From contig CANFUJ010000002.1 of the NCBI GenBank assembly GCA_947450165.1, positions 1 through 58,717 on the forward strand: DNA of 58,717 nucleotides. The letters run 5' to 3'. Below are positions 1-58,717 of the stretch, in pieces. Source of the stretch: Chitinophagaceae bacterium. Lineage in GTDB: Bacteria; Bacteroidota; Bacteroidia; Chitinophagales; Chitinophagaceae. The position numbers were made by a program, and so were the translations under genes. The notes beneath the pieces were generated by a model, which saw nothing but the letters and a program-made list of their open reading frames with translations, ran no database searches and had not been told where the DNA came from. Numbering within the stretch: position 1 is the first letter of the stretch; the number at the start of each line of letters is the position of its first letter.

Positions 1-520
1 ATGCTCCATTTACACCTGATGGAAATACATTCAATCTCAACAGTGGGCTTACACTTGGCAATGGATTTAATGTTGATGGATATGAGAAATTAAAGTAAGT
101 GTTTGGAATACTTGAAGCCCTGATTACTTGTGGTATTGTGTTGTACTGCACAATTGCTGCAGCTTGAGGAACTGAAACCTGATTGTTTATAAAAGATTCA
201 AAAACTGCATTGGGTGCATTGGTTGGAACTAAACCACCTGATAATGCATTAATCAAAGCTTTTATCCCAGCATTTCCTGGTACAAACATCGTAAATGATC
301 TCGTACTGTCGTTTATCAAACTCAATTGATTTCCTCTTACCACCAAAGCATAGTATAAACTAAAATCGGCGTTATCTCTCAATGATTGATCCAGCTTTGG
401 TAAAGTAGATTGAACTGCTGGTGCTTCATTTACTTGTTCCAATTCCTTGTTACATGATGAAATTGAAATTATCGTTATCAATAAAGCGATAATCGAACTT
501 ATTTTTTTTATTGTTTGCAT
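1..520 (-). CDS. Fasciclin (FAS1)-like domain lipoprotein, N-terminal part, truncated by window edge
   Basis: Reverse-complement reading from ATG at 520 gives MQTIKKISSIIALLITIISISSCNKELEQVNEAPAVQSTLPKLDQSLRDNADFSLYYALVVRGNQLSLINDSTRSFTMFVPGNAGIKALINAL..., open to window edge. Lipobox-like ISSC and FAS1-like 'FTMFVPGNAGIKAL'. Absent from the ORF track because it has no stop in the window. Confidence 0.75.
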   Translation of the reverse strand, partial: MQTIKKISSIIALLITIISISSCNKELEQVNEAPAVQSTLPKLDQSLRDNADFSLYYALVVRGNQLSLINDSTRSFTMFVPGNAGIKALINALSGGLVPTNAPNAVFESFINNQVSVPQAAAIVQYNTIPQVIRASSIPNTYFNFSYPSTLNPLPSVSPLLRLNVFPSGVNGA

Positions 521-552
521 AAAATATTTTTTATTTTAAAAGTAGATGTTGA

Positions 553-3282
553 TTAATACACATTGAAACCATAGCTTACAAAATACAAGCCACCAATTTG
601 AGCACTTCCTACCCCATCATAATAATATGAATTCAGTAAGTTGTTTGCGCCAATTTTGATGATTGATTTTGATGATGGTAATTTATAACTAATCTGTGCA
701 TTTAATGTTTGTACATCAGGTAAATTTCCATTAACAAAATCTCCTTGATAAAAATAACTTTGTTGCCATCTGTACGCTAGATTGAATCCCATTCTTTTAT
801 CCGGACCAAAACCTGAATTAGAAATACTTGCATTTACCTTGTACTTTGGTGCATTAAAGAAAGCCACAAAATCTTCAGGAACATCTTTTAATACATCTGA
901 TGCAAAATTAAATCCTACTGCAAAATTCTTTGGCAAACGATAATCCAAGCTTATGCCAAAGCCATAGGTTTTTACTTTTTCTGTTGAGTTTACTGGAATT
1001 GAATAATAACGGTTTGTTGTATCAGACATGTTTGTTGGAACACCGTTTTTAAATTGAGCCACTAATTTTCTTCCAGTAAAATCTTGGTATTGTCCATAGT
1101 AACCATATAAATCAACCAATAATTTTCCTTTTGCCAACAAACCTTTGTAACCCGTTTCAAATGAAGTAATGGATTCTGGCTTTTGATCTACAATATTATA
1201 TTTAACGTTTTGACCAACGCTGAATGCATCTAAATCATACAATTGGTTGGTATCAAAATTATATTTTGTTCTAAAATACTTGTTAGAGCCCAATAAACGA
1301 ACACCACTTCCCACACCTAAGTCAATCCATTGTTGTTGGTTTGATGGGAAACGATAAGCAGTTTGATAAGAAACCCTAACGTGATTGTATTCTGCCAATT
1401 TAAATGTAGCTGTAGCTCTTGGTGTAAAACGACCTTTGAAGTTTTCGTTTTTATCATATCTTCCAGAAACAGCCAATTTTAATCTGTTGCCAATTTTTCT
1501 AGTTGCTTGTGTAAATACGCCATATTCATGGGTATGAATTGGATTGCCTGGAGCATCTGCAAATAAATTGCCTTCAGAATTTAATTCATAAATTTTATAG
1601 GTACCACCAACAATTAAATCAGCAATTTTAGAGGTAAATTTTGATAAATTATAGGTTGCTTCTCCACTATACAAACGAGAGCGATCGAATAATTTTGCAC
1701 CACCTTCTGCCAATGTTTTAGAACGGATAGAATCGTAATTCTTTTTAAACAAATCGCTGTTGTATTCTGGGCGACCTTGATCTGCTATTGTTCTAGCCGC
1801 ACGATGCGCATCACCATCTGAAGCGCCATTTAATCTTGCTGCTAAATATGCTTGTGTATATTCGCCATACCAAGTTTGAGATGGCTTCCAGCTTTCATTG
1901 AATAATCTTGTAGCAACAGTGGTGTTGTAAGAATCACCAGAGTTTTCACGTGTAGTAAACGCCCTAACTGTCCAATCTTTATGGTTCAATTCTAATTTGT
2001 ATTGACCCATTTTAAAATTCTCTAAATAATATCTTTCACTTCCTGTATAAGCCGTATTTCCACTACCCCAATATCCTGCTGCAATAGCTTCGATTTTTGG
2101 TGTGATTTTGTAATGTAATGCACCGCTAAATTTCATATTGATGGTATAAGGATTAACCACTTGTTTTTCGGTATAGCCCGTACGAGAAACGAATATGGTT
2201 CTACCATTATTTAAAGTATCTAAAAAGTTTTGTAGAAATGGTGCGCTTGCTGCAACTGTTGGAAAAACCAAAGCCCTCAAGTCAATTGTGGTTTCATCTC
2301 CATAGATATGAACACCATCATAATTGGCATCAGTATTTCTGTTGCCAGATGTAATGTGTCCTCCAGTAGCCAAACGAGCATAGTTTCTATCATCAACACC
2401 TCTCCAATCCTTAGCTTTGATGTACTCAGCATTGATTTTAAAAGCAAACTTTTCACTTAATTTTTTTGCAAAACGTAAAGTAATATTGTGGTAAGATGAA
2501 GGATCGTTTTGTGAACCATCAACATTCATTACCCCTTCTTTTGCCATTATAGAAAAACCTTGGTACTTAAATGGATTTTTGCTAGTCATCAACATGGTAC
2601 CGTTCATACCACCAGAACCGTATAATGCAGATGAAGCACCTTGTAATAATTCTATATTATCTACATCCAACTCACTCAAACCAACAATAGAAGAAACGGA
2701 GAAATTTAAACCTGGAGCTTGGTTGTCCATTCCATCTACCAATTGGTTAAATCTGTAATTTCCACTCGAGTTAAAACCTCTTGTGGTTGGTGTTACAAAA
2801 GTTAATGAAGATGTTGTAATGTCAACCCCTTTTAAGGTTTTTACAATGTCGTAAAAATTTGCACTTGGGGTAGCTCTAAGTGTTGCAGCACTAACCCTTT
2901 CAATAGATACTGGAGATTCCAAGATTTTTTCTTGAACCCTTGAAGCAGAAACCACAACTTCTTGTCCCAATGCATTTGATGGGTTTAATGTGATTTGAAG
3001 TTTCTCTGAAGCAGAATTAATTGTTTTTTCAATGGTTTCAAATCCAACAGCTGAAATTGTAATGGTAGCTGGTAAACTTTTTACAGTAATATCAAAGTTT
3101 CCTTTGTCATTTGTAAAAGTACCTGTTGAAGTTCCATTTATTAAAATGGATGCTGCAGAAACATTTTCCTTAGATTGGCCATTTTTTACATTTCCATTAA
3201 TTTTTTGAAATTGCGCAAAAGCATTTACACAAAAGAAATTAAGGAGTACAAAAGCAACCAAATAGTTGTAATTTTTCTTCAT
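553..3282 (-). CDS. TonB-dependent outer membrane receptor with N-terminal carboxypeptidase-regulatory-like domain
   Basis: Signal peptide MKKNYNYLVAFVLLNFFCVNAFAQ begins at 3282 (the ORF to 3429 is over-extended); CarboxypepD_reg-like region, plug (QLVDGMDNQAPG..., DVDNIELLQGASSALYGSGGMNGTMLM), beta-barrel C-terminus ending in aromatic-rich strand. Confidence 0.9.
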   Translation of the reverse strand: MKKNYNYLVAFVLLNFFCVNAFAQFQKINGNVKNGQSKENVSAASILINGTSTGTFTNDKGNFDITVKSLPATITISAVGFETIEKTINSASEKLQITLNPSNALGQEVVVSASRVQEKILESPVSIERVSAATLRATPSANFYDIVKTLKGVDITTSSLTFVTPTTRGFNSSGNYRFNQLVDGMDNQAPGLNFSVSSIVGLSELDVDNIELLQGASSALYGSGGMNGTMLMTSKNPFKYQGFSIMAKEGVMNVDGSQNDPSSYHNITLRFAKKLSEKFAFKINAEYIKAKDWRGVDDRNYARLATGGHITSGNRNTDANYDGVHIYGDETTIDLRALVFPTVAASAPFLQNFLDTLNNGRTIFVSRTGYTEKQVVNPYTINMKFSGALHYKITPKIEAIAAGYWGSGNTAYTGSERYYLENFKMGQYKLELNHKDWTVRAFTTRENSGDSYNTTVATRLFNESWKPSQTWYGEYTQAYLAARLNGASDGDAHRAARTIADQGRPEYNSDLFKKNYDSIRSKTLAEGGAKLFDRSRLYSGEATYNLSKFTSKIADLIVGGTYKIYELNSEGNLFADAPGNPIHTHEYGVFTQATRKIGNRLKLAVSGRYDKNENFKGRFTPRATATFKLAEYNHVRVSYQTAYRFPSNQQQWIDLGVGSGVRLLGSNKYFRTKYNFDTNQLYDLDAFSVGQNVKYNIVDQKPESITSFETGYKGLLAKGKLLVDLYGYYGQYQDFTGRKLVAQFKNGVPTNMSDTTNRYYSIPVNSTEKVKTYGFGISLDYRLPKNFAVGFNFASDVLKDVPEDFVAFFNAPKYKVNASISNSGFGPDKRMGFNLAYRWQQSYFYQGDFVNGNLPDVQTLNAQISYKLPSSKSIIKIGANNLLNSYYYDGVGSAQIGGLYFVSYGFNVY

Positions 3283-3419
3283 ATAGATTTTTTGGTTTTT
3301 ATAATAGTAAGCAAAATAAGTATACTTGATGCCAATACGAAATTTAATTTTTAACATCTGTTGATAGTTTACTGTGTTTTTAAATTCAAATAAACACATT
3401 GGTTTAATAACTTTACAAA

Positions 3420-4340
3420 ATGAAAGCATTTAATTTCCCCAATCAAACCAGTTTTTATAGCGGTAAAGTAAGAGATGTTTATGGCATTTCAGATAACCAT
3501 TTGGTGATGATTGCGAGTGATCGTATTTCTGCTTTCGATGTTATTCTGCCCCATCCCATTCCATTTAAAGGACAAGTTTTGAATCAAATTGCAGCTTATA
3601 TGCTCAATGCTACAAAAGACATCTGTCCGAATTGGCTTTTAAGCACACCTGCCCCAAATGTTAGTTTTGGATTGAAATGCGTTCCATTTAAAATTGAATT
3701 GGTGGTTAGAGGAACATTGACTGGACATGCTTGGCGTACCTATCAATCTGGTAAAAGAACATTATGCGGAGCCGAAATGCCAGAAGGTTTAAAAGAGCAT
3801 GATTTTTTTCCAACTCCAATTATCACCCCATCTACAAAGGCCGATGAAGGTCACGATGAAGACATAAGTCCTGCTGAAATTATTGCCAATGGTTTAGCTA
3901 CGTCAGAAGAATGGGAAATTCTAAGTAAATACGCACTTCAATTATTTGAGCGCGGAAAAGCCATTGCCGAAAAACAAGGATTAATTTTAGCCGACACCAA
4001 ATATGAATTCGGAAAAATTGGCAATGTTATTTATCTGATGGACGAAATCCACACGCCCGATTCATCACGTTATTTTATAAAAGAAGGTTTTGACGAGAGG
4101 CAAGCTGCAGGTTTACCTCAAAAGCAATTGAGTAAAGAATTTGTACGCGAATGGTTGATTCAAAATAATTTCATGGGCAAAGAAGGACAGCAAGTGCCAG
4201 AGATGACTACATCTTGGATTAATGAAATCAGCGGAAGATATATTGAACTATATGAAAAAGTAATTGGCGAAAAGTTTGTGCCTGAGCCGCTTACGGATGA
4301 GGAGGTGGAGGAAAGGGTTTGTGAGGTTTTAGAGGTTTGA
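3420..4340 (+). CDS. purC: Phosphoribosylaminoimidazole-succinocarboxamide synthase (SAICAR synthetase)
   Basis: YSGKVRDVY, ASDRISAFDVILPHPIPFKGQVLNQIA, VVRGTLTGHAWRTYQSG, LADTKYEFG, DEIHTPDSSRY motifs. Confidence 0.95.
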   Translation: MKAFNFPNQTSFYSGKVRDVYGISDNHLVMIASDRISAFDVILPHPIPFKGQVLNQIAAYMLNATKDICPNWLLSTPAPNVSFGLKCVPFKIELVVRGTLTGHAWRTYQSGKRTLCGAEMPEGLKEHDFFPTPIITPSTKADEGHDEDISPAEIIANGLATSEEWEILSKYALQLFERGKAIAEKQGLILADTKYEFGKIGNVIYLMDEIHTPDSSRYFIKEGFDERQAAGLPQKQLSKEFVREWLIQNNFMGKEGQQVPEMTTSWINEISGRYIELYEKVIGEKFVPEPLTDEEVEERVCEVLEV

Positions 4341-4779
4341 GAGGTTTGTTCAAAAGGTTCAATGTGTCCAATGTGTTCAAAAGTTTTGAGGCACTTTCCA
4401 CTAATTAGCAACTTTGATAATAAAAATAACTTTTTGAAAAGCCCCCTCGATCCCCCAAGGAGGAAGCTGCAAGTACTTTCGATTAATTAGAAATTTTGTT
4501 TACAATAAAAACTTTGTGCCAGGAAAAGTCAGAGCGAAAATGAGATTGAGAGCGAATTTTCACAATTGACTTTTTTCTTCATTCTCATTCTGTTTCTCAC
4601 TCTAAACAAAAAACTTTGTGCCTTTGTGCCTTCGCGTCTTCGTGTCAAAAAAAATGCTGCAAGCATTTCTACTTCGTGGCTTAAGTTTTGGGAGGTTTGT
4701 GAGATTCAATTTTCAAAAACTTTTATCAATACAAATTTCAAACCTTACCTTTGCGACCAATAAAAATACATCATTAGAT
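4341..4779. repeat. Repeat-rich intergenic segment (short G/T-rich repeats, C-rich palindromic motif, imperfect inverted repeat)
   Basis: gaggttttagaggtttgagaggtttg; ttcaaaaggttcaatgtgtccaatgtgttcaaaa; ccccctcgatcccccaaggagg; AAAACTTTGTGCC occurs near 4507 and near 4610. Confidence 0.55.
4746..4753 (+). promoter_or_regulatory. Possible Bacteroidetes -7 element (TACCTTTG, matches TAnnTTTG)
   Basis: Consensus match 27 bp upstream of the ychF ATG; no clear matching -33 element. Confidence 0.35.
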
Positions 4780-5880
4780 ATGGCATTACAAGCAGGAATC
4801 GTTGGGTTACCCAATGTTGGAAAATCAACTTTATTTAACGCAGTAAGTAGCAGTGCAAAAGCACAAGCAAGTAATTATAGATTTTGCACGATAGAACCCA
4901 ATACTGGATTGGTAAACGTTCCTGATCCTAGATTAAACAAATTGGAAGAATTGGTAAAACCTCAGCGTGTTGTTCCTACTCAAATTGAAATTGTAGATAT
5001 CGCTGGATTGGTTAGAGGTGCAAGTAAAGGCGAAGGTTTAGGCAATAAATTTTTAGCCAATATTCGTGAAGTGGATGCCATTATTCACGTCATCAGATGT
5101 TTTGAAGATGACAATATTTTAAGAGATGAAGGGCCGATTAATCCTGTTGGCGATAAAGAAATTATTGAAACAGAACTTCAATTGAAAGATATTGAAAGTG
5201 TAGAGAAAAAAATGCAACGTACCGAAAAGATGCTCAAACAAGGTGATGCAAAAATGAAGGCTGAATATGAGGTACTGAAAGCGTGTAGAGAACATTTAGA
5301 TAAAGGGAAAAATATTTTGTCGCTTGGTTTAAGTAAAGAAGATAAATTAGCCATTGCCGATATTTTCTTACTAACCGATAAGCCGATTTTATATGTAGCA
5401 AATGTTGATGAAGCGTCTATGCATACTGGCAATAAATACTCTGATGCACTTACAGAAGCCGTTAAAAACGAAGGTAATGAAGTAATTGTAATGACAAATG
5501 CTATCGAAGCTCAAATTGCAGAATTTGACAATGACGATGACAAGCAAATGTTTATGGAAGAGTATAAAATGGTAGAACCAGCATTAGATCGATTGATTCA
5601 TTCAACCTATAAGCTTTTGAATTTATCTACCTATTTTACAGCTGGCGTTCAAGAAGTAAGGGCTTGGACTATTCAACATGGTTGGAAAGCACCTCAAGCA
5701 GCTAGCGTAATTCACACTGATTTTGAAAAGGGATTTATTAAGGCGGAAGTTATTGCCTATAATGATTTTGTTGCATTGGGTTCAGAAGCCGCTTGTAGAG
5801 AAAACGGTAAATTGCGCATTGAGGGAAAAGAATATCTAGTACAAGATGGAGACGTAATGCATTTTAGATTTAACGTCTAG
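4780..5880 (+). CDS. ychF: Redox-regulated OBG-family GTPase/ATPase YchF
   Basis: [71 protein letters not shown]..., C-terminal TGS-like domain. ATG at 4780; ORF-track start at 4618 is over-extended. Confidence 0.95.
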
Positions 5881-5912
5881 TTTTTAGCTATACAATAAAA
5901 TCTAAATAGTCT

Positions 5913-6650
5913 CTATTCCAAAAAATCATTCCAAGATTGATGCTCAAGCAATGTTTTAAAAGTCTTTTGGTTTCTCGGATCTTCTAACATTGATAAATGT
6001 CTTCCATGATGCATGTCTGTTCCTACGAAAGATACCATCCCATTTTTTAGCATGTATTCTGCAGCTTTTGTTGCTTCTTTACCATAGTATCCGGTTAGAG
6101 AAAGTAAATTTATTTGCAACATAAAGCCCAAATCAATAAACCGATGATACATTTTGTAATTATTATGATAATATGGATATCTTTCAGGATGCGCTAAAAT
6201 TGGGGAGTAACCAACATTTTGAATTTCAAATGAATATTGCTCGGGTTCATTTGGCATTGATGCATAAGAAAACTCTGTAAGAATAATATTATCTTTTATT
6301 GTGAGCAATTTCTCTTCTTTATTTAAAATCTCCAAAAAGTAACTATCCAACATATATTCTGCTGCGGCATGAACTTCAAAATTAATGGATTGATTTTTTA
6401 ATTCACTTTTTAAACTATTTAAAGCATTATTAATTGTAGTGGGTGTATTTCTATATAAGTCGCTAATCACATGTGGAGTGGCGATTGATTTTGTAACACC
6501 CAATTCCATTAATCCTTTTATCAAAAAAATAGAAGTTTCCAAATCAGGTGATCCATCATCAATTCCAGGTAAAATATGCGAATGCATATCCGTTTTAATC
6601 GGAAAAAACTTGATATCCTCAACTACTTTTTTCTTGAAAAAACTAAACAT
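5913..6650 (-). CDS. PHP-family capsular tyrosine-protein phosphatase (CpsB/YwqE-like)
   Basis: KTDMHSHILPGIDDGSPDLETS, AHPERYPYY, FVGTDMHHGRH metal-binding motifs; end of polysaccharide operon. Confidence 0.88.
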   Translation of the reverse strand: MFSFFKKKVVEDIKFFPIKTDMHSHILPGIDDGSPDLETSIFLIKGLMELGVTKSIATPHVISDLYRNTPTTINNALNSLKSELKNQSINFEVHAAAEYMLDSYFLEILNKEEKLLTIKDNIILTEFSYASMPNEPEQYSFEIQNVGYSPILAHPERYPYYHNNYKMYHRFIDLGFMLQINLLSLTGYYGKEATKAAEYMLKNGMVSFVGTDMHHGRHLSMLEDPRNQKTFKTLLEHQSWNDFLE

Positions 6651-6658
6651 TATTTAAA

Positions 6659-7408
6659 TTATTTTTTAAAGTATTGATGTAATTTACTCAAAGGTTTTAA
6701 TATAGAAACAAATAAAGGCAATGGAATCCCATTTGCTTTCATGGCTCTGTAATCATTCCTGTTGGCTTCTATTCTTTTTAAAAAATTATTATTACTCAAT
6801 CCTCCCTTTCGCATTCTAATTATAAGCTTAGAAATATAAATGGTACTTAAGTTGTGTTTGTATAGATACCTCGCCATGAATTCATAATCTGAAGCAGAAT
6901 AAAAATCTATTTCATAATTGCCATATTTTTCAAGCAAATCTCTTTTGAAATAAAATGCGGGATGAGCTGGCATCCAACCTGATTTAAATAAATTTCGGTG
7001 ATAAGGTTTCCCTTCCCATTTTCTGTAAATCTTGAAAATATCTTCTTCGTAAACATAATTCAAATCGCCATAAAGGGTATCTACATTATGCTTTTCAAAA
7101 GTGTTTGCAATTGTTTCTAATACATCTTCAGAAGCAAATACATCATCGCTGTGTAAAACACCTATAACATCCCCAGTAGCCATTTCCATCCCTTTATTTA
7201 AGGCATCAAACATGCCTTTATCGGGTTCTGAAATCCATTTAGTAATTTGATTCTCGTGATTTTTGATGATGTTGATGGTGTTGTCTTTCGATTTCCCATC
7301 AACAATAATGTATTCAATATTTTTGTACGTTTGATTTAATACAGATTGAATGCATTGCTCCAAATATTTTTCGCAGTTGTACGTAACTGTTATGATTGTA
7401 ATTTTCAT
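6659..7408 (-). CDS. Family 2 glycosyltransferase
   Basis: MKITIITVTYNCEKYLEQCIQSVLNQTYKNIEYIIVDGKSKDNT; start reassigned to ATG at 7408. Confidence 0.9.
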   Translation of the reverse strand: MKITIITVTYNCEKYLEQCIQSVLNQTYKNIEYIIVDGKSKDNTINIIKNHENQITKWISEPDKGMFDALNKGMEMATGDVIGVLHSDDVFASEDVLETIANTFEKHNVDTLYGDLNYVYEEDIFKIYRKWEGKPYHRNLFKSGWMPAHPAFYFKRDLLEKYGNYEIDFYSASDYEFMARYLYKHNLSTIYISKLIIRMRKGGLSNNNFLKRIEANRNDYRAMKANGIPLPLFVSILKPLSKLHQYFKK

Positions 7409-7427
7409 TTCTTTTTGATATGCTGCT

Positions 7428-9155
7428 TTATTTTGTGATGATATAATTTTCAAGAACGAGCATATCCATATTTGTTCTTAAAAAACAATTAAGTGCCTCT
7501 TCGGGCGTGTTTACAATAGGTTCATTTTCATTAAAAGATGTATTGAGTAAAATAGGAATTCCTGTTTTTTTCCTAAATGTATCTATGAGTTGATAATATC
7601 TTGGCGCTATTTCCTTATCTACTGTTTGCAATCTACCTGTGCCATCAACGTGTGTAACTGCCGGAATCAATTGTTGCTTTTCTTTTTTTATTGGAAACAC
7701 TTTTTCCATAAACGGAACGGGTTCATTCAATTCAAAAAACTCAGACACGTATTCCTTTAATATAGAAGGTGCAAAAGGTCTGAAACTTTCTCGTCTTTTA
7801 ATTTTTGAATTCAATAGTTCTTTTGCGTCTTGTCTTCTTGGATCAGCTAAAATTGATCTGCCGCCTAATGCACGAGGGCCAAACTCAGCACGTCCGCTCA
7901 TCCATCCTACTACTCCTCCATTGATCATACAATCCGAAACTTGATCATACAAATCAGCATCTTCAACAAAATTGAAATTGATATTTTTTTCAATTAAAAT
8001 TTCTTTTATTTCTGCATTGGAAAAATGGCTTCCTGTATATGCAGAAAAAATAGGTTCTATTCTAGGTAAATTTAAATGCTGATGATGCGTGTACATCCCT
8101 GCACCCATTGATATTCCAGCATCATGACCAGCTGAAGGAATATATACATGTTTAAAAGGCGTGTTTCTAGTAATCTTACCGTTGGCTACACTATTTTGCG
8201 CCACCCCACCGGCAATGCATACACTATCCAAGCCAGTTTTTTTATGCAAATGATTGAGCATGTGAAAAAGCACCAATTCTGTCATACGCTGAACAGATGC
8301 GGCTAGGTCTTTATGCGCTTGTGTAAGCGGTTCATCTTTTTTTCGTGGTTGTCCAAATTTCTCTATCATGTAATCGCTATACATGGGCGCTACAACCGGA
8401 ATAAAATCTTCTCCGTAATCAATAATACCAGATGTTGCGCTTCTAAAATATTTCAAGTTCAATTTGAATAATCCATCATCGGTAAGTTTTACCACATCTT
8501 GTAACTTATCCATAAAAGTTGGTGTACCATAAGGAGCCATACCCATAACCTTGTATTCATCACCATAATGTGGGAAACCAAGTAATTGGGTAAATGCGGT
8601 ATAACATAATCCAATAGAATGTGGAAAATCAACGGATTGAAGTACTTCTATTTTATTTCCTTTGCCGATAGCTGTCATTGCAGTAGAAAAATCACCAGAG
8701 CCATCAATCGACAAACAAGCTGCTTCTTTAAAAGGTGAAGGGAAAAACGCAGAAGCCAGATGACTTCTATGGTGTTCAACATTAATAACTTTACCTGAAA
8801 AATCAGAAGGCGACATGCCAAATGCTTGAGCCAAATGTTCTTCAATAGAAGACACTTTTTTACGATTGATTAATCTTTCTTTAATGGCGCCAAAATTTCC
8901 AAAAGGATTTTTAGCAACATAAATCATTTTCTTAAATAGCTTAACATTTGTATTTCTACCTATAGCAAAATAATCAACTTCTTCAATGCTAATTCCAGCT
9001 TCATTCAAGCAAAATCTTATGGCTAATTCTGGAAATCCTGCCCAATGTTTTACTCTTCTAAAACGCTCTTCTTCAATCGCTGCAATCATTTTGCCATTTA
9101 CAAAAATAGCCGCTGACGCATCAGCATGAAAAGCGTTTATTCCTATAATATTCAT
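7428..9155 (-). CDS. NodU/CmcH-family carbamoyltransferase
   Basis: GINAFHADASAAIFVNGKMIAAIEEERFRRVKHWAGFP; CLSIDGSGD; GWMSGRAEFGPRALGGRSILADPR; LLNTSFNENEPIV. Confidence 0.93.
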   Translation of the reverse strand: MNIIGINAFHADASAAIFVNGKMIAAIEEERFRRVKHWAGFPELAIRFCLNEAGISIEEVDYFAIGRNTNVKLFKKMIYVAKNPFGNFGAIKERLINRKKVSSIEEHLAQAFGMSPSDFSGKVINVEHHRSHLASAFFPSPFKEAACLSIDGSGDFSTAMTAIGKGNKIEVLQSVDFPHSIGLCYTAFTQLLGFPHYGDEYKVMGMAPYGTPTFMDKLQDVVKLTDDGLFKLNLKYFRSATSGIIDYGEDFIPVVAPMYSDYMIEKFGQPRKKDEPLTQAHKDLAASVQRMTELVLFHMLNHLHKKTGLDSVCIAGGVAQNSVANGKITRNTPFKHVYIPSAGHDAGISMGAGMYTHHQHLNLPRIEPIFSAYTGSHFSNAEIKEILIEKNINFNFVEDADLYDQVSDCMINGGVVGWMSGRAEFGPRALGGRSILADPRRQDAKELLNSKIKRRESFRPFAPSILKEYVSEFFELNEPVPFMEKVFPIKKEKQQLIPAVTHVDGTGRLQTVDKEIAPRYYQLIDTFRKKTGIPILLNTSFNENEPIVNTPEEALNCFLRTNMDMLVLENYIITK

Positions 9156-9175
9156 TTATTGAGAAACGATTTTAA

Positions 9176-9772
9176 TTAATTTAAATTAGGGTTTTTGGAA
9201 ACTGATTTATTTTCTTTATGCTTGTTATTGTTTTTATCAAACACAAATATCAATAAAAAAATAACGGCATACGCAACAATTGTAAACCAATCGTGATGAT
9301 CAATACCTAAAGGCATTGTCCAATTTTTATTTACAGATACCAAAAAAAGACTAATTCGAATTACGTTAATGCTCCAAAGGGAAAACAATCCAACAATTAT
9401 CCAAATTATCTTTCGGATAATTGATGATTTGTTGGCTAAAACAAAAGCTATCCAAAAACTGTATACCCCATAACCAACGCAATCATAAGCAATTTGAACA
9501 CCTTTACCATTTACAAATCGAATGATATGATTTTTAAATTGAATGGTTTGAATGCCAAAAAACGAAAGCAATGTCTTCGTACCAAACAAAAGAGAATTTT
9601 TTATTGCAGTTATATAATCTAAATATTTTGAAGCAAACTCACTATAATATCCTCCAGGCGCAACAAAGCCAATCCAAAAAAAAGTGCCAAAATATAGAAA
9701 AACAAACACTGCTAAAAACTTAATAATAAATTGCTTAAAATCAGCGTTTTTATATAAATGATTACTCTGCAT
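9176..9772 (-). CDS. Exosortase/archaeosortase family protein
   Basis: Multi-TM protein with conserved Cys (YDCVGYGVYSFW), Arg (INVIRISLF) and His (DHHDWF) in exosortase order; preferred start ATG at 9772. Confidence 0.82.
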   Translation of the reverse strand: MQSNHLYKNADFKQFIIKFLAVFVFLYFGTFFWIGFVAPGGYYSEFASKYLDYITAIKNSLLFGTKTLLSFFGIQTIQFKNHIIRFVNGKGVQIAYDCVGYGVYSFWIAFVLANKSSIIRKIIWIIVGLFSLWSINVIRISLFLVSVNKNWTMPLGIDHHDWFTIVAYAVIFLLIFVFDKNNNKHKENKSVSKNPNLN

Positions 9773-10913
9773 GTTGAAAGAACATTTGTTGATATGCATT
9801 TTTTATTTCTGCTATGTCGAAAGTTTTATGAGCATAATCTTTAGCCGCTTTACTCCATTTTGAATACGCTGTTTCATTCATCAGAACAAAAAAATCAATT
9901 GCTTTTTTAATATCCTCTGGAATAGGCTCAACATTCAATCCTGCATTATTTTTTTCTAAATCATTCCATGGAGTATTATTGCTGGTGATAAGCGGTTTGC
10001 CTGCACTAAGTCCTTCGAATAAAGCGTGTCCAAAGTTTTCACTTTGACTTGGGCAAATAAAAACATGTGCATTGGCATAAAATGAATCCAAATCGTTTGG
10101 AGGGATTGGACCATGATGAACAACTTTTATGTTAGTTGGAAGTTGCTGAATTATTTTCAAACATTCATTCCAATAATCTGCAAAATAAATAGGGCCGCAA
10201 ATATCGTATTGAACATGATGCTTGCAATCTTTCAAAGCTTTTAAAATTTGCAAATGATTTTTCATTGGGCCAATAAGGGCAACCGTTAATAAATTGATCG
10301 TCCCTTCTGATTTAAAAGAAACATTAGATTTTCGAATGTTTGGAATATTTTGAACCACCCAAACTTTAGCTTGATTGCCAAAAACAGATTGAATATGTGA
10401 TTTTTCTGTTTCGTCGGTAGCATGAAATGAAACTTTTTTCCATTTTAAAATAGGTTTTAAAAAAGCGAGATAAAGTTTCTTTTTAAATGCTTTTTGACGG
10501 AGTGCAGGCGGATGAAGCATGCCTCTAGCAGAGAGAATGATTTTTGCGGAGCGGGAAAATAAAATAGGTAAAATGGTAAACCTAAAAGAATAAATACCAA
10601 TAATAAAAACAGCATTTACTTTTAGAGATTTCAACAATTGTAAATGTTTAAATAAAGACAACTGCTTATCTCCATAAAAAACTTTAGTATTCTTGTTAAA
10701 ATCAGTCCATTCATCCATTGAAATATTTTTCAATGGCACATTATTTATGTCCGAATTGCTGGTCATTATTTTAAAATCCAAATCATCGCAATTGTTTACC
10801 ATAGTGTAAACAGATTGAATGGGGCCTCCAGCGAGAAAAGCGGGTGTAAACCAAGGTATGGAGATAAGGGTGGTCAATTGGATGATAATTTCAATACAAA
10901 ATAACTTTTCCAA
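9762..10913 (-). CDS. Family 4-like glycosyltransferase
   Basis: WFTPAFLAGGPIQSVYTMVN N-terminus; VFICPSQSENFGHALFEGLSAGKPLITSN. Confidence 0.85.
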   Translation of the reverse strand: MEKLFCIEIIIQLTTLISIPWFTPAFLAGGPIQSVYTMVNNCDDLDFKIMTSNSDINNVPLKNISMDEWTDFNKNTKVFYGDKQLSLFKHLQLLKSLKVNAVFIIGIYSFRFTILPILFSRSAKIILSARGMLHPPALRQKAFKKKLYLAFLKPILKWKKVSFHATDETEKSHIQSVFGNQAKVWVVQNIPNIRKSNVSFKSEGTINLLTVALIGPMKNHLQILKALKDCKHHVQYDICGPIYFADYWNECLKIIQQLPTNIKVVHHGPIPPNDLDSFYANAHVFICPSQSENFGHALFEGLSAGKPLITSNNTPWNDLEKNNAGLNVEPIPEDIKKAIDFFVLMNETAYSKWSKAAKDYAHKTFDIAEIKNAYQQMFFQHAE

Positions 10914-12247
10914 ATTTTAATTACCACAAAAATCAAAAAACAAGATTTTAATAAGTGACCAAGAATGGTTTGTAATTCACAATCTGGGCGTATTGGATAA
11001 TAAAAAACGAGTGTAGGAAATAAATATAAAATTGGAAAATTGAAACTGTATTTGTAAAAAATAGAAATAACATAACTAAATAATAATCCTAAAAAAAACA
11101 TAAATACAATCCCCCCAAATTTGCCAAAATTCACATAGCCATCACCTATTGAGCTCAATCCCATTGAAGTACTACCGATTGGAAATCCAGCCCATTTCAT
11201 AAAAAATAAACGATCCCCGGCATTTAATTTATTGGGCGCAACGACTCTTGGCAAAATAGCAGCCTCTAATATTTGGATAAGTTCAGCACCATTTGCATAA
11301 TTTTCTTTTTCAGGTACATTGTTCATGATATTTGTAATAATAAAACCTTGATTAATTCTAATATTACTAACCTTTAATTTTTCTAATGTAAAAAGTTCAT
11401 TTTTTTCGCTCTTTGTTTTTGTAGTAGCAGTAAAAGTTGAAATACTTCCATCCTTACCTTCTTTCCAGGTAGCATCTCTGTAATCACCTTTTAGCATTTG
11501 AATAAAAATAGAAATACCAATAAACAAAACAGCCAACCCGAATTTTAAATAGTTAGACGGCTTATACTTAATCGAAAAAACTGCACCCATAAACAACAAC
11601 CAAATCAACAAATCATGAAACATGGCTTCACCTAGAGAAGTTAAAATTATTGAAGACAAAACTATAAATAAACTTAATGGTTTTAGTTTATTATCTCCGA
11701 GAATTAGCATGAATAATCCAACAAATTTAAATGAACCAAACAATGTAAAAACGAAACCAACTTCTTTACTAAAAAATGACGAAACCAAACTTGAAATAAA
11801 ACCTATAACAATAAAAAAATACATAGTTTGTTGATTGTTCTTTACATATTCTTTTACACGATTAACATTGATAAATTCATCCGACACGTTTTTATTGATT
11901 TTTATTTTCAATCCTATAATAAACATAATTGTTGCAGGAATAACATAACTAAAATATGTAGTTTCATCAACTTGCATTTTCAAAAAGCCCAATTGATATT
12001 CATCTAGTCCATTATAAGCAAATGAGGGGCCTACCAACATTTGCACACACATTAGGGAACCGGCCAAATAACGTACTGGCAAAACAAAACCAATTGAATA
12101 AAACAAAAGCATAAACTGATATGCAGAAATCATTAAGGCAAAAAAAGTGTACAAACTAAGTTCTGGAAATAGCAATTTGGTAAAAACGACAATAGCAAAA
12201 TATACTCTCCAGTCTATTGAAACATCAGTTTTAAAAAGATTATTCAT
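10874..12247 (-). CDS. Multi-TM oligosaccharide repeat-unit polymerase (Wzy-like)
   Basis: About 10 hydrophobic segments with a large loop; GDGYVNFGKFGGIVFMFFLGLLFSYV near the C-terminus, as in O-antigen polymerase-like proteins; locus context. Confidence 0.65.
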   Translation of the reverse strand: MNNLFKTDVSIDWRVYFAIVVFTKLLFPELSLYTFFALMISAYQFMLLFYSIGFVLPVRYLAGSLMCVQMLVGPSFAYNGLDEYQLGFLKMQVDETTYFSYVIPATIMFIIGLKIKINKNVSDEFINVNRVKEYVKNNQQTMYFFIVIGFISSLVSSFFSKEVGFVFTLFGSFKFVGLFMLILGDNKLKPLSLFIVLSSIILTSLGEAMFHDLLIWLLFMGAVFSIKYKPSNYLKFGLAVLFIGISIFIQMLKGDYRDATWKEGKDGSISTFTATTKTKSEKNELFTLEKLKVSNIRINQGFIITNIMNNVPEKENYANGAELIQILEAAILPRVVAPNKLNAGDRLFFMKWAGFPIGSTSMGLSSIGDGYVNFGKFGGIVFMFFLGLLFSYVISIFYKYSFNFPILYLFPTLVFYYPIRPDCELQTILGHLLKSCFLIFVVIKIWKSYFVLKLSSN

Positions 12248-12408
12248 TTAGAATTTAGAGATTGGAGATAATAGAGTGAAAATAATAAAAAGATTATTGA
12301 ACAATTGAATTTTATTAAATTTTAATGGAATAATTATGATAAACATTTTGTAATTATTAAATAAAGATTTTTGCACGTAAGATTCTAAATAAAATCAGAT
12401 TATTAAAA

Positions 12409-13584
12409 TCAATTCATGTTGCTTAATGTTAATTTCCTTTCTATTGCTTTAGCTATTTTTTCGAAGGAATAATCTTTTATAATTTCTAAAGATGCTGCAC
12501 CCATTTTATTGTCATTCGTGTTTAACTCAACCATTTTAATAAGGTACTTTTTTAATTCATTCATGTTTTGAGATTCAAAAACAAATCCATTCAAACCTTG
12601 AACAATTAAATTTTGAGCACAACCACATTTATCACTGACAATAATTGATTTACCATTAGCCATTGCTTCATTTACTGCAAGTCCCCAAGATTCTCCAGGG
12701 CCTGCTGATGGCAAAACGAATGTATTTGCCATTTCATAAGCACTAGGCATACTCGCCTGATTTTGAAAGTTTAAAAAATGAATATTTGACGAATTGGATT
12801 TCGATTTTAAATTTTCTTCTAATTCTCCATTTCCCACAAAAACGAGGTGAATATTTTTTTCAAAGGATGCAGAAATAAATGATTCCAATAATAATTCAGG
12901 ATTCTTTTTGGCTTCTAATTTACCTGCAAATAGAAATACAAAATCCGATTCGTTTATCTTCAATGATTGCCTTATTTCAGATGCTATTTTCTTAGATTTA
13001 TCATTTGAAATGAAACGGCTATTGTCAATAGCATGAGGAGCAAAAATCAATTGATTGTTTTTTAAACCAAGTTTTTTATAATAATCAAAATTGCTTTTCC
13101 CTACATAAAAAGCTTGGTCAATATGTCTATAAACCCATCTTAAAAATATCCTACGAAATACTGATTTAAATGTTTTTTTTTCATCCAACATTGTGGAGTC
13201 TCCTCTAAAATAAACGGGGAGTTTCCCTTTAAAATATCTTAAACATTTAAGATGACTTTTAAAATTCCAACCATAAACTAAAATCGCATCGGCTTTCCAT
13301 AATTCAATTTCTTGTATTAGAGTTGGATTATCAATTCCTTTATAATGACTTGAGCCTTGATTCTTTGAAATATTTTGAATGAAATTATACTTATATCCAT
13401 TTAATAAATCGATATCCCAATTGATTACTTTTCCAAAACCAGGGTCGAATTTATTTTTTAATACAGATTTACCCCAAGTATAAAAAACTTTTAGTTCAAT
13501 TATTCCTCTTTGCGTTAATAATTCGAATAGGGGCGCATTATATTGAATTGGGTGTGTTGTTATTATCGCTAATCTCTTTTTCAT
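12409..13584 (-). CDS. Family 4 glycosyltransferase
   Basis: FVLPSAGPGESWGLAVNEAMANGKSIIVSDKCGCAQNLI; FLFAGKLEAKKNPELLLES. Confidence 0.9.
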   Translation of the reverse strand: MKKRLAIITTHPIQYNAPLFELLTQRGIIELKVFYTWGKSVLKNKFDPGFGKVINWDIDLLNGYKYNFIQNISKNQGSSHYKGIDNPTLIQEIELWKADAILVYGWNFKSHLKCLRYFKGKLPVYFRGDSTMLDEKKTFKSVFRRIFLRWVYRHIDQAFYVGKSNFDYYKKLGLKNNQLIFAPHAIDNSRFISNDKSKKIASEIRQSLKINESDFVFLFAGKLEAKKNPELLLESFISASFEKNIHLVFVGNGELEENLKSKSNSSNIHFLNFQNQASMPSAYEMANTFVLPSAGPGESWGLAVNEAMANGKSIIVSDKCGCAQNLIVQGLNGFVFESQNMNELKKYLIKMVELNTNDNKMGAASLEIIKDYSFEKIAKAIERKLTLSNMN

Positions 13585-13593
13585 TAATAAAAA

Positions 13594-14640
13594 TTAATTC
13601 AAAGGGGCTGAATAAATTATTTCTATAACATTCTGCAAACGAGATTCGTGTGAATAGCCTGATTGATAAGAACGGGAATAAGCTAATGCAGCCATTTTGA
13701 GCCTTAGTTCTTTATTTTGAATATAAAATTCAACCTTTTCAAGCATTTCTTCTTTTGATGTGAAAAAATCAACCTCTTTTCCTTCTTCAAAAAGTTGTTG
13801 GTGCAATGGACTTCTTTCAGCTAACATGAATACATCACAAGCCGGAATTTCAAAGGTTCGGCTATCTTGTTGATCTCGGTTTGCTTTACGTAAAAAATGT
13901 AAAGCAATATCCATTCTATTAATTACTTGAACATATTTTTCTCCGAAAACAGAGTGCCCATGATAATGATTTTTAAGCACATGCCAATATTTTCCATTAG
14001 GCCAACCATTTCCTGTGATTTGAATGTTTATGCCATGTTGTACCAAATAGGCAAGATATTCCTCCCTCTCTTCCTCATAACTCCCAATAAATCCAATGGT
14101 AATATTTTGATTATTTCTTTTATCCTTAATTTCAGGGATAGGTCGATGAAATTCAGGATCAAATGAACGATAACAAATTTCAACTCTTGGCGTTCCAATT
14201 CTTTTCAATTCAGCAATATTTACTTCTCGCTGTACAAACTGAATATCATAGTTTTTAAAAGTGTGGTAAACCCTCTTCCAACAATAACCATACTTGCCAC
14301 AAGGATCATCAGTAATTATATTCGCTAACTTTATATTGGGAAACCAATGCTTTATTCTCTTCAATGAATTCGACTTTAAATAAGGTTTGTTATCTACCCA
14401 TAAGATATCTGGTTGAAATTCCTGCACTTTCTGCAGCACATGTTTATTCAAAGATTGAATACCGGGACCTATAAAAAGATGATATTGAAAACGAAGCCAA
14501 AACGGAATAAAAATATATGGATCCACATCAATCCCTTCTACAACATGTCCCATTTTTTTTAAAGTTAAAAAACGCTTTCTTGAGTTACTCTCCTTTTCTA
14601 AACTTCCGATATATAATATTTTTCGAGCGATGAAAGTCAA
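13594..14640 (-). CDS. CgeB-like glycosyltransferase
   Basis: ILYIGSLEKESNSRKRFLTLKKMGHVVEGIDVDPY; RTFEIPACDVFMLAERSPLHQQLFEEGKEVDFFTSKEE. Confidence 0.7.
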   Translation of the reverse strand: MTFIARKILYIGSLEKESNSRKRFLTLKKMGHVVEGIDVDPYIFIPFWLRFQYHLFIGPGIQSLNKHVLQKVQEFQPDILWVDNKPYLKSNSLKRIKHWFPNIKLANIITDDPCGKYGYCWKRVYHTFKNYDIQFVQREVNIAELKRIGTPRVEICYRSFDPEFHRPIPEIKDKRNNQNITIGFIGSYEEEREEYLAYLVQHGINIQITGNGWPNGKYWHVLKNHYHGHSVFGEKYVQVINRMDIALHFLRKANRDQQDSRTFEIPACDVFMLAERSPLHQQLFEEGKEVDFFTSKEEMLEKVEFYIQNKELRLKMAALAYSRSYQSGYSHESRLQNVIEIIYSAPLN

Positions 14641-14758
14641 TTTTATTGCCTTTTTCAGAGTTAAATAATTTATTTCTTATACTTAAAGTATATGAAATGA
14701 TGGAAAATTTTAAAAAATGATTTTTTCTAATTTTAGAATATCAATATTGATACGCTTG

Positions 14759-15904
14759 TTAATTACTAAGTACATGAATGAGTAATTCCTTATAAATGAT
14801 ATCATAGTGATAAGGGCTACAAGCAAATGACAAACCTTCTCTATTTAAAGCGGCATAATCATCAAAATTATCAAGATCATTAAAATTTACTGGTATGATT
14901 TTGGGGTAACAATCTGTCCTGATATACTTAAAAGTATAGGTCATATCAGACGAGAACCAAACATCGAGTCCAAATGCAAGATATTCAAATACCTTATTGG
15001 ATACGGCATGAATGGTATTGGTTGAAAAAGGCTTGTAAATTACAACACCAATATCATAAAGAGGAAGAATACTCGGTAGTGTATGATAATCGCATCCTCC
15101 GCAATAACGGATATCATCATTATTTAATTTTTGTAAAGTTGCTCGAGTTTCATTATCAATATTATGCGCATAGATATCAATACTATATTTACCATTTTTT
15201 GAATTTATCCAATCTAGTAACTCTTGCAAGTACATGTTCTTCATACCCAGCGAACCAACATAAACCAATCTAACTTTTCCACTTTCAATTTTTGGTTTAT
15301 TGTTTTCATTAACAATCCAATTGGGTTTTGGATAATTTGGCATGGTGTGAAATAAATGATCATACTTAACATCTTGCATCAAAATGTCATTTCTAAAAAA
15401 CTTCATACGTTCTGGATTTGTGTGAGAAATCCAATGGAAAACAGGGTACATCCTTTTCTCCATTTCATGCATTTTATAATTTAGTATCATTATATTTCGA
15501 TAATCTTCAGGTGTAGTATATTCATGATAATGAACGATTAATTTCACTTTTTTATTAATTATTTTTTTATAAAACAAAGCAGGCCATGAAGACAATGTAT
15601 CAATATACATTATAGTATTTGGTCTGAATGCAATTAATCTAAATAAACCAACCAAATGAAAAATCAAATACCCAAAATAACGTTTATATTTGTTTTTATG
15701 TTGTGATATTGGTCTTAATATATCTACAGATGCTGATCCTTTTGAAGCATACAATTGAAGATTTCTGAATAGTGCAGGCTTTGTTGAAAACACTTTTAAC
15801 TTTATCTCAGTTTCATTTGAGAAAAAATCAATCATGTTCATAGCTGGTGGATACTGTTCTAGTGGATGATAATGAATTAAAAATAATTTCTTATTACTAG
15901 TCAT
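14759..15904 (-). CDS. Putative GT-B glycosyltransferase
   Basis: RLVYVGSLGMKNMYLQELLDWI; YDIGVVIYKPFSTNTIHAVSNKVFEYLAFGLDVWFS. Confidence 0.65.
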   Translation of the reverse strand: MTSNKKLFLIHYHPLEQYPPAMNMIDFFSNETEIKLKVFSTKPALFRNLQLYASKGSASVDILRPISQHKNKYKRYFGYLIFHLVGLFRLIAFRPNTIMYIDTLSSWPALFYKKIINKKVKLIVHYHEYTTPEDYRNIMILNYKMHEMEKRMYPVFHWISHTNPERMKFFRNDILMQDVKYDHLFHTMPNYPKPNWIVNENNKPKIESGKVRLVYVGSLGMKNMYLQELLDWINSKNGKYSIDIYAHNIDNETRATLQKLNNDDIRYCGGCDYHTLPSILPLYDIGVVIYKPFSTNTIHAVSNKVFEYLAFGLDVWFSSDMTYTFKYIRTDCYPKIIPVNFNDLDNFDDYAALNREGLSFACSPYHYDIIYKELLIHVLSN

Positions 15905-16012
15905 AATTTTTACTTTCTAATTCTTTGAAAAAATCATAAATACTACAATAAGCTCAGCGTTATTTTCAATAGATAAACTATGTAGATTGTTCATTTTATT
16001 CAACCGCTTTAT

Positions 16013-17830
16013 TTACAAGCTATTTTTATTTAAATCGTACCAAATCATATAACTCAAAGTTCTCCAGAAAACTGAAATATCTTCTTTCCCTGCGTAAAAA
16101 CGTTCTCCAAGTTTCAACGTCTCTTCTTTTGATAATAATGGTGTTTTATCGAGTAAATCGAAAAAGATTTCTTTCCCTTTTTTATTATTTTTTAATAAAT
16201 GATCAAGTGGAGAAGGGAACCCATATTTCCCTTTTTGATCAAGAATTTTATCAGGTACGATTCCTCTAAATGTTTTCCTCATGATGCTTTTACTACTCCC
16301 ACTGATTACATCATCTGTATTAAATTGAAGAACAAATTCGATAAGTTTATGATCAAAAAATGGCACGCGAATTTCAATGCCAAAATTCATTGAATTGCGA
16401 TCTTCGTAGTGTAAAAAATGTGGCGCTGTCCAGCTTTTATAATTATTCAACATATTGGCTACAAAAGGATCTGGATGATTGTAGTAATAATGTTTCACAT
16501 CCGGATGAATGTTTACATGTTTAAACTTAAGATGCAATTGTGTATTTTTTACAAATCGCCTAATTGAAACTGGTAAACACTCATAAGTACTTCTTAAAAA
16601 TAAATGAGAATAGGTATTATTTTCTCTTGCTTTTCTAAAATTTAATACTTCTGAAAAATATTTTACAAATCTTCTTTGGTATAAAAGTCTTGCATGTTGT
16701 GCATTTACCATTGATTCATAACCGCCAAACAATTCATCTCCTCCAGAACCTGAAAGCAAAACTTTGATGTTTTTGTCTTTAGCTAGTTTACATAATTTAT
16801 AATGGGTGTACATCGAGCCATCTAGGATTGGGCTTCCATTTTGGTAAATTACTTTTGGGATATCTTCAAAGAAATCATCATTAGATAATTGTAAATCATT
16901 TTTAATAATCCTATTGTCAGAATTTGTAATTTCATTGATAAGTGAATTCTCAGGATGGAAATAAGGAAGAATTGCAGAGAACACATTAAGCTTATCTTGT
17001 TTCATATTTTTCAACGCAAAAACAGTTGCAGTAGATGAATCAAGTCCTCCAGATAAAAATGTTCCAACGGGTACATCAGAACGCAAATGGATTTTTATAT
17101 TTTCATCCATTGTTTCAATAAGTTCGAGACGGGCATTTTCATCAAATTTCCGGTTACCCAACTCAGGGAAATCCCAAAATGATTTTGGTTCAGTAGAATC
17201 TCCATTTAATCCAACCCACATATAATGTGCTGGCATTAAGTGTTTAATGCCTTCAAAAAGTGTGTGTTCATCCGCATCCATTCTTGCATCTGCTAAAAAC
17301 TCATACACTTTTAATTCATTTATTTTCTCCGAAACTCCTTGATTAATTAATGATTTGATTTCTGAAGCAAATAAAAATGTGTTATTAATTTTTCGAAAAA
17401 TCAACGGTTTAATTCCTAATCTATCTCGAGCGATTAATACTTTGTTTAATTTCGGATCAAACAAAGCAAACGCAAACATTCCCCTTAATTTCGAAAACAT
17501 GTCAAGTCCGTAAATACGGTAAGTTGCTAATAAAACTTCAGTGTCTGAATGGGTTTTAAAATTGTATTTATTTTTAAGCGCTTCTTTTAACTCTATATAA
17601 TTGTAAATCTCACCATTAAAAACGATAACATTGCCTGTCTCTTCATCTATCATTGGTTGATTGGCATCCGTACTTAAATCGATAATACTCAATCGAGCAT
17701 GAGCCAAATTGATGTTATTATCGTTCCAGTAAAATAAACCATCAGGCCCTCTATGCTTGATTCTTTCAAGCATAGATGTGATGGAAAATTGATTATTGTT
17801 TGGGCCAATAATGCCCGCGATTCCGCACAT
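16013..17830 (-). CDS. asnB: Glutamine-hydrolysing asparagine synthase-like amidotransferase (canonical active site)
   Basis: MCGIAGIIG (Cys2), KHRGPDG, VFNGEIYNY, DTEVLLATY, GTFLSGGLDSSTAT. Confidence 0.9.
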   Translation of the reverse strand: MCGIAGIIGPNNNQFSITSMLERIKHRGPDGLFYWNDNNINLAHARLSIIDLSTDANQPMIDEETGNVIVFNGEIYNYIELKEALKNKYNFKTHSDTEVLLATYRIYGLDMFSKLRGMFAFALFDPKLNKVLIARDRLGIKPLIFRKINNTFLFASEIKSLINQGVSEKINELKVYEFLADARMDADEHTLFEGIKHLMPAHYMWVGLNGDSTEPKSFWDFPELGNRKFDENARLELIETMDENIKIHLRSDVPVGTFLSGGLDSSTATVFALKNMKQDKLNVFSAILPYFHPENSLINEITNSDNRIIKNDLQLSNDDFFEDIPKVIYQNGSPILDGSMYTHYKLCKLAKDKNIKVLLSGSGGDELFGGYESMVNAQHARLLYQRRFVKYFSEVLNFRKARENNTYSHLFLRSTYECLPVSIRRFVKNTQLHLKFKHVNIHPDVKHYYYNHPDPFVANMLNNYKSWTAPHFLHYEDRNSMNFGIEIRVPFFDHKLIEFVLQFNTDDVISGSSKSIMRKTFRGIVPDKILDQKGKYGFPSPLDHLLKNNKKGKEIFFDLLDKTPLLSKEETLKLGERFYAGKEDISVFWRTLSYMIWYDLNKNSL

Positions 17831-17833
17831 GAT

Positions 17834-19015
17834 TTATGAATTTATGGATATTGAATTTAAAGATATCAAATGGTTGTCAATTCTATTAATTTGATTTTGA
17901 TAAGTATTTTCAGCAGCAAACGCAACCCTTTTTTTTTGCAATTCGATTGAATTGTATTTAGAGATATTGTCAATTACTTTTTTAAATAATGTTGGAAGTA
18001 GATTGTTGTTTAATCTTTCATTTACCATTTGTACCAACTCCGGAAAATTTTGATACGTACTCACGTTGTTTGAAATAATGATTTTACCTGTGCTCACAAA
18101 TTCAAGTATTTTATGATAGTTAGTCCCTTTGCTTTGATCTTTTTTTACATCATAACAAATTAAAAAAGCATCAACCTGCTGATAAGCATCGGCTAGTTGA
18201 GAAGGGTTAAGCAACCCATGTAAATGAACATTTTTATTAGATAAAAGTTTTTCAATAAAATCGTCTGTAGATTTATTTTCGGAATCTCTAAGATTATTTC
18301 TATTTTCAAAATCGCCCCAACAATCAAATTGAACAGTTGGATTATCGTTAATTATGTTTAATAGTATTTCCCTATCAATATCTTTCCTTCTTAAATTACC
18401 TGAGAAGCCAACCCGCAATTGTAAAACATCTTGTTGATTAAAGTAGTTTGAGGATTTAACGAATGAAGCTTCTACACCATGATTGATAAAATATGAAGGC
18501 AAATTATAGATTTCATACTTTGATAAAATTTCTTTAGTAACTGAAAAAATAACATCTGCTCCTTTTGCTGAAAATATTGCTTCCCTGTTCAATGGTTCAT
18601 CCACTGGATGAAATATTTTCAATGGTATTTTTGAAAAAAAAGCAAATGGAAAATAATTTCCTAAATCAAATGACCATACAATATCAATTTTGCGATTTAT
18701 CTTTTTTAAAATTCTTTTCGTTTGAATAAACATCAAAAAATGAAATAACTTTCTGAAATGAAATTTTAATTGAAATGGAAAAAACAATTGATGATCAATT
18801 ATATACAAATTTCCTATTCCTTCTAAAGATTTTACGTCTATTTTTTGACTTGAAGTTTTAATAATTGGCTGAGGACATAAATAATAAACAACATTTGTCT
18901 TTGCCAATTCTACAGCATAATGATTTTTACTGATGAATAAACTTCCCCAAGGTTGTGGGGAAATGAGTAATATCACCTTGTTTTTAAGAACAGTCAAATC
19001 TGAATTATGCTTCAT
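17834..19015 (-). CDS. Putative glycosyltransferase
   Basis: ISPQPWGSLFISKNHYAVELAK; LRVGFSGNLRRKDIDREILLNI; YHKILEFVSTGKIIISNN. Confidence 0.65.
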   Translation of the reverse strand: MKHNSDLTVLKNKVILLISPQPWGSLFISKNHYAVELAKTNVVYYLCPQPIIKTSSQKIDVKSLEGIGNLYIIDHQLFFPFQLKFHFRKLFHFLMFIQTKRILKKINRKIDIVWSFDLGNYFPFAFFSKIPLKIFHPVDEPLNREAIFSAKGADVIFSVTKEILSKYEIYNLPSYFINHGVEASFVKSSNYFNQQDVLQLRVGFSGNLRRKDIDREILLNIINDNPTVQFDCWGDFENRNNLRDSENKSTDDFIEKLLSNKNVHLHGLLNPSQLADAYQQVDAFLICYDVKKDQSKGTNYHKILEFVSTGKIIISNNVSTYQNFPELVQMVNERLNNNLLPTLFKKVIDNISKYNSIELQKKRVAFAAENTYQNQINRIDNHLISLNSISINS

Positions 19016-20117
19016 TATTATAAAAACCCTTAATCGCTTTTGCTATATATTCAATATCATCTTCAGTTAATTCTGGATAAATGGGAAGAGATAATATTTC
19101 ATTTTGTAATTGGGTAGCAACTGGATATTCCTCTTTTCCAGATTTCAAATATTGATATGCAGGCAAATTGGGCAATGCAGTGGGATAATGAATAGCAACT
19201 TCTATATCTTTTGATTTTAACCAATCTGCAAGTTGATCTCTTTTTTTTGCACGCACAACAAACAAATGGTATGAATGGACGGTGTTTTCTCTTTGCTTTG
19301 GTAAGATTAAGGAATTTATTTCTGAAAGATGCTTTCTATATAATTCAGCTTTTTCAATTCTCTTTGCCGTCCAATCTAAGATGTAAGGAATTTTAGCATT
19401 TAATATTGCCGCTTGTAACCCATCTAGTCTGCTGTTAATCCCTTCAATAATATGATGATGTTTTTTTAATGCGCCATGATTGGCATACATTCTACATTTT
19501 TCAGCAAGTTCATAATCGTTTGTAATGATACAACCCGCATCACCATAGGCCCCTAAATTTTTCCCAGGGTAAAAACTAAAAGAAGCTGCGATACCAAACA
19601 AACCTGCTTTTTTGCCATTAAATGTAGAAAAATGAGATTGGGCACAATCTTCAATTAAATGAATCCCTCTTTCATCACATATTTTTTTGATAGCATCAAT
19701 TGCACACATCTGACCTTGCAAATGAACCGCAATTACAGCTTTTGTTTTGCTTGTAATTTTACTAAGTAATAATGTTTCATCCATACTATAGTATTCGGGA
19801 TGAACATCTAAAAAAACAGGCCTAGCTCCCGTTTGTGAAATTGTTTCTGAACTAGATATCCAACTATTTGCTGCCGTTATCACTTCATCGCCAACACCTA
19901 TTCCCAACATTTTCATGATTATATTAAGCGAATCAGTACCATTTGCACAACTAATTACATGTTTCACACCATAGATTTCAGCGAATTTTCTTTCAAATTC
20001 CTTTACATGTTTTCCTCCAATGAATGATGATTCTTCTATGACAGTTGAAATAGCGAAATCAATATCTTCTTTTATGCTTTTATATTGTTGTTTTAGATTA
20101 ACAAAAGAAATTTTCAC
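19005..20117 (-). CDS. DegT/DnrJ/EryC1 sugar aminotransferase (WbpE-like)
   Basis: FVNLKQQYKSIKEDID; CANGTDSLNIIMKMLGIGVGDEVITAANSW; IEDCAQSHFSTFNGKKAGLFG; SFYPGKNLGAYGDAGCIIT. Confidence 0.9.
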   Translation of the reverse strand: MKISFVNLKQQYKSIKEDIDFAISTVIEESSFIGGKHVKEFERKFAEIYGVKHVISCANGTDSLNIIMKMLGIGVGDEVITAANSWISSSETISQTGARPVFLDVHPEYYSMDETLLLSKITSKTKAVIAVHLQGQMCAIDAIKKICDERGIHLIEDCAQSHFSTFNGKKAGLFGIAASFSFYPGKNLGAYGDAGCIITNDYELAEKCRMYANHGALKKHHHIIEGINSRLDGLQAAILNAKIPYILDWTAKRIEKAELYRKHLSEINSLILPKQRENTVHSYHLFVVRAKKRDQLADWLKSKDIEVAIHYPTALPNLPAYQYLKSGKEEYPVATQLQNEILSLPIYPELTEDDIEYIAKAIKGFYNNEA

Positions 20118-20256
20118 AGATGTTGTTTTTATTTTTAAAAATTATTAAAAATCCCAAGTCAAAACCTTAATCATAATAACTTTTTTAGTAAAAAAGTCCA
20201 AGATATTTTCATAAATAAAAAAAAGAATCATGGTTTTTTTTTACGGAATTTAAAAA

Positions 20257-21210
20257 TTACTTAATGCAACGAATGCTATCAGCAAGTATATTTGAGATGA
20301 TTGAAGCTCCCTTTCTATTTAAATGATTTGAATTATAAAAATATTCTTTTTGATTACATAACTCTAAAGTTGTAAAATCTAAAAACTTAACGTTATTATT
20401 TTTTGCAAGATTATATAATGCTTTTCTCACTGGTTCTAAATTTGTATACTTTTTTGAAACCATTGTAAACACTGGCATTAGTACAATGACCGTTTTTTTA
20501 TTTTTTTTCTTTGTTTTCTTTAAAATTGAATCATACTTATTAACTATTTGAGAATCGATAATTATATCAAAGTATTTGGATTCTTTTATTTTTAAGTCCT
20601 CATCTACCTCCCAATTCCTATCAACTGGTCTTTGTCCGAAATTACTGTCAATTAATTCATTACCTGAAAAGTAGCGTTTATAACCATCAAAAGCATTCAT
20701 AAAATAAGTTTGATCTGTTGTAATATATTTATACAACGGAAGATATCTACATTTCCATGCTAAATCCGGTTGAATATATAAAAGTGAATTATAAACATTA
20801 TCATTATTGATGTTTGCCAAATATCTTTGAATCTCTGTAATTTCATTTTTAGGACTCAATGAAAAATATGCTTCAGCCAACACTATAATTTCAGTTTTCT
20901 CATTTTTATTCAAAAATTCTTTAATTAGTCCTTCGTATTGAATAAAGGGAGTGCCGTCAATTGAAAAGTTATATACGTTTTTTTTCAATTCCCTACTTAA
21001 TATCATTGGACTAATTCCTACCTCACCTACTGATGAACCAAAAATAGCAATTTGTGGTTCATTTTTTTGAGAACAAATTTTATTAACTTTTCCAGTCCAG
21101 CTTATCTCCGACCTTTTTACACCTTTTTCAATAATAAAATCCAAAAGCAGTCCAATAACAATCAGAACTATTAAAAAAAATATTAGCTGCCTAATTGACT
21201 TTTTTCTCAT
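20257..21210 (-). CDS. Membrane-anchored SGNH-hydrolase-like protein, probable partner of the adjacent MBOAT acyltransferase
   Basis: N-terminal TM; IAIFGSSVGEVGISP; C-terminal YFYNSNHLNRKGASIIS. Directly downstream of the MBOAT gene. Confidence 0.65.
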   Translation of the reverse strand: MRKKSIRQLIFFLIVLIVIGLLLDFIIEKGVKRSEISWTGKVNKICSQKNEPQIAIFGSSVGEVGISPMILSRELKKNVYNFSIDGTPFIQYEGLIKEFLNKNEKTEIIVLAEAYFSLSPKNEITEIQRYLANINNDNVYNSLLYIQPDLAWKCRYLPLYKYITTDQTYFMNAFDGYKRYFSGNELIDSNFGQRPVDRNWEVDEDLKIKESKYFDIIIDSQIVNKYDSILKKTKKKNKKTVIVLMPVFTMVSKKYTNLEPVRKALYNLAKNNNVKFLDFTTLELCNQKEYFYNSNHLNRKGASIISNILADSIRCIK

Positions 21211-22647
21211 TTAAAATTGAAAATAAATAAATTGACCAGTTTTGTAAACACCGAAAAATATTAAACTGAAAATCATGAAGTAGTAAATAATCCATCTAAT
21301 ATAAAAAGGCAAAGAATAAAAATAATCTTTTTTATTCTTCATAATTTCCAAAATAAAGAATAGAGGAATTATTAAAAGAGTAAGCAGAAATCTCCATAAA
21401 GGCAACCCTAAATAAGTGTCTGGCAAACCATGCAAATCTGCTTTATTTAATAAAAAATAATCTTGATTAAAATTAAAAATCGATAAAAATAAATGTTTAG
21501 CCTCCGTAATATTATTAGCTCTAAAAAAAATCCAAGTCAAACAAACCAATGAAAATGTAAATAAAATATTTAAATATTTGTTGATTTTTATTTGGTATTT
21601 ACTATTTAATATTAGAGATCCAATTAAAAAGAATCCATGTAATGCCCCCCATATAATGAAAGTAATATTCGCACCATGCCATATTCCGCTAATTATAAAA
21701 ACAATTAACAAATTTAAATATAATCTTATCGGCCTTACTCTATTTCCACCTAAAGGAATATATATATAATCTTTAAACCAAGTTGATAAAGAAATATGCC
21801 ATCTAGACCAGAATTCAGAAATACTTTTGCTGAAATAGGGCTGATTAAAGTTTACCATTAAATTAAATCCCATACATCGAGCTGTTCCTATTGCGATATC
21901 AGAATATCCGCTAAAATCACAATAAATCTGAATTGAGAAAAAGACAGTTGCAATGATTACAACTAATCCACTCCAATTTTCAAAAGGATGATTATAAATA
22001 CTATCTACTGCGATTGCTAATCTATCTGCAATTACAACTTTTTTAAAAAGTCCCCAAAGTATTAATTTAAGTCCAGATTTAAATCTATTGATTTCGAATT
22101 TCTTTTCCTCGTGAAATTGATGTAATATATTTTGCGGACGTTCTATTGGCCCTGCTACTAATTGAGGATAAAACATAACGTATAGCGCATAGATACCAAA
22201 ATGTTTTTCAGCCTTTTGGTTTCCACGATAGACTTCAATTGTATAACTCATTGCTTGAAATGTATGGAAAGACAACCCAATTGGAAGTATAATATTAAGC
22301 ATTGGAATTTTGCCCTTTGTGTGCAATGTGTCCATTACTATGTTAAAATTATCAGCCAAGAAATTATAATATTTGAATACGACTAAAATCCCCACGTTTA
22401 CAAAAATGCTTAATAACAACAAACGTTTTCTATGTTTCTTATTTACTGTTTTTTCAATCCAAATCCCTGCAAAATAATCTATAACAATTGTCAGTATTAA
22501 AATGAGAATATAAATAGGCTTGAAAAACATGTAGAAAAAACAACTTGCCAATAGCAATAATAGCCACCTGAATTTATGTGGCAGTAAAAAAAATAGTATT
22601 GTAACTATTGGAAAAAATAAAGCAAACTCTAATGAATTAAATAACAT
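21211..22647 (-). CDS. MBOAT family O-acyltransferase (AlgI-like)
   Basis: MLFNSLEFALFFPIVTILFFLLP; ILPIGLSFHTFQAMSYTIEVYRG; YPQLVAGPIERP; FWSRWHISLSTWFKDYIYIPLGGNR; GIWHGANITFIIWGALHG. Confidence 0.95.
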   Translation of the reverse strand: MLFNSLEFALFFPIVTILFFLLPHKFRWLLLLLASCFFYMFFKPIYILILILTIVIDYFAGIWIEKTVNKKHRKRLLLLSIFVNVGILVVFKYYNFLADNFNIVMDTLHTKGKIPMLNIILPIGLSFHTFQAMSYTIEVYRGNQKAEKHFGIYALYVMFYPQLVAGPIERPQNILHQFHEEKKFEINRFKSGLKLILWGLFKKVVIADRLAIAVDSIYNHPFENWSGLVVIIATVFFSIQIYCDFSGYSDIAIGTARCMGFNLMVNFNQPYFSKSISEFWSRWHISLSTWFKDYIYIPLGGNRVRPIRLYLNLLIVFIISGIWHGANITFIIWGALHGFFLIGSLILNSKYQIKINKYLNILFTFSLVCLTWIFFRANNITEAKHLFLSIFNFNQDYFLLNKADLHGLPDTYLGLPLWRFLLTLLIIPLFFILEIMKNKKDYFYSLPFYIRWIIYYFMIFSLIFFGVYKTGQFIYFQF

Positions 22648-22651
22648 TCAT

Positions 22652-23122
22652 TTATTTGTTTAATGGTTTTATAAACTTTGCCGGATTTCCAACATACACA
22701 CCTGGCTCCGTAATATTCTTTGTAACTACCGCTCCGGCACCGATCACGCATCCATCGCAAATCTGAACAGGTAGAATGGTCGCATTTGAACCTATTGAAA
22801 CATTATTTCCAATCTTTGTAGATTTCCATTTTGTTTTATCTCCCCTAGCTGGCCCTCCATCTTCAAACAGATCATTGATAAACATTACACCATGTCCAAC
22901 AAAACAATCGTCACCAATAGTTACTAATTCACAAATAAAACTATGAGATTGAACTTTAGTGCGTGCCCCAATTAAAACATCTTTTTGTATTTCTACAAAC
23001 GGACCAACAAAACAATCATCTCCAATTGAGCAACCATAAATATTTACTGGCTCAACTATTTTTACATTAGAGCCGAAGGCAACTTCTTTAATTTGACTAC
23101 TATATAAAATGGGGTTATTCAT
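22652..23122 (-). CDS. Left-handed beta-helix (hexapeptide) N-acyltransferase, WbpD-like
   Basis: IGDDCFVGPFVEIQKDVLIGARTKVQSHSFICELVTIGDDCFVGHGVMFINDLF; IGAGAVVTKNITEPGVYVGNPAK. Start placed at ATG 23122. Confidence 0.85.
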   Translation of the reverse strand: MNNPILYSSQIKEVAFGSNVKIVEPVNIYGCSIGDDCFVGPFVEIQKDVLIGARTKVQSHSFICELVTIGDDCFVGHGVMFINDLFEDGGPARGDKTKWKSTKIGNNVSIGSNATILPVQICDGCVIGAGAVVTKNITEPGVYVGNPAKFIKPLNK

Positions 23123-24128
23123 GATTATTCTTTTTCGCAGACTGATAAATTTTCTCAATAATTTCTACTGTCTTCATCGCTTCAAATGCACTGGTGTTAA
23201 TGGCTGCCTGATTACACAATACATCAACAACATTTTGATATACTTTATCATGATTACTCATCGAACCAACATAATTTCCGTAATGATTGGGTTTATTCCC
23301 TTCTGGTAAATTGGTTATGCTATAATTTTCAATGTTTTGATATTCAAGTTCATTTAAATACTGTCCACCAATTTTAACGGTACCTTTTTCGCCAAAGATG
23401 GTAAGCGATCCTTCCATATTTTTTTCATAACTATTTACTGTGTAATTAATCGTGCCTAAAACACCATTGTTGAATTTTAAAATAACAACACCTGTATCTT
23501 CAAAATCAATTATGCCTTTATGCATATAATTTGAAGTGTATGATAACACCTCGTCTACATCCCCTATCATCCAATACAGTAAATCTACAAAATGACTAAA
23601 CTGGGTATATAAAGTACCTCCATCTAAATCAGCAGTTCCTTTCCATGAATTTTCATAATATTCATGGTTACGATTCCAGAAACAACTCAATTGAACACTT
23701 AAAATATTTCCCAATCGACCTTCATCAATAATTTTTTTAACGGCAGCTACAGGTGGATTAAACCTATTTTGTTTGATGGCAAATAATCTACGATTGGCTT
23801 TTTCTGCCGCTTGAATCATTTTACCACAATCTGTAGTGCTTATTGCCATTGGCTTTTCACAAAGCACATGAAATCCTGCATTTAAAGATAAAATACTGTG
23901 TATAGCATGTAATCCATTGGGAGAGCAAATCGATACTACGTCAATTTCTTTTTCAGCAGACAACAATTCTGAGATTTCATAATATGCTTTTGCGCCATAT
24001 TGATTGGCCAATACATCTGCTTTTTCTGATACGATATCACACACGGCAATTAACGCACCAAATTTAGCAATATGTTCAGCATGACGTTGTGCAATTCTAC
24101 CACAACCTATGATTGCAAATTTTATCAT
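23115..24128 (-). CDS. Gfo/Idh/MocA-family sugar dehydrogenase (WbpB-like)
   Basis: FAIIGCGRIAQRHAEHIAKFG; HVLCEKPMAIS; DLDGGTLYTQFSHFVDLLYWMIGDVDEV. Confidence 0.9.
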   Translation of the reverse strand: MIKFAIIGCGRIAQRHAEHIAKFGALIAVCDIVSEKADVLANQYGAKAYYEISELLSAEKEIDVVSICSPNGLHAIHSILSLNAGFHVLCEKPMAISTTDCGKMIQAAEKANRRLFAIKQNRFNPPVAAVKKIIDEGRLGNILSVQLSCFWNRNHEYYENSWKGTADLDGGTLYTQFSHFVDLLYWMIGDVDEVLSYTSNYMHKGIIDFEDTGVVILKFNNGVLGTINYTVNSYEKNMEGSLTIFGEKGTVKIGGQYLNELEYQNIENYSITNLPEGNKPNHYGNYVGSMSNHDKVYQNVVDVLCNQAAINTSAFEAMKTVEIIEKIYQSAKKNNHE

Positions 24129-25243
24129 TTCTTAAAAATCGTTTTTATTTTTTTTAGCCATTTAACTTCATCGAAAATACTCAAACTCATGTCGTATTGA
24201 TAATGAGAAACCTGAGGTGCATTTATGTATGCCTGAAATTCTTCGTTTGTAAATCCTAATTTTTTCAATACAAATTCATAATCTACCCGAAGTAAATCTT
24301 CAGGATAAATGGGCTGTTTCAATGCTTCTAAAGCCTCTTCTTTCGTCATTTGTCCAGAAAAAATTAGATTTGAAAGATGTGCTTTTCGCTTATCTACTTT
24401 AAATTTTTGAGGAAGAATATACCCTTGATAAAACCTAGTAAATACTGATTCGTAATGCTTTCCTCCATAATCGCGCCACTCGAGTTCTTTTATAATTCTT
24501 TTTTTTGCATCAGATTTTATGTATTCTACATAGTTAAGCAAAGGCCATGAAACAAATGGTTTTGTCCTAGCTACAACTCTCCTTCTGATTGGCCCAATCA
24601 ATGGATAAGATTTTAATTTTAGTTTACCAAACTTTTCATGAATGTCTCTTAAATTAGGATGACTTTTACAAAACCATGATTTTGGTAAAGTAATTTCTGT
24701 AGCAACGTTTCTGCCATCTATAATGTGTTTGATGTTTTTTTCTTTGCAAATCATATCCAACGCAGAAAAAATAGCAATATCCGTAACCGCTTCGATATCT
24801 ATTACATTGGCTTTGAAATAAGAAAGTTGCACATCTTTAAATTCAGTCCAATCGATAACATAGGTGTATAAATCAAACCCACATTTGGAAACTATATTTT
24901 CAATATTTTTTACAGCAAGTTCCGAGTTCCAGCCATTGTCAAAATGAACACATAATACCCTTAAACCAGCTTCCTTCGCGAGTAGGGCAAGATAAGTACT
25001 GTCCACTCCACCACTGACACCTAGTATGCAATCGTAATCTTTTCCTTTTCCATCTAGTTTGATTTTGGAAATAATTTCATTGTATTTATAAACACGCTCT
25101 TCGCCAAAAAAAACTTGATTTTTTTCCGCTTCCTTGTACTCATAATAGTAATTGCAAATTCCGTTTTCATCAAATCGGATATCAGGATCTGCGATATTAT
25201 CCATTACAGATAAACTACATTGTCTGTATGTAAAATCAGTCAA
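24125..25243 (-). CDS. N-acetyl sugar amidotransferase (WbpG/PseA-like, PP-loop)
   Basis: YDCILGVSGGVDSTYLALLAKEAGLRVLCVHFDNGWNSELAVKNIENI; CRQCxxx...D-rich N-terminus; adjacent HisF/HisH. Confidence 0.9.
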   Translation of the reverse strand: MTDFTYRQCSLSVMDNIADPDIRFDENGICNYYYEYKEAEKNQVFFGEERVYKYNEIISKIKLDGKGKDYDCILGVSGGVDSTYLALLAKEAGLRVLCVHFDNGWNSELAVKNIENIVSKCGFDLYTYVIDWTEFKDVQLSYFKANVIDIEAVTDIAIFSALDMICKEKNIKHIIDGRNVATEITLPKSWFCKSHPNLRDIHEKFGKLKLKSYPLIGPIRRRVVARTKPFVSWPLLNYVEYIKSDAKKRIIKELEWRDYGGKHYESVFTRFYQGYILPQKFKVDKRKAHLSNLIFSGQMTKEEALEALKQPIYPEDLLRVDYEFVLKKLGFTNEEFQAYINAPQVSHYQYDMSLSIFDEVKWLKKIKTIFKK

Positions 25244-26001
25244 TTGTATAAATTTTTAAACTCAATAGAAGATGGATAGCTTATCAATACTGCATTATGT
25301 GGTCTTTTATAAATAAACATACTTCCAGCTGCCATACCCGATGCGCCAAGTTTGATTGCTTTTTTAAAATCATCCATTGAGGATGCACCACCAGAAACCA
25401 CCACAGGTACTTTTATTTTTTTGCTTATGATTGAAAGTAATTCTTCATCATAACCGCTATACGTTCCTTCTTTGTCGATGTTGTTTAATATGATTTCACC
25501 CGCACCCGCTTCTTGTAATTTCAACGCCCAATCAATGGGATTATAAACAGATTTAACAGTGCCACTTTTGAAATATACTTTATGCTTCCAGAAAATACTT
25601 TTCTTATAATCAATGTTAGCCACAACACTTGAGCTGCCATATATCGAACTAATTTGAGAAACCAATTCTAGATTATATTGCAGCGATGTATTTAAAATGA
25701 TTTTTTCTATGCCCAAATCAAATATTCGTTTTGCTTGATCAACTGTTTTTATTCCACCGCCATAACCTATGGGCATAAATGCTTCACTTACAATTTCAAG
25801 AATTAGCTTGTAATCAGGTTCTGTTTGATTAATGCTGCAATTGATATCCAGCAACAACAATTCGTCAACTTCTTTCTCATTAAAAATCTTAACTGCGTTT
25901 ATTGGATCACCAACATATTTAGGTTGTTTGAACTTATATGTTTTTACCAACCCTCCATTTTGCAACAATAATACAGGAATTACTCTTGGTCGAAGGCCCA
26001 T
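25240..26001 (-). CDS. hisF: HisF-like cyclase subunit (polysaccharide-locus paralogue)
   Basis: RPRVIPVLLLQNGGLVKTYKF; PIGYGGGIKTVDQAKRIFDLGIEKIILNTSL; VPVVVSGGASSMDDFKKAIKLGASGMAAGSMF. Confidence 0.9.
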   Translation of the reverse strand: MGLRPRVIPVLLLQNGGLVKTYKFKQPKYVGDPINAVKIFNEKEVDELLLLDINCSINQTEPDYKLILEIVSEAFMPIGYGGGIKTVDQAKRIFDLGIEKIILNTSLQYNLELVSQISSIYGSSSVVANIDYKKSIFWKHKVYFKSGTVKSVYNPIDWALKLQEAGAGEIILNNIDKEGTYSGYDEELLSIISKKIKVPVVVSGGASSMDDFKKAIKLGASGMAAGSMFIYKRPHNAVLISYPSSIEFKNLYN

Positions 26002-26609
26002 CAGATTTTATTGAAATTTCTTAAAAATTCCATTCCATATTTATGGCTTTTTTCGGGGTGAAACTGAACACCATAAATATTTTCATGTTGGAAAGCGGCA
26101 ACAAATTCATACCCATAAGTTGATGTTCCTAAAACGTCAGATTTTTGATTGCATTGAACATGATAAGAATGAACAAAATAATAACGTGGATCTGCACTGA
26201 TGTCTTCATTTAGTAGAGCATCTTTTTTATAGCTCACCTCATTCCAACCCATGTGTGGCACTTTCAGCGTATCACTTATTTGAAACTTTTGTGTTGATGC
26301 ATCTATCCATCCCAAACCATTGCAATTGCCTTCCTCACTATGTTTGGTCATTAATTGCATACCCAAACAAATCCCTAAAATTGTTTTTTTCTTTATTAAA
26401 ACTTCTTCGTTTAATATATCCACCAAATTAGCTTGAATCAAATTTTCCATTCCTGTTTTAAAATGACCTACACCAGGAAGAATAAGTTTATCCGCATTTT
26501 TTATATCATTTAAAGAAGCACTTATTTTAGCATCTACTCCTAAATATTTGAACATATTTTGAACAGAAAGTAGATTCCCTATTTTATAGTCAATAATTAA
26601 AACCATCAA
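26001..26609 (-). CDS. hisH: HisH-like glutamine amidotransferase subunit (polysaccharide-locus paralogue)
   Basis: IDYKIGNLLSVQNMFKYLG; LPGVGHFKTGM; ILGICLGMQLM (catalytic Cys); VQFHPEKSHKYGMEFLRNF. Confidence 0.92.
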   Translation of the reverse strand: MMVLIIDYKIGNLLSVQNMFKYLGVDAKISASLNDIKNADKLILPGVGHFKTGMENLIQANLVDILNEEVLIKKKTILGICLGMQLMTKHSEEGNCNGLGWIDASTQKFQISDTLKVPHMGWNEVSYKKDALLNEDISADPRYYFVHSYHVQCNQKSDVLGTSTYGYEFVAAFQHENIYGVQFHPEKSHKYGMEFLRNFNKI

Positions 26610-27259
26610 ATATTTAAATATGTTTTTCTGAACTTAGCAAAGTTTTTAGCAGCTATATAACCATTGAATTTTTCTTTATTTTCAAATGGGATACACTTAT
26701 GCTTTTCTAAACCTTTAATTTTGATTGCAGGTACACCACCCAAAACACAATACCCATCTTTGAAAGATTTCGTAACCACAGCCCCGGCACCAACGATTGT
26801 AAAATCACCTAATTCAACACCTGGCATTATTTTAGCTCCTGCACCAATCCAACAATATTTACCAATAATTACTTTTTTCAAAACGTGTAATCTGCTATCA
26901 TAAACATCATGATTAGCACTTACAATAATTACATTAGGTGCGATTTGTGTATAATCTCCGATTTCAATTCCTCCTTTCCCTTGGATGTAACATCCTTTCA
27001 TTATACCCGGATAAGCATCAATTCCAACCATAATATTTTCAACATCATAAACTTTGCTTGTCCAATGAACAGGCCAATATGCTTTTTTATTTCCTCCGAT
27101 GTTTAATACTTTTTGTATAAACCAAAAATTAAAACCAACACGGTTTTGGTAATCTGATGTATTTCTGACAAAACTAAAATAAGGTAATCTTGTAATTAAG
27201 AATACAATTAAATTGAAAGGATTTTTTAATAGATGTAATATTTTATTTTTCACTACCAA
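26606..27259 (-). CDS. Hexapeptide-repeat acyltransferase
   Basis: IEIGDYTQIAPNVIIVSANHDVYDSR; IGKYCWIGAGAKIMPGVELGDFTIVGAGAVVTKSFKDGYCVLGGVPA. Confidence 0.9.
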   Translation of the reverse strand: MVVKNKILHLLKNPFNLIVFLITRLPYFSFVRNTSDYQNRVGFNFWFIQKVLNIGGNKKAYWPVHWTSKVYDVENIMVGIDAYPGIMKGCYIQGKGGIEIGDYTQIAPNVIIVSANHDVYDSRLHVLKKVIIGKYCWIGAGAKIMPGVELGDFTIVGAGAVVTKSFKDGYCVLGGVPAIKIKGLEKHKCIPFENKEKFNGYIAAKNFAKFRKTYLNI

Positions 27260-28190
27260 TTTGTTTGGTTAATGGATTCATTGAAGTATAATTTGAAAAT
27301 ATATCAACAGTTTTTTGTTGTTTTTTGAAAAATAAAATAAAATAAGAGATCCCTGATTGTTTAATTATTTTTCTTACAATACTTATTTCCTTCCATTGCA
27401 TTTTTATAAAAAAAATAAACATCATCCTAAAAGCATAGCGAATTAGTTTTAAATTAATGCTTTTGATTAATTCGTTGTTGGAAATCATTTTATTAAAAAC
27501 CAAGTTCTTAAAAATTTCATTTTGTTCAATTATTCTATCTATTTCATTTATTTTGGAAGATGCTTGACCGATTGTTTCTCTAGGCCAAGATACCCAACCC
27601 TGAACAAATAAAACGGGATGTAAAGCAGCAAGTCTTAATCTTATATCATCATCACCGCTTTTATAATGTGTAGACAATCCACCAACAGAAATGAATAAAT
27701 CTGTTCTAAAAAAATTGGAAGCAAAACTTGAAGAAAGCAAATTATTTTTTCCGAAATAATACATTTTAATTGTTTGTTGAGGGTATAAAATCAATGGAAA
27801 AATAATATTACTCATGTAATTTTTTTGCACTAAAAAAGCACATTCCTCAAACTTTTCAAAGTTCTCTAAAAAATAACCAATGGCATGTGGATATAAATAA
27901 TCATCGCCGTCAATAAACATGAAATATTTACCTTTTACATAAGATAAAGCTTTGTTTCGGTTTTTATATTCACCGATGTTTTTTTCATTTCTGTATGAAA
28001 TGATTCTATCATCATTATATTCATTTACTATTTTCCACGTTTCATCTGTACTGCAATCGTCACCTATTATATACTGAATATTTTTATGCTTTTGCTGAAG
28101 GACGCTTTCAATTGCATCCCTAACAAACATTGATGAGTTATAAGTAATTGTTATGATTGATACTAAGATATGGTCTGTATCTTTATTCAT
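27243..28190 (-). CDS. Family 2 glycosyltransferase
   Basis: VSIITITYNSSMFVRDAIESVLQQKHKNIQYIIGDDCSTDET; YFMFIDGDDYL. Confidence 0.92.
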   Translation of the reverse strand: MNKDTDHILVSIITITYNSSMFVRDAIESVLQQKHKNIQYIIGDDCSTDETWKIVNEYNDDRIISYRNEKNIGEYKNRNKALSYVKGKYFMFIDGDDYLYPHAIGYFLENFEKFEECAFLVQKNYMSNIIFPLILYPQQTIKMYYFGKNNLLSSSFASNFFRTDLFISVGGLSTHYKSGDDDIRLRLAALHPVLFVQGWVSWPRETIGQASSKINEIDRIIEQNEIFKNLVFNKMISNNELIKSINLKLIRYAFRMMFIFFIKMQWKEISIVRKIIKQSGISYFILFFKKQQKTVDIFSNYTSMNPLTKQIGSEK

Positions 28191-29313
28191 AAGTGTACTT
28201 ACAATTATAAAACGATTTGATGTTATCTAGATAATTATCCTTGCAATAATATTGTGCACATAATTCAAATTGAATCTTCTGATAATTTTGAAACGCATTA
28301 TTATCATCAAATGACTCAATATCCTTTATTATTTTCAACTCCAATTCGTCTATTGATGAATAAACGGTATCAAGAGAATTGAAATCTTGTGTAAAAAAAA
28401 GCTCATTAAATACTGCAAAACTAATTGCACCACTAAAAACGGGTTCAATAAAATACCCATCTAATCCTTCTCCAAATGTTAGGCTCCATTTTGCCCTAGC
28501 GATGAGTTCTTTATATGCCTCATAAGTCAAATTTTCAATAATACGAACTTCTAATCCTTTGATATCTTTAATACGATTGAGAATTTTATTTTTTAAAGGA
28601 TGGGGATCAGGAGAAACAACCATTAAGTTTTCTTTTTCATTTTTATTTTTAAAAAAATATTGCTCTGGACTTATCCAAACTGAAAATTTATGTAATGGAA
28701 AACCATAGAAGTCCCTTTTATCTTTAGTGCAATAACGTTGATGGGCAGTGGTAATCGTGATTTTATTTGCCCAATTTTTTAATTCATTTATAACATCAAC
28801 ATCAGGCATTAACCTAATATTCTGGTTCATAATATTAAAATGAACATTGGGAATAGTCTTTAACCAATTAATATTTTTGCTACCGAAAGTGTCTATAAAT
28901 CTTGAAATGAATAATTCTGGTAAATGAAAGAGAAGATTATCTAAATTAGTAAAGTAGTTTCTTAACTGGTCAATTCTGAAAAGTTTAATATTATTTTCAA
29001 AACTTTTGAATTCCCAAATAAGTCCATCTTCTTTATGCGTAACCATAATGACTTCAGCATTATGAATATCTTTTAATTTTTCTGTTTCGTTAAACAAAGA
29101 ACAAATTGAAATTAGTCCACCTGAAATATTTTCTTTACCATGCTCCCATTGAGCTCCCGGAACCATAAAAACGATTAAATTTCTTGTGTCTTTTTTAAAT
29201 CGAATTTCAATTTCTTTGTTTTGAATTGGAATTATTTTTTTGTTTAAATATACCTTTTTCCTCTGTTGAGGATATTTAATGTATCTGTAAATAAACTTGA
29301 GCAATTCAATCAT
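28183..29313 (-). CDS. Conserved-type polysaccharide locus protein, possible GT-B glycosyltransferase
   Basis: RNLIVFMVPGAQWEHGKENISGGLISICSLFNET; AKWSLTFGEGLDGYFIEPVFSGAISFAVFNELFF; no family firmly recognised. Confidence 0.45.
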   Translation of the reverse strand: MIELLKFIYRYIKYPQQRKKVYLNKKIIPIQNKEIEIRFKKDTRNLIVFMVPGAQWEHGKENISGGLISICSLFNETEKLKDIHNAEVIMVTHKEDGLIWEFKSFENNIKLFRIDQLRNYFTNLDNLLFHLPELFISRFIDTFGSKNINWLKTIPNVHFNIMNQNIRLMPDVDVINELKNWANKITITTAHQRYCTKDKRDFYGFPLHKFSVWISPEQYFFKNKNEKENLMVVSPDPHPLKNKILNRIKDIKGLEVRIIENLTYEAYKELIARAKWSLTFGEGLDGYFIEPVFSGAISFAVFNELFFTQDFNSLDTVYSSIDELELKIIKDIESFDDNNAFQNYQKIQFELCAQYYCKDNYLDNIKSFYNCKYTYE

Positions 29314-29340
29314 AAAAATTCGAAATTATAATAAATATTA

Positions 29341-30423
29341 TCAGCTCAAATTATCAACAATAATGTCAACTATTTTTTTTACTTCTAATGTAGATAGATC
29401 ATGATATAGAGGTAAACATAAAATCCTTACAGCAACATTTTCAGTAATGGGTAGATTTTTATTTTGAACATATGGAAGATTGTTCAATGAAGGATAAAAA
29501 TATCTTCTAGGAAAAATGTTTTCTTTATTTAATGCATCTCTTACTTTTAAAAGCTGTGCCTCATCTTTAAACAATACAGGTAAATATGCATAATTATAGG
29601 TACTTGCGTTTTTAATTGATGGTCTTTCTAAATTTATATTACAATCTTCAAAAAACTTATTATACAATAGAGATGTTTCCTTTCTAGAATGTATAATTTT
29701 TTCGAGATATGGAAGCAACGATAAACCCATTGCCGCATGAAATTCAGAAGCTTTACCATTTATACCAACTCCCCAAAATGCTTCTTGTCCATTGTGGCCA
29801 AAATTTCGCATGTAAGCAATTTTGTGGGCCAACTCATCATCATTTGTAACAATGGCGCCACCTTCAACAGTATGAAACAATTTAGTTGCATGAAAACTTA
29901 ATGTAGAAATATCTCCGAAATTCAAAATAGAGGTTCCGTCGTATTCTACACCAAATGCATGAGCTGCATCGTAAATAATTTTCAATTCATGCTTTTTTGC
30001 AAGCTGTTCTAATTCTCTAACATGACAAGGAATTCCATATACATGTGTAGCTAAAATTGCAGTAGTATCTGAAGTAATTAATTTTTCTACTTCGTTTACA
30101 TCTATGGTTAAGTCATCTTGATAAATATCTGCAAAAACAGGCACAGCATTTTCCCATACAATTGAAGCAGATGTTGCTACGTATGAAAATGGAGTCGTAA
30201 TAACTTTACCTTTTATTTCCAATGCTTTTAATGCAATCTGAATGGCAATGGTTCCGTTGTTTACAAAAAATAAATGCTTAACGCCTAATAATTGTTTTAA
30301 CTTTTCTTCTAATTCACAAACGAAAGGGCCATGATTGGTAAGATGACCGCTTTCCCAGATTCTCTGTAAATATGAATTGTATTCCTCTATTGGCGGAAGA
30401 AATGATTTTGTAACGTTTATCAA
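29341..30423 (-). CDS. DegT/DnrJ/EryC1 aminotransferase (nucleotide 4-amino-sugar type)
   Basis: VNNGTIAIQIALKALEIKGKVITTPFSYVATSASIVW; IYDAAHAFGVEYDG; LSFHATKLFHTVEGGAIVT. Confidence 0.9.
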   Translation of the reverse strand: MINVTKSFLPPIEEYNSYLQRIWESGHLTNHGPFVCELEEKLKQLLGVKHLFFVNNGTIAIQIALKALEIKGKVITTPFSYVATSASIVWENAVPVFADIYQDDLTIDVNEVEKLITSDTTAILATHVYGIPCHVRELEQLAKKHELKIIYDAAHAFGVEYDGTSILNFGDISTLSFHATKLFHTVEGGAIVTNDDELAHKIAYMRNFGHNGQEAFWGVGINGKASEFHAAMGLSLLPYLEKIIHSRKETSLLYNKFFEDCNINLERPSIKNASTYNYAYLPVLFKDEAQLLKVRDALNKENIFPRRYFYPSLNNLPYVQNKNLPITENVAVRILCLPLYHDLSTLEVKKIVDIIVDNLS

Positions 30424-30433
30424 TTGGGATAAT

Positions 30434-31621
30434 TTAAATATTTGCGATTTCTAAAAAAAGTCTGCCGAATTTTTTTACATTTATTTGATATGATTCAAAT
30501 GCGCTCTTTTCTTTTTGAATATCAGGGAATGTGATATTCTCTGTATTTTGTAAAATGGTTTGAATTTTAAAAGCCAAATCCGCTGCATTATTGGATTCAA
30601 ATTCAAATGGGTTGTCGATTATCTGTTCTTTATGAACTTCAATGTCAGATGTTAATATATCTTTTCCAAGCGCTTTAGCTTCTTCTACAGAGGTGCTCCA
30701 ACCTTCATTTAAAGAAGGCTGTATCATCGCCGTACTTTTTCTGTATAATGCCAATTGATCTAATCTTGGAATCAATCCTAGTAGAAAAACTTGACTTCGG
30801 ATTTTATAATCAGTAAGCATTTGAAGGATTTCATTTGCATAACTTTCGTTTCGATAGTCTACTATATTTCCAGTACAAACAAGATTAATGATGATGCCTT
30901 TTTTTTTCAACAATCCCATAGCTTCATAAATCACTTTATGATTTTTAGTAGGTGCGAATAAATTAGAAACAATAAAATACTTTTCAGGCAAATCATATTT
31001 TTTAACAACCCAATCTAAATCAATTTCTTTCAAATTTTTTGGATCAATATAAACAGCAAAAGGCATCACATAAGTTTTACCTTTTGTAATTGGGAAAAGT
31101 CGATGACAATCTTTTTCGCAAAAATTACTGCTAAGGATAATTTTTTTTGAGTTTTTTGCTATTCCAGAAATTAATTGTTCAGCTTTTGATGTAACTTTTT
31201 TACTTGCCCCATTTGGAAAATGATGATATTGGAAGTCAGCAATCCAAGATGCCACATTTATTTTCCGATATTTCGAAGGTATATTTGAAGGAAATACAAA
31301 ATCAAAATTATTTTTTTTAAAACAATCAACAAATCTAAGATCGAAATTTTCAAGTATGGTCTCATTGATTTTCCACCACAATTTCTTTAAAATATTATTT
31401 GATCTAAAAGCATTTTCAATGGGGTGAACAATAATTTTCACAGATGTAAAATCTGCAAGGTCAGGAAACAACTGTGATTCTTTTTTAAATAAATGTAATT
31501 CTATTTCGTTGTTATTTTCTACTTTATCAAGTGCATTTATTAGATTTGTTGTGTATTGAATCCCTCCCTGCCATCCTGCATCGCCTAGCGCTAGAATTGC
31601 GATTTTCTTAACCATTCTCAT
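30434..31621 (-). CDS. Family 4 glycosyltransferase
   Basis: DAGWQGGIQYTTNLINAL; YFIVSNLFAPTKNHKVIYEAMGLL; AMIQPSLNEGWSTSVEEAKALGKDILTSD. Confidence 0.9.
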   Translation of the reverse strand: MRMVKKIAILALGDAGWQGGIQYTTNLINALDKVENNNEIELHLFKKESQLFPDLADFTSVKIIVHPIENAFRSNNILKKLWWKINETILENFDLRFVDCFKKNNFDFVFPSNIPSKYRKINVASWIADFQYHHFPNGASKKVTSKAEQLISGIAKNSKKIILSSNFCEKDCHRLFPITKGKTYVMPFAVYIDPKNLKEIDLDWVVKKYDLPEKYFIVSNLFAPTKNHKVIYEAMGLLKKKGIIINLVCTGNIVDYRNESYANEILQMLTDYKIRSQVFLLGLIPRLDQLALYRKSTAMIQPSLNEGWSTSVEEAKALGKDILTSDIEVHKEQIIDNPFEFESNNAADLAFKIQTILQNTENITFPDIQKEKSAFESYQINVKKFGRLFLEIANI

Positions 31622-32523
31622 CCATTTAAATTTTTAAACCATGAAGACAAATCACCTAATCCTTCTTCAATTAAAATTGGCGATCCGAATCCAATAGATT
31701 TCAATTTTGAAATATCCGCACACCAATTTAAAGGATCTCCTTTTCTGACTTGAGTGTTAAAACGAATTACTGTTTTAAAATCAAGACTATTGATAAAAAT
31801 ATTAATCGCTTTTTCAATTGCTGTTTCAATACCACTGGCTACATTATAAATATCACCAATCATTGGAGAATTTTGTGCAACTATTTCGATGGCATTTACT
31901 AGATCATTAACATGGATAAAATCCCTACTTTCATTGCCAGTACCCATTAATTCAAGTGAAATATTATTAATGATCAACTTATTATAGACATCCCAAAAAA
32001 TCTGTTTTTTCAATCCCTTTCCATAAACAGAAAAAGGCCTCAGAATTGATATATTTAAGCCATATAATTGTACATATTCTGTACAAAGATTTTCAGAAAT
32101 AAGTTTATGCCACCCGTAAGCAGATAATGGCTTTAATTCATCGGTTTCTTTTATTGGTAGTTTTTTAGGATTACCATAAACAGCAGCACTTGACAAATGA
32201 ATTAATTTGACTTGGGGTTTAAATTTTCTAATGGCATCCAATACTTTAATCAAATCCAAACAATTTGATTCAAAATCAATTAATGGATGGTTCATTGATA
32301 AACCAACATTACCACTTCCTGAAGCATTGATGATTAAATCAAAATCATTTTCTGAAATGATGTTTTCGATTTCAAAAGACAACCTTGAAACTTTTCGATA
32401 TGTGTATTCCTTTGAAGGCTGTTCAAATAAATCAACACCAAAAATATGGTGATTTCTTTTCGAAAAATGAGCAACACAATGTGAACCTATAAAACCTTCA
32501 GAACCTAAAATTAAAATTTTCAA
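31618..32523 (-). CDS. NAD-dependent epimerase/dehydratase (extended SDR)
   Basis: MKILILGSEGFIGSHCVAHF; LSSAAVYGNPKKLPIKE; SAYGWHKLISE; RPFSVYGKG. Confidence 0.9.
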   Translation of the reverse strand: MKILILGSEGFIGSHCVAHFSKRNHHIFGVDLFEQPSKEYTYRKVSRLSFEIENIISENDFDLIINASGSGNVGLSMNHPLIDFESNCLDLIKVLDAIRKFKPQVKLIHLSSAAVYGNPKKLPIKETDELKPLSAYGWHKLISENLCTEYVQLYGLNISILRPFSVYGKGLKKQIFWDVYNKLIINNISLELMGTGNESRDFIHVNDLVNAIEIVAQNSPMIGDIYNVASGIETAIEKAINIFINSLDFKTVIRFNTQVRKGDPLNWCADISKLKSIGFGSPILIEEGLGDLSSWFKNLNG

Positions 32524-32540
32524 TGTACCCGATTTGTTGT

Positions 32541-33170
32541 TTATTTATTTGACTCTATAGTTCTGATTACTCGAGATGGATTGCCAATATTAACTGTCCA
32601 AGGAGCAATATCTTCTTTAACAAGTGTATTGGCTCCAATTATTGCCCCTTCTCCTATTTTTACGCCTCTCATAATAGTTGCATTAAACCCAATCCAAACA
32701 TCATCACCTATAATAATTTCTGCTGGCTTAATATCTGTTTTTGTATGAATGCCTGTATTGACGAAGTGTACGTTTTCATTATACCTTTCGATGGCATCTA
32801 AAGGATGAGAGATATTATCATGAATATTTACATTATGCGCAATCAATACTCTAGAACCAATTTTTATTTTTTTGGCGGACCAAATCCTAGTATTTGGACC
32901 GATAAAACAATCTTCCCCAATTTCAATTTCTCCATCAAAATCAAACAAAAGTAAACTTCCCATTATTCTTGAATTCTTCCCTATTCTAAATTTTTCCTTT
33001 GGATGAGCGTTATTTAAAATTGAAGCTTCGCTTGAAATCCATACATTTTCTCCAATCAAAGCCATTTCATTTAATCGCTTTTGTCTTTTTTCAGATTCAA
33101 TTCTAACGGATTCAAAGTATCCAATTTTATAAAAAAAATAAGATATCTTCTTTACGATTTTTTTAAGCAT
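32541..33170 (-). CDS. Hexapeptide-repeat acetyltransferase
   Basis: IEIGEDCFIGPNTRIWSAKKIKIGSRVLIAHNVNIHDN; IIGDDVWIGFNATIMRGVKIGEGAIIGANTLVKEDIAPWTVNIGNPSRVIR. Confidence 0.92.
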   Translation of the reverse strand: MLKKIVKKISYFFYKIGYFESVRIESEKRQKRLNEMALIGENVWISSEASILNNAHPKEKFRIGKNSRIMGSLLLFDFDGEIEIGEDCFIGPNTRIWSAKKIKIGSRVLIAHNVNIHDNISHPLDAIERYNENVHFVNTGIHTKTDIKPAEIIIGDDVWIGFNATIMRGVKIGEGAIIGANTLVKEDIAPWTVNIGNPSRVIRTIESNK

Positions 33171-34410
33171 TATACCAATTTGGATTTAATATAACAGAAC
33201 CATAATCATAGCCTTCATATAATGCAAAATCAGAACCATTATCATGAATTCTAAAAGGACAAATATTTTCTTGAATATCATTTATTACCAGATCCTTGGC
33301 CCATATTGCTACTACCAATGAATAATAATTTGGTGCAATGACACTAGCAGGCAAATCCACAAAACCGTGAATTTCATTTTTATCGTTTTTATTGAAATAT
33401 GTAATCGATTTCAAAATTGTTGATACCCTATTTTGAAGCTTGTCTTGAATACCAATACCAATTTGAAGATTTGGGATTTCTTCATCAATATTTAATACAA
33501 AATCTATTCTTACCTTTTCATTAAACGTAAAATCAGATTTAGTATGATTTTCTGAATTTTTCAAAACAACAGTTTTAATAAAATTCGACTTTCCATTTGC
33601 TTTTGTTTGATCGTAATAATAACCTTCTGTAGTCAGATTATTAAAGTTGACATAATTTTGAATAATGTGATCGATTTCTCCATCAATTTCAATTTTACCC
33701 TTATTTAAAAGGATCCCTTTATTGCAGAGTTTTGACACCACGCCCATATTATGACTCACAAATAAAACAGTCCTTCCTTCATTTTTACTCACATCTTCCA
33801 TCTTACCCAAACATTTTTTTTGAAACTGGGCATCGCCTACAGCTAATACTTCATCAACGATTAATATCTCTGGTTCAAGATGAGCAGCAACGGCAAAGGC
33901 TAAACGCACATACATGCCACTGCTATATCTTTTAACTGGTGTATCTAAAAACTTTTCTACCTCTGCAAAATCAACAATTGCATCAAAATGCTTTTTGATT
34001 TCAGCTCTACTCATTCCTAAAATCGCTCCATTTAAATAAATATTTTCTCTCCCAGAAAGCTCGGGATGAAATCCGGTTCCAACTTCCAACAAAGAAGCAA
34101 TGCGGCCTTTTATTTTAATGGAACCATTTGTAGGCTCTGTAATTCTGGATAAAATTTTCAACAATGTACTTTTCCCAGCCCCATTTCTGCCAATAATACC
34201 TACTCTATCTCCTTGTTCAATTTCAAAATCAATATCTTTTAACGCCCAAAACTCTTCTTTGGTTTTATTTGTTGATTTCCAATTGGAAAAGGAAAATATC
34301 TTTTTTGTTTTTTGAGCTATTACATCTCTCAAAGCGGTATAGCTTTCTTTACCCTCATGATTTAGGATGTAAGATTTAGAAAGCCCACGAACTTCTATAA
34401 TTTTTGACAA
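33163..34410 (-). CDS. Polysaccharide ABC transporter ATP-binding protein with C-terminal Wzt-like domain
   Basis: GIIGRNGAGKSTLLKILSRI, RYSSGMYVRLAFAVAAHLEPEILIVDEVLAVGDAQFQKKC; ~150 aa beta-rich C-terminal extension. Confidence 0.93.
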   Translation of the reverse strand: MSKIIEVRGLSKSYILNHEGKESYTALRDVIAQKTKKIFSFSNWKSTNKTKEEFWALKDIDFEIEQGDRVGIIGRNGAGKSTLLKILSRITEPTNGSIKIKGRIASLLEVGTGFHPELSGRENIYLNGAILGMSRAEIKKHFDAIVDFAEVEKFLDTPVKRYSSGMYVRLAFAVAAHLEPEILIVDEVLAVGDAQFQKKCLGKMEDVSKNEGRTVLFVSHNMGVVSKLCNKGILLNKGKIEIDGEIDHIIQNYVNFNNLTTEGYYYDQTKANGKSNFIKTVVLKNSENHTKSDFTFNEKVRIDFVLNIDEEIPNLQIGIGIQDKLQNRVSTILKSITYFNKNDKNEIHGFVDLPASVIAPNYYSLVVAIWAKDLVINDIQENICPFRIHDNGSDFALYEGYDYGSVILNPNWYNA

Positions 34411-34422
34411 TGTTCTAAATAA

Positions 34423-35265
34423 TTAAATGTTATCTGCAAAAGATTTTTCCATTTTTCTAAAATAGCTAATGCCTATAATTAGAAAAATAACAATTACAAC
34501 AAATGAAAATAAGAATGAACGCCAATTCAATGGATCGCCTAAAATACACCATCTAAATCCATCAATGACACCAACCATTGGATTTAATGCATATAATAAT
34601 TTCCATTTTTCTCCTATTACCGAACTACTAAAACCAACAGGAGTAATGTACAAACCAAATTGAATGATGAAAGGTATGATATACCGAAAATCACGATACT
34701 TAACATTTACAGCGGTAAGGTATAATCCAACTCCAAAAGCACATAGAAAGGCAAGTATGATAAAAACTGGGAGAAAAACAATATGCCAAGAAGGGATATA
34801 ATGATACCAGAACATCATTACAATTAATATCATAAAAGAAATAGCAAAATCTACCAAACTTGTAATTACAGAGCTTGCTGGAATAATGAGTCGAGGAAAA
34901 TATACTTTAGTGATGAGATTTGCATTACCAATTAAGCTATTACTAGACTCACTTAATGCATTACTAAAAAACTGCCAAGGTAGCATTCCTGCAAATACCA
35001 TTAATGCATAAGGTGCATTTCCAGGATTGTCGAGTTTGGCTATTTTACTAAATACTATGGTAAATATTATTGTTGTCAGTAAGGGCCTAATGATACTCCA
35101 TGCTGCTCCTAACACTGTTTGCTTGTATCGCACTTTAATGTCTCTCCAACTTAGAATATAGAATAATTCTCTATAACGCCATAAGTCTTTCCAATAATGT
35201 CTATCGGCTCTTCCTGATTCTAAAACCAAATCCCAATCTTCATTATTAGATCTTGTAGTCTTCAT
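34423..35265 (-). CDS. ABC-2 type polysaccharide export permease (Wzm-like)
   Basis: DLWRYRELFYILSWRDIKVRYKQTVLGAAWSIIRPLLTTIIFTIVF; six hydrophobic segments; adjacent to ATPase. Confidence 0.93.
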   Translation of the reverse strand: MKTTRSNNEDWDLVLESGRADRHYWKDLWRYRELFYILSWRDIKVRYKQTVLGAAWSIIRPLLTTIIFTIVFSKIAKLDNPGNAPYALMVFAGMLPWQFFSNALSESSNSLIGNANLITKVYFPRLIIPASSVITSLVDFAISFMILIVMMFWYHYIPSWHIVFLPVFIILAFLCAFGVGLYLTAVNVKYRDFRYIIPFIIQFGLYITPVGFSSSVIGEKWKLLYALNPMVGVIDGFRWCILGDPLNWRSFLFSFVVIVIFLIIGISYFRKMEKSFADNI

Positions 35266-35268
35266 TTG

Positions 35269-36381
35269 TTAATTTAAAATTACACGTAGCTTTTCCTTGT
35301 ATACATCATATCCAAAATTTGCCATCAAAACCTCATTGTCTACTTTTTTAATTTTTGAGTTTTCAAAATTATGCTTGATTGCATTTTTCAAAGCTTCTAT
35401 ATCCATTGGATCAATAAGCGTTCCTAGTTTTCCATTTAGTAAGGCATCAACTGAACCATCTTTATTTCCTGCAATTACGGGAAGTCCATAATACATCGCT
35501 TCAATAAATACTATTCCAAATCCTTCATTGTAACTGGGCATTACATATACATCCGACAACATAAAATAATCTTTCAAATCTTCATCTGGAATAAAACCAG
35601 TAATAACTACATTATCTATTAAACCCAATTCTGAAATCAAAGTATCAATTTTATTCTTTTCAATTTCATCATAACTTCCACCAATAATGTATTTCAAATT
35701 GGGCATTTCGTGTATTAATAATGACATCGCTTGCAATACTCTATCGTAACCTTTATAACGCTCCGTAGCATCCATTCTTGTTAAAGTGAAAAGTATTTTG
35801 TCAATCGGCTTAAACCCGTGTTTTTTCCTTAATTCCGCCTTGTCAATTTGCTTGTTTTGTATTGGAAGAAATGGATCTAAACAATTGTTTAATACTTTAT
35901 ATTTTTTTGAATCACCTCCATGAAGTTTAATCATTTCGTCCTTTGTAAATTGACTAACACATAAAATCTCATCGCAAGAACCAAGCATCTTTTTTTTAAT
36001 GCCTAATGGTAAAGACCATACCTCAATTCCATGTGCCAACATGAGCAATTTTGTTTTAGGAGAAAACAGTTTAATTAACCAACCAATAGGCAAAAGATTG
36101 ATATGGCTTAATATCACCACATCCGATTTTAATCCTTTACAAAAAGCAGCATTTAAAAATGTCAAACGCTTATTTTCAAAACCACTAAAAAAATCCGATG
36201 TAAAATAAACATTGTCTTCTGCTTGATTTGATGAATCATGAGATGAATAAATTTCCAAGCTACAATTTCCACTAAACGTATTTTCAAATAAAGCTTTACC
36301 AAAAATTCTGCAAACTTTTTCAATGCCTCCGGTTGCTGAAAATATTCTTAATGTTAAAAATAAAATGCTTTTATGCTTCAT
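35269..36381 (-). CDS. Family 4 glycosyltransferase
   Basis: FSATGGIEKVCRIFGKALFE; DVYVMPSYNEGFGIVFIEAMYYGLPVIAGNKDGSVDAL. Confidence 0.92.
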   Translation of the reverse strand: MKHKSILFLTLRIFSATGGIEKVCRIFGKALFENTFSGNCSLEIYSSHDSSNQAEDNVYFTSDFFSGFENKRLTFLNAAFCKGLKSDVVILSHINLLPIGWLIKLFSPKTKLLMLAHGIEVWSLPLGIKKKMLGSCDEILCVSQFTKDEMIKLHGGDSKKYKVLNNCLDPFLPIQNKQIDKAELRKKHGFKPIDKILFTLTRMDATERYKGYDRVLQAMSLLIHEMPNLKYIIGGSYDEIEKNKIDTLISELGLIDNVVITGFIPDEDLKDYFMLSDVYVMPSYNEGFGIVFIEAMYYGLPVIAGNKDGSVDALLNGKLGTLIDPMDIEALKNAIKHNFENSKIKKVDNEVLMANFGYDVYKEKLRVILN

Positions 36382-38164
36382 TCCTGGTTTTCATAATCAT
36401 CAACGACATCATTTGCGACCAATGCAAATTTCCATTTTTGAATTCATGGTAATATTGCTTCGTATTTTTATTACTGTCTTGCATTAGATCTTCTAGGTAT
36501 TGATTGTTTTTCATCCAATTTGAAAAAGGAAAACCAAATCCCATTTTTTTACGATTCCAAACTTGTTCAGGCAAAATATCTTTAAAAGAATCAATCAGCA
36601 AATGTTTTGGCAACTGTCCTGAAAATTTAACTTTTGCGTTAATGCTAAATACTTTTTTTATTAAATTTTTATCCAAAAATGGCACTCGAATTTCAACACC
36701 ATGCGCCATGCTCATCACATCTGCGTCTTTTAACAATTGGTTTTGCATGTACAAATTAAATTCCATCCAACTCGCTTGATTTTGAGATGGCAATTGTTTT
36801 ACATCACCCAACATTGGATTGTCGTTTATGATGTTCCAAATATCACGTTCATCGGCTTCTAAATATGTAGCAATTTCATGTACATTGTAATGACCACGCA
36901 TAAAAAGGTAGATTCCTTTTATGCCATCCATTGATAAATATGAAATTCGATTAAATGGCTTTTTAGTATTTTTCTTAAACAATTGCAGCATCGAGTTGGG
37001 CATCAAACTTAGTTTACGCGCAAAATTCATTCTTCGAAAAGAGGGATAACCTCCAAATAATTCATCCGCGCCAATGCCTGACAATACTGCTTTCAAACCA
37101 AGCTCTTTAGCATACTTACTAATAAACCAAGTATTTATCCCATCGCAACTTGGCAAATCCATCGAATTAAAAAAATTGGGAAGTTGCTTTTCAAAATCAT
37201 TTTTTGTGATTAAAAATTGATGCTTTTCTCCTTTTAATTTATTCATAACTATATCCTGATATTTTTTTTCAGAATATTCGTTTTCATTAAAGTAAATTGA
37301 TAAGGATTGTATGCCTTCTTTTTTATACTGATCTGAGAGCAACGCTAAAATGCTGGAATCAATTCCACCACTTAAAAAAACACCAACAGGTGCATCTGCT
37401 ACAAGTTGCGATTGCACCGCATTTTCAATTTGATTTCTTATTAAATTGTTTAGATTATCACCATGATTTATTTGTTGGCTAAAACTAAAAAAAGAATATG
37501 ATTGGATTGAATGTTTTCGATTTCTTAAATCATATTTGATGAAGCTGCCTTTTTGTAAACTATAAATTTCTTTTATTGTAGTATATGGTTCTGGAATATG
37601 TCCATAAGCCATTAAAAATACAGGCCAATGTTCATTTTTAATCCAATTAAAATCAACATTTTTTAATGCATTCACTTCTGAAGCAAATACAAATTGTTCG
37701 TCTTTAAAAGAATAATATAAAGGCTTAATACCCACTGCATCTCTAACCACATATAGCATTTCGTTTAATTGGTCATATAACGCAAATGCATACATGCCAT
37801 TAAATTTTTCAAAAGCATGAACATTCCATTCATCAAATGCGGCTAGAATAACTTCTGTATCCGTATGATTTGAGAATTGATGTCCTAATTGTACAAGTTG
37901 ATTTTTTAATTCAAGATAATTATACAGTTCCCCATTATAAGTAATGGTAAAACGATTTTGATAATGCATCGGTTGATGTCCGGCTTGAGATAAATCAACC
38001 AATGCCAATCTTCTATTGCCTAATACCAATGCACCGTTTTCGGAAGTATATATTCCGCCATCATCAGGTCCGCCATGGAATAGCAAATTGCACATTTTTT
38101 CAACTGTTTGCTGATTTTTTTCAGTACTCCAATTAAAATTAACGATACCTGCTATTCTACACAT
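36371..38164 (-). CDS. asnB: Asparagine synthase-like amidotransferase with variant glutaminase site
   Basis: MCRIAGIV, LFHGGPDDGG (canonical HRGPD), TYNGELYNY, DTEVILAAF; synthetase GVFLSGGIDSSILALLSD. Confidence 0.88.
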   Translation of the reverse strand: MCRIAGIVNFNWSTEKNQQTVEKMCNLLFHGGPDDGGIYTSENGALVLGNRRLALVDLSQAGHQPMHYQNRFTITYNGELYNYLELKNQLVQLGHQFSNHTDTEVILAAFDEWNVHAFEKFNGMYAFALYDQLNEMLYVVRDAVGIKPLYYSFKDEQFVFASEVNALKNVDFNWIKNEHWPVFLMAYGHIPEPYTTIKEIYSLQKGSFIKYDLRNRKHSIQSYSFFSFSQQINHGDNLNNLIRNQIENAVQSQLVADAPVGVFLSGGIDSSILALLSDQYKKEGIQSLSIYFNENEYSEKKYQDIVMNKLKGEKHQFLITKNDFEKQLPNFFNSMDLPSCDGINTWFISKYAKELGLKAVLSGIGADELFGGYPSFRRMNFARKLSLMPNSMLQLFKKNTKKPFNRISYLSMDGIKGIYLFMRGHYNVHEIATYLEADERDIWNIINDNPMLGDVKQLPSQNQASWMEFNLYMQNQLLKDADVMSMAHGVEIRVPFLDKNLIKKVFSINAKVKFSGQLPKHLLIDSFKDILPEQVWNRKKMGFGFPFSNWMKNNQYLEDLMQDSNKNTKQYYHEFKNGNLHWSQMMSLMIMKTRNEA

Positions 38165-39133
38165 TTATACCCCTTGAGATGAAAATTGTTTCTTTGAAAT
38201 ATAAAATTCGTAATTAGCTTTAAAATCTTCATATGTTTTTGATAGACCTGATTCTAAATCCATTTTTGCAAACCAACCTAAAGCGTTTATTTTATCTACC
38301 ATCAACAATTTACGTGGCGTACCATCAGGCTTGTTTGCATCTAAAATAATTTCGCCATAAAATCCGGTAACTTTTTTTACAATTTCAGCCAATTCTAAAA
38401 TAGAATGATCCACACCCGTTCCCACATTTATAATTTCTTTTAAATTATAATTCTTCATTAAAAAATGGCAGGCCAATGCCATGTCCTCAACATACAAAAA
38501 TTCTCTCAATGGTTTACCCGAACCCCAAACGGTAACAGTTTCAGCATTGTTTACTTTAGCCTCATGAAATTTTCTCAATAAAGCAGGTAAAACATGTGCG
38601 TTTTCTAAATCATAATTATCACCTGGGCCATATAAATTAGGAGGCATAACACTAATGAAATTACATCCATATTGTTGTCGATAGGCCTGACACATTTTAA
38701 TTCCAGCTAATTTAGCAATCGCATATGATTCATTTGTTGGTTCTAAAAAACCGTTTAATAAATACGATTCAGAAATGGGTTGTGGTGAGTTTTTGGGATA
38801 AATGCAACTGCTTCCTAAAAACAATAATTTTTCAACATGGTTTACATATGCAGCATGAATAACATTGTTTTGAATTGAAATGTTATCAAAATAAAATTCA
38901 GCTGGATAAGTATTATTTGCATGAATGCCACCTACTTTAGCTGCAGCTAAAAATACATATTGAGGCTTTTCATTTTTAAAAAATTCATCTACTAATCCTT
39001 TATTTCTTAGGTCTAGATCTTTAGATCGTCTTGTGATAATATTTGAATAACCTAAATTTTGAAGCAGATTCAAAATGGCATTGCCAACTAACCCATTATG
39101 TCCAGCAACATAAATTTTGTCTGATAGTTTCAT
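38165..39133 (-). CDS. fcl: GDP-L-fucose synthase
   Basis: KIYVAGHNGLVGNAIL; AAAKVGGIHANNTYPAEF; LGSSCIYPKNSPQPISESYLL; ESYAIAKLAGIKMCQAYRQQYGCNFISVMPPNLYGPGDNY. Confidence 0.93.
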   Translation of the reverse strand: MKLSDKIYVAGHNGLVGNAILNLLQNLGYSNIITRRSKDLDLRNKGLVDEFFKNEKPQYVFLAAAKVGGIHANNTYPAEFYFDNISIQNNVIHAAYVNHVEKLLFLGSSCIYPKNSPQPISESYLLNGFLEPTNESYAIAKLAGIKMCQAYRQQYGCNFISVMPPNLYGPGDNYDLENAHVLPALLRKFHEAKVNNAETVTVWGSGKPLREFLYVEDMALACHFLMKNYNLKEIINVGTGVDHSILELAEIVKKVTGFYGEIILDANKPDGTPRKLLMVDKINALGWFAKMDLESGLSKTYEDFKANYEFYISKKQFSSQGV

Positions 39134-39183
39134 TTAATTAAAAAATAAAAAGTAAAAAATCAAAAGTGACCTATGAAAGAAAT

Positions 39184-39690
39184 CTAAATAGTTTGTAATT
39201 TTTTTAAATCAAAAGTTGCATTTAATTTAACGCCCATGCTGTCTATATTAACAATGGCTTTATTATTTAAAACTTCCAAAACTATTCCTTTATAATTCAT
39301 CATTATGCCTTGTTGTACTATTACTTCATCGCCTTTTTGTAAGGGCTTATCAAAAACTTCAATATTTTCAAATTCTTGTAAGAACTTTTTTATATTAATA
39401 ATATCCGACTCTTTTACGATTGCAGGTTTACCTAACCAATGAACATAATTTAATATTCCATCAACTAATTTTATGTCCCATTTTTGTTTCTCTGCAATTT
39501 TTATAAAAAGGTATCCTTTGAATAAAGGTTCTTGTACTATTTTCTTTCGATCACTCCATTGTTTAACTACTCTATTTAATGGCAGATAATTTTCTATGCC
39601 ACGATTATCTAGCAATGTAGCAATTTTTTTCTCCCATCTAGGTCGGGTGTACACGACGTACCAGTTGACATTTTCTTGTATAAAAGACAA
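39184..39690 (-). CDS. UpxY/NusG-like transcription antitermination factor
   Basis: WYVVYTRPRWEKKIATLLDNRGIENYLPLNRVVKQWSDRKKIVQEPLFKGYLFIKI plus KOW-like KGDEVIVQQGIMMNYKGIVLEV. Start codon is TTG; no in-frame ATG upstream of the NGN domain. Confidence 0.88.
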   Translation of the reverse strand: MSFIQENVNWYVVYTRPRWEKKIATLLDNRGIENYLPLNRVVKQWSDRKKIVQEPLFKGYLFIKIAEKQKWDIKLVDGILNYVHWLGKPAIVKESDIINIKKFLQEFENIEVFDKPLQKGDEVIVQQGIMMNYKGIVLEVLNNKAIVNIDSMGVKLNATFDLKKLQTI

Positions 39691-39708
39691 AGCTTCGCTA
39701 GTCCTCAG

Positions 39709-39726
39709 TTACAGTGAAAACTGTAA
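39709..39726 (-). promoter_or_regulatory. Short perfect hairpin between wzc-like and upxY-like genes
   Basis: TTACAG-TGAAAA-CTGTAA (6-bp perfect stem, 6-nt loop). Confidence 0.4.
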
Positions 39727-39767
39727 ATAAAGACGATTAATGTGTTTTAATTATGTTTTATTTTGAT

Positions 39768-42200
39768 TTATTTTCTTTTGAACAAACGCAAGAAAAATAA
39801 TCCAATATCTTTTATGTTTTTAAAACCAGGTGTATTGTCGTCATTTAAATAATAGCTGGTATCGGCTTTCCCATATGCATAACCATAACCATATCCATAA
39901 CCATATCCATAACCATATCCATAACCGTTACCATATCCGCCAAAACCATAATTAAATAAAGATATCCCTCTAGGTTTAATGCCATTAAACGCAATACACA
40001 TGTTATTAAATTTCTTTTCAGCATTAAATCCTTCAATCATTTTTACGAAAACGGTAGGCGTATGATTATGTCTGATTATAAACAAAGTAAGATTTGCATA
40101 ATCTGATAAAAGTTGTGCATCTGTTACTGGGCCAACTGGAGCGGTATCAATAATTACATAATCAAATTTTTCTTTTAGATACTCAATCATATCTTTAAAT
40201 TCTGTCTTGCTAATCAGCTCAGTTGGGTTAGGAGGAATTGGCCCAGAACCTAATAAAAATAAATTATTAAATTGAGTAGGTTTTATAATTTCATCAATAG
40301 TTGATTTATTAACTAAATGACTAGAAATTCCGATATCTCTTTTCATACCTAGCAGTTTGCTCAACTTCGGTTTTCTTAAATCCATTTCTAACAAAGCCAC
40401 CCTTTTTCCTGTTAAGGTTAAACTTATTGCTAAATTCAATGAAACGAAACTTTTTCCTTCTCCTGATATGCTTGAAGTTACCAACAGTACATTGTTTTTT
40501 TCGTTATACCCCATAAAATTGAGGTTAGTGCGCAAAGCCCTGAATTGTTCTGCAATAACAGTTCTTTTGCCTTCTGTAATTGCAATAGTTTCCCTATTTT
40601 TAGATTGTACAATTTCTCCAATTACTGGAACTTTTGTTCGTTTTTCAATTTCTGTTCTAAACATTATACGATTATTTAACTGCTCGTATAGTTGAACATA
40701 GAGAATGAAAATGATCAATCCGATTAAAAACCCAGACCAATAATAAGTGCTTGCTATTGGACTGATTGGTCCACTAAATGAACCTCGTTCCAAAACCCTA
40801 AGATCGGCGCTAGTTGATGCTGAGGACAATGCAGTTTCTTCTCTTTTTTGAAGTAAATAAGTGTAGATATTATTTTTAATGGCTTGTTGCCTGCTTATTT
40901 CCAAAAGTGCGCGTTCTTTTTGAGGAACAGAAGTATATAATTGTTTATTCGTTAAAATATTTTGTTCATTAATGCGCTTTTGAGTAAGTAAATTGCTTTG
41001 TAAGTTTCCTAAACTTTCTCTAATGCTACCTTTTAATTTTTCTACTTTTTCTGTAGCCAATAATACAATGTTGCTTTGCTTACCAGATGAAGCATTTGCT
41101 TGATCCAATTCAAATTCTGCAGCATACAATTGATTCAACAAACCCCTGAGGGTTTCGTCATTTAATAAAATTAATGATGGAACAGTACCTGTTTTTTTCC
41201 CTTTATTATTAATGTAATTAGACACATCTTTTAAAAGTTGTAATTGCAAATCAAGTGTACTATTTGCTTTATCTAATTCTTTAACGTTTTCAAAAAAAGT
41301 TGTGGCTTGTTCACCCAATTCTAAACCGCCTTCTCTTGTTTTAAATTGCTCAATATTTTTTTCTACACTATCTAGTTGATTAATAACGGTGTTTAATCTA
41401 TCCTCGATAAAGTTTAATGTTTTAGTGGCAATTTGATTTTTATCATCAATTCCAGCCTTGTTATAAACTTCAAAAAGTCTGTTTAAAATATCAATTCCTT
41501 TTTGAGGTAATGGGGTTTCTATTTTTACATCAATTACAGTGGATGCATAACTAATAGGGGCAACTTTTATAGATCCGATAATTCCTGCTGCGGTTGATTT
41601 GATAGAATTAAAAACGACAAAATAATTCTTACCAGAAAGATCTTTATTATAATTTAAGTTTGGTTGAATTTTATATTTGGTATTGCCTATTTTAAAATCC
41701 TCATAAAATGCAATCTTTCTACCATCAATTTCTAGTTTATTATTTTTCCAATCAATTTTAAAAAAAAATTTACCGCTGGATTCAATACTGTCTTTGTTTT
41801 GAGCAATAAAATATACCGGAGCATCACTTCCATAAAGTGATTCAACCTGAACCCTACCTTCATTAAAAACTGAAGCATATAAATCTAGTTCTTTTACCAC
41901 CTCTTCCATTAATGAAGAAGATTTCAGTACGACCAATTCATTTTCAACAATTTTTTTTTCGCTAAAAATATTTAATGCTTCTAATACTTTAGAATCGCTT
42001 CCTCCTTTTTGAGGGTCTTTCAATAAAACTTTGGAGGATGCAACGTAAATTTTTGTTTGAGATCGAAGCATAACAATTGATACAATAAGTGTAACAGTTG
42101 CTATAGAAACAAATATTGGCCAAAAAGGTAAATAACGAAAAATAATTTGAGTTAAAATCCCATCATTACTTTTCTGTACTTTTTCAAATTCTTCGTTCAT
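39768..42200 (-). CDS. Wzc-like polysaccharide co-polymerase / BY-family tyrosine kinase
   Basis: Wzz-like N-terminus, coiled coil, Walker A' VTSSISGEGKSFVSLNLA, VALLEMDLRKPKL, DYVIIDTAPVGPVTDAQLL, Tyr-rich tail. Confidence 0.95.
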   Translation of the reverse strand: MNEEFEKVQKSNDGILTQIIFRYLPFWPIFVSIATVTLIVSIVMLRSQTKIYVASSKVLLKDPQKGGSDSKVLEALNIFSEKKIVENELVVLKSSSLMEEVVKELDLYASVFNEGRVQVESLYGSDAPVYFIAQNKDSIESSGKFFFKIDWKNNKLEIDGRKIAFYEDFKIGNTKYKIQPNLNYNKDLSGKNYFVVFNSIKSTAAGIIGSIKVAPISYASTVIDVKIETPLPQKGIDILNRLFEVYNKAGIDDKNQIATKTLNFIEDRLNTVINQLDSVEKNIEQFKTREGGLELGEQATTFFENVKELDKANSTLDLQLQLLKDVSNYINNKGKKTGTVPSLILLNDETLRGLLNQLYAAEFELDQANASSGKQSNIVLLATEKVEKLKGSIRESLGNLQSNLLTQKRINEQNILTNKQLYTSVPQKERALLEISRQQAIKNNIYTYLLQKREETALSSASTSADLRVLERGSFSGPISPIASTYYWSGFLIGLIIFILYVQLYEQLNNRIMFRTEIEKRTKVPVIGEIVQSKNRETIAITEGKRTVIAEQFRALRTNLNFMGYNEKNNVLLVTSSISGEGKSFVSLNLAISLTLTGKRVALLEMDLRKPKLSKLLGMKRDIGISSHLVNKSTIDEIIKPTQFNNLFLLGSGPIPPNPTELISKTEFKDMIEYLKEKFDYVIIDTAPVGPVTDAQLLSDYANLTLFIIRHNHTPTVFVKMIEGFNAEKKFNNMCIAFNGIKPRGISLFNYGFGGYGNGYGYGYGYGYGYGYGYAYGKADTSYYLNDDNTPGFKNIKDIGLFFLRLFKRK
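39871..39950. repeat. 12-bp-period tandem repeat encoding (Gly-Tyr)n tail of the BY kinase
   Basis: ccataaccatat repeated; encodes YGFGGYGNGYGYGYGYGYGYGYGYAYGK. Confidence 0.9.
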
Positions 42201-42215
42201 GCAGATGTATTAAAA

Positions 42216-43025
42216 TTATTTAATGAGGGAATTCAAAATGATGATGATTAACGAGAACACAGATACACCAAGTGAAACCAAGATTTGTGCAGATCTCATC
42301 CTTTCCTCTTTATACGTTTTACTTAAGTCTGATTTTACATAAATAACATCATTGGGTTTTACATAATACCAAGAAGAACTTAGTAGAGCATGATCTTCGA
42401 GATTCACATGTTTCACTTGCTTAAAATTGATTGAATCTCTTATGATAATAATGTCATTAACAAAAGCATCTTTTCCTAAATCACCACACTTAACCAAAAC
42501 ATCTATTAATGGAGTATACTCTTCAGTTAAAAAAACAACTTGAGGAGCTTTTACTTCCCCCATAACTGTAACTTTTTTATTTAAAAACTGAACAGATACA
42601 ATTGGTTCTTTAAGAAAAGGCGTCAACTCTTTTTCAAGTTTTTCTCTAAGTTGATTTCTTGTTAAACCTTCAACTTGAACAAATCCTAAAAAATGAATAT
42701 TAATGCTTCCATTTTCATTCACTAAAAATCCATCGCCAAATTGGAAACCAGATTTTATCATTGCAGTTTGATTGAATTTTTCATCCAATTCTTTATTTAA
42801 ACTACTCACTGAAATTCCCAGTAAATCATTTTTTTTAATAGCAACTTCTGGAAGCTCGATTAAATTTGTCTGAATAATCGTATCTCTTACTAATTTATTA
42901 AAATAAGTTGTATTCTTTGGTACAGTACAAGATTGAGATAATGCAATTACGATATATAAAAGCAGATATGGTATTATCCGTTTGTATTTATCAAAGAAAA
43001 ATGAGTAAAATTGAGGCTTTGTCAT
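42216..43025 (-). CDS. Wza-like polysaccharide export outer membrane lipoprotein
   Basis: Lipobox-like ALSQSCTVPKNTTYF; IKKNDLLGISVSSLN; YVKPNDVIYVKSD; start reassigned to ATG 43025. Confidence 0.9.
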   Translation of the reverse strand: MTKPQFYSFFFDKYKRIIPYLLLYIVIALSQSCTVPKNTTYFNKLVRDTIIQTNLIELPEVAIKKNDLLGISVSSLNKELDEKFNQTAMIKSGFQFGDGFLVNENGSINIHFLGFVQVEGLTRNQLREKLEKELTPFLKEPIVSVQFLNKKVTVMGEVKAPQVVFLTEEYTPLIDVLVKCGDLGKDAFVNDIIIIRDSINFKQVKHVNLEDHALLSSSWYYVKPNDVIYVKSDLSKTYKEERMRSAQILVSLGVSVFSLIIIILNSLIK

Positions 43026-43249
43026 AATATTTATAGCTACTTGAATATAGCATTGAACATTAAACAAATTTCATTAAAAAAAACTACTTTGCCAATTTTT
43101 AAATCGATTGATTTCGATATTCAAAATAAAGAAGTTAATGGTTTAAATATTATATGATACTCACTTTCATCCATTCATTTTAAAAACTCTAAATTCATAA
43201 AAATAAATTCTTTTATTTCAATTTTTCAATGAATTGATTGCAAATAAAA

Positions 43250-43275
43250 AAAGACATGGATTTCTCCATGTCTTT
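43250..43275 (-). terminator. Rho-independent terminator downstream of the PID-CTERM-like gene
   Basis: AAAGACATGGA-TTTC-TCCATGTCTTT: perfect 11-bp stem; on the minus strand followed by a T-tract (TTTTTTTATTTG). Confidence 0.88.
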
Positions 43276-43300
43276 CTGTAAATTGATTTTGTTTAATTAA

Positions 43301-43510
43301 TTATTTTTTTCTTCTTGCATTTTTTGCACCAATTCCAATTCCTGCTGCAATTAATACTACCAACCCTCCATCAATAGGACAAGCTGGATCTAATGGATCT
43401 ACACATTCATCGGGTGGTGGCGGATCTTGTGCTATTGAGTCGAAATTAATTCCAATAGTTAATACAAGCAAAGCAACTCCTACAAAGGCAATTCTTAATT
43501 TATTTTTCAT
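43301..43510 (-). CDS. Small secreted protein with PID-CTERM-like exosortase sorting signal
   Basis: 69 aa: signal peptide MKNKLRIAFVGVALLVLTIGINFDSIAQ, Pro/Asp-rich linker DPPPPDECVDPLDPACP, then PIDGG + hydrophobic GLVVLIAAGIGIGA + basic KNARRKK. Confidence 0.8.
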   Translation of the reverse strand: MKNKLRIAFVGVALLVLTIGINFDSIAQDPPPPDECVDPLDPACPIDGGLVVLIAAGIGIGAKNARRKK

Positions 43511-43549
43511 CTTTAAAATTACTTGTTCACAAATTTAAGCGTTATTAGT

Positions 43550-46500
43550 TTAAAACAAAATCTTAAGACTTGTTTTTTTATTGTCTTGTCCAATTATTTC
43601 TAAAGTATAGTTACCATTTATCACCGATTTACTTAATGTGAAATCGTATTGAGTAGTAACTCCATCATGCTGAATTACTTTTCGCATAAACACTTGACCA
43701 AGGTTGTTGGTTAGTTTTAATGTATAACGTCCAGCAATAACATTTTTAAAACTAATGGTTGCTTTTCTATCCGATTTAATTGGGTTTGGATAAATCGAAA
43801 TCATTGGTTCTGCCTCATAAGAAACTTTTACAATTTTACTATACGCCACTTCTCCGGCAACACCCATACTGCGAATACGATAAAAATTAATTCCAGCAAA
43901 TGGAGATTCATCAACGTGTGCATATTCAGTTATTCCTGATGCTGACACAGTTCCTACTTTTACAAAGTTTACACCATTTGCAGATTTCTCTACTGCGTAT
44001 TCACGAATGTTAATTTCGTTTTCCACTTTCCAGTTAACATTAATATGGTCTTTTTGTTTTGTTGCTTTAACGTCCACAAACGTTACTGGCAAAGGACGCA
44101 ATTGCTTGAAAATAATTCGGAAACGATCAGACGCATACGCACCTACGTTAGTATTTACTGCAAAATCAAACGTTGATCTTTCTGATAAGCTAATCGGTGT
44201 TAAAGTGTTGGTATACTTATCTTCCAAATATGGTTGCACGTTAAATGATTCGATATTTTCTGGAATGAATTCAAAACGATAATTAGCAACACGCATTTGA
44301 TTCATTTTATAGAAAATAGTATCATTTTCAGTCAATGCTTTTCTAGATTCAATAGAAATTAATTTGTCATTTTTAACAATCGCAAAATTTTCTGTGGTAT
44401 TAGTAAATTTGGTTCCGTCTTCATCATCCACCTCATTGCTATATCCTTCATCAAATCTATTTAATACCCCATCATACAAGTCTGCAGTTCCATTTTGTAC
44501 TTTGTATAATCTTGTATAGAATTTCTGTTGATTTCTATTTTCTCTTTGAACAGATGCACTACCATCAATTTTATCGGTTTCTTTAATGGTCATTGAAGGA
44601 TTACCTGAATTCGTTTCAATAATAAACCCTTGAGCAGATTGGATATTGAAGTTGCCATTTGTATAGCTACCGCCATTATAAGCACTAGTTCCATCTTGAG
44701 CAACTGTAATCCAACCTCCATTTACGCCAATGCGTGGATCGTACAAATAATAGAAAGGTTTAAATCCACTGCGTGTTGCAGGTAATCTAATTGCACTTGC
44801 ATATGGATTTACAATTGAAGCAAATTTATTTGCAGAAGTTGGCAAATTAGAAATAGTGAAATCTCCTAGATTTAAAGCACCACGTTCTCTTAATACGGTT
44901 GTATCAGGCGTATCGGTAAACAATGTTTTCGCTCTACTACCTCTTACAAATAAAACGTATGGTTTTTGAGCATCAAACGCAACATTGGTAGTTGCCACTT
45001 CTTCCCAAGCTTGTGTATTGATATTAAATGTTTTTAATGATCCTCCATTGGCATTGTAAGAGTCAAATCCCAATGCTCTTGCTGCAGCATTGGTTCCACC
45101 AAATCTTGTGATGATTTGTGCACCAAATCCTGGATTAGGGTTGAAAATAGTTGTTGAATCACCATTTTCCTGCCAAGCTTGTTTGATTGTTTGAAGATTA
45201 TGCGTTGTTGGCATAGACAATAAACGCCATGCTTTCAAAGTTCTTGTACCATTTTTAAGATTCGATATAAATCTTTCTACACTTACATTTCCTGTAATTG
45301 TATTACCTGTGCTGTTTCCTGCATTAGTAATATCTGCTACACTTGCTGTTAAGGTATCATTAGATTTTAGCGTAAGGAAACTTCCTGTTGCAAAAGTTCT
45401 ATTACTGCCTGTAAATGATAATTTGTTTAAAAGATTCAATTGGCCTGCAAGTGTTATGGTTGAATTGTTTATAACTAAATTTCTCAAATTATTATTGCCA
45501 AATAAATTTGCAGGAATGGTTTGTGCTGAAGCTCCTGCCATTTCAATGGTACCCAATTTAGCATCCACATTACCCGAACCAGCATTAGTAATGTTTCCAT
45601 AAATATTCAACTTGCCTCCACTTAATATTTTTATGGTAGCCGCACTTCCGATTGTTAAGTCTTTTGCATAAGCAACAGGAGTTGTTGTATTGTCAATAAT
45701 TGGATAATTGGGTTTACCATTAGCGATGGTTACATTAGTATTTGAATTTGGTACGCTTCCACACCAGTTTATACCATCATTCCAATTTGTATTTACACCA
45801 GCCCATTGACCAATTCCTCCAGTGGTATTAAACTCATCAGCTCCCATATCAGGTGGTGATAATCTTGTAGTTCCATCGATATCTGTTGATATCCCTGCTA
45901 TATCAATACCTGTTCCATTAAATGCACAGTTTAAATTTCCATTCATGTGCAAACTATCCTGATTGTCTGATGAACGTGCAAACAATGGATCCAAAAGTTC
46001 TACTGAATTCAATTCCCTAGAACTTGATTGTAAAGAAGACAATGTTTGAAAATTATTCGATCCATCATAATACAAATAATTAGAAGAAGCTACAGCTCCA
46101 GCATAATATGCATTGTTGCTAGATGATGTACTATATTTTGTATTTGCTGTTAACTGGTTAGCTGAGGCCCTTAATATGGCTACATTTCCTGATGCACCTG
46201 GAGTCGCTTTATTTACAAACACGTTATTTCTAAATGTGTATATTGGATTATTTATATTCATATCTACAACGGAAGTACCAAAACTTGCCCCTCCTGTTCC
46301 ACCAATTCTTATTGTATTGAATGAAATATTATATGGAGTACCTCCAACTCCACCAGTAATATCAATACCTCTAACAGCATCACCGTTGTTTAACGAAGAA
46401 GATGAAGCCCCATCAAATGCCTGGGTCATATCCATTTCAATCATATTGTTATAAATACTAACAGGCGTTCCACTAGATGGAGATGTTCCAAGCCAGAATC

Positions 46501-49500
46501 CACGAGCAATACCAGCTGAGCCAAAAGGAACTAAATGTGCTACCCTATTGGTATACATTGATGTTACGCCAGTTCCTACTGGAATGTAAATACCTGTTAC
46601 CGTTGAATTATATGCAGTAGCATCATTATTATTTCTTACATAGATACTATCTATTCTGTTTAGGAAGACATTTCGAGCTGTAGATGTTGAAGTTGTTAGT
46701 CCGCCCAACTGCACCCCTACTATTGTATGCGTAGCAGAACTTCCCGCAGCAGCCGTTAAAAACAAGTTGCTTATTTTATTATCCGCAATAGTTTCAGTTG
46801 TTGCAGTTCCTAAAGTTGAATTTGTATTTAATCCCCATAACTTGCCAACATTAGTTGAATTGATATCTTTCAAACTAATTTTACGTATTGTATTTGCACT
46901 AAAACTAAATGTAGCTCCTGCTTTAGATCCACCTGAGAAAACACCATAAACATTTACACTACTCGCATTTCCTGAAGCCACCAATACATCATTGTTTTCT
47001 ATATTATTGTATTGAATGTTTAGATTACCGCAGTTGGTAACACTTGAAGGTTTTTGACTTATCCAACTTAATTCAGTAACACCAGAAATGGTTTTTGAAT
47101 TATTACTGATTATATTGGTATTGATCGTTTGTGTACCATAAACATTCGCATCAGATTGTAAACCAATAAATGTACCTGTTGCTAATATTGTATTTCCAGA
47201 AATGGTATTGTTGTTCATTGTAATAACACCAAGTGGTACACTATTGCCATTGGTTGTATTATAGATTCCTATCCATTTACCTGCACCAGCCATTGTACTA
47301 TTGGTAAAGCTATTGTTACTAATATTGATTGTACCAGGCGTAAGTGTTGATCCATTTTTAATTCCAGTTACAGATGCTGCAACGGTAGTAGTGACACCAT
47401 TTGGAATTTTCACATTCAATGTATTGTTTGTGATATTTATGATAGATGAAGTACCTCCTCCTGTATTGTTTTCAATACCAGCATATTTTTTATCCGCTGC
47501 TCCTGTAATGCTGATGTTGTTTTGCTTGATTACAATACTAGCTGTACCTACTGTGTTATCGGATTTAACACCATATTGATCTTCTGCATGACCAGCACCG
47601 GTAATGGTGTTGTAACCTATTAAAGCATTCAGTTGATTTTTAAGCAAAACACCTACAGAAACTTCAGTATTGTTTGAAGTAGTACCTCCACCTAAATTGG
47701 TAATTGAATTCCCTTTCGATGAAGTAATGGTATCACCCACTAAGTTATTTACATCCGCAAAAGATGCTTGATCATTTGCTGCAAAACCTATCAAACCTAT
47801 ACCCACATTTACATTGCTAATGGTGTTAGATATAAATGTATTGTTAGAATTTGCACCCGTAACGTTTGTAGGTGTCAATAAAGTATTTGCATCAATTGCA
47901 GTAGCGTTTGTCAAAGCAATACCCGTAGCTCCGTTGAAGAAATTAGTAGATAAAGTAGTATTGTTTTTATTTAAAGTAATGGTACAGTTTTTAATCGTGT
48001 CATTTTGAGCACCATCAGCCACACCTAATTTAAATAAACCATAACCATATTCCATTTGAGATGCAGCAGTGGTATTACTTGCATTTTCTCTGATGTCAAT
48101 TCCGTCAATGGTAACATAGTCCACCCCACGCAAACTCCATATACCATCTGGTGTGGTAGATGTTGATGTTGCCGTTCCTCCAGTATATGCCGTAATCAAA
48201 GGATTTGTTCCTGCACCATTTTTCTCGAATCTAATTGTTTTGGTAGATGTGGTATTATTTAAAGTAGCACTACCCAAAGCCAATGAGCTGGTCAATGTTT
48301 CGGTATATCCCGGAGCTACTTTAAATACTACAGATGCTGATACCCCATTTGCATTTAAATAGGTAACAGCTGCTGCTATAGTTGAGAATACTTTACAATC
48401 ATTTAAACTAGTTGTTGGTATATAATACGTTCCACTCAAAGCTCCTGAAGTTGGACCTGTCGTTACAGACCATAAACCAGAAGGATTAGTAGTTGCCGAA
48501 CATCCGTTACTTGTAATGACTGCATAGTAATATAAAGAACTTACCACATTTGATAGAGGCGAGTATGTATTTGTTTGTGCACCATTTGCCGAACCTAAAC
48601 TTGTACCTCCAACATTTGAGTTTGATGTATTACTAAACCATTGATATGTAGGTGAAGGTGAAGTAGACGAAACAGAAACTGTTGTTGTTGTAAATGCTGA
48701 ATTCAAACAAGTGGTATATGAAGTATTTGGAGGATTACCAACAGCAACCAAAGATTTCACCTTAATTGTAAATGAAGTTGATGCTGCACTCGAGCAACCT
48801 GTGGTTGAATTTCTTACAGAAATGTTTCCTGTGTATGTTGAGCTAGCTGTTGTACTTGCTGGAACCACAATTGTAATTGGTGATGTTGGCAAAGTAGCAT
48901 TTGATACAGCGGCAAAGCTATTGGATGGTGTAGCAACCCAGGTAATACTATACTGATTTGCTCCATTGGTTGTTCCTGTAAACTCTAATACTGAGTTTTG
49001 AGCAGAAGTACTAAAGCAAACTGAATCGGCTAAATTATCAGTTAATGTAATTGTAGGCAATGTATTTACTGTCATAGCTGCGGATACATCACTTGTGGTA
49101 GGACAAACACCACTCGTTACAGTACAATAATAATATGTTGTGCCCGCCAAATTATTTGGCAAAGTATAAGACGCAGCAGTTGCAGTAGGAATTGATGTAC
49201 CTCCAGCATTACTGTTTGTTGAATTGCTAAACCACTGATATGTAGGACTTGAAGCAGATGTGGTTACAGATACTGTTGATGGTGCAAAAGCAGTATTCAA
49301 ACAAGTACTTTGTGCAAGCGTACTCGGCTGTACTGTTATTGATGGTGCTGAGTTTACTGTTATGGTTGCTGCACCAGAACTTACATTCGTACAAGAAGCT
49401 GTATTTACTATTGCTCTGAATAAAGTGGATTGAGTAAGGTTTAAATATGCATAACTAGTTGTGGTATTGGCTATTGTTGTCCAGCTGGTTCCTCCATCAG

Positions 49501-52500
49501 TGGATTGCTCCCATCTGGTAATACTTGTTACGCCAACTGATCCTGTTAAAGTTAAAGTAGCACCATTACTTCCGCTACAAACACTAGAATCTCTATTTAC
49601 TTTACCCGCACCACTCGATATTTCATCTGCACCGATATCCGATGGATCTAATCTGGTATCACCATCATAATCTGTAGCAAATAAAGGCGTTCCCACCACC
49701 ACATTTTCAAAACTACTGTTGCTAAGTACGCAAGCGGTAATGTGTAAGTCTCCGGTTGCAGGTGCAACAAATGTAGGTTGAGCAGAAATTGATCCAGACT
49801 CCGCACCTAAACGTGTACGCATACCAGCAATTGTTTGCTCAGAATTGGTTCCATCAAAGTACAATAAATTCGTGGTAGAAGGAGTACCTGCAAAAAATGA
49901 ATTATAATTTGAGGAAGTAGAATAATTTGTAAGTGCAGCTGCATTTCTTTTAAAAGCAACAATTAAACCACCACCAACAGTTGTACATTGGTTACTGATA
50001 ATGTTACCTTTTAAAGTCAGGTTCATATAAGTTGCGTTTGACAAATTACTTTGAAAAATACCACTTGATGCAAAAAATGAAGTACCTGTACCTGCCAAAC
50101 GAATATTGTTGTTATATATATTTAATGAACAAGCCAAAGCTACAATTGAAGTCAAATCAATTCCGCGGATTCCATCTGTATTTACAGCTCCAGTGTTTAT
50201 TGCTGTTCCTGAAGCTACAGAAGGAACTCCTGTAGTTAAATCTATTGATATAAAGTTATTATAAACATTGGCAACCCCATTTGTTGATAAAGATGCCACA
50301 GCAATACCTTTTGCAATAGAACCTGGTGTAGCACTTTGACCTGGGTAAAGACCATAAATCTTATTCTTAATGATATTCACAGTGAGTCCTGTGTTATTTC
50401 TTATGGCAGTAATACTTGCAGTATATCCTGCATTAGCATATAATGTGTTGATGTTGTTGTTTGTAATAGTTTTTGTACCACTAGTTGTATTTGTATAAAT
50501 ACCATTAATAACATTCACTGCTGTTGAAGTAGAAGAACCTTTTAAATAAATTTGATTTATTGAGTTATTGGTATATGTTTCACTTGGTATTGCAGTAAGA
50601 GCCCTTATACCACTGATAGTCATTATAGATGTTGATGCAGCATTTACATTGATTCCTAAATTAGATATTGTATTGTTATCCAATGAATAAGTTGAAGTAC
50701 CTCCTAAATTAAATCCTGCAATTTCAAGTGTAGCAGCTGTTGTTCCAGTATTGTTAACAGCATTATTTGTTATGTTATTATTATTCATGTTTACAGCACA
50801 ATTTGTAGTGCCAGCAAAACCAATCATATAAATTAACGATCCAGCAGTTGGAGTTCGTAAAAAACTATTGTTTTTTATTTCGTTACTGTTAATTGTTGCA
50901 GATAATGAAACTAATGCGGTAATAGCTGAATATATGCCATATGTTGTAATGGCAGTACCACTATTATTTAAGGTATTATTTTGTATGATATTACCACTCA
51001 TATTAACTATTGTACAACCACCACCATTATATACGCCACGCCACTCTCCAGATCCACTCATCGTCATGTCTTGTACTGTATTATTGCTCATATTTAAATT
51101 GGCAACTGCAGCAGTACTGTTGATAGCATAAAAATTACCAGCAGTTTGACTACCATTGGTACCAGTAATGATATTATTACTGATATTTACGCCATTTCCA
51201 TTTAAAATGATATTGCCAATTAAATTATCAATTCCATATGCGCTTTGTGTACTACCATTATTTATGGTTATATTATTATACGTTATGTTAGTAGTATCGG
51301 CACTTACTCCAGATTCTCCATAAATTCCACGAACAATAGCTCCAGATGGATTAGCTGTAGCACCATTATTATTATTGATGGTATTATAAGATGCGTTTAC
51401 ATCAAATTGGCCTCGCAAACGAATTCCATTTACTTCATTTACCAAGCCAGTGCCTCCAAAATTGGTAATGGTATTACCTGTTGATAATGATGAACCTCCC
51501 ACATCGTTCAGTGTATCACGTCCGGCATTGGTACCCGTATATCCACTAAGTCCGATTCCTATACTACAATTGGAAATGGTATTGGAATAAAATTTATTTC
51601 TTGAATTCCCTCCATCAATTGTAGATGGTGTTAATGCTGTTGTGGCTACATTCACAATTGAGTTGTATGAAGCAATACCTACCGAACCTGTTAATACAGG
51701 GATAGTGCCTGTTGTATTATTTGCTTTGTTTAGGGTTATCACACAATTTTTAATGGTATTATTTTGTGCACCATCATTGGCTGTGCTAAATGCTATAACA
51801 GCTCCTGGTTGAATTGTTATACTAGGAGTTGTTGATGTGGTAAAACTTGTTGCATTTATAACAGAAGCTACTGTAACTCCGGCTGCATATGCACCTGTTC
51901 CAGAGATTACACTAACTGTAGCGCCTACAGTAATTCTTGATGTGTTTCTAACGTTTATCGTAGTTGTGGTTACAGCTGAAGTAGTTACTCCAGTAGTATC
52001 ATAACCTTTAAACAATCCATATCCATACTCCATCAATGCTGCAGCGGTGGTAGTGGTGTTAGCATCTACTAAGTCTATTCCATCTATTGTTACATAATCT
52101 ACCCCACTCAAACTCCACATACCATCAGGTGTTTGGTCTGTTGGTAATTTTGTTCCAACATAAGAAGAAGCACCTGTTGTAATAATTGGATTTGCTCCTA
52201 CTCCATTTTTCTTAAACGTTATTGTTCTTCCCAATGCAGTATTTGCATTTAATAAAACACTGCCTAAATCCAATCTACGGGTTGAAGTTTCGGTATAATC
52301 TGCGGCTACATTAATAATAACATTACCAGAAACACCCCATTTATTTAAAGTATCAACTGCATTTCTAATTGATGCAAAGTTTCTACAAGATGCTCCACCA
52401 TTGGGAATATAGTAAGTACCCAGCAAACCTGAACCTGTTGGTTCATTTGCATTTTGTGTAATGACAACATTTGCTGATGTAGCCGAACATGAAGTGCTGG

Positions 52501-55500
52501 TTTGAGTTACAGTTACGGAATATGTTGCAGGAGTAGTTATTAATTGACTTGCATTGGTAGAACCATTACTCCACAAAACTGAATAGCCTGCACCTGAAGG
52601 ACTTGCTGATAAACTTATCGTTTGTTGCAAACAAGTTAATATGGTCGCACCACTTGAGTTGTTTGTAATTGTAACAACTGGAGGCGTATTTACGGTTATG
52701 GTTGCTGCTGCATTTGTAAATCCTGTTGTACGGTTACATCCATTTACATCAGTTACAGATGTAAGTGTGTAATTGGTTGTTGTGGTTGGATTAACACTTG
52801 CATTAAATGGTGTACCACTTGAAATACTATTGTAAGTAACACCATTCACTATTAGAGTGTATGGTCCACTTCCTGAGGTAGCCGTAAATGTTAATTGTCC
52901 AGTTCCACCTGTACAAATTGTGTTTGCCGATAAACTACCTTGAGGCGTTGGATTCACCACTTGTGTTAATGTTGCAGTTGCAGGATTAGGCAATCCACAA
53001 CCATCAGGAGTCATTCTAACTTCGATGTTATAATTAGCTGTTGCTGATCTTGAAAATGTTGCAGTTGTACTAGGGCTTCCTTGACTTACTCCATCTACAA
53101 AAAATTGATATAATGGCGCAGTACCACCACCAGTTGGGTTTGCAGTAAATGTTTTAGATACGCCACTACAAATGGCTGTTGATGGCGTTAATGTTACAGA
53201 AGCTACTGTGCTGCTACTAACCGTCATCGTTATGGTGTTGGAAGTAGCTGGATCATTTGTTGTACAAGCAGAAAAATTCGAAACGAATACCACTTTTATT
53301 TGGTCTCCATTCGCAGGAATATAATCATAAGTACTATCGGTACTTGGTCCCTGAACAGATATATTGTTTTTGAAAAATTGATATGTTGATGTAGCGGTTC
53401 TATTAGAAGGAACAGCAGAATAAACTACATTGATGCCTGTACAAGAAGTAGAACCTACAGAGCTACTTAAGGTTACACTTATTGGTGTGTAATTAGTTAC
53501 TGTAATTGTTTTAGGTAAACTAACGGCTGGTACCGGAATAACGCATGGTTCGTTGGAATACATTTTTACAGTAACTACTTGTCCGTTAGTCAATGAGTTT
53601 GTAGTGTATGTAGCGACAGTACTTCTAGATCTCACTATAGTCCCATTTATTAAAAATTCGTATTCTGGAGTATCCCCAGGGAATGCTTGAGGTAGTGCGG
53701 TAAAAGTAACACTTGTACCCGCACAAATACTTGTAGCTGATGCGTTCAATAAAACACTATCACGGTTTACTGTATTAACCAAAACCTCAACAGAGTTACT
53801 CACAAATTGGTTTGAGCTAGCACAGTTAATAGTTAAAGGATTAACCAACATTACGCATTGAACCACATCTGCATCGCTTAATCTTATGTTGGTTAATGAT
53901 CCAGGAAAACGAATGCTATCGGAGGTATTATATAGTGTTGTAACTGCAACATCGTTCACGAAAAATTTAAAACCCGCTGGATAAGTTGCATTTCCACCGT
54001 TAACAGCGGTAGCTTTAAATGTGATGGTATCACTTGGGCAAATTGCACCAGCTGGGCGAGTTAAAGCTATGGTTACACTAGGAGTTACATCTCTGTAAGT
54101 AATTCTAGTTGTATCTAATTTAGTACATGTAGTACCAGCAGTTGCAATATAATCAATAATTGTACCATTAGGCGCAGTTGATTTAATATAAACAGTTGGC
54201 GCATTTGTTCCTAATGTATATGGTATCGTTGCTGCAGCATCTCTATATAAGTAGGTTGCAGGACTCCATGTTATTTGCGCCTGTGAACCATTTGCGAATA
54301 AACCACCAGTTGTTCTTAAACTATCCGTATTAGGAGATACACAAATGGTATCTGCTTGTGGATTGATAACTACATTTGAAGGGAATGGATTTATTATTGC
54401 TACAATTGGGATTAGATTACTTTCGCAATCACCATAATTTGCCTTTACATAATAAGTGGTATTGGTTGAAATAACTGGCGTTGTGTATGTAGAACCTGTA
54501 CCTACTAAAGTTGTACCTGCTGCATTTGAAAACCATCTAATTGTAACACCTGCTACTGATGAGCTTGCTGTTAATAATACTGCCCCCGACCCACAAACAT
54601 TCGTTGCAGAACTTACCGTCAATACAGGTGTTGGCGTTACCAATACTTTTACTGCAGTGAATGTTGTTGTATTTCCACTACAAGTAACAAGACATTGATA
54701 CCAAGTTGTAGTTGTTATGTTTGTTGGAGAATAGGTTGGCAAACTTGAAGCCCCTGCTATATTATTGTATGTTATTCCATCACTCGAGCTTTTCCATTGA
54801 TAAGATAATCCGCCTGGTAAGGTAGCTGCATTAGACAATGACAAATTCGTAGACCCACCTGAACATACTGTATCTATACTTGCAAGTACATTTCCTAATG
54901 GGGGTGCGCCACTACAAGATGGTGGCGTATAGCAACTAATCGTTCCTGCCCATCCAGCAGCATTTAAAGTAGCATTTGATTTGAATACAAATGTTAATCC
55001 ACCATTGGTTGTATTTGAAGAAGTTATTGTACCTGGGTTAGTTGTGTATGCGCCTAATAAAGGAGCTGCTGTACTATTACCATCATACACTTTTAATGTA
55101 TCGGAAGGATCAAGCGTAAAACTAGAAAAGACTACTCTAGAAAAAGGTCCATTTACAGAACCTGCCGATGTTGGTGTTATGGTAAATGTTCTGTTTTGAT
55201 TTTCTGTATAATTTGCTGAAGCACCTCCATTATCATAGAAACTTGCATTACATGTAGCCAAAGTTGCACTTGTTGGCATGTTAATACAAGTTGGATCAAC
55301 AATTACTTGTACTTGTGTTGAGGAAGTTACTCCACCACCAGCAGATGTACATCTTACGGTTGCTCTATAATAAGTAGATGCCGTCAATGAACTTACCACA
55401 TAAGTGTTTGATGTAGCTCCTGTAATATCTGTCCATGATGCACCTGTGGGTGAGCTTTGCCATTGGTACTGAATATTCGTTGCATTAATGGTGTTAGAAG

Positions 55501-57763
55501 TTGATAAAGTGGTTGTTCCTCCATAACATACTGTTGTGTTAGAGGCAACGGTATTTCCAGGATTAGGAGTTCCTGAACAAGAGTTATCTACATAACAAGA
55601 AATAGTAGCTACCCAACCAGATGAAACTTGAGAGCCATCTGATTTAAATACAAAAGTTAATGATCCATCAGCTGCAGTTGAACTTACTACACCTGGAGAA
55701 GTAGAACCATAATAAGAACCGGCAGGTGCAGTTGTTGCATTTAAGCCAGCTGGTAATCCTGACGAAATTAATGGAGATCCAGTGCTATTCCCATTGTAAA
55801 TCATCAAACCATCATAATTATTTTCAGTACTAAATGATGTAAAAGTTGCACGAACTTTCAAACCAGGTGTGCCAGGTCTAAATGTTACTGTACCATTGGA
55901 ATTGTTTATATAGTCTGCTCTGGTGCCACCTCCATCTGTAAATATTGCAGAACAAGTTGTAGAAGTTAACGTTGTACCATCTGAAGGCATCAAAACCTCA
56001 TCGCAGTTTGAAAATTCTATTTGTATTGATGTACTAAATGCTGGTGTCGCTGATGCTGCTGTACATGTTACTTTACATCTAAAATAAACGTTTGAAGTTG
56101 GTGTTGCTGTGAAAGTTGCAGAAGTAGCTCCAGTTATATCACTCCAAGAACTATTATCTACTGATGATTGCCATTGATACGTAACCCCAGCAATATTGTT
56201 ATTTGCTATTGATAAAGTTGTGGTATATCCATTACATACAAAAGTAGAAGTTGCCAAAGTTGCACCTGGCGTTGGCGTTGCATCACATGGAAGGTTACAT
56301 GAAACTGTTGCAGTCCAACCTGCATTTTGAATAATATTATCCGATCTAAAAACAAAAGTTAATGATCCTGAAGGGTCTGTAGAAGTGATGGTACCAGGCG
56401 AAGTTGTTCCATAAAATGAACCTGCAGGTGCAGTAGTTGCATTGAAACCTGCGGCCAATCCTGAACTAATTAAATTAGCAGGATCAACATTTCTACCATT
56501 ATAAATCATCAACCCATCATAACCATTCTCTGTATTAAAACTATTAAAAACCACTTTTACATTCGCGCCACTAGTTCCAGGATTTATGGTTAATTGCCTT
56601 ACTTCACTTGCTGAATAAGAAGCTGTTGGTCCTCCAGCATCATAGAAAGTTGCCGAACAAGTAGACACCTCTGCGCTAACTGGCATCACTATACATGTGT
56701 TGTCGTAAATAACTGTTGTTGGTGTTGAAAAACCAGAAGCGCCACTTGAAGTACATGTTACCCTACAACGATATTGTGTTGTGGTTGTTGGTGTTGCAAC
56801 ATATGTAGCATTAGTACCTAATCCTGTTACAGATTGCCATGTAGCCCCAGCATCAATTGATTGTTGCCATTGGAAAGTTGTTGCAAGCGCAAATGTTTCA
56901 AATGATAAATTCACCGTAGCGCCAGATGAAGCACAAACAGAGTTCAAAGACGCAAAAGTTCTTCCAGGAGTTGGAGTGCCTGAACAAGGAGGAGGTGGAT
57001 TAAAAGTATATGTTTGTCCTCTTGCAGGTAATGTTGCTAGATTATTGGTGCTTGTTGTAGAACTGGCATTTGGTGTTGCTCCTGTTCCATCTAATGATAA
57101 AAATACACCACTTGCAGTTGCAATACCAATTGATGCTGATGGTGTATTCAATACACCACCTGGTATTTGATCATAAACAAACTCAACAGCTCCAGTTGTT
57201 TGATATAATTTAATTTGAAAATTTATTGCTGCTTCAGGAACAGTTGCAAGATATCTCCATTGAACATTGGTGAATTGAATGGTTAAAATTCCACCAGCTG
57301 ATTTGTAAGTAATGTCTCTTCCAATGTCTGAAATTTCATTATCATCCCACAATGCTGCAATAAGTGGCGATTTTGGAATAGCGGCAAAATTATTGGTTAG
57401 ACCTGAATTTGTAATATTGTTATCGCCATTGTTACCAAGCGTAATCCATCCATTGGTGCTCACGTTAAATTCATTGTAAGTCACCCCTCCAAATGTAAAA
57501 TCAAATCCTATTGGAAATCCATTGGCAAATCCATCATCACTATTTCCATTGTCTATCAAAATCGGGTCGCCACTTATATCAGAGTACCCTGCATTAGAAG
57601 CAGTGAAACTATATTGACTTGCAGTTTGTGCAGATAATTTTGTAGTAGTTGAAATAGCAACAAAAAAGAACAGTGGCATCAATAAAAAATAAAGACGCTT
57701 TGATGCTGTTTTTTTGTTATTCACATTCATTTGCCTTGCATTTGTAAGGTAGAATTTACGCAT
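43550..57763 (-). CDS. Giant modular T9SS-secreted adhesin (Ig-like, CUB-like, two parallel beta-helix blocks, type A T9SS C-terminal sorting domain)
   Basis: Uninterrupted 4737-codon ORF; signal peptide (probable start ATG 57730: MNVNNKKTASKRLYFLLMPLFFFVAISTTTKLSAQ); C-terminus EPMISIYPNPIKSDRKATISFKN...GRYTLKLTNNLGQV...GNYTLEIIGQDNKKTSLKILF. Confidence 0.93.
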   Translation of the reverse strand: MRKFYLTNARQMNVNNKKTASKRLYFLLMPLFFFVAISTTTKLSAQTASQYSFTASNAGYSDISGDPILIDNGNSDDGFANGFPIGFDFTFGGVTYNEFNVSTNGWITLGNNGDNNITNSGLTNNFAAIPKSPLIAALWDDNEISDIGRDITYKSAGGILTIQFTNVQWRYLATVPEAAINFQIKLYQTTGAVEFVYDQIPGGVLNTPSASIGIATASGVFLSLDGTGATPNASSTTSTNNLATLPARGQTYTFNPPPPCSGTPTPGRTFASLNSVCASSGATVNLSFETFALATTFQWQQSIDAGATWQSVTGLGTNATYVATPTTTTQYRCRVTCTSSGASGFSTPTTVIYDNTCIVMPVSAEVSTCSATFYDAGGPTASYSASEVRQLTINPGTSGANVKVVFNSFNTENGYDGLMIYNGRNVDPANLISSGLAAGFNATTAPAGSFYGTTSPGTITSTDPSGSLTFVFRSDNIIQNAGWTATVSCNLPCDATPTPGATLATSTFVCNGYTTTLSIANNNIAGVTYQWQSSVDNSSWSDITGATSATFTATPTSNVYFRCKVTCTAASATPAFSTSIQIEFSNCDEVLMPSDGTTLTSTTCSAIFTDGGGTRADYINNSNGTVTFRPGTPGLKVRATFTSFSTENNYDGLMIYNGNSTGSPLISSGLPAGLNATTAPAGSYYGSTSPGVVSSTAADGSLTFVFKSDGSQVSSGWVATISCYVDNSCSGTPNPGNTVASNTTVCYGGTTTLSTSNTINATNIQYQWQSSPTGASWTDITGATSNTYVVSSLTASTYYRATVRCTSAGGGVTSSTQVQVIVDPTCINMPTSATLATCNASFYDNGGASANYTENQNRTFTITPTSAGSVNGPFSRVVFSSFTLDPSDTLKVYDGNSTAAPLLGAYTTNPGTITSSNTTNGGLTFVFKSNATLNAAGWAGTISCYTPPSCSGAPPLGNVLASIDTVCSGGSTNLSLSNAATLPGGLSYQWKSSSDGITYNNIAGASSLPTYSPTNITTTTWYQCLVTCSGNTTTFTAVKVLVTPTPVLTVSSATNVCGSGAVLLTASSSVAGVTIRWFSNAAGTTLVGTGSTYTTPVISTNTTYYVKANYGDCESNLIPIVAIINPFPSNVVINPQADTICVSPNTDSLRTTGGLFANGSQAQITWSPATYLYRDAAATIPYTLGTNAPTVYIKSTAPNGTIIDYIATAGTTCTKLDTTRITYRDVTPSVTIALTRPAGAICPSDTITFKATAVNGGNATYPAGFKFFVNDVAVTTLYNTSDSIRFPGSLTNIRLSDADVVQCVMLVNPLTINCASSNQFVSNSVEVLVNTVNRDSVLLNASATSICAGTSVTFTALPQAFPGDTPEYEFLINGTIVRSRSTVATYTTNSLTNGQVVTVKMYSNEPCVIPVPAVSLPKTITVTNYTPISVTLSSSVGSTSCTGINVVYSAVPSNRTATSTYQFFKNNISVQGPSTDSTYDYIPANGDQIKVVFVSNFSACTTNDPATSNTITMTVSSSTVASVTLTPSTAICSGVSKTFTANPTGGGTAPLYQFFVDGVSQGSPSTTATFSRSATANYNIEVRMTPDGCGLPNPATATLTQVVNPTPQGSLSANTICTGGTGQLTFTATSGSGPYTLIVNGVTYNSISSGTPFNASVNPTTTTNYTLTSVTDVNGCNRTTGFTNAAATITVNTPPVVTITNNSSGATILTCLQQTISLSASPSGAGYSVLWSNGSTNASQLITTPATYSVTVTQTSTSCSATSANVVITQNANEPTGSGLLGTYYIPNGGASCRNFASIRNAVDTLNKWGVSGNVIINVAADYTETSTRRLDLGSVLLNANTALGRTITFKKNGVGANPIITTGASSYVGTKLPTDQTPDGMWSLSGVDYVTIDGIDLVDANTTTTAAALMEYGYGLFKGYDTTGVTTSAVTTTTINVRNTSRITVGATVSVISGTGAYAAGVTVASVINATSFTTSTTPSITIQPGAVIAFSTANDGAQNNTIKNCVITLNKANNTTGTIPVLTGSVGIASYNSIVNVATTALTPSTIDGGNSRNKFYSNTISNCSIGIGLSGYTGTNAGRDTLNDVGGSSLSTGNTITNFGGTGLVNEVNGIRLRGQFDVNASYNTINNNNGATANPSGAIVRGIYGESGVSADTTNITYNNITINNGSTQSAYGIDNLIGNIILNGNGVNISNNIITGTNGSQTAGNFYAINSTAAVANLNMSNNTVQDMTMSGSGEWRGVYNGGGCTIVNMSGNIIQNNTLNNSGTAITTYGIYSAITALVSLSATINSNEIKNNSFLRTPTAGSLIYMIGFAGTTNCAVNMNNNNITNNAVNNTGTTAATLEIAGFNLGGTSTYSLDNNTISNLGINVNAASTSIMTISGIRALTAIPSETYTNNSINQIYLKGSSTSTAVNVINGIYTNTTSGTKTITNNNINTLYANAGYTASITAIRNNTGLTVNIIKNKIYGLYPGQSATPGSIAKGIAVASLSTNGVANVYNNFISIDLTTGVPSVASGTAINTGAVNTDGIRGIDLTSIVALACSLNIYNNNIRLAGTGTSFFASSGIFQSNLSNATYMNLTLKGNIISNQCTTVGGGLIVAFKRNAAALTNYSTSSNYNSFFAGTPSTTNLLYFDGTNSEQTIAGMRTRLGAESGSISAQPTFVAPATGDLHITACVLSNSSFENVVVGTPLFATDYDGDTRLDPSDIGADEISSGAGKVNRDSSVCSGSNGATLTLTGSVGVTSITRWEQSTDGGTSWTTIANTTTSYAYLNLTQSTLFRAIVNTASCTNVSSGAATITVNSAPSITVQPSTLAQSTCLNTAFAPSTVSVTTSASSPTYQWFSNSTNSNAGGTSIPTATAASYTLPNNLAGTTYYYCTVTSGVCPTTSDVSAAMTVNTLPTITLTDNLADSVCFSTSAQNSVLEFTGTTNGANQYSITWVATPSNSFAAVSNATLPTSPITIVVPASTTASSTYTGNISVRNSTTGCSSAASTSFTIKVKSLVAVGNPPNTSYTTCLNSAFTTTTVSVSSTSPSPTYQWFSNTSNSNVGGTSLGSANGAQTNTYSPLSNVVSSLYYYAVITSNGCSATTNPSGLWSVTTGPTSGALSGTYYIPTTSLNDCKVFSTIAAAVTYLNANGVSASVVFKVAPGYTETLTSSLALGSATLNNTTSTKTIRFEKNGAGTNPLITAYTGGTATSTSTTPDGIWSLRGVDYVTIDGIDIRENASNTTAASQMEYGYGLFKLGVADGAQNDTIKNCTITLNKNNTTLSTNFFNGATGIALTNATAIDANTLLTPTNVTGANSNNTFISNTISNVNVGIGLIGFAANDQASFADVNNLVGDTITSSKGNSITNLGGGTTSNNTEVSVGVLLKNQLNALIGYNTITGAGHAEDQYGVKSDNTVGTASIVIKQNNISITGAADKKYAGIENNTGGGTSSIINITNNTLNVKIPNGVTTTVAASVTGIKNGSTLTPGTINISNNSFTNSTMAGAGKWIGIYNTTNGNSVPLGVITMNNNTISGNTILATGTFIGLQSDANVYGTQTINTNIISNNSKTISGVTELSWISQKPSSVTNCGNLNIQYNNIENNDVLVASGNASSVNVYGVFSGGSKAGATFSFSANTIRKISLKDINSTNVGKLWGLNTNSTLGTATTETIADNKISNLFLTAAAGSSATHTIVGVQLGGLTTSTSTARNVFLNRIDSIYVRNNNDATAYNSTVTGIYIPVGTGVTSMYTNRVAHLVPFGSAGIARGFWLGTSPSSGTPVSIYNNMIEMDMTQAFDGASSSSLNNGDAVRGIDITGGVGGTPYNISFNTIRIGGTGGASFGTSVVDMNINNPIYTFRNNVFVNKATPGASGNVAILRASANQLTANTKYSTSSSNNAYYAGAVASSNYLYYDGSNNFQTLSSLQSSSRELNSVELLDPLFARSSDNQDSLHMNGNLNCAFNGTGIDIAGISTDIDGTTRLSPPDMGADEFNTTGGIGQWAGVNTNWNDGINWCGSVPNSNTNVTIANGKPNYPIIDNTTTPVAYAKDLTIGSAATIKILSGGKLNIYGNITNAGSGNVDAKLGTIEMAGASAQTIPANLFGNNNLRNLVINNSTITLAGQLNLLNKLSFTGSNRTFATGSFLTLKSNDTLTASVADITNAGNSTGNTITGNVSVERFISNLKNGTRTLKAWRLLSMPTTHNLQTIKQAWQENGDSTTIFNPNPGFGAQIITRFGGTNAAARALGFDSYNANGGSLKTFNINTQAWEEVATTNVAFDAQKPYVLFVRGSRAKTLFTDTPDTTVLRERGALNLGDFTISNLPTSANKFASIVNPYASAIRLPATRSGFKPFYYLYDPRIGVNGGWITVAQDGTSAYNGGSYTNGNFNIQSAQGFIIETNSGNPSMTIKETDKIDGSASVQRENRNQQKFYTRLYKVQNGTADLYDGVLNRFDEGYSNEVDDEDGTKFTNTTENFAIVKNDKLISIESRKALTENDTIFYKMNQMRVANYRFEFIPENIESFNVQPYLEDKYTNTLTPISLSERSTFDFAVNTNVGAYASDRFRIIFKQLRPLPVTFVDVKATKQKDHINVNWKVENEINIREYAVEKSANGVNFVKVGTVSASGITEYAHVDESPFAGINFYRIRSMGVAGEVAYSKIVKVSYEAEPMISIYPNPIKSDRKATISFKNVIAGRYTLKLTNNLGQVFMRKVIQHDGVTTQYDFTLSKSVINGNYTLEIIGQDNKKTSLKILF
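45830..48450 (-). repeat. Second beta-helix block of the giant adhesin (paralogous copy)
   Basis: GTYYIPTTSLNDCKVFSTIAAAV...TPDGIWSLRGVDYVTIDGIDI...QMEYGYGLFK...DIDGTTRLSPPDMGADE. Confidence 0.8.
49625..52440 (-). repeat. First beta-helix block of the giant adhesin (paralogous copy)
   Basis: GTYYIPNGGASCRNFASIRNAV...TPDGMWSLSGVDYVTIDGIDL...LMEYGYGLFK...DYDGDTRLDPSDIGADE. Confidence 0.8.
54894..56964 (-). repeat. Three consecutive ~0.7-kb Ig-like + CUB-like repeat units
   Basis: Unit markers CSGTPTPGRTFAS, CDATPTPGATLA, CSGTPNPGNTVA, CSGAPPLGNVLA near 56964, 56265, 55557, 54894 (spacings 699, 708, 663 bp). CUB-like cores NGYDGLMIYNG / NNYDGLMIYNG / SDTLKVYDG. Confidence 0.85.
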
Positions 57764-58152
57764 AAATCAAACTTTAAGTTTATAAATTTCATTATAAAAA
57801 ATCTGAAGCAAATGCACGATTTATTGTTACGGATTATCAACAATTTTGCAATACGTAGATATAATTCAGCAGCGTTTCAGAACGTTTTAAAGGGTTTGGC
57901 TTTGTTTTTATTTTTACAGGGTTTCGGAAAATCTAGATAAAAAACAATTTACAGCGTTAAAATTACTATTAATTCACTGAATTATAATAACTATTTTATA
58001 ACAATTTTCTATAAATGTGGACATTATTTCAATCTGTTTTTCTTGAAAAATTGAAACATATTATATTTTTTGGACAATCAATTGGATAAATATAAAGTTT
58101 GCAGTTTGATTTTGTGTTGTTTACTGTTTGCTCTTTGGCAAATTTGGGATTT

Positions 58153-58717
58153 TTATTTTTCAATCGATACAATTGGCAGTTGAACAAAAAAAGTAGTTCC
58201 TACACCTAATTCTGTTTCAAACCAAATCTCGCCATCAGATTGCTCTACTATTCTTTTACACATAGCTAAACCTAGGCCTGTTCCAGATGTTTTTGTAGTA
58301 AAATTGGGTGCGAAAATATTATACTTTACCTCTTCAGAAATCCCTAAACCATTATCCCCCACAGAGATTATTATTTTTTCTGATTGTATTTTCTGTTTGA
58401 TTTTAATTTCTGCTACCCTATCTTCAGGTATGGATTGTATTGCATTTAAAATCAAATTGGTAAACAAACGATTGATCTGTGTTTTATCTGCTTTGACCAT
58501 GATTGGAGTTTCAATGAGCTGATTTTTAATTTCAAGCGATTCGTTTAATGCATGCAGCATCGATATGCTTTTAATCAGTTCATTGATTTCAAATATTTCT
58601 TTTTTTGCTTCACCTATATTGGCAAACTGACTAAACGCGTTAGCGATATTGCTTAGGTGATCAATTTGTTGAATCAACGTTTCGGATACATTCTTTGCCA
58701 ATGAAACAATATTTGGA
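58153..58717 (-). CDS. Sensor histidine kinase (NtrY-like), C-terminal part, truncated at window edge
   Basis: LFTNLILNAIQSIPE, ISVGDNGLGISEE, TSGTGLGLAMCKRIVEQSDGEIWFETELGVGTTFFVQLP; frame stays open past 58701 (PNIVSLAKNVSETL). Confidence 0.88.
   Translation of the reverse strand, partial: PNIVSLAKNVSETLIQQIDHLSNIANAFSQFANIGEAKKEIFEINELIKSISMLHALNESLEIKNQLIETPIMVKADKTQINRLFTNLILNAIQSIPEDRVAEIKIKQKIQSEKIIISVGDNGLGISEEVKYNIFAPNFTTKTSGTGLGLAMCKRIVEQSDGEIWFETELGVGTTFFVQLPIVSIEK

Follow-up and report, generated by a model that had tools for sequence, protein, structure and literature searches.

PID-CTERM genes preferentially adjoin the genes of T9SS type A cargos in which a RemA-type module is present, and across genomes exosortases co-occur with that module. 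The functional partnership of the PID microprotein with the T9SS cargo is well supported and, judging by comparative sequence data, very probable; the anchoring step within it is one that we infer. The window, i.e., the whole stretch of 58,717 nucleotides analysed here, carries one such pair, and the overall explanation that its microprotein and giant adhesin form one surface-display module is offered with slightly less than even confidence. Bacteroidota exosortases, so far known by their phenotypes, would gain a job through this partnership, which also bears on how T9SS adhesins of type A stay on the cell in bacteria other than Porphyromonas and its relatives. With a partnership of phylum-wide extent, a large cargo module that has no model acquires a candidate function, and both the exosortase role and adhesin retention become testable by simple deletions. 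Among open-access papers, nothing relevant was found on PID-CTERM, XrtX, XrtY or a PID-T9SS partnership; the curators of the PID_CTERM, XrtX, XrtY and XrtX-associated models may already be aware of parts of the neighbourhood.

The gene pair and its transcription

The minus-strand order in the window is adhesin, gap, microprotein, terminator and then a long polysaccharide locus with the OPX gene first. The giant T9SS type A cargo ORF (43550..57763, minus strand; 4737 aa) has CUB and CHU_C-associated Ig_7 domains, and its stop codon is separated by 39 nt from the ATG of the 69-aa PID-CTERM microprotein gene on the same strand (43301..43510). An intrinsic terminator with a 13-bp stem lies 3' of the microprotein gene (43248..43277, minus strand; one seen vs 0.1 expected by shuffling; -17.1 kcal/mol, z -5.1). 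The two ORFs, the gap, the strong terminator and their coordinates were all given correctly in the first-pass annotation. The T9SS sorting domain that it assigned to the adhesin was likewise recovered, as type A (43556..43795, minus strand), by TIGR04183 with 32.7 bits (cut-off 23) when the C-terminus was scanned alone. The same model misses the adhesin when the full 4737 aa or the whole genome is scanned, and Pfam Por_Secre_tail is sub-threshold (20.4 vs 27); by these profile scores the domain is weak but real. AlphaFold models the 188 C-terminal residues as two beta-sandwiches (pLDDT 89.9). Foldseek, queried with the fn3+CTD model, returned unspecific matches (generic FN3 plus PorU). There are 46 TIGR04183 places in the window genome.

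It had also been suggested that the adhesin and the microprotein constitute a two-gene transcription unit, against which a promoter within the gap would speak. The gap has no terminator hairpin, but a promoter is predicted in silico exactly there. The candidate -7 box TAAATTTG (43530..43537, minus strand) lies in the gap and a candidate -33 TTG (43556..43558, minus strand) lies 18 nt before it, in the last codons of the adhesin. Together, TTG-N18-TAAATTTG (43558..43530) follows the Bacteroidetes promoter pattern, in which the -7 box has the consensus TAnnTTTG, and ends 19 nt before the microprotein ATG. The box is enriched across relatives: TAnnTTTG occurs at most 50 nt from the PID start in 13/28 EPS-linked loci (shuffles expect 1.6, maximum 5), 7/25 other pairs of the genus and order (0.7 expected) and 26/64 class loci (1.7 expected), and 37/50 boxes cluster 20-40 nt upstream of the PID ATG. 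At the starts of the neighbouring operon genes it was seen in 0/43 (OPX), 3/41 (Wzc) and 0/37 (UpxY) cases. Because of this conserved Bacteroidetes promoter box in the gap, the window microprotein is probably also transcribed alone, from its own promoter, and a single shared transcript for adhesin and microprotein is doubtful. Since the gap has no terminator and a strong one follows the microprotein gene, a short microprotein-only transcript accompanied by read-through from the adhesin is likely. Terminators downstream of PID genes are common in the relatives as well (71/93 vs 26.7 shuffled). Pairs with gaps of less than 25 nt, where the box is almost absent (1/23), are for that reason probably true two-gene operons.

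Conserved adjacency and the RemA-type module

The adjacency, which the first-pass annotation proposed to score across Bacteroidetes, is conserved far past the genus. For the first set, the surroundings of every PID-CTERM match in 148 related genomes were tabulated; the class sample consisted of 395 genomes with 92 loci examined, and the phylum sample of 299 genomes with 25 new loci, many of the sampled genomes being incomplete MAGs. An ORF was counted as the upstream neighbour if it was on the same strand, at least 100 aa long and ended at most 350 nt upstream of the PID gene. The C-terminus of this ORF contained TIGR04183 in 59/69 cases in the Chitinophagaceae genus and order (the window included), in 51/68 in the class sample and in 20/22 in a second class. 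In the first set, a T9SS gene was the upstream neighbour of 53/88 PID genes vs 15/553 other genes of the same loci (p 5e-40), an excess of about 20-fold. Three second-class genomes, with one main exosortase each, have a T9SS gene before 18 of the 20 PID copies listed; with two copies of a fourth genome added, the count is 19/22. The order and strand of the T9SS and PID genes are the same in many families of two classes, many of the pairs lie outside EPS surroundings, and trios of T9SS, PID and exosortase genes occur often. Where Wzc and PID-exosortase genes are arranged divergently, a T9SS gene lies between them in 6 loci and is absent in 15. A scan of named genomes gave only four loci, in Chitinophagaceae/Bacteroidia MAGs. 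One locus (L279, G782:C109) has a single T9SS cargo gene followed by two tandem PID genes. Taken together, the functional link of the microprotein to the T9SS cargo, which had been put forward from the window alone, is likely, because the adjacency is conserved past the genus and an exosortase is encoded in the same locus; what has become doubtful is the 'one transcript' part of that argument.

The upstream proteins share more than the sorting domain. Those of the second class are homologous across approximately 480 C-terminal residues, well past it, and an iterated profile seeded with the window adhesin reached 111/126 upstream proteins, all groups taken together. The common part is a module of approximately 390 residues (44108..45394 in the window, minus strand), here represented by profile A6 (26 aligned sequences, the window sequence included; length 389), for which Pfam and NCBIfam have no model. 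The module was derived from the very loci in which the adjacency had already been seen, so finding it in the training set is no proof by itself, and the independent test of the link is genome co-occurrence. Among PDB sequences, A6 matched F. johnsoniae RemZ (E 9e-34) and RemA (2.5e-29, positions 2-387 of 389), both T9SS type A substrates, and more weakly kelch-repeat proteins, the latter apparently for compositional reasons. No lectin domain was found by Pfam in any adhesin segment, and the name RemA-type module is therefore used instead of RemA. AlphaFold modelled the module with pLDDT 85.0 and pTM 0.87, and Foldseek found no fold match for this model in the PDB (best E 0.42). Only the CTD is well resolved in the RemZ structure (PMC10994853), so the predicted module fold may be one unseen so far.

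On the sequence evidence, it is the RemA-type module that defines the PID partner, not giant size or the sorting domain alone; the first-pass annotation, with its emphasis on a giant T9SS adhesin, missed this feature. Partners in the order of the window are indeed very large (19 complete ones in relatives, 2599-6075 aa). Giant size as the defining feature is ruled out by partners of approximately 800-1100 aa in other clades. One PID-linked T9SS cargo (L158, G206) has an Ice_binding domain (Pfam, 130 bits), which means that PID partners are not all classical adhesins. Three relatives (G011:C2, G009:C93 and G026:C1) have four to five tandem module-bearing giant T9SS proteins upstream of the EPS locus, with a PID gene only at the giant adjoining the EPS genes.

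Of the 148 relatives, 83 have both the module and the PID/exosortase system, 9 have the module only, 6 the system only and 50 neither (p 2.6e-23); the corresponding counts were 69/4/3/12 in the genus alone (p 3.5e-9) and, for module vs PID in the 395 class genomes, 148/80/6/161 (p 1.2e-40), all of which are correlations across related genomes with p-values not corrected for phylogeny. An exosortase-family protein was present in 39/45 module-positive, PID-negative genomes vs 6/20 module-negative ones. T9SS sorting domains were found in all 22 module-negative genomes tested (7-143 each), so the correlation does not merely reflect the presence of T9SS. Four near-complete genomes (G008, G035, G040 and G042) encode an XrtY-like exosortase and a module-bearing cargo with no PID-CTERM match, and may have an unrecognised exosortase substrate.

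The PID peptide, the exosortase and the polysaccharide locus

The PIDGG-TM-RRKK tail ascribed earlier to the microprotein is supported by the NF046080 PID_CTERM model, which matches residues 45-68 with 30.5 bits (cut-off 26) and finds no other copy above the cut-off in the genome. Alignment with relatives places PIDGG-LVVLIAAGIGIGAKNA-RRKK, with a single TM, at the extreme C-terminus (residues 45-69; profile match at 43307..43378, minus strand). The N-terminus resembles a typical Sec signal peptide with cleavage between SIA and Q, all signal peptides having been assessed by eye. Between these parts is the predicted mature linker QDPPPPDECVDPLDPAC (residues 28-44; 43379..43429, minus strand; parsed by rule, with inferred cleavage sites), which includes a conserved cysteine pair. 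With the microprotein as query, a PDB search returned nothing, and no match to it was found in phages.

Predicted mature linkers have a median length of 18 residues and contain 27% Pro, 15% Gly and 1% Lys. Of 172 distinct linkers, 77 are without cysteine and 88 contain a pair; in the remaining 7 the parsing rule had wrongly included signal-peptide cysteines, and with these set aside every linker has either none or two. This parity points to an intramolecular disulfide in the cysteine-containing linkers. A lipidated single cysteine was considered and is ruled out, the linker cysteines being paired or absent. Three types of linker are seen in the class sample, namely CxxxxC (CWPPPC type, 38), CxxxxxxC (CDPLDPAC type, 30) and Cys-free, and they seem to depend on lineage. 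The N-terminal residue is Gln in 103/172 linkers, and according to the Bacteroidetes Q-rule an N-terminal Gln becomes pyroglutamate (PMC5837995, PMC10653852), as would be expected of the Gln-starting PID linkers. Lys is present in only 20/172, so in most linkers the C-terminus made by the exosortase would be the only reactive end.

The window exosortase (9176..9799, minus strand; 207 aa) is encoded in the same locus, 34 kb from the microprotein gene. It exceeds the cut-off of the TIGR04178 superfamily model (34.3 vs 23 bits) but not that of NF046083 (XrtY; 110.2 vs 160 bits), which none of the 148 relatives exceeds either, and is hence called XrtY-like. Its catalytic residues Cys107, Arg148 and His168 are conserved (58/58, 58/58 and 57/58, respectively). 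Exosortases are considered to cleave their substrates at the motif and to hand the resulting C-terminus to an acceptor compound (PMC7468200), and haloarchaeal exosortase relatives are reported to lipidate their substrates (PMC7157517). Regularly after the exosortase gene in class loci (e.g., L186, L193, L199 and L205) there is a gene of approximately 155 aa, of which two upstream-placed copies match NF046082, the XrtX-associated membrane protein.

The polysaccharide locus begins with EPS operon gene 1, an outer-membrane polysaccharide export protein of the Wza/OPX type (42216..43067; Pfam Poly_export, SLBB), followed by a Wzc-type chain-length determinant/tyrosine kinase (39768..42200; TIGR01007 153.6 bits, cut-off 108) and an UpxY-family antiterminator (39184..39690; NF033644 136.7 bits, cut-off 100), all on the minus strand. 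Genes for amino and amidated sugars abound in the locus (WbuX, AglZ/HisF2, amidotransferases, aminotransferases), and its amino-sugar polysaccharide is a possible acceptor for the exosortase. The adjoining WbuX, AglZ/HisF2 and HisH genes (24125-26609) make up an acetamidino-sugar modification set, and a NodU-type carbamoyltransferase gene (7428-9155) is directly beside that of the exosortase. The two asparagine-synthase-like amidotransferases (36371-38164 and 16013-17830) score 350 and 331 bits, below the cut-off, with the XrtA-system amidotransferase model; in relatives, a gene of 590-600 aa recurs at the same position.

A proposed tether, its alternatives and related systems

The tether and docking mechanism proposed here is tentative, with a chance that we put below even. 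Sec export and signal peptidase would yield a Pro-rich, disulfide-closed peptide of approximately 17-20 residues, with its CTERM anchoring it in the inner membrane. The XrtY-like exosortase would then cut at PIDGG and transfer the peptide C-terminus to an envelope acceptor, either a lipid or the amino-sugar polysaccharide of the locus, and the tethered peptide would arrive at the outer surface. There, RemA-type cargos exported by T9SS would dock on it via their module, in cis in the case of the cargo encoded by the neighbouring gene and probably in trans in the case of the remaining module-bearing cargos, and would thereby be retained on the cell or the polysaccharide. The oxidised QDPPPPDECVDPLDPACPID peptide would then be a candidate ligand of the module. 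Owing to its probable own promoter, the window microprotein would be made independently of the giant adhesin and likely in excess of it. Only one of about 5-6 module-bearing cargos in the window genome has a PID neighbour, so any action of the PID peptide on the others must be in trans, and for the 80/228 module-positive class genomes without a detectable PID gene the proposal requires a different exosortase substrate. The mechanism may also differ between EPS-linked pairs and those located elsewhere.

In F. johnsoniae, colonization, biofilm formation and zorbs are lost in mutants without xrtF or the gene next to it, just as they are in deletion mutants of porU, porZ, porV or sprA (PMC10936215), and RemA is held on the surface whereas AmyB, also a type A cargo, is released (PMC12618676). 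Both observations lend the proposed tethering independent support, and the tethering, if true, would explain the likeness of exosortase and T9SS-attachment mutants. The function of RemA reportedly depends on polysaccharide export of the Wza/Wzc type, a dependence in keeping with an adhesin gene that adjoins an EPS operon. A wider, two-sortase form of the proposal is possible but doubtful: the exosortase product would be a disulfide-closed, pyroglutamate-capped tether and the RemA-type module its receptor, and T9SS type A adhesins across Bacteroidota would be held on the cell or on polysaccharide in this way, whether in place of the A-LPS linkage of Porphyromonas or in addition to it. It is just as doubtful whether, as this form would have it, the exosortase manufactures a tether and sorts no working protein.

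According to another explanation, which we find unlikely, the exosortase would join the PID peptide to the exopolysaccharide and so retain the latter on the cell, with the adhesin as a co-regulated neighbour that binds the same polysaccharide and not the peptide. The PEP-CTERM protein PepA, whose gene is transcribed from a promoter of its own and separated from the next one by a terminator, is proposed to retain EPS in this manner, since upon its overexpression soluble EPS becomes bound (PMC9850573). The PID gene of the window, like that of most genus relatives, does head an OPX-Wzc-UpxY EPS locus in which the exosortase is encoded too, and the amino and amidated sugars made by the window locus (WbuX, AglZ/HisF2, amidotransferases) suit such a role. 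Many T9SS-PID pairs, however, reside in EPS-free loci, several pairs may occur with one exosortase in a genome, and the exosortase system tracks the cargo module.

Quite improbable is an unprocessed microprotein which its CTERM keeps in the inner membrane, where it would help large module-bearing cargos to assemble, or act as their chaperone, while they cross the periplasm. Such a helper would suit the very large partners of the order and a microprotein that is only an anchor and a linker, but the microprotein matches a curated sorting-signal model, an exosortase with conserved catalytic residues co-occurs with it, and partners of approximately 1000 aa also exist. Incidental linkage, i.e., co-inheritance of PID and T9SS surface genes in variable regions with no joint action, might be expected from the abundance of T9SS genes and from most module-bearing cargos being without a PID neighbour; the excess over other genes of the same loci, the order and strand kept in many families of two classes and the genome-wide co-occurrence of module and exosortase already disfavour it, and we regard it as highly improbable. 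The least probable reading, that PorU ligates the cargo C-terminus onto the PID peptide in place of A-LPS, is chemically conceivable, since PorU joins cargo C-termini to the amine of an amino-acid-bearing linking sugar (PMC7468200), but is disfavoured because most linkers, with their N-terminal Gln expected to become pyroglutamate and their lack of Lys, would have no free amine.

The closest known counterparts of the proposed surface display each share a part of it. RemA and RemZ of F. johnsoniae are, like the window cargo, T9SS-exported surface adhesins with the module of approximately 390 residues directly before the type A CTD. They are shorter, however (1436 and 1114 residues, respectively, in the PDB entries), than the 4737-aa window cargo, in which CUB and Ig_7 domains but not a lectin domain were found; no PID partner of RemA is described in the literature compared, and orthology with the window cargo is not claimed. 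SprB-SprF and the other pairs of a type B cargo and a PorP-like protein likewise consist of a T9SS cargo and its own neighbouring partner, by which it is kept on the surface (PMC9143113), but there the partner is an outer-membrane beta-barrel and the CTD is of type B, whereas in the window they are a 69-aa exosortase substrate and a type A CTD. The PEP-CTERM/exosortase A system of Aquincola with PepA resembles the window in signal peptide, motif-TM-basic tail, exosortase, EPS locus, promoter and terminator (PMC9850573); the window differs in its PID motif, tiny mature peptide and T9SS cargo neighbour. XrtF of F. johnsoniae is also a Bacteroidota exosortase, the loss of which phenocopies the loss of T9SS attachment genes (PMC10936215), but it belongs to a separate exosortase subfamily. 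Finally, GlyGly-CTERM and rhombosortase act together with T2SS, i.e., a CTERM sorting enzyme is combined with a separate outer-membrane secretion system (PMC7468200), as is proposed here, the difference being that the GlyGly-CTERM tag is on the secreted protein itself and the PID-CTERM tag of the window is on a separate microprotein.
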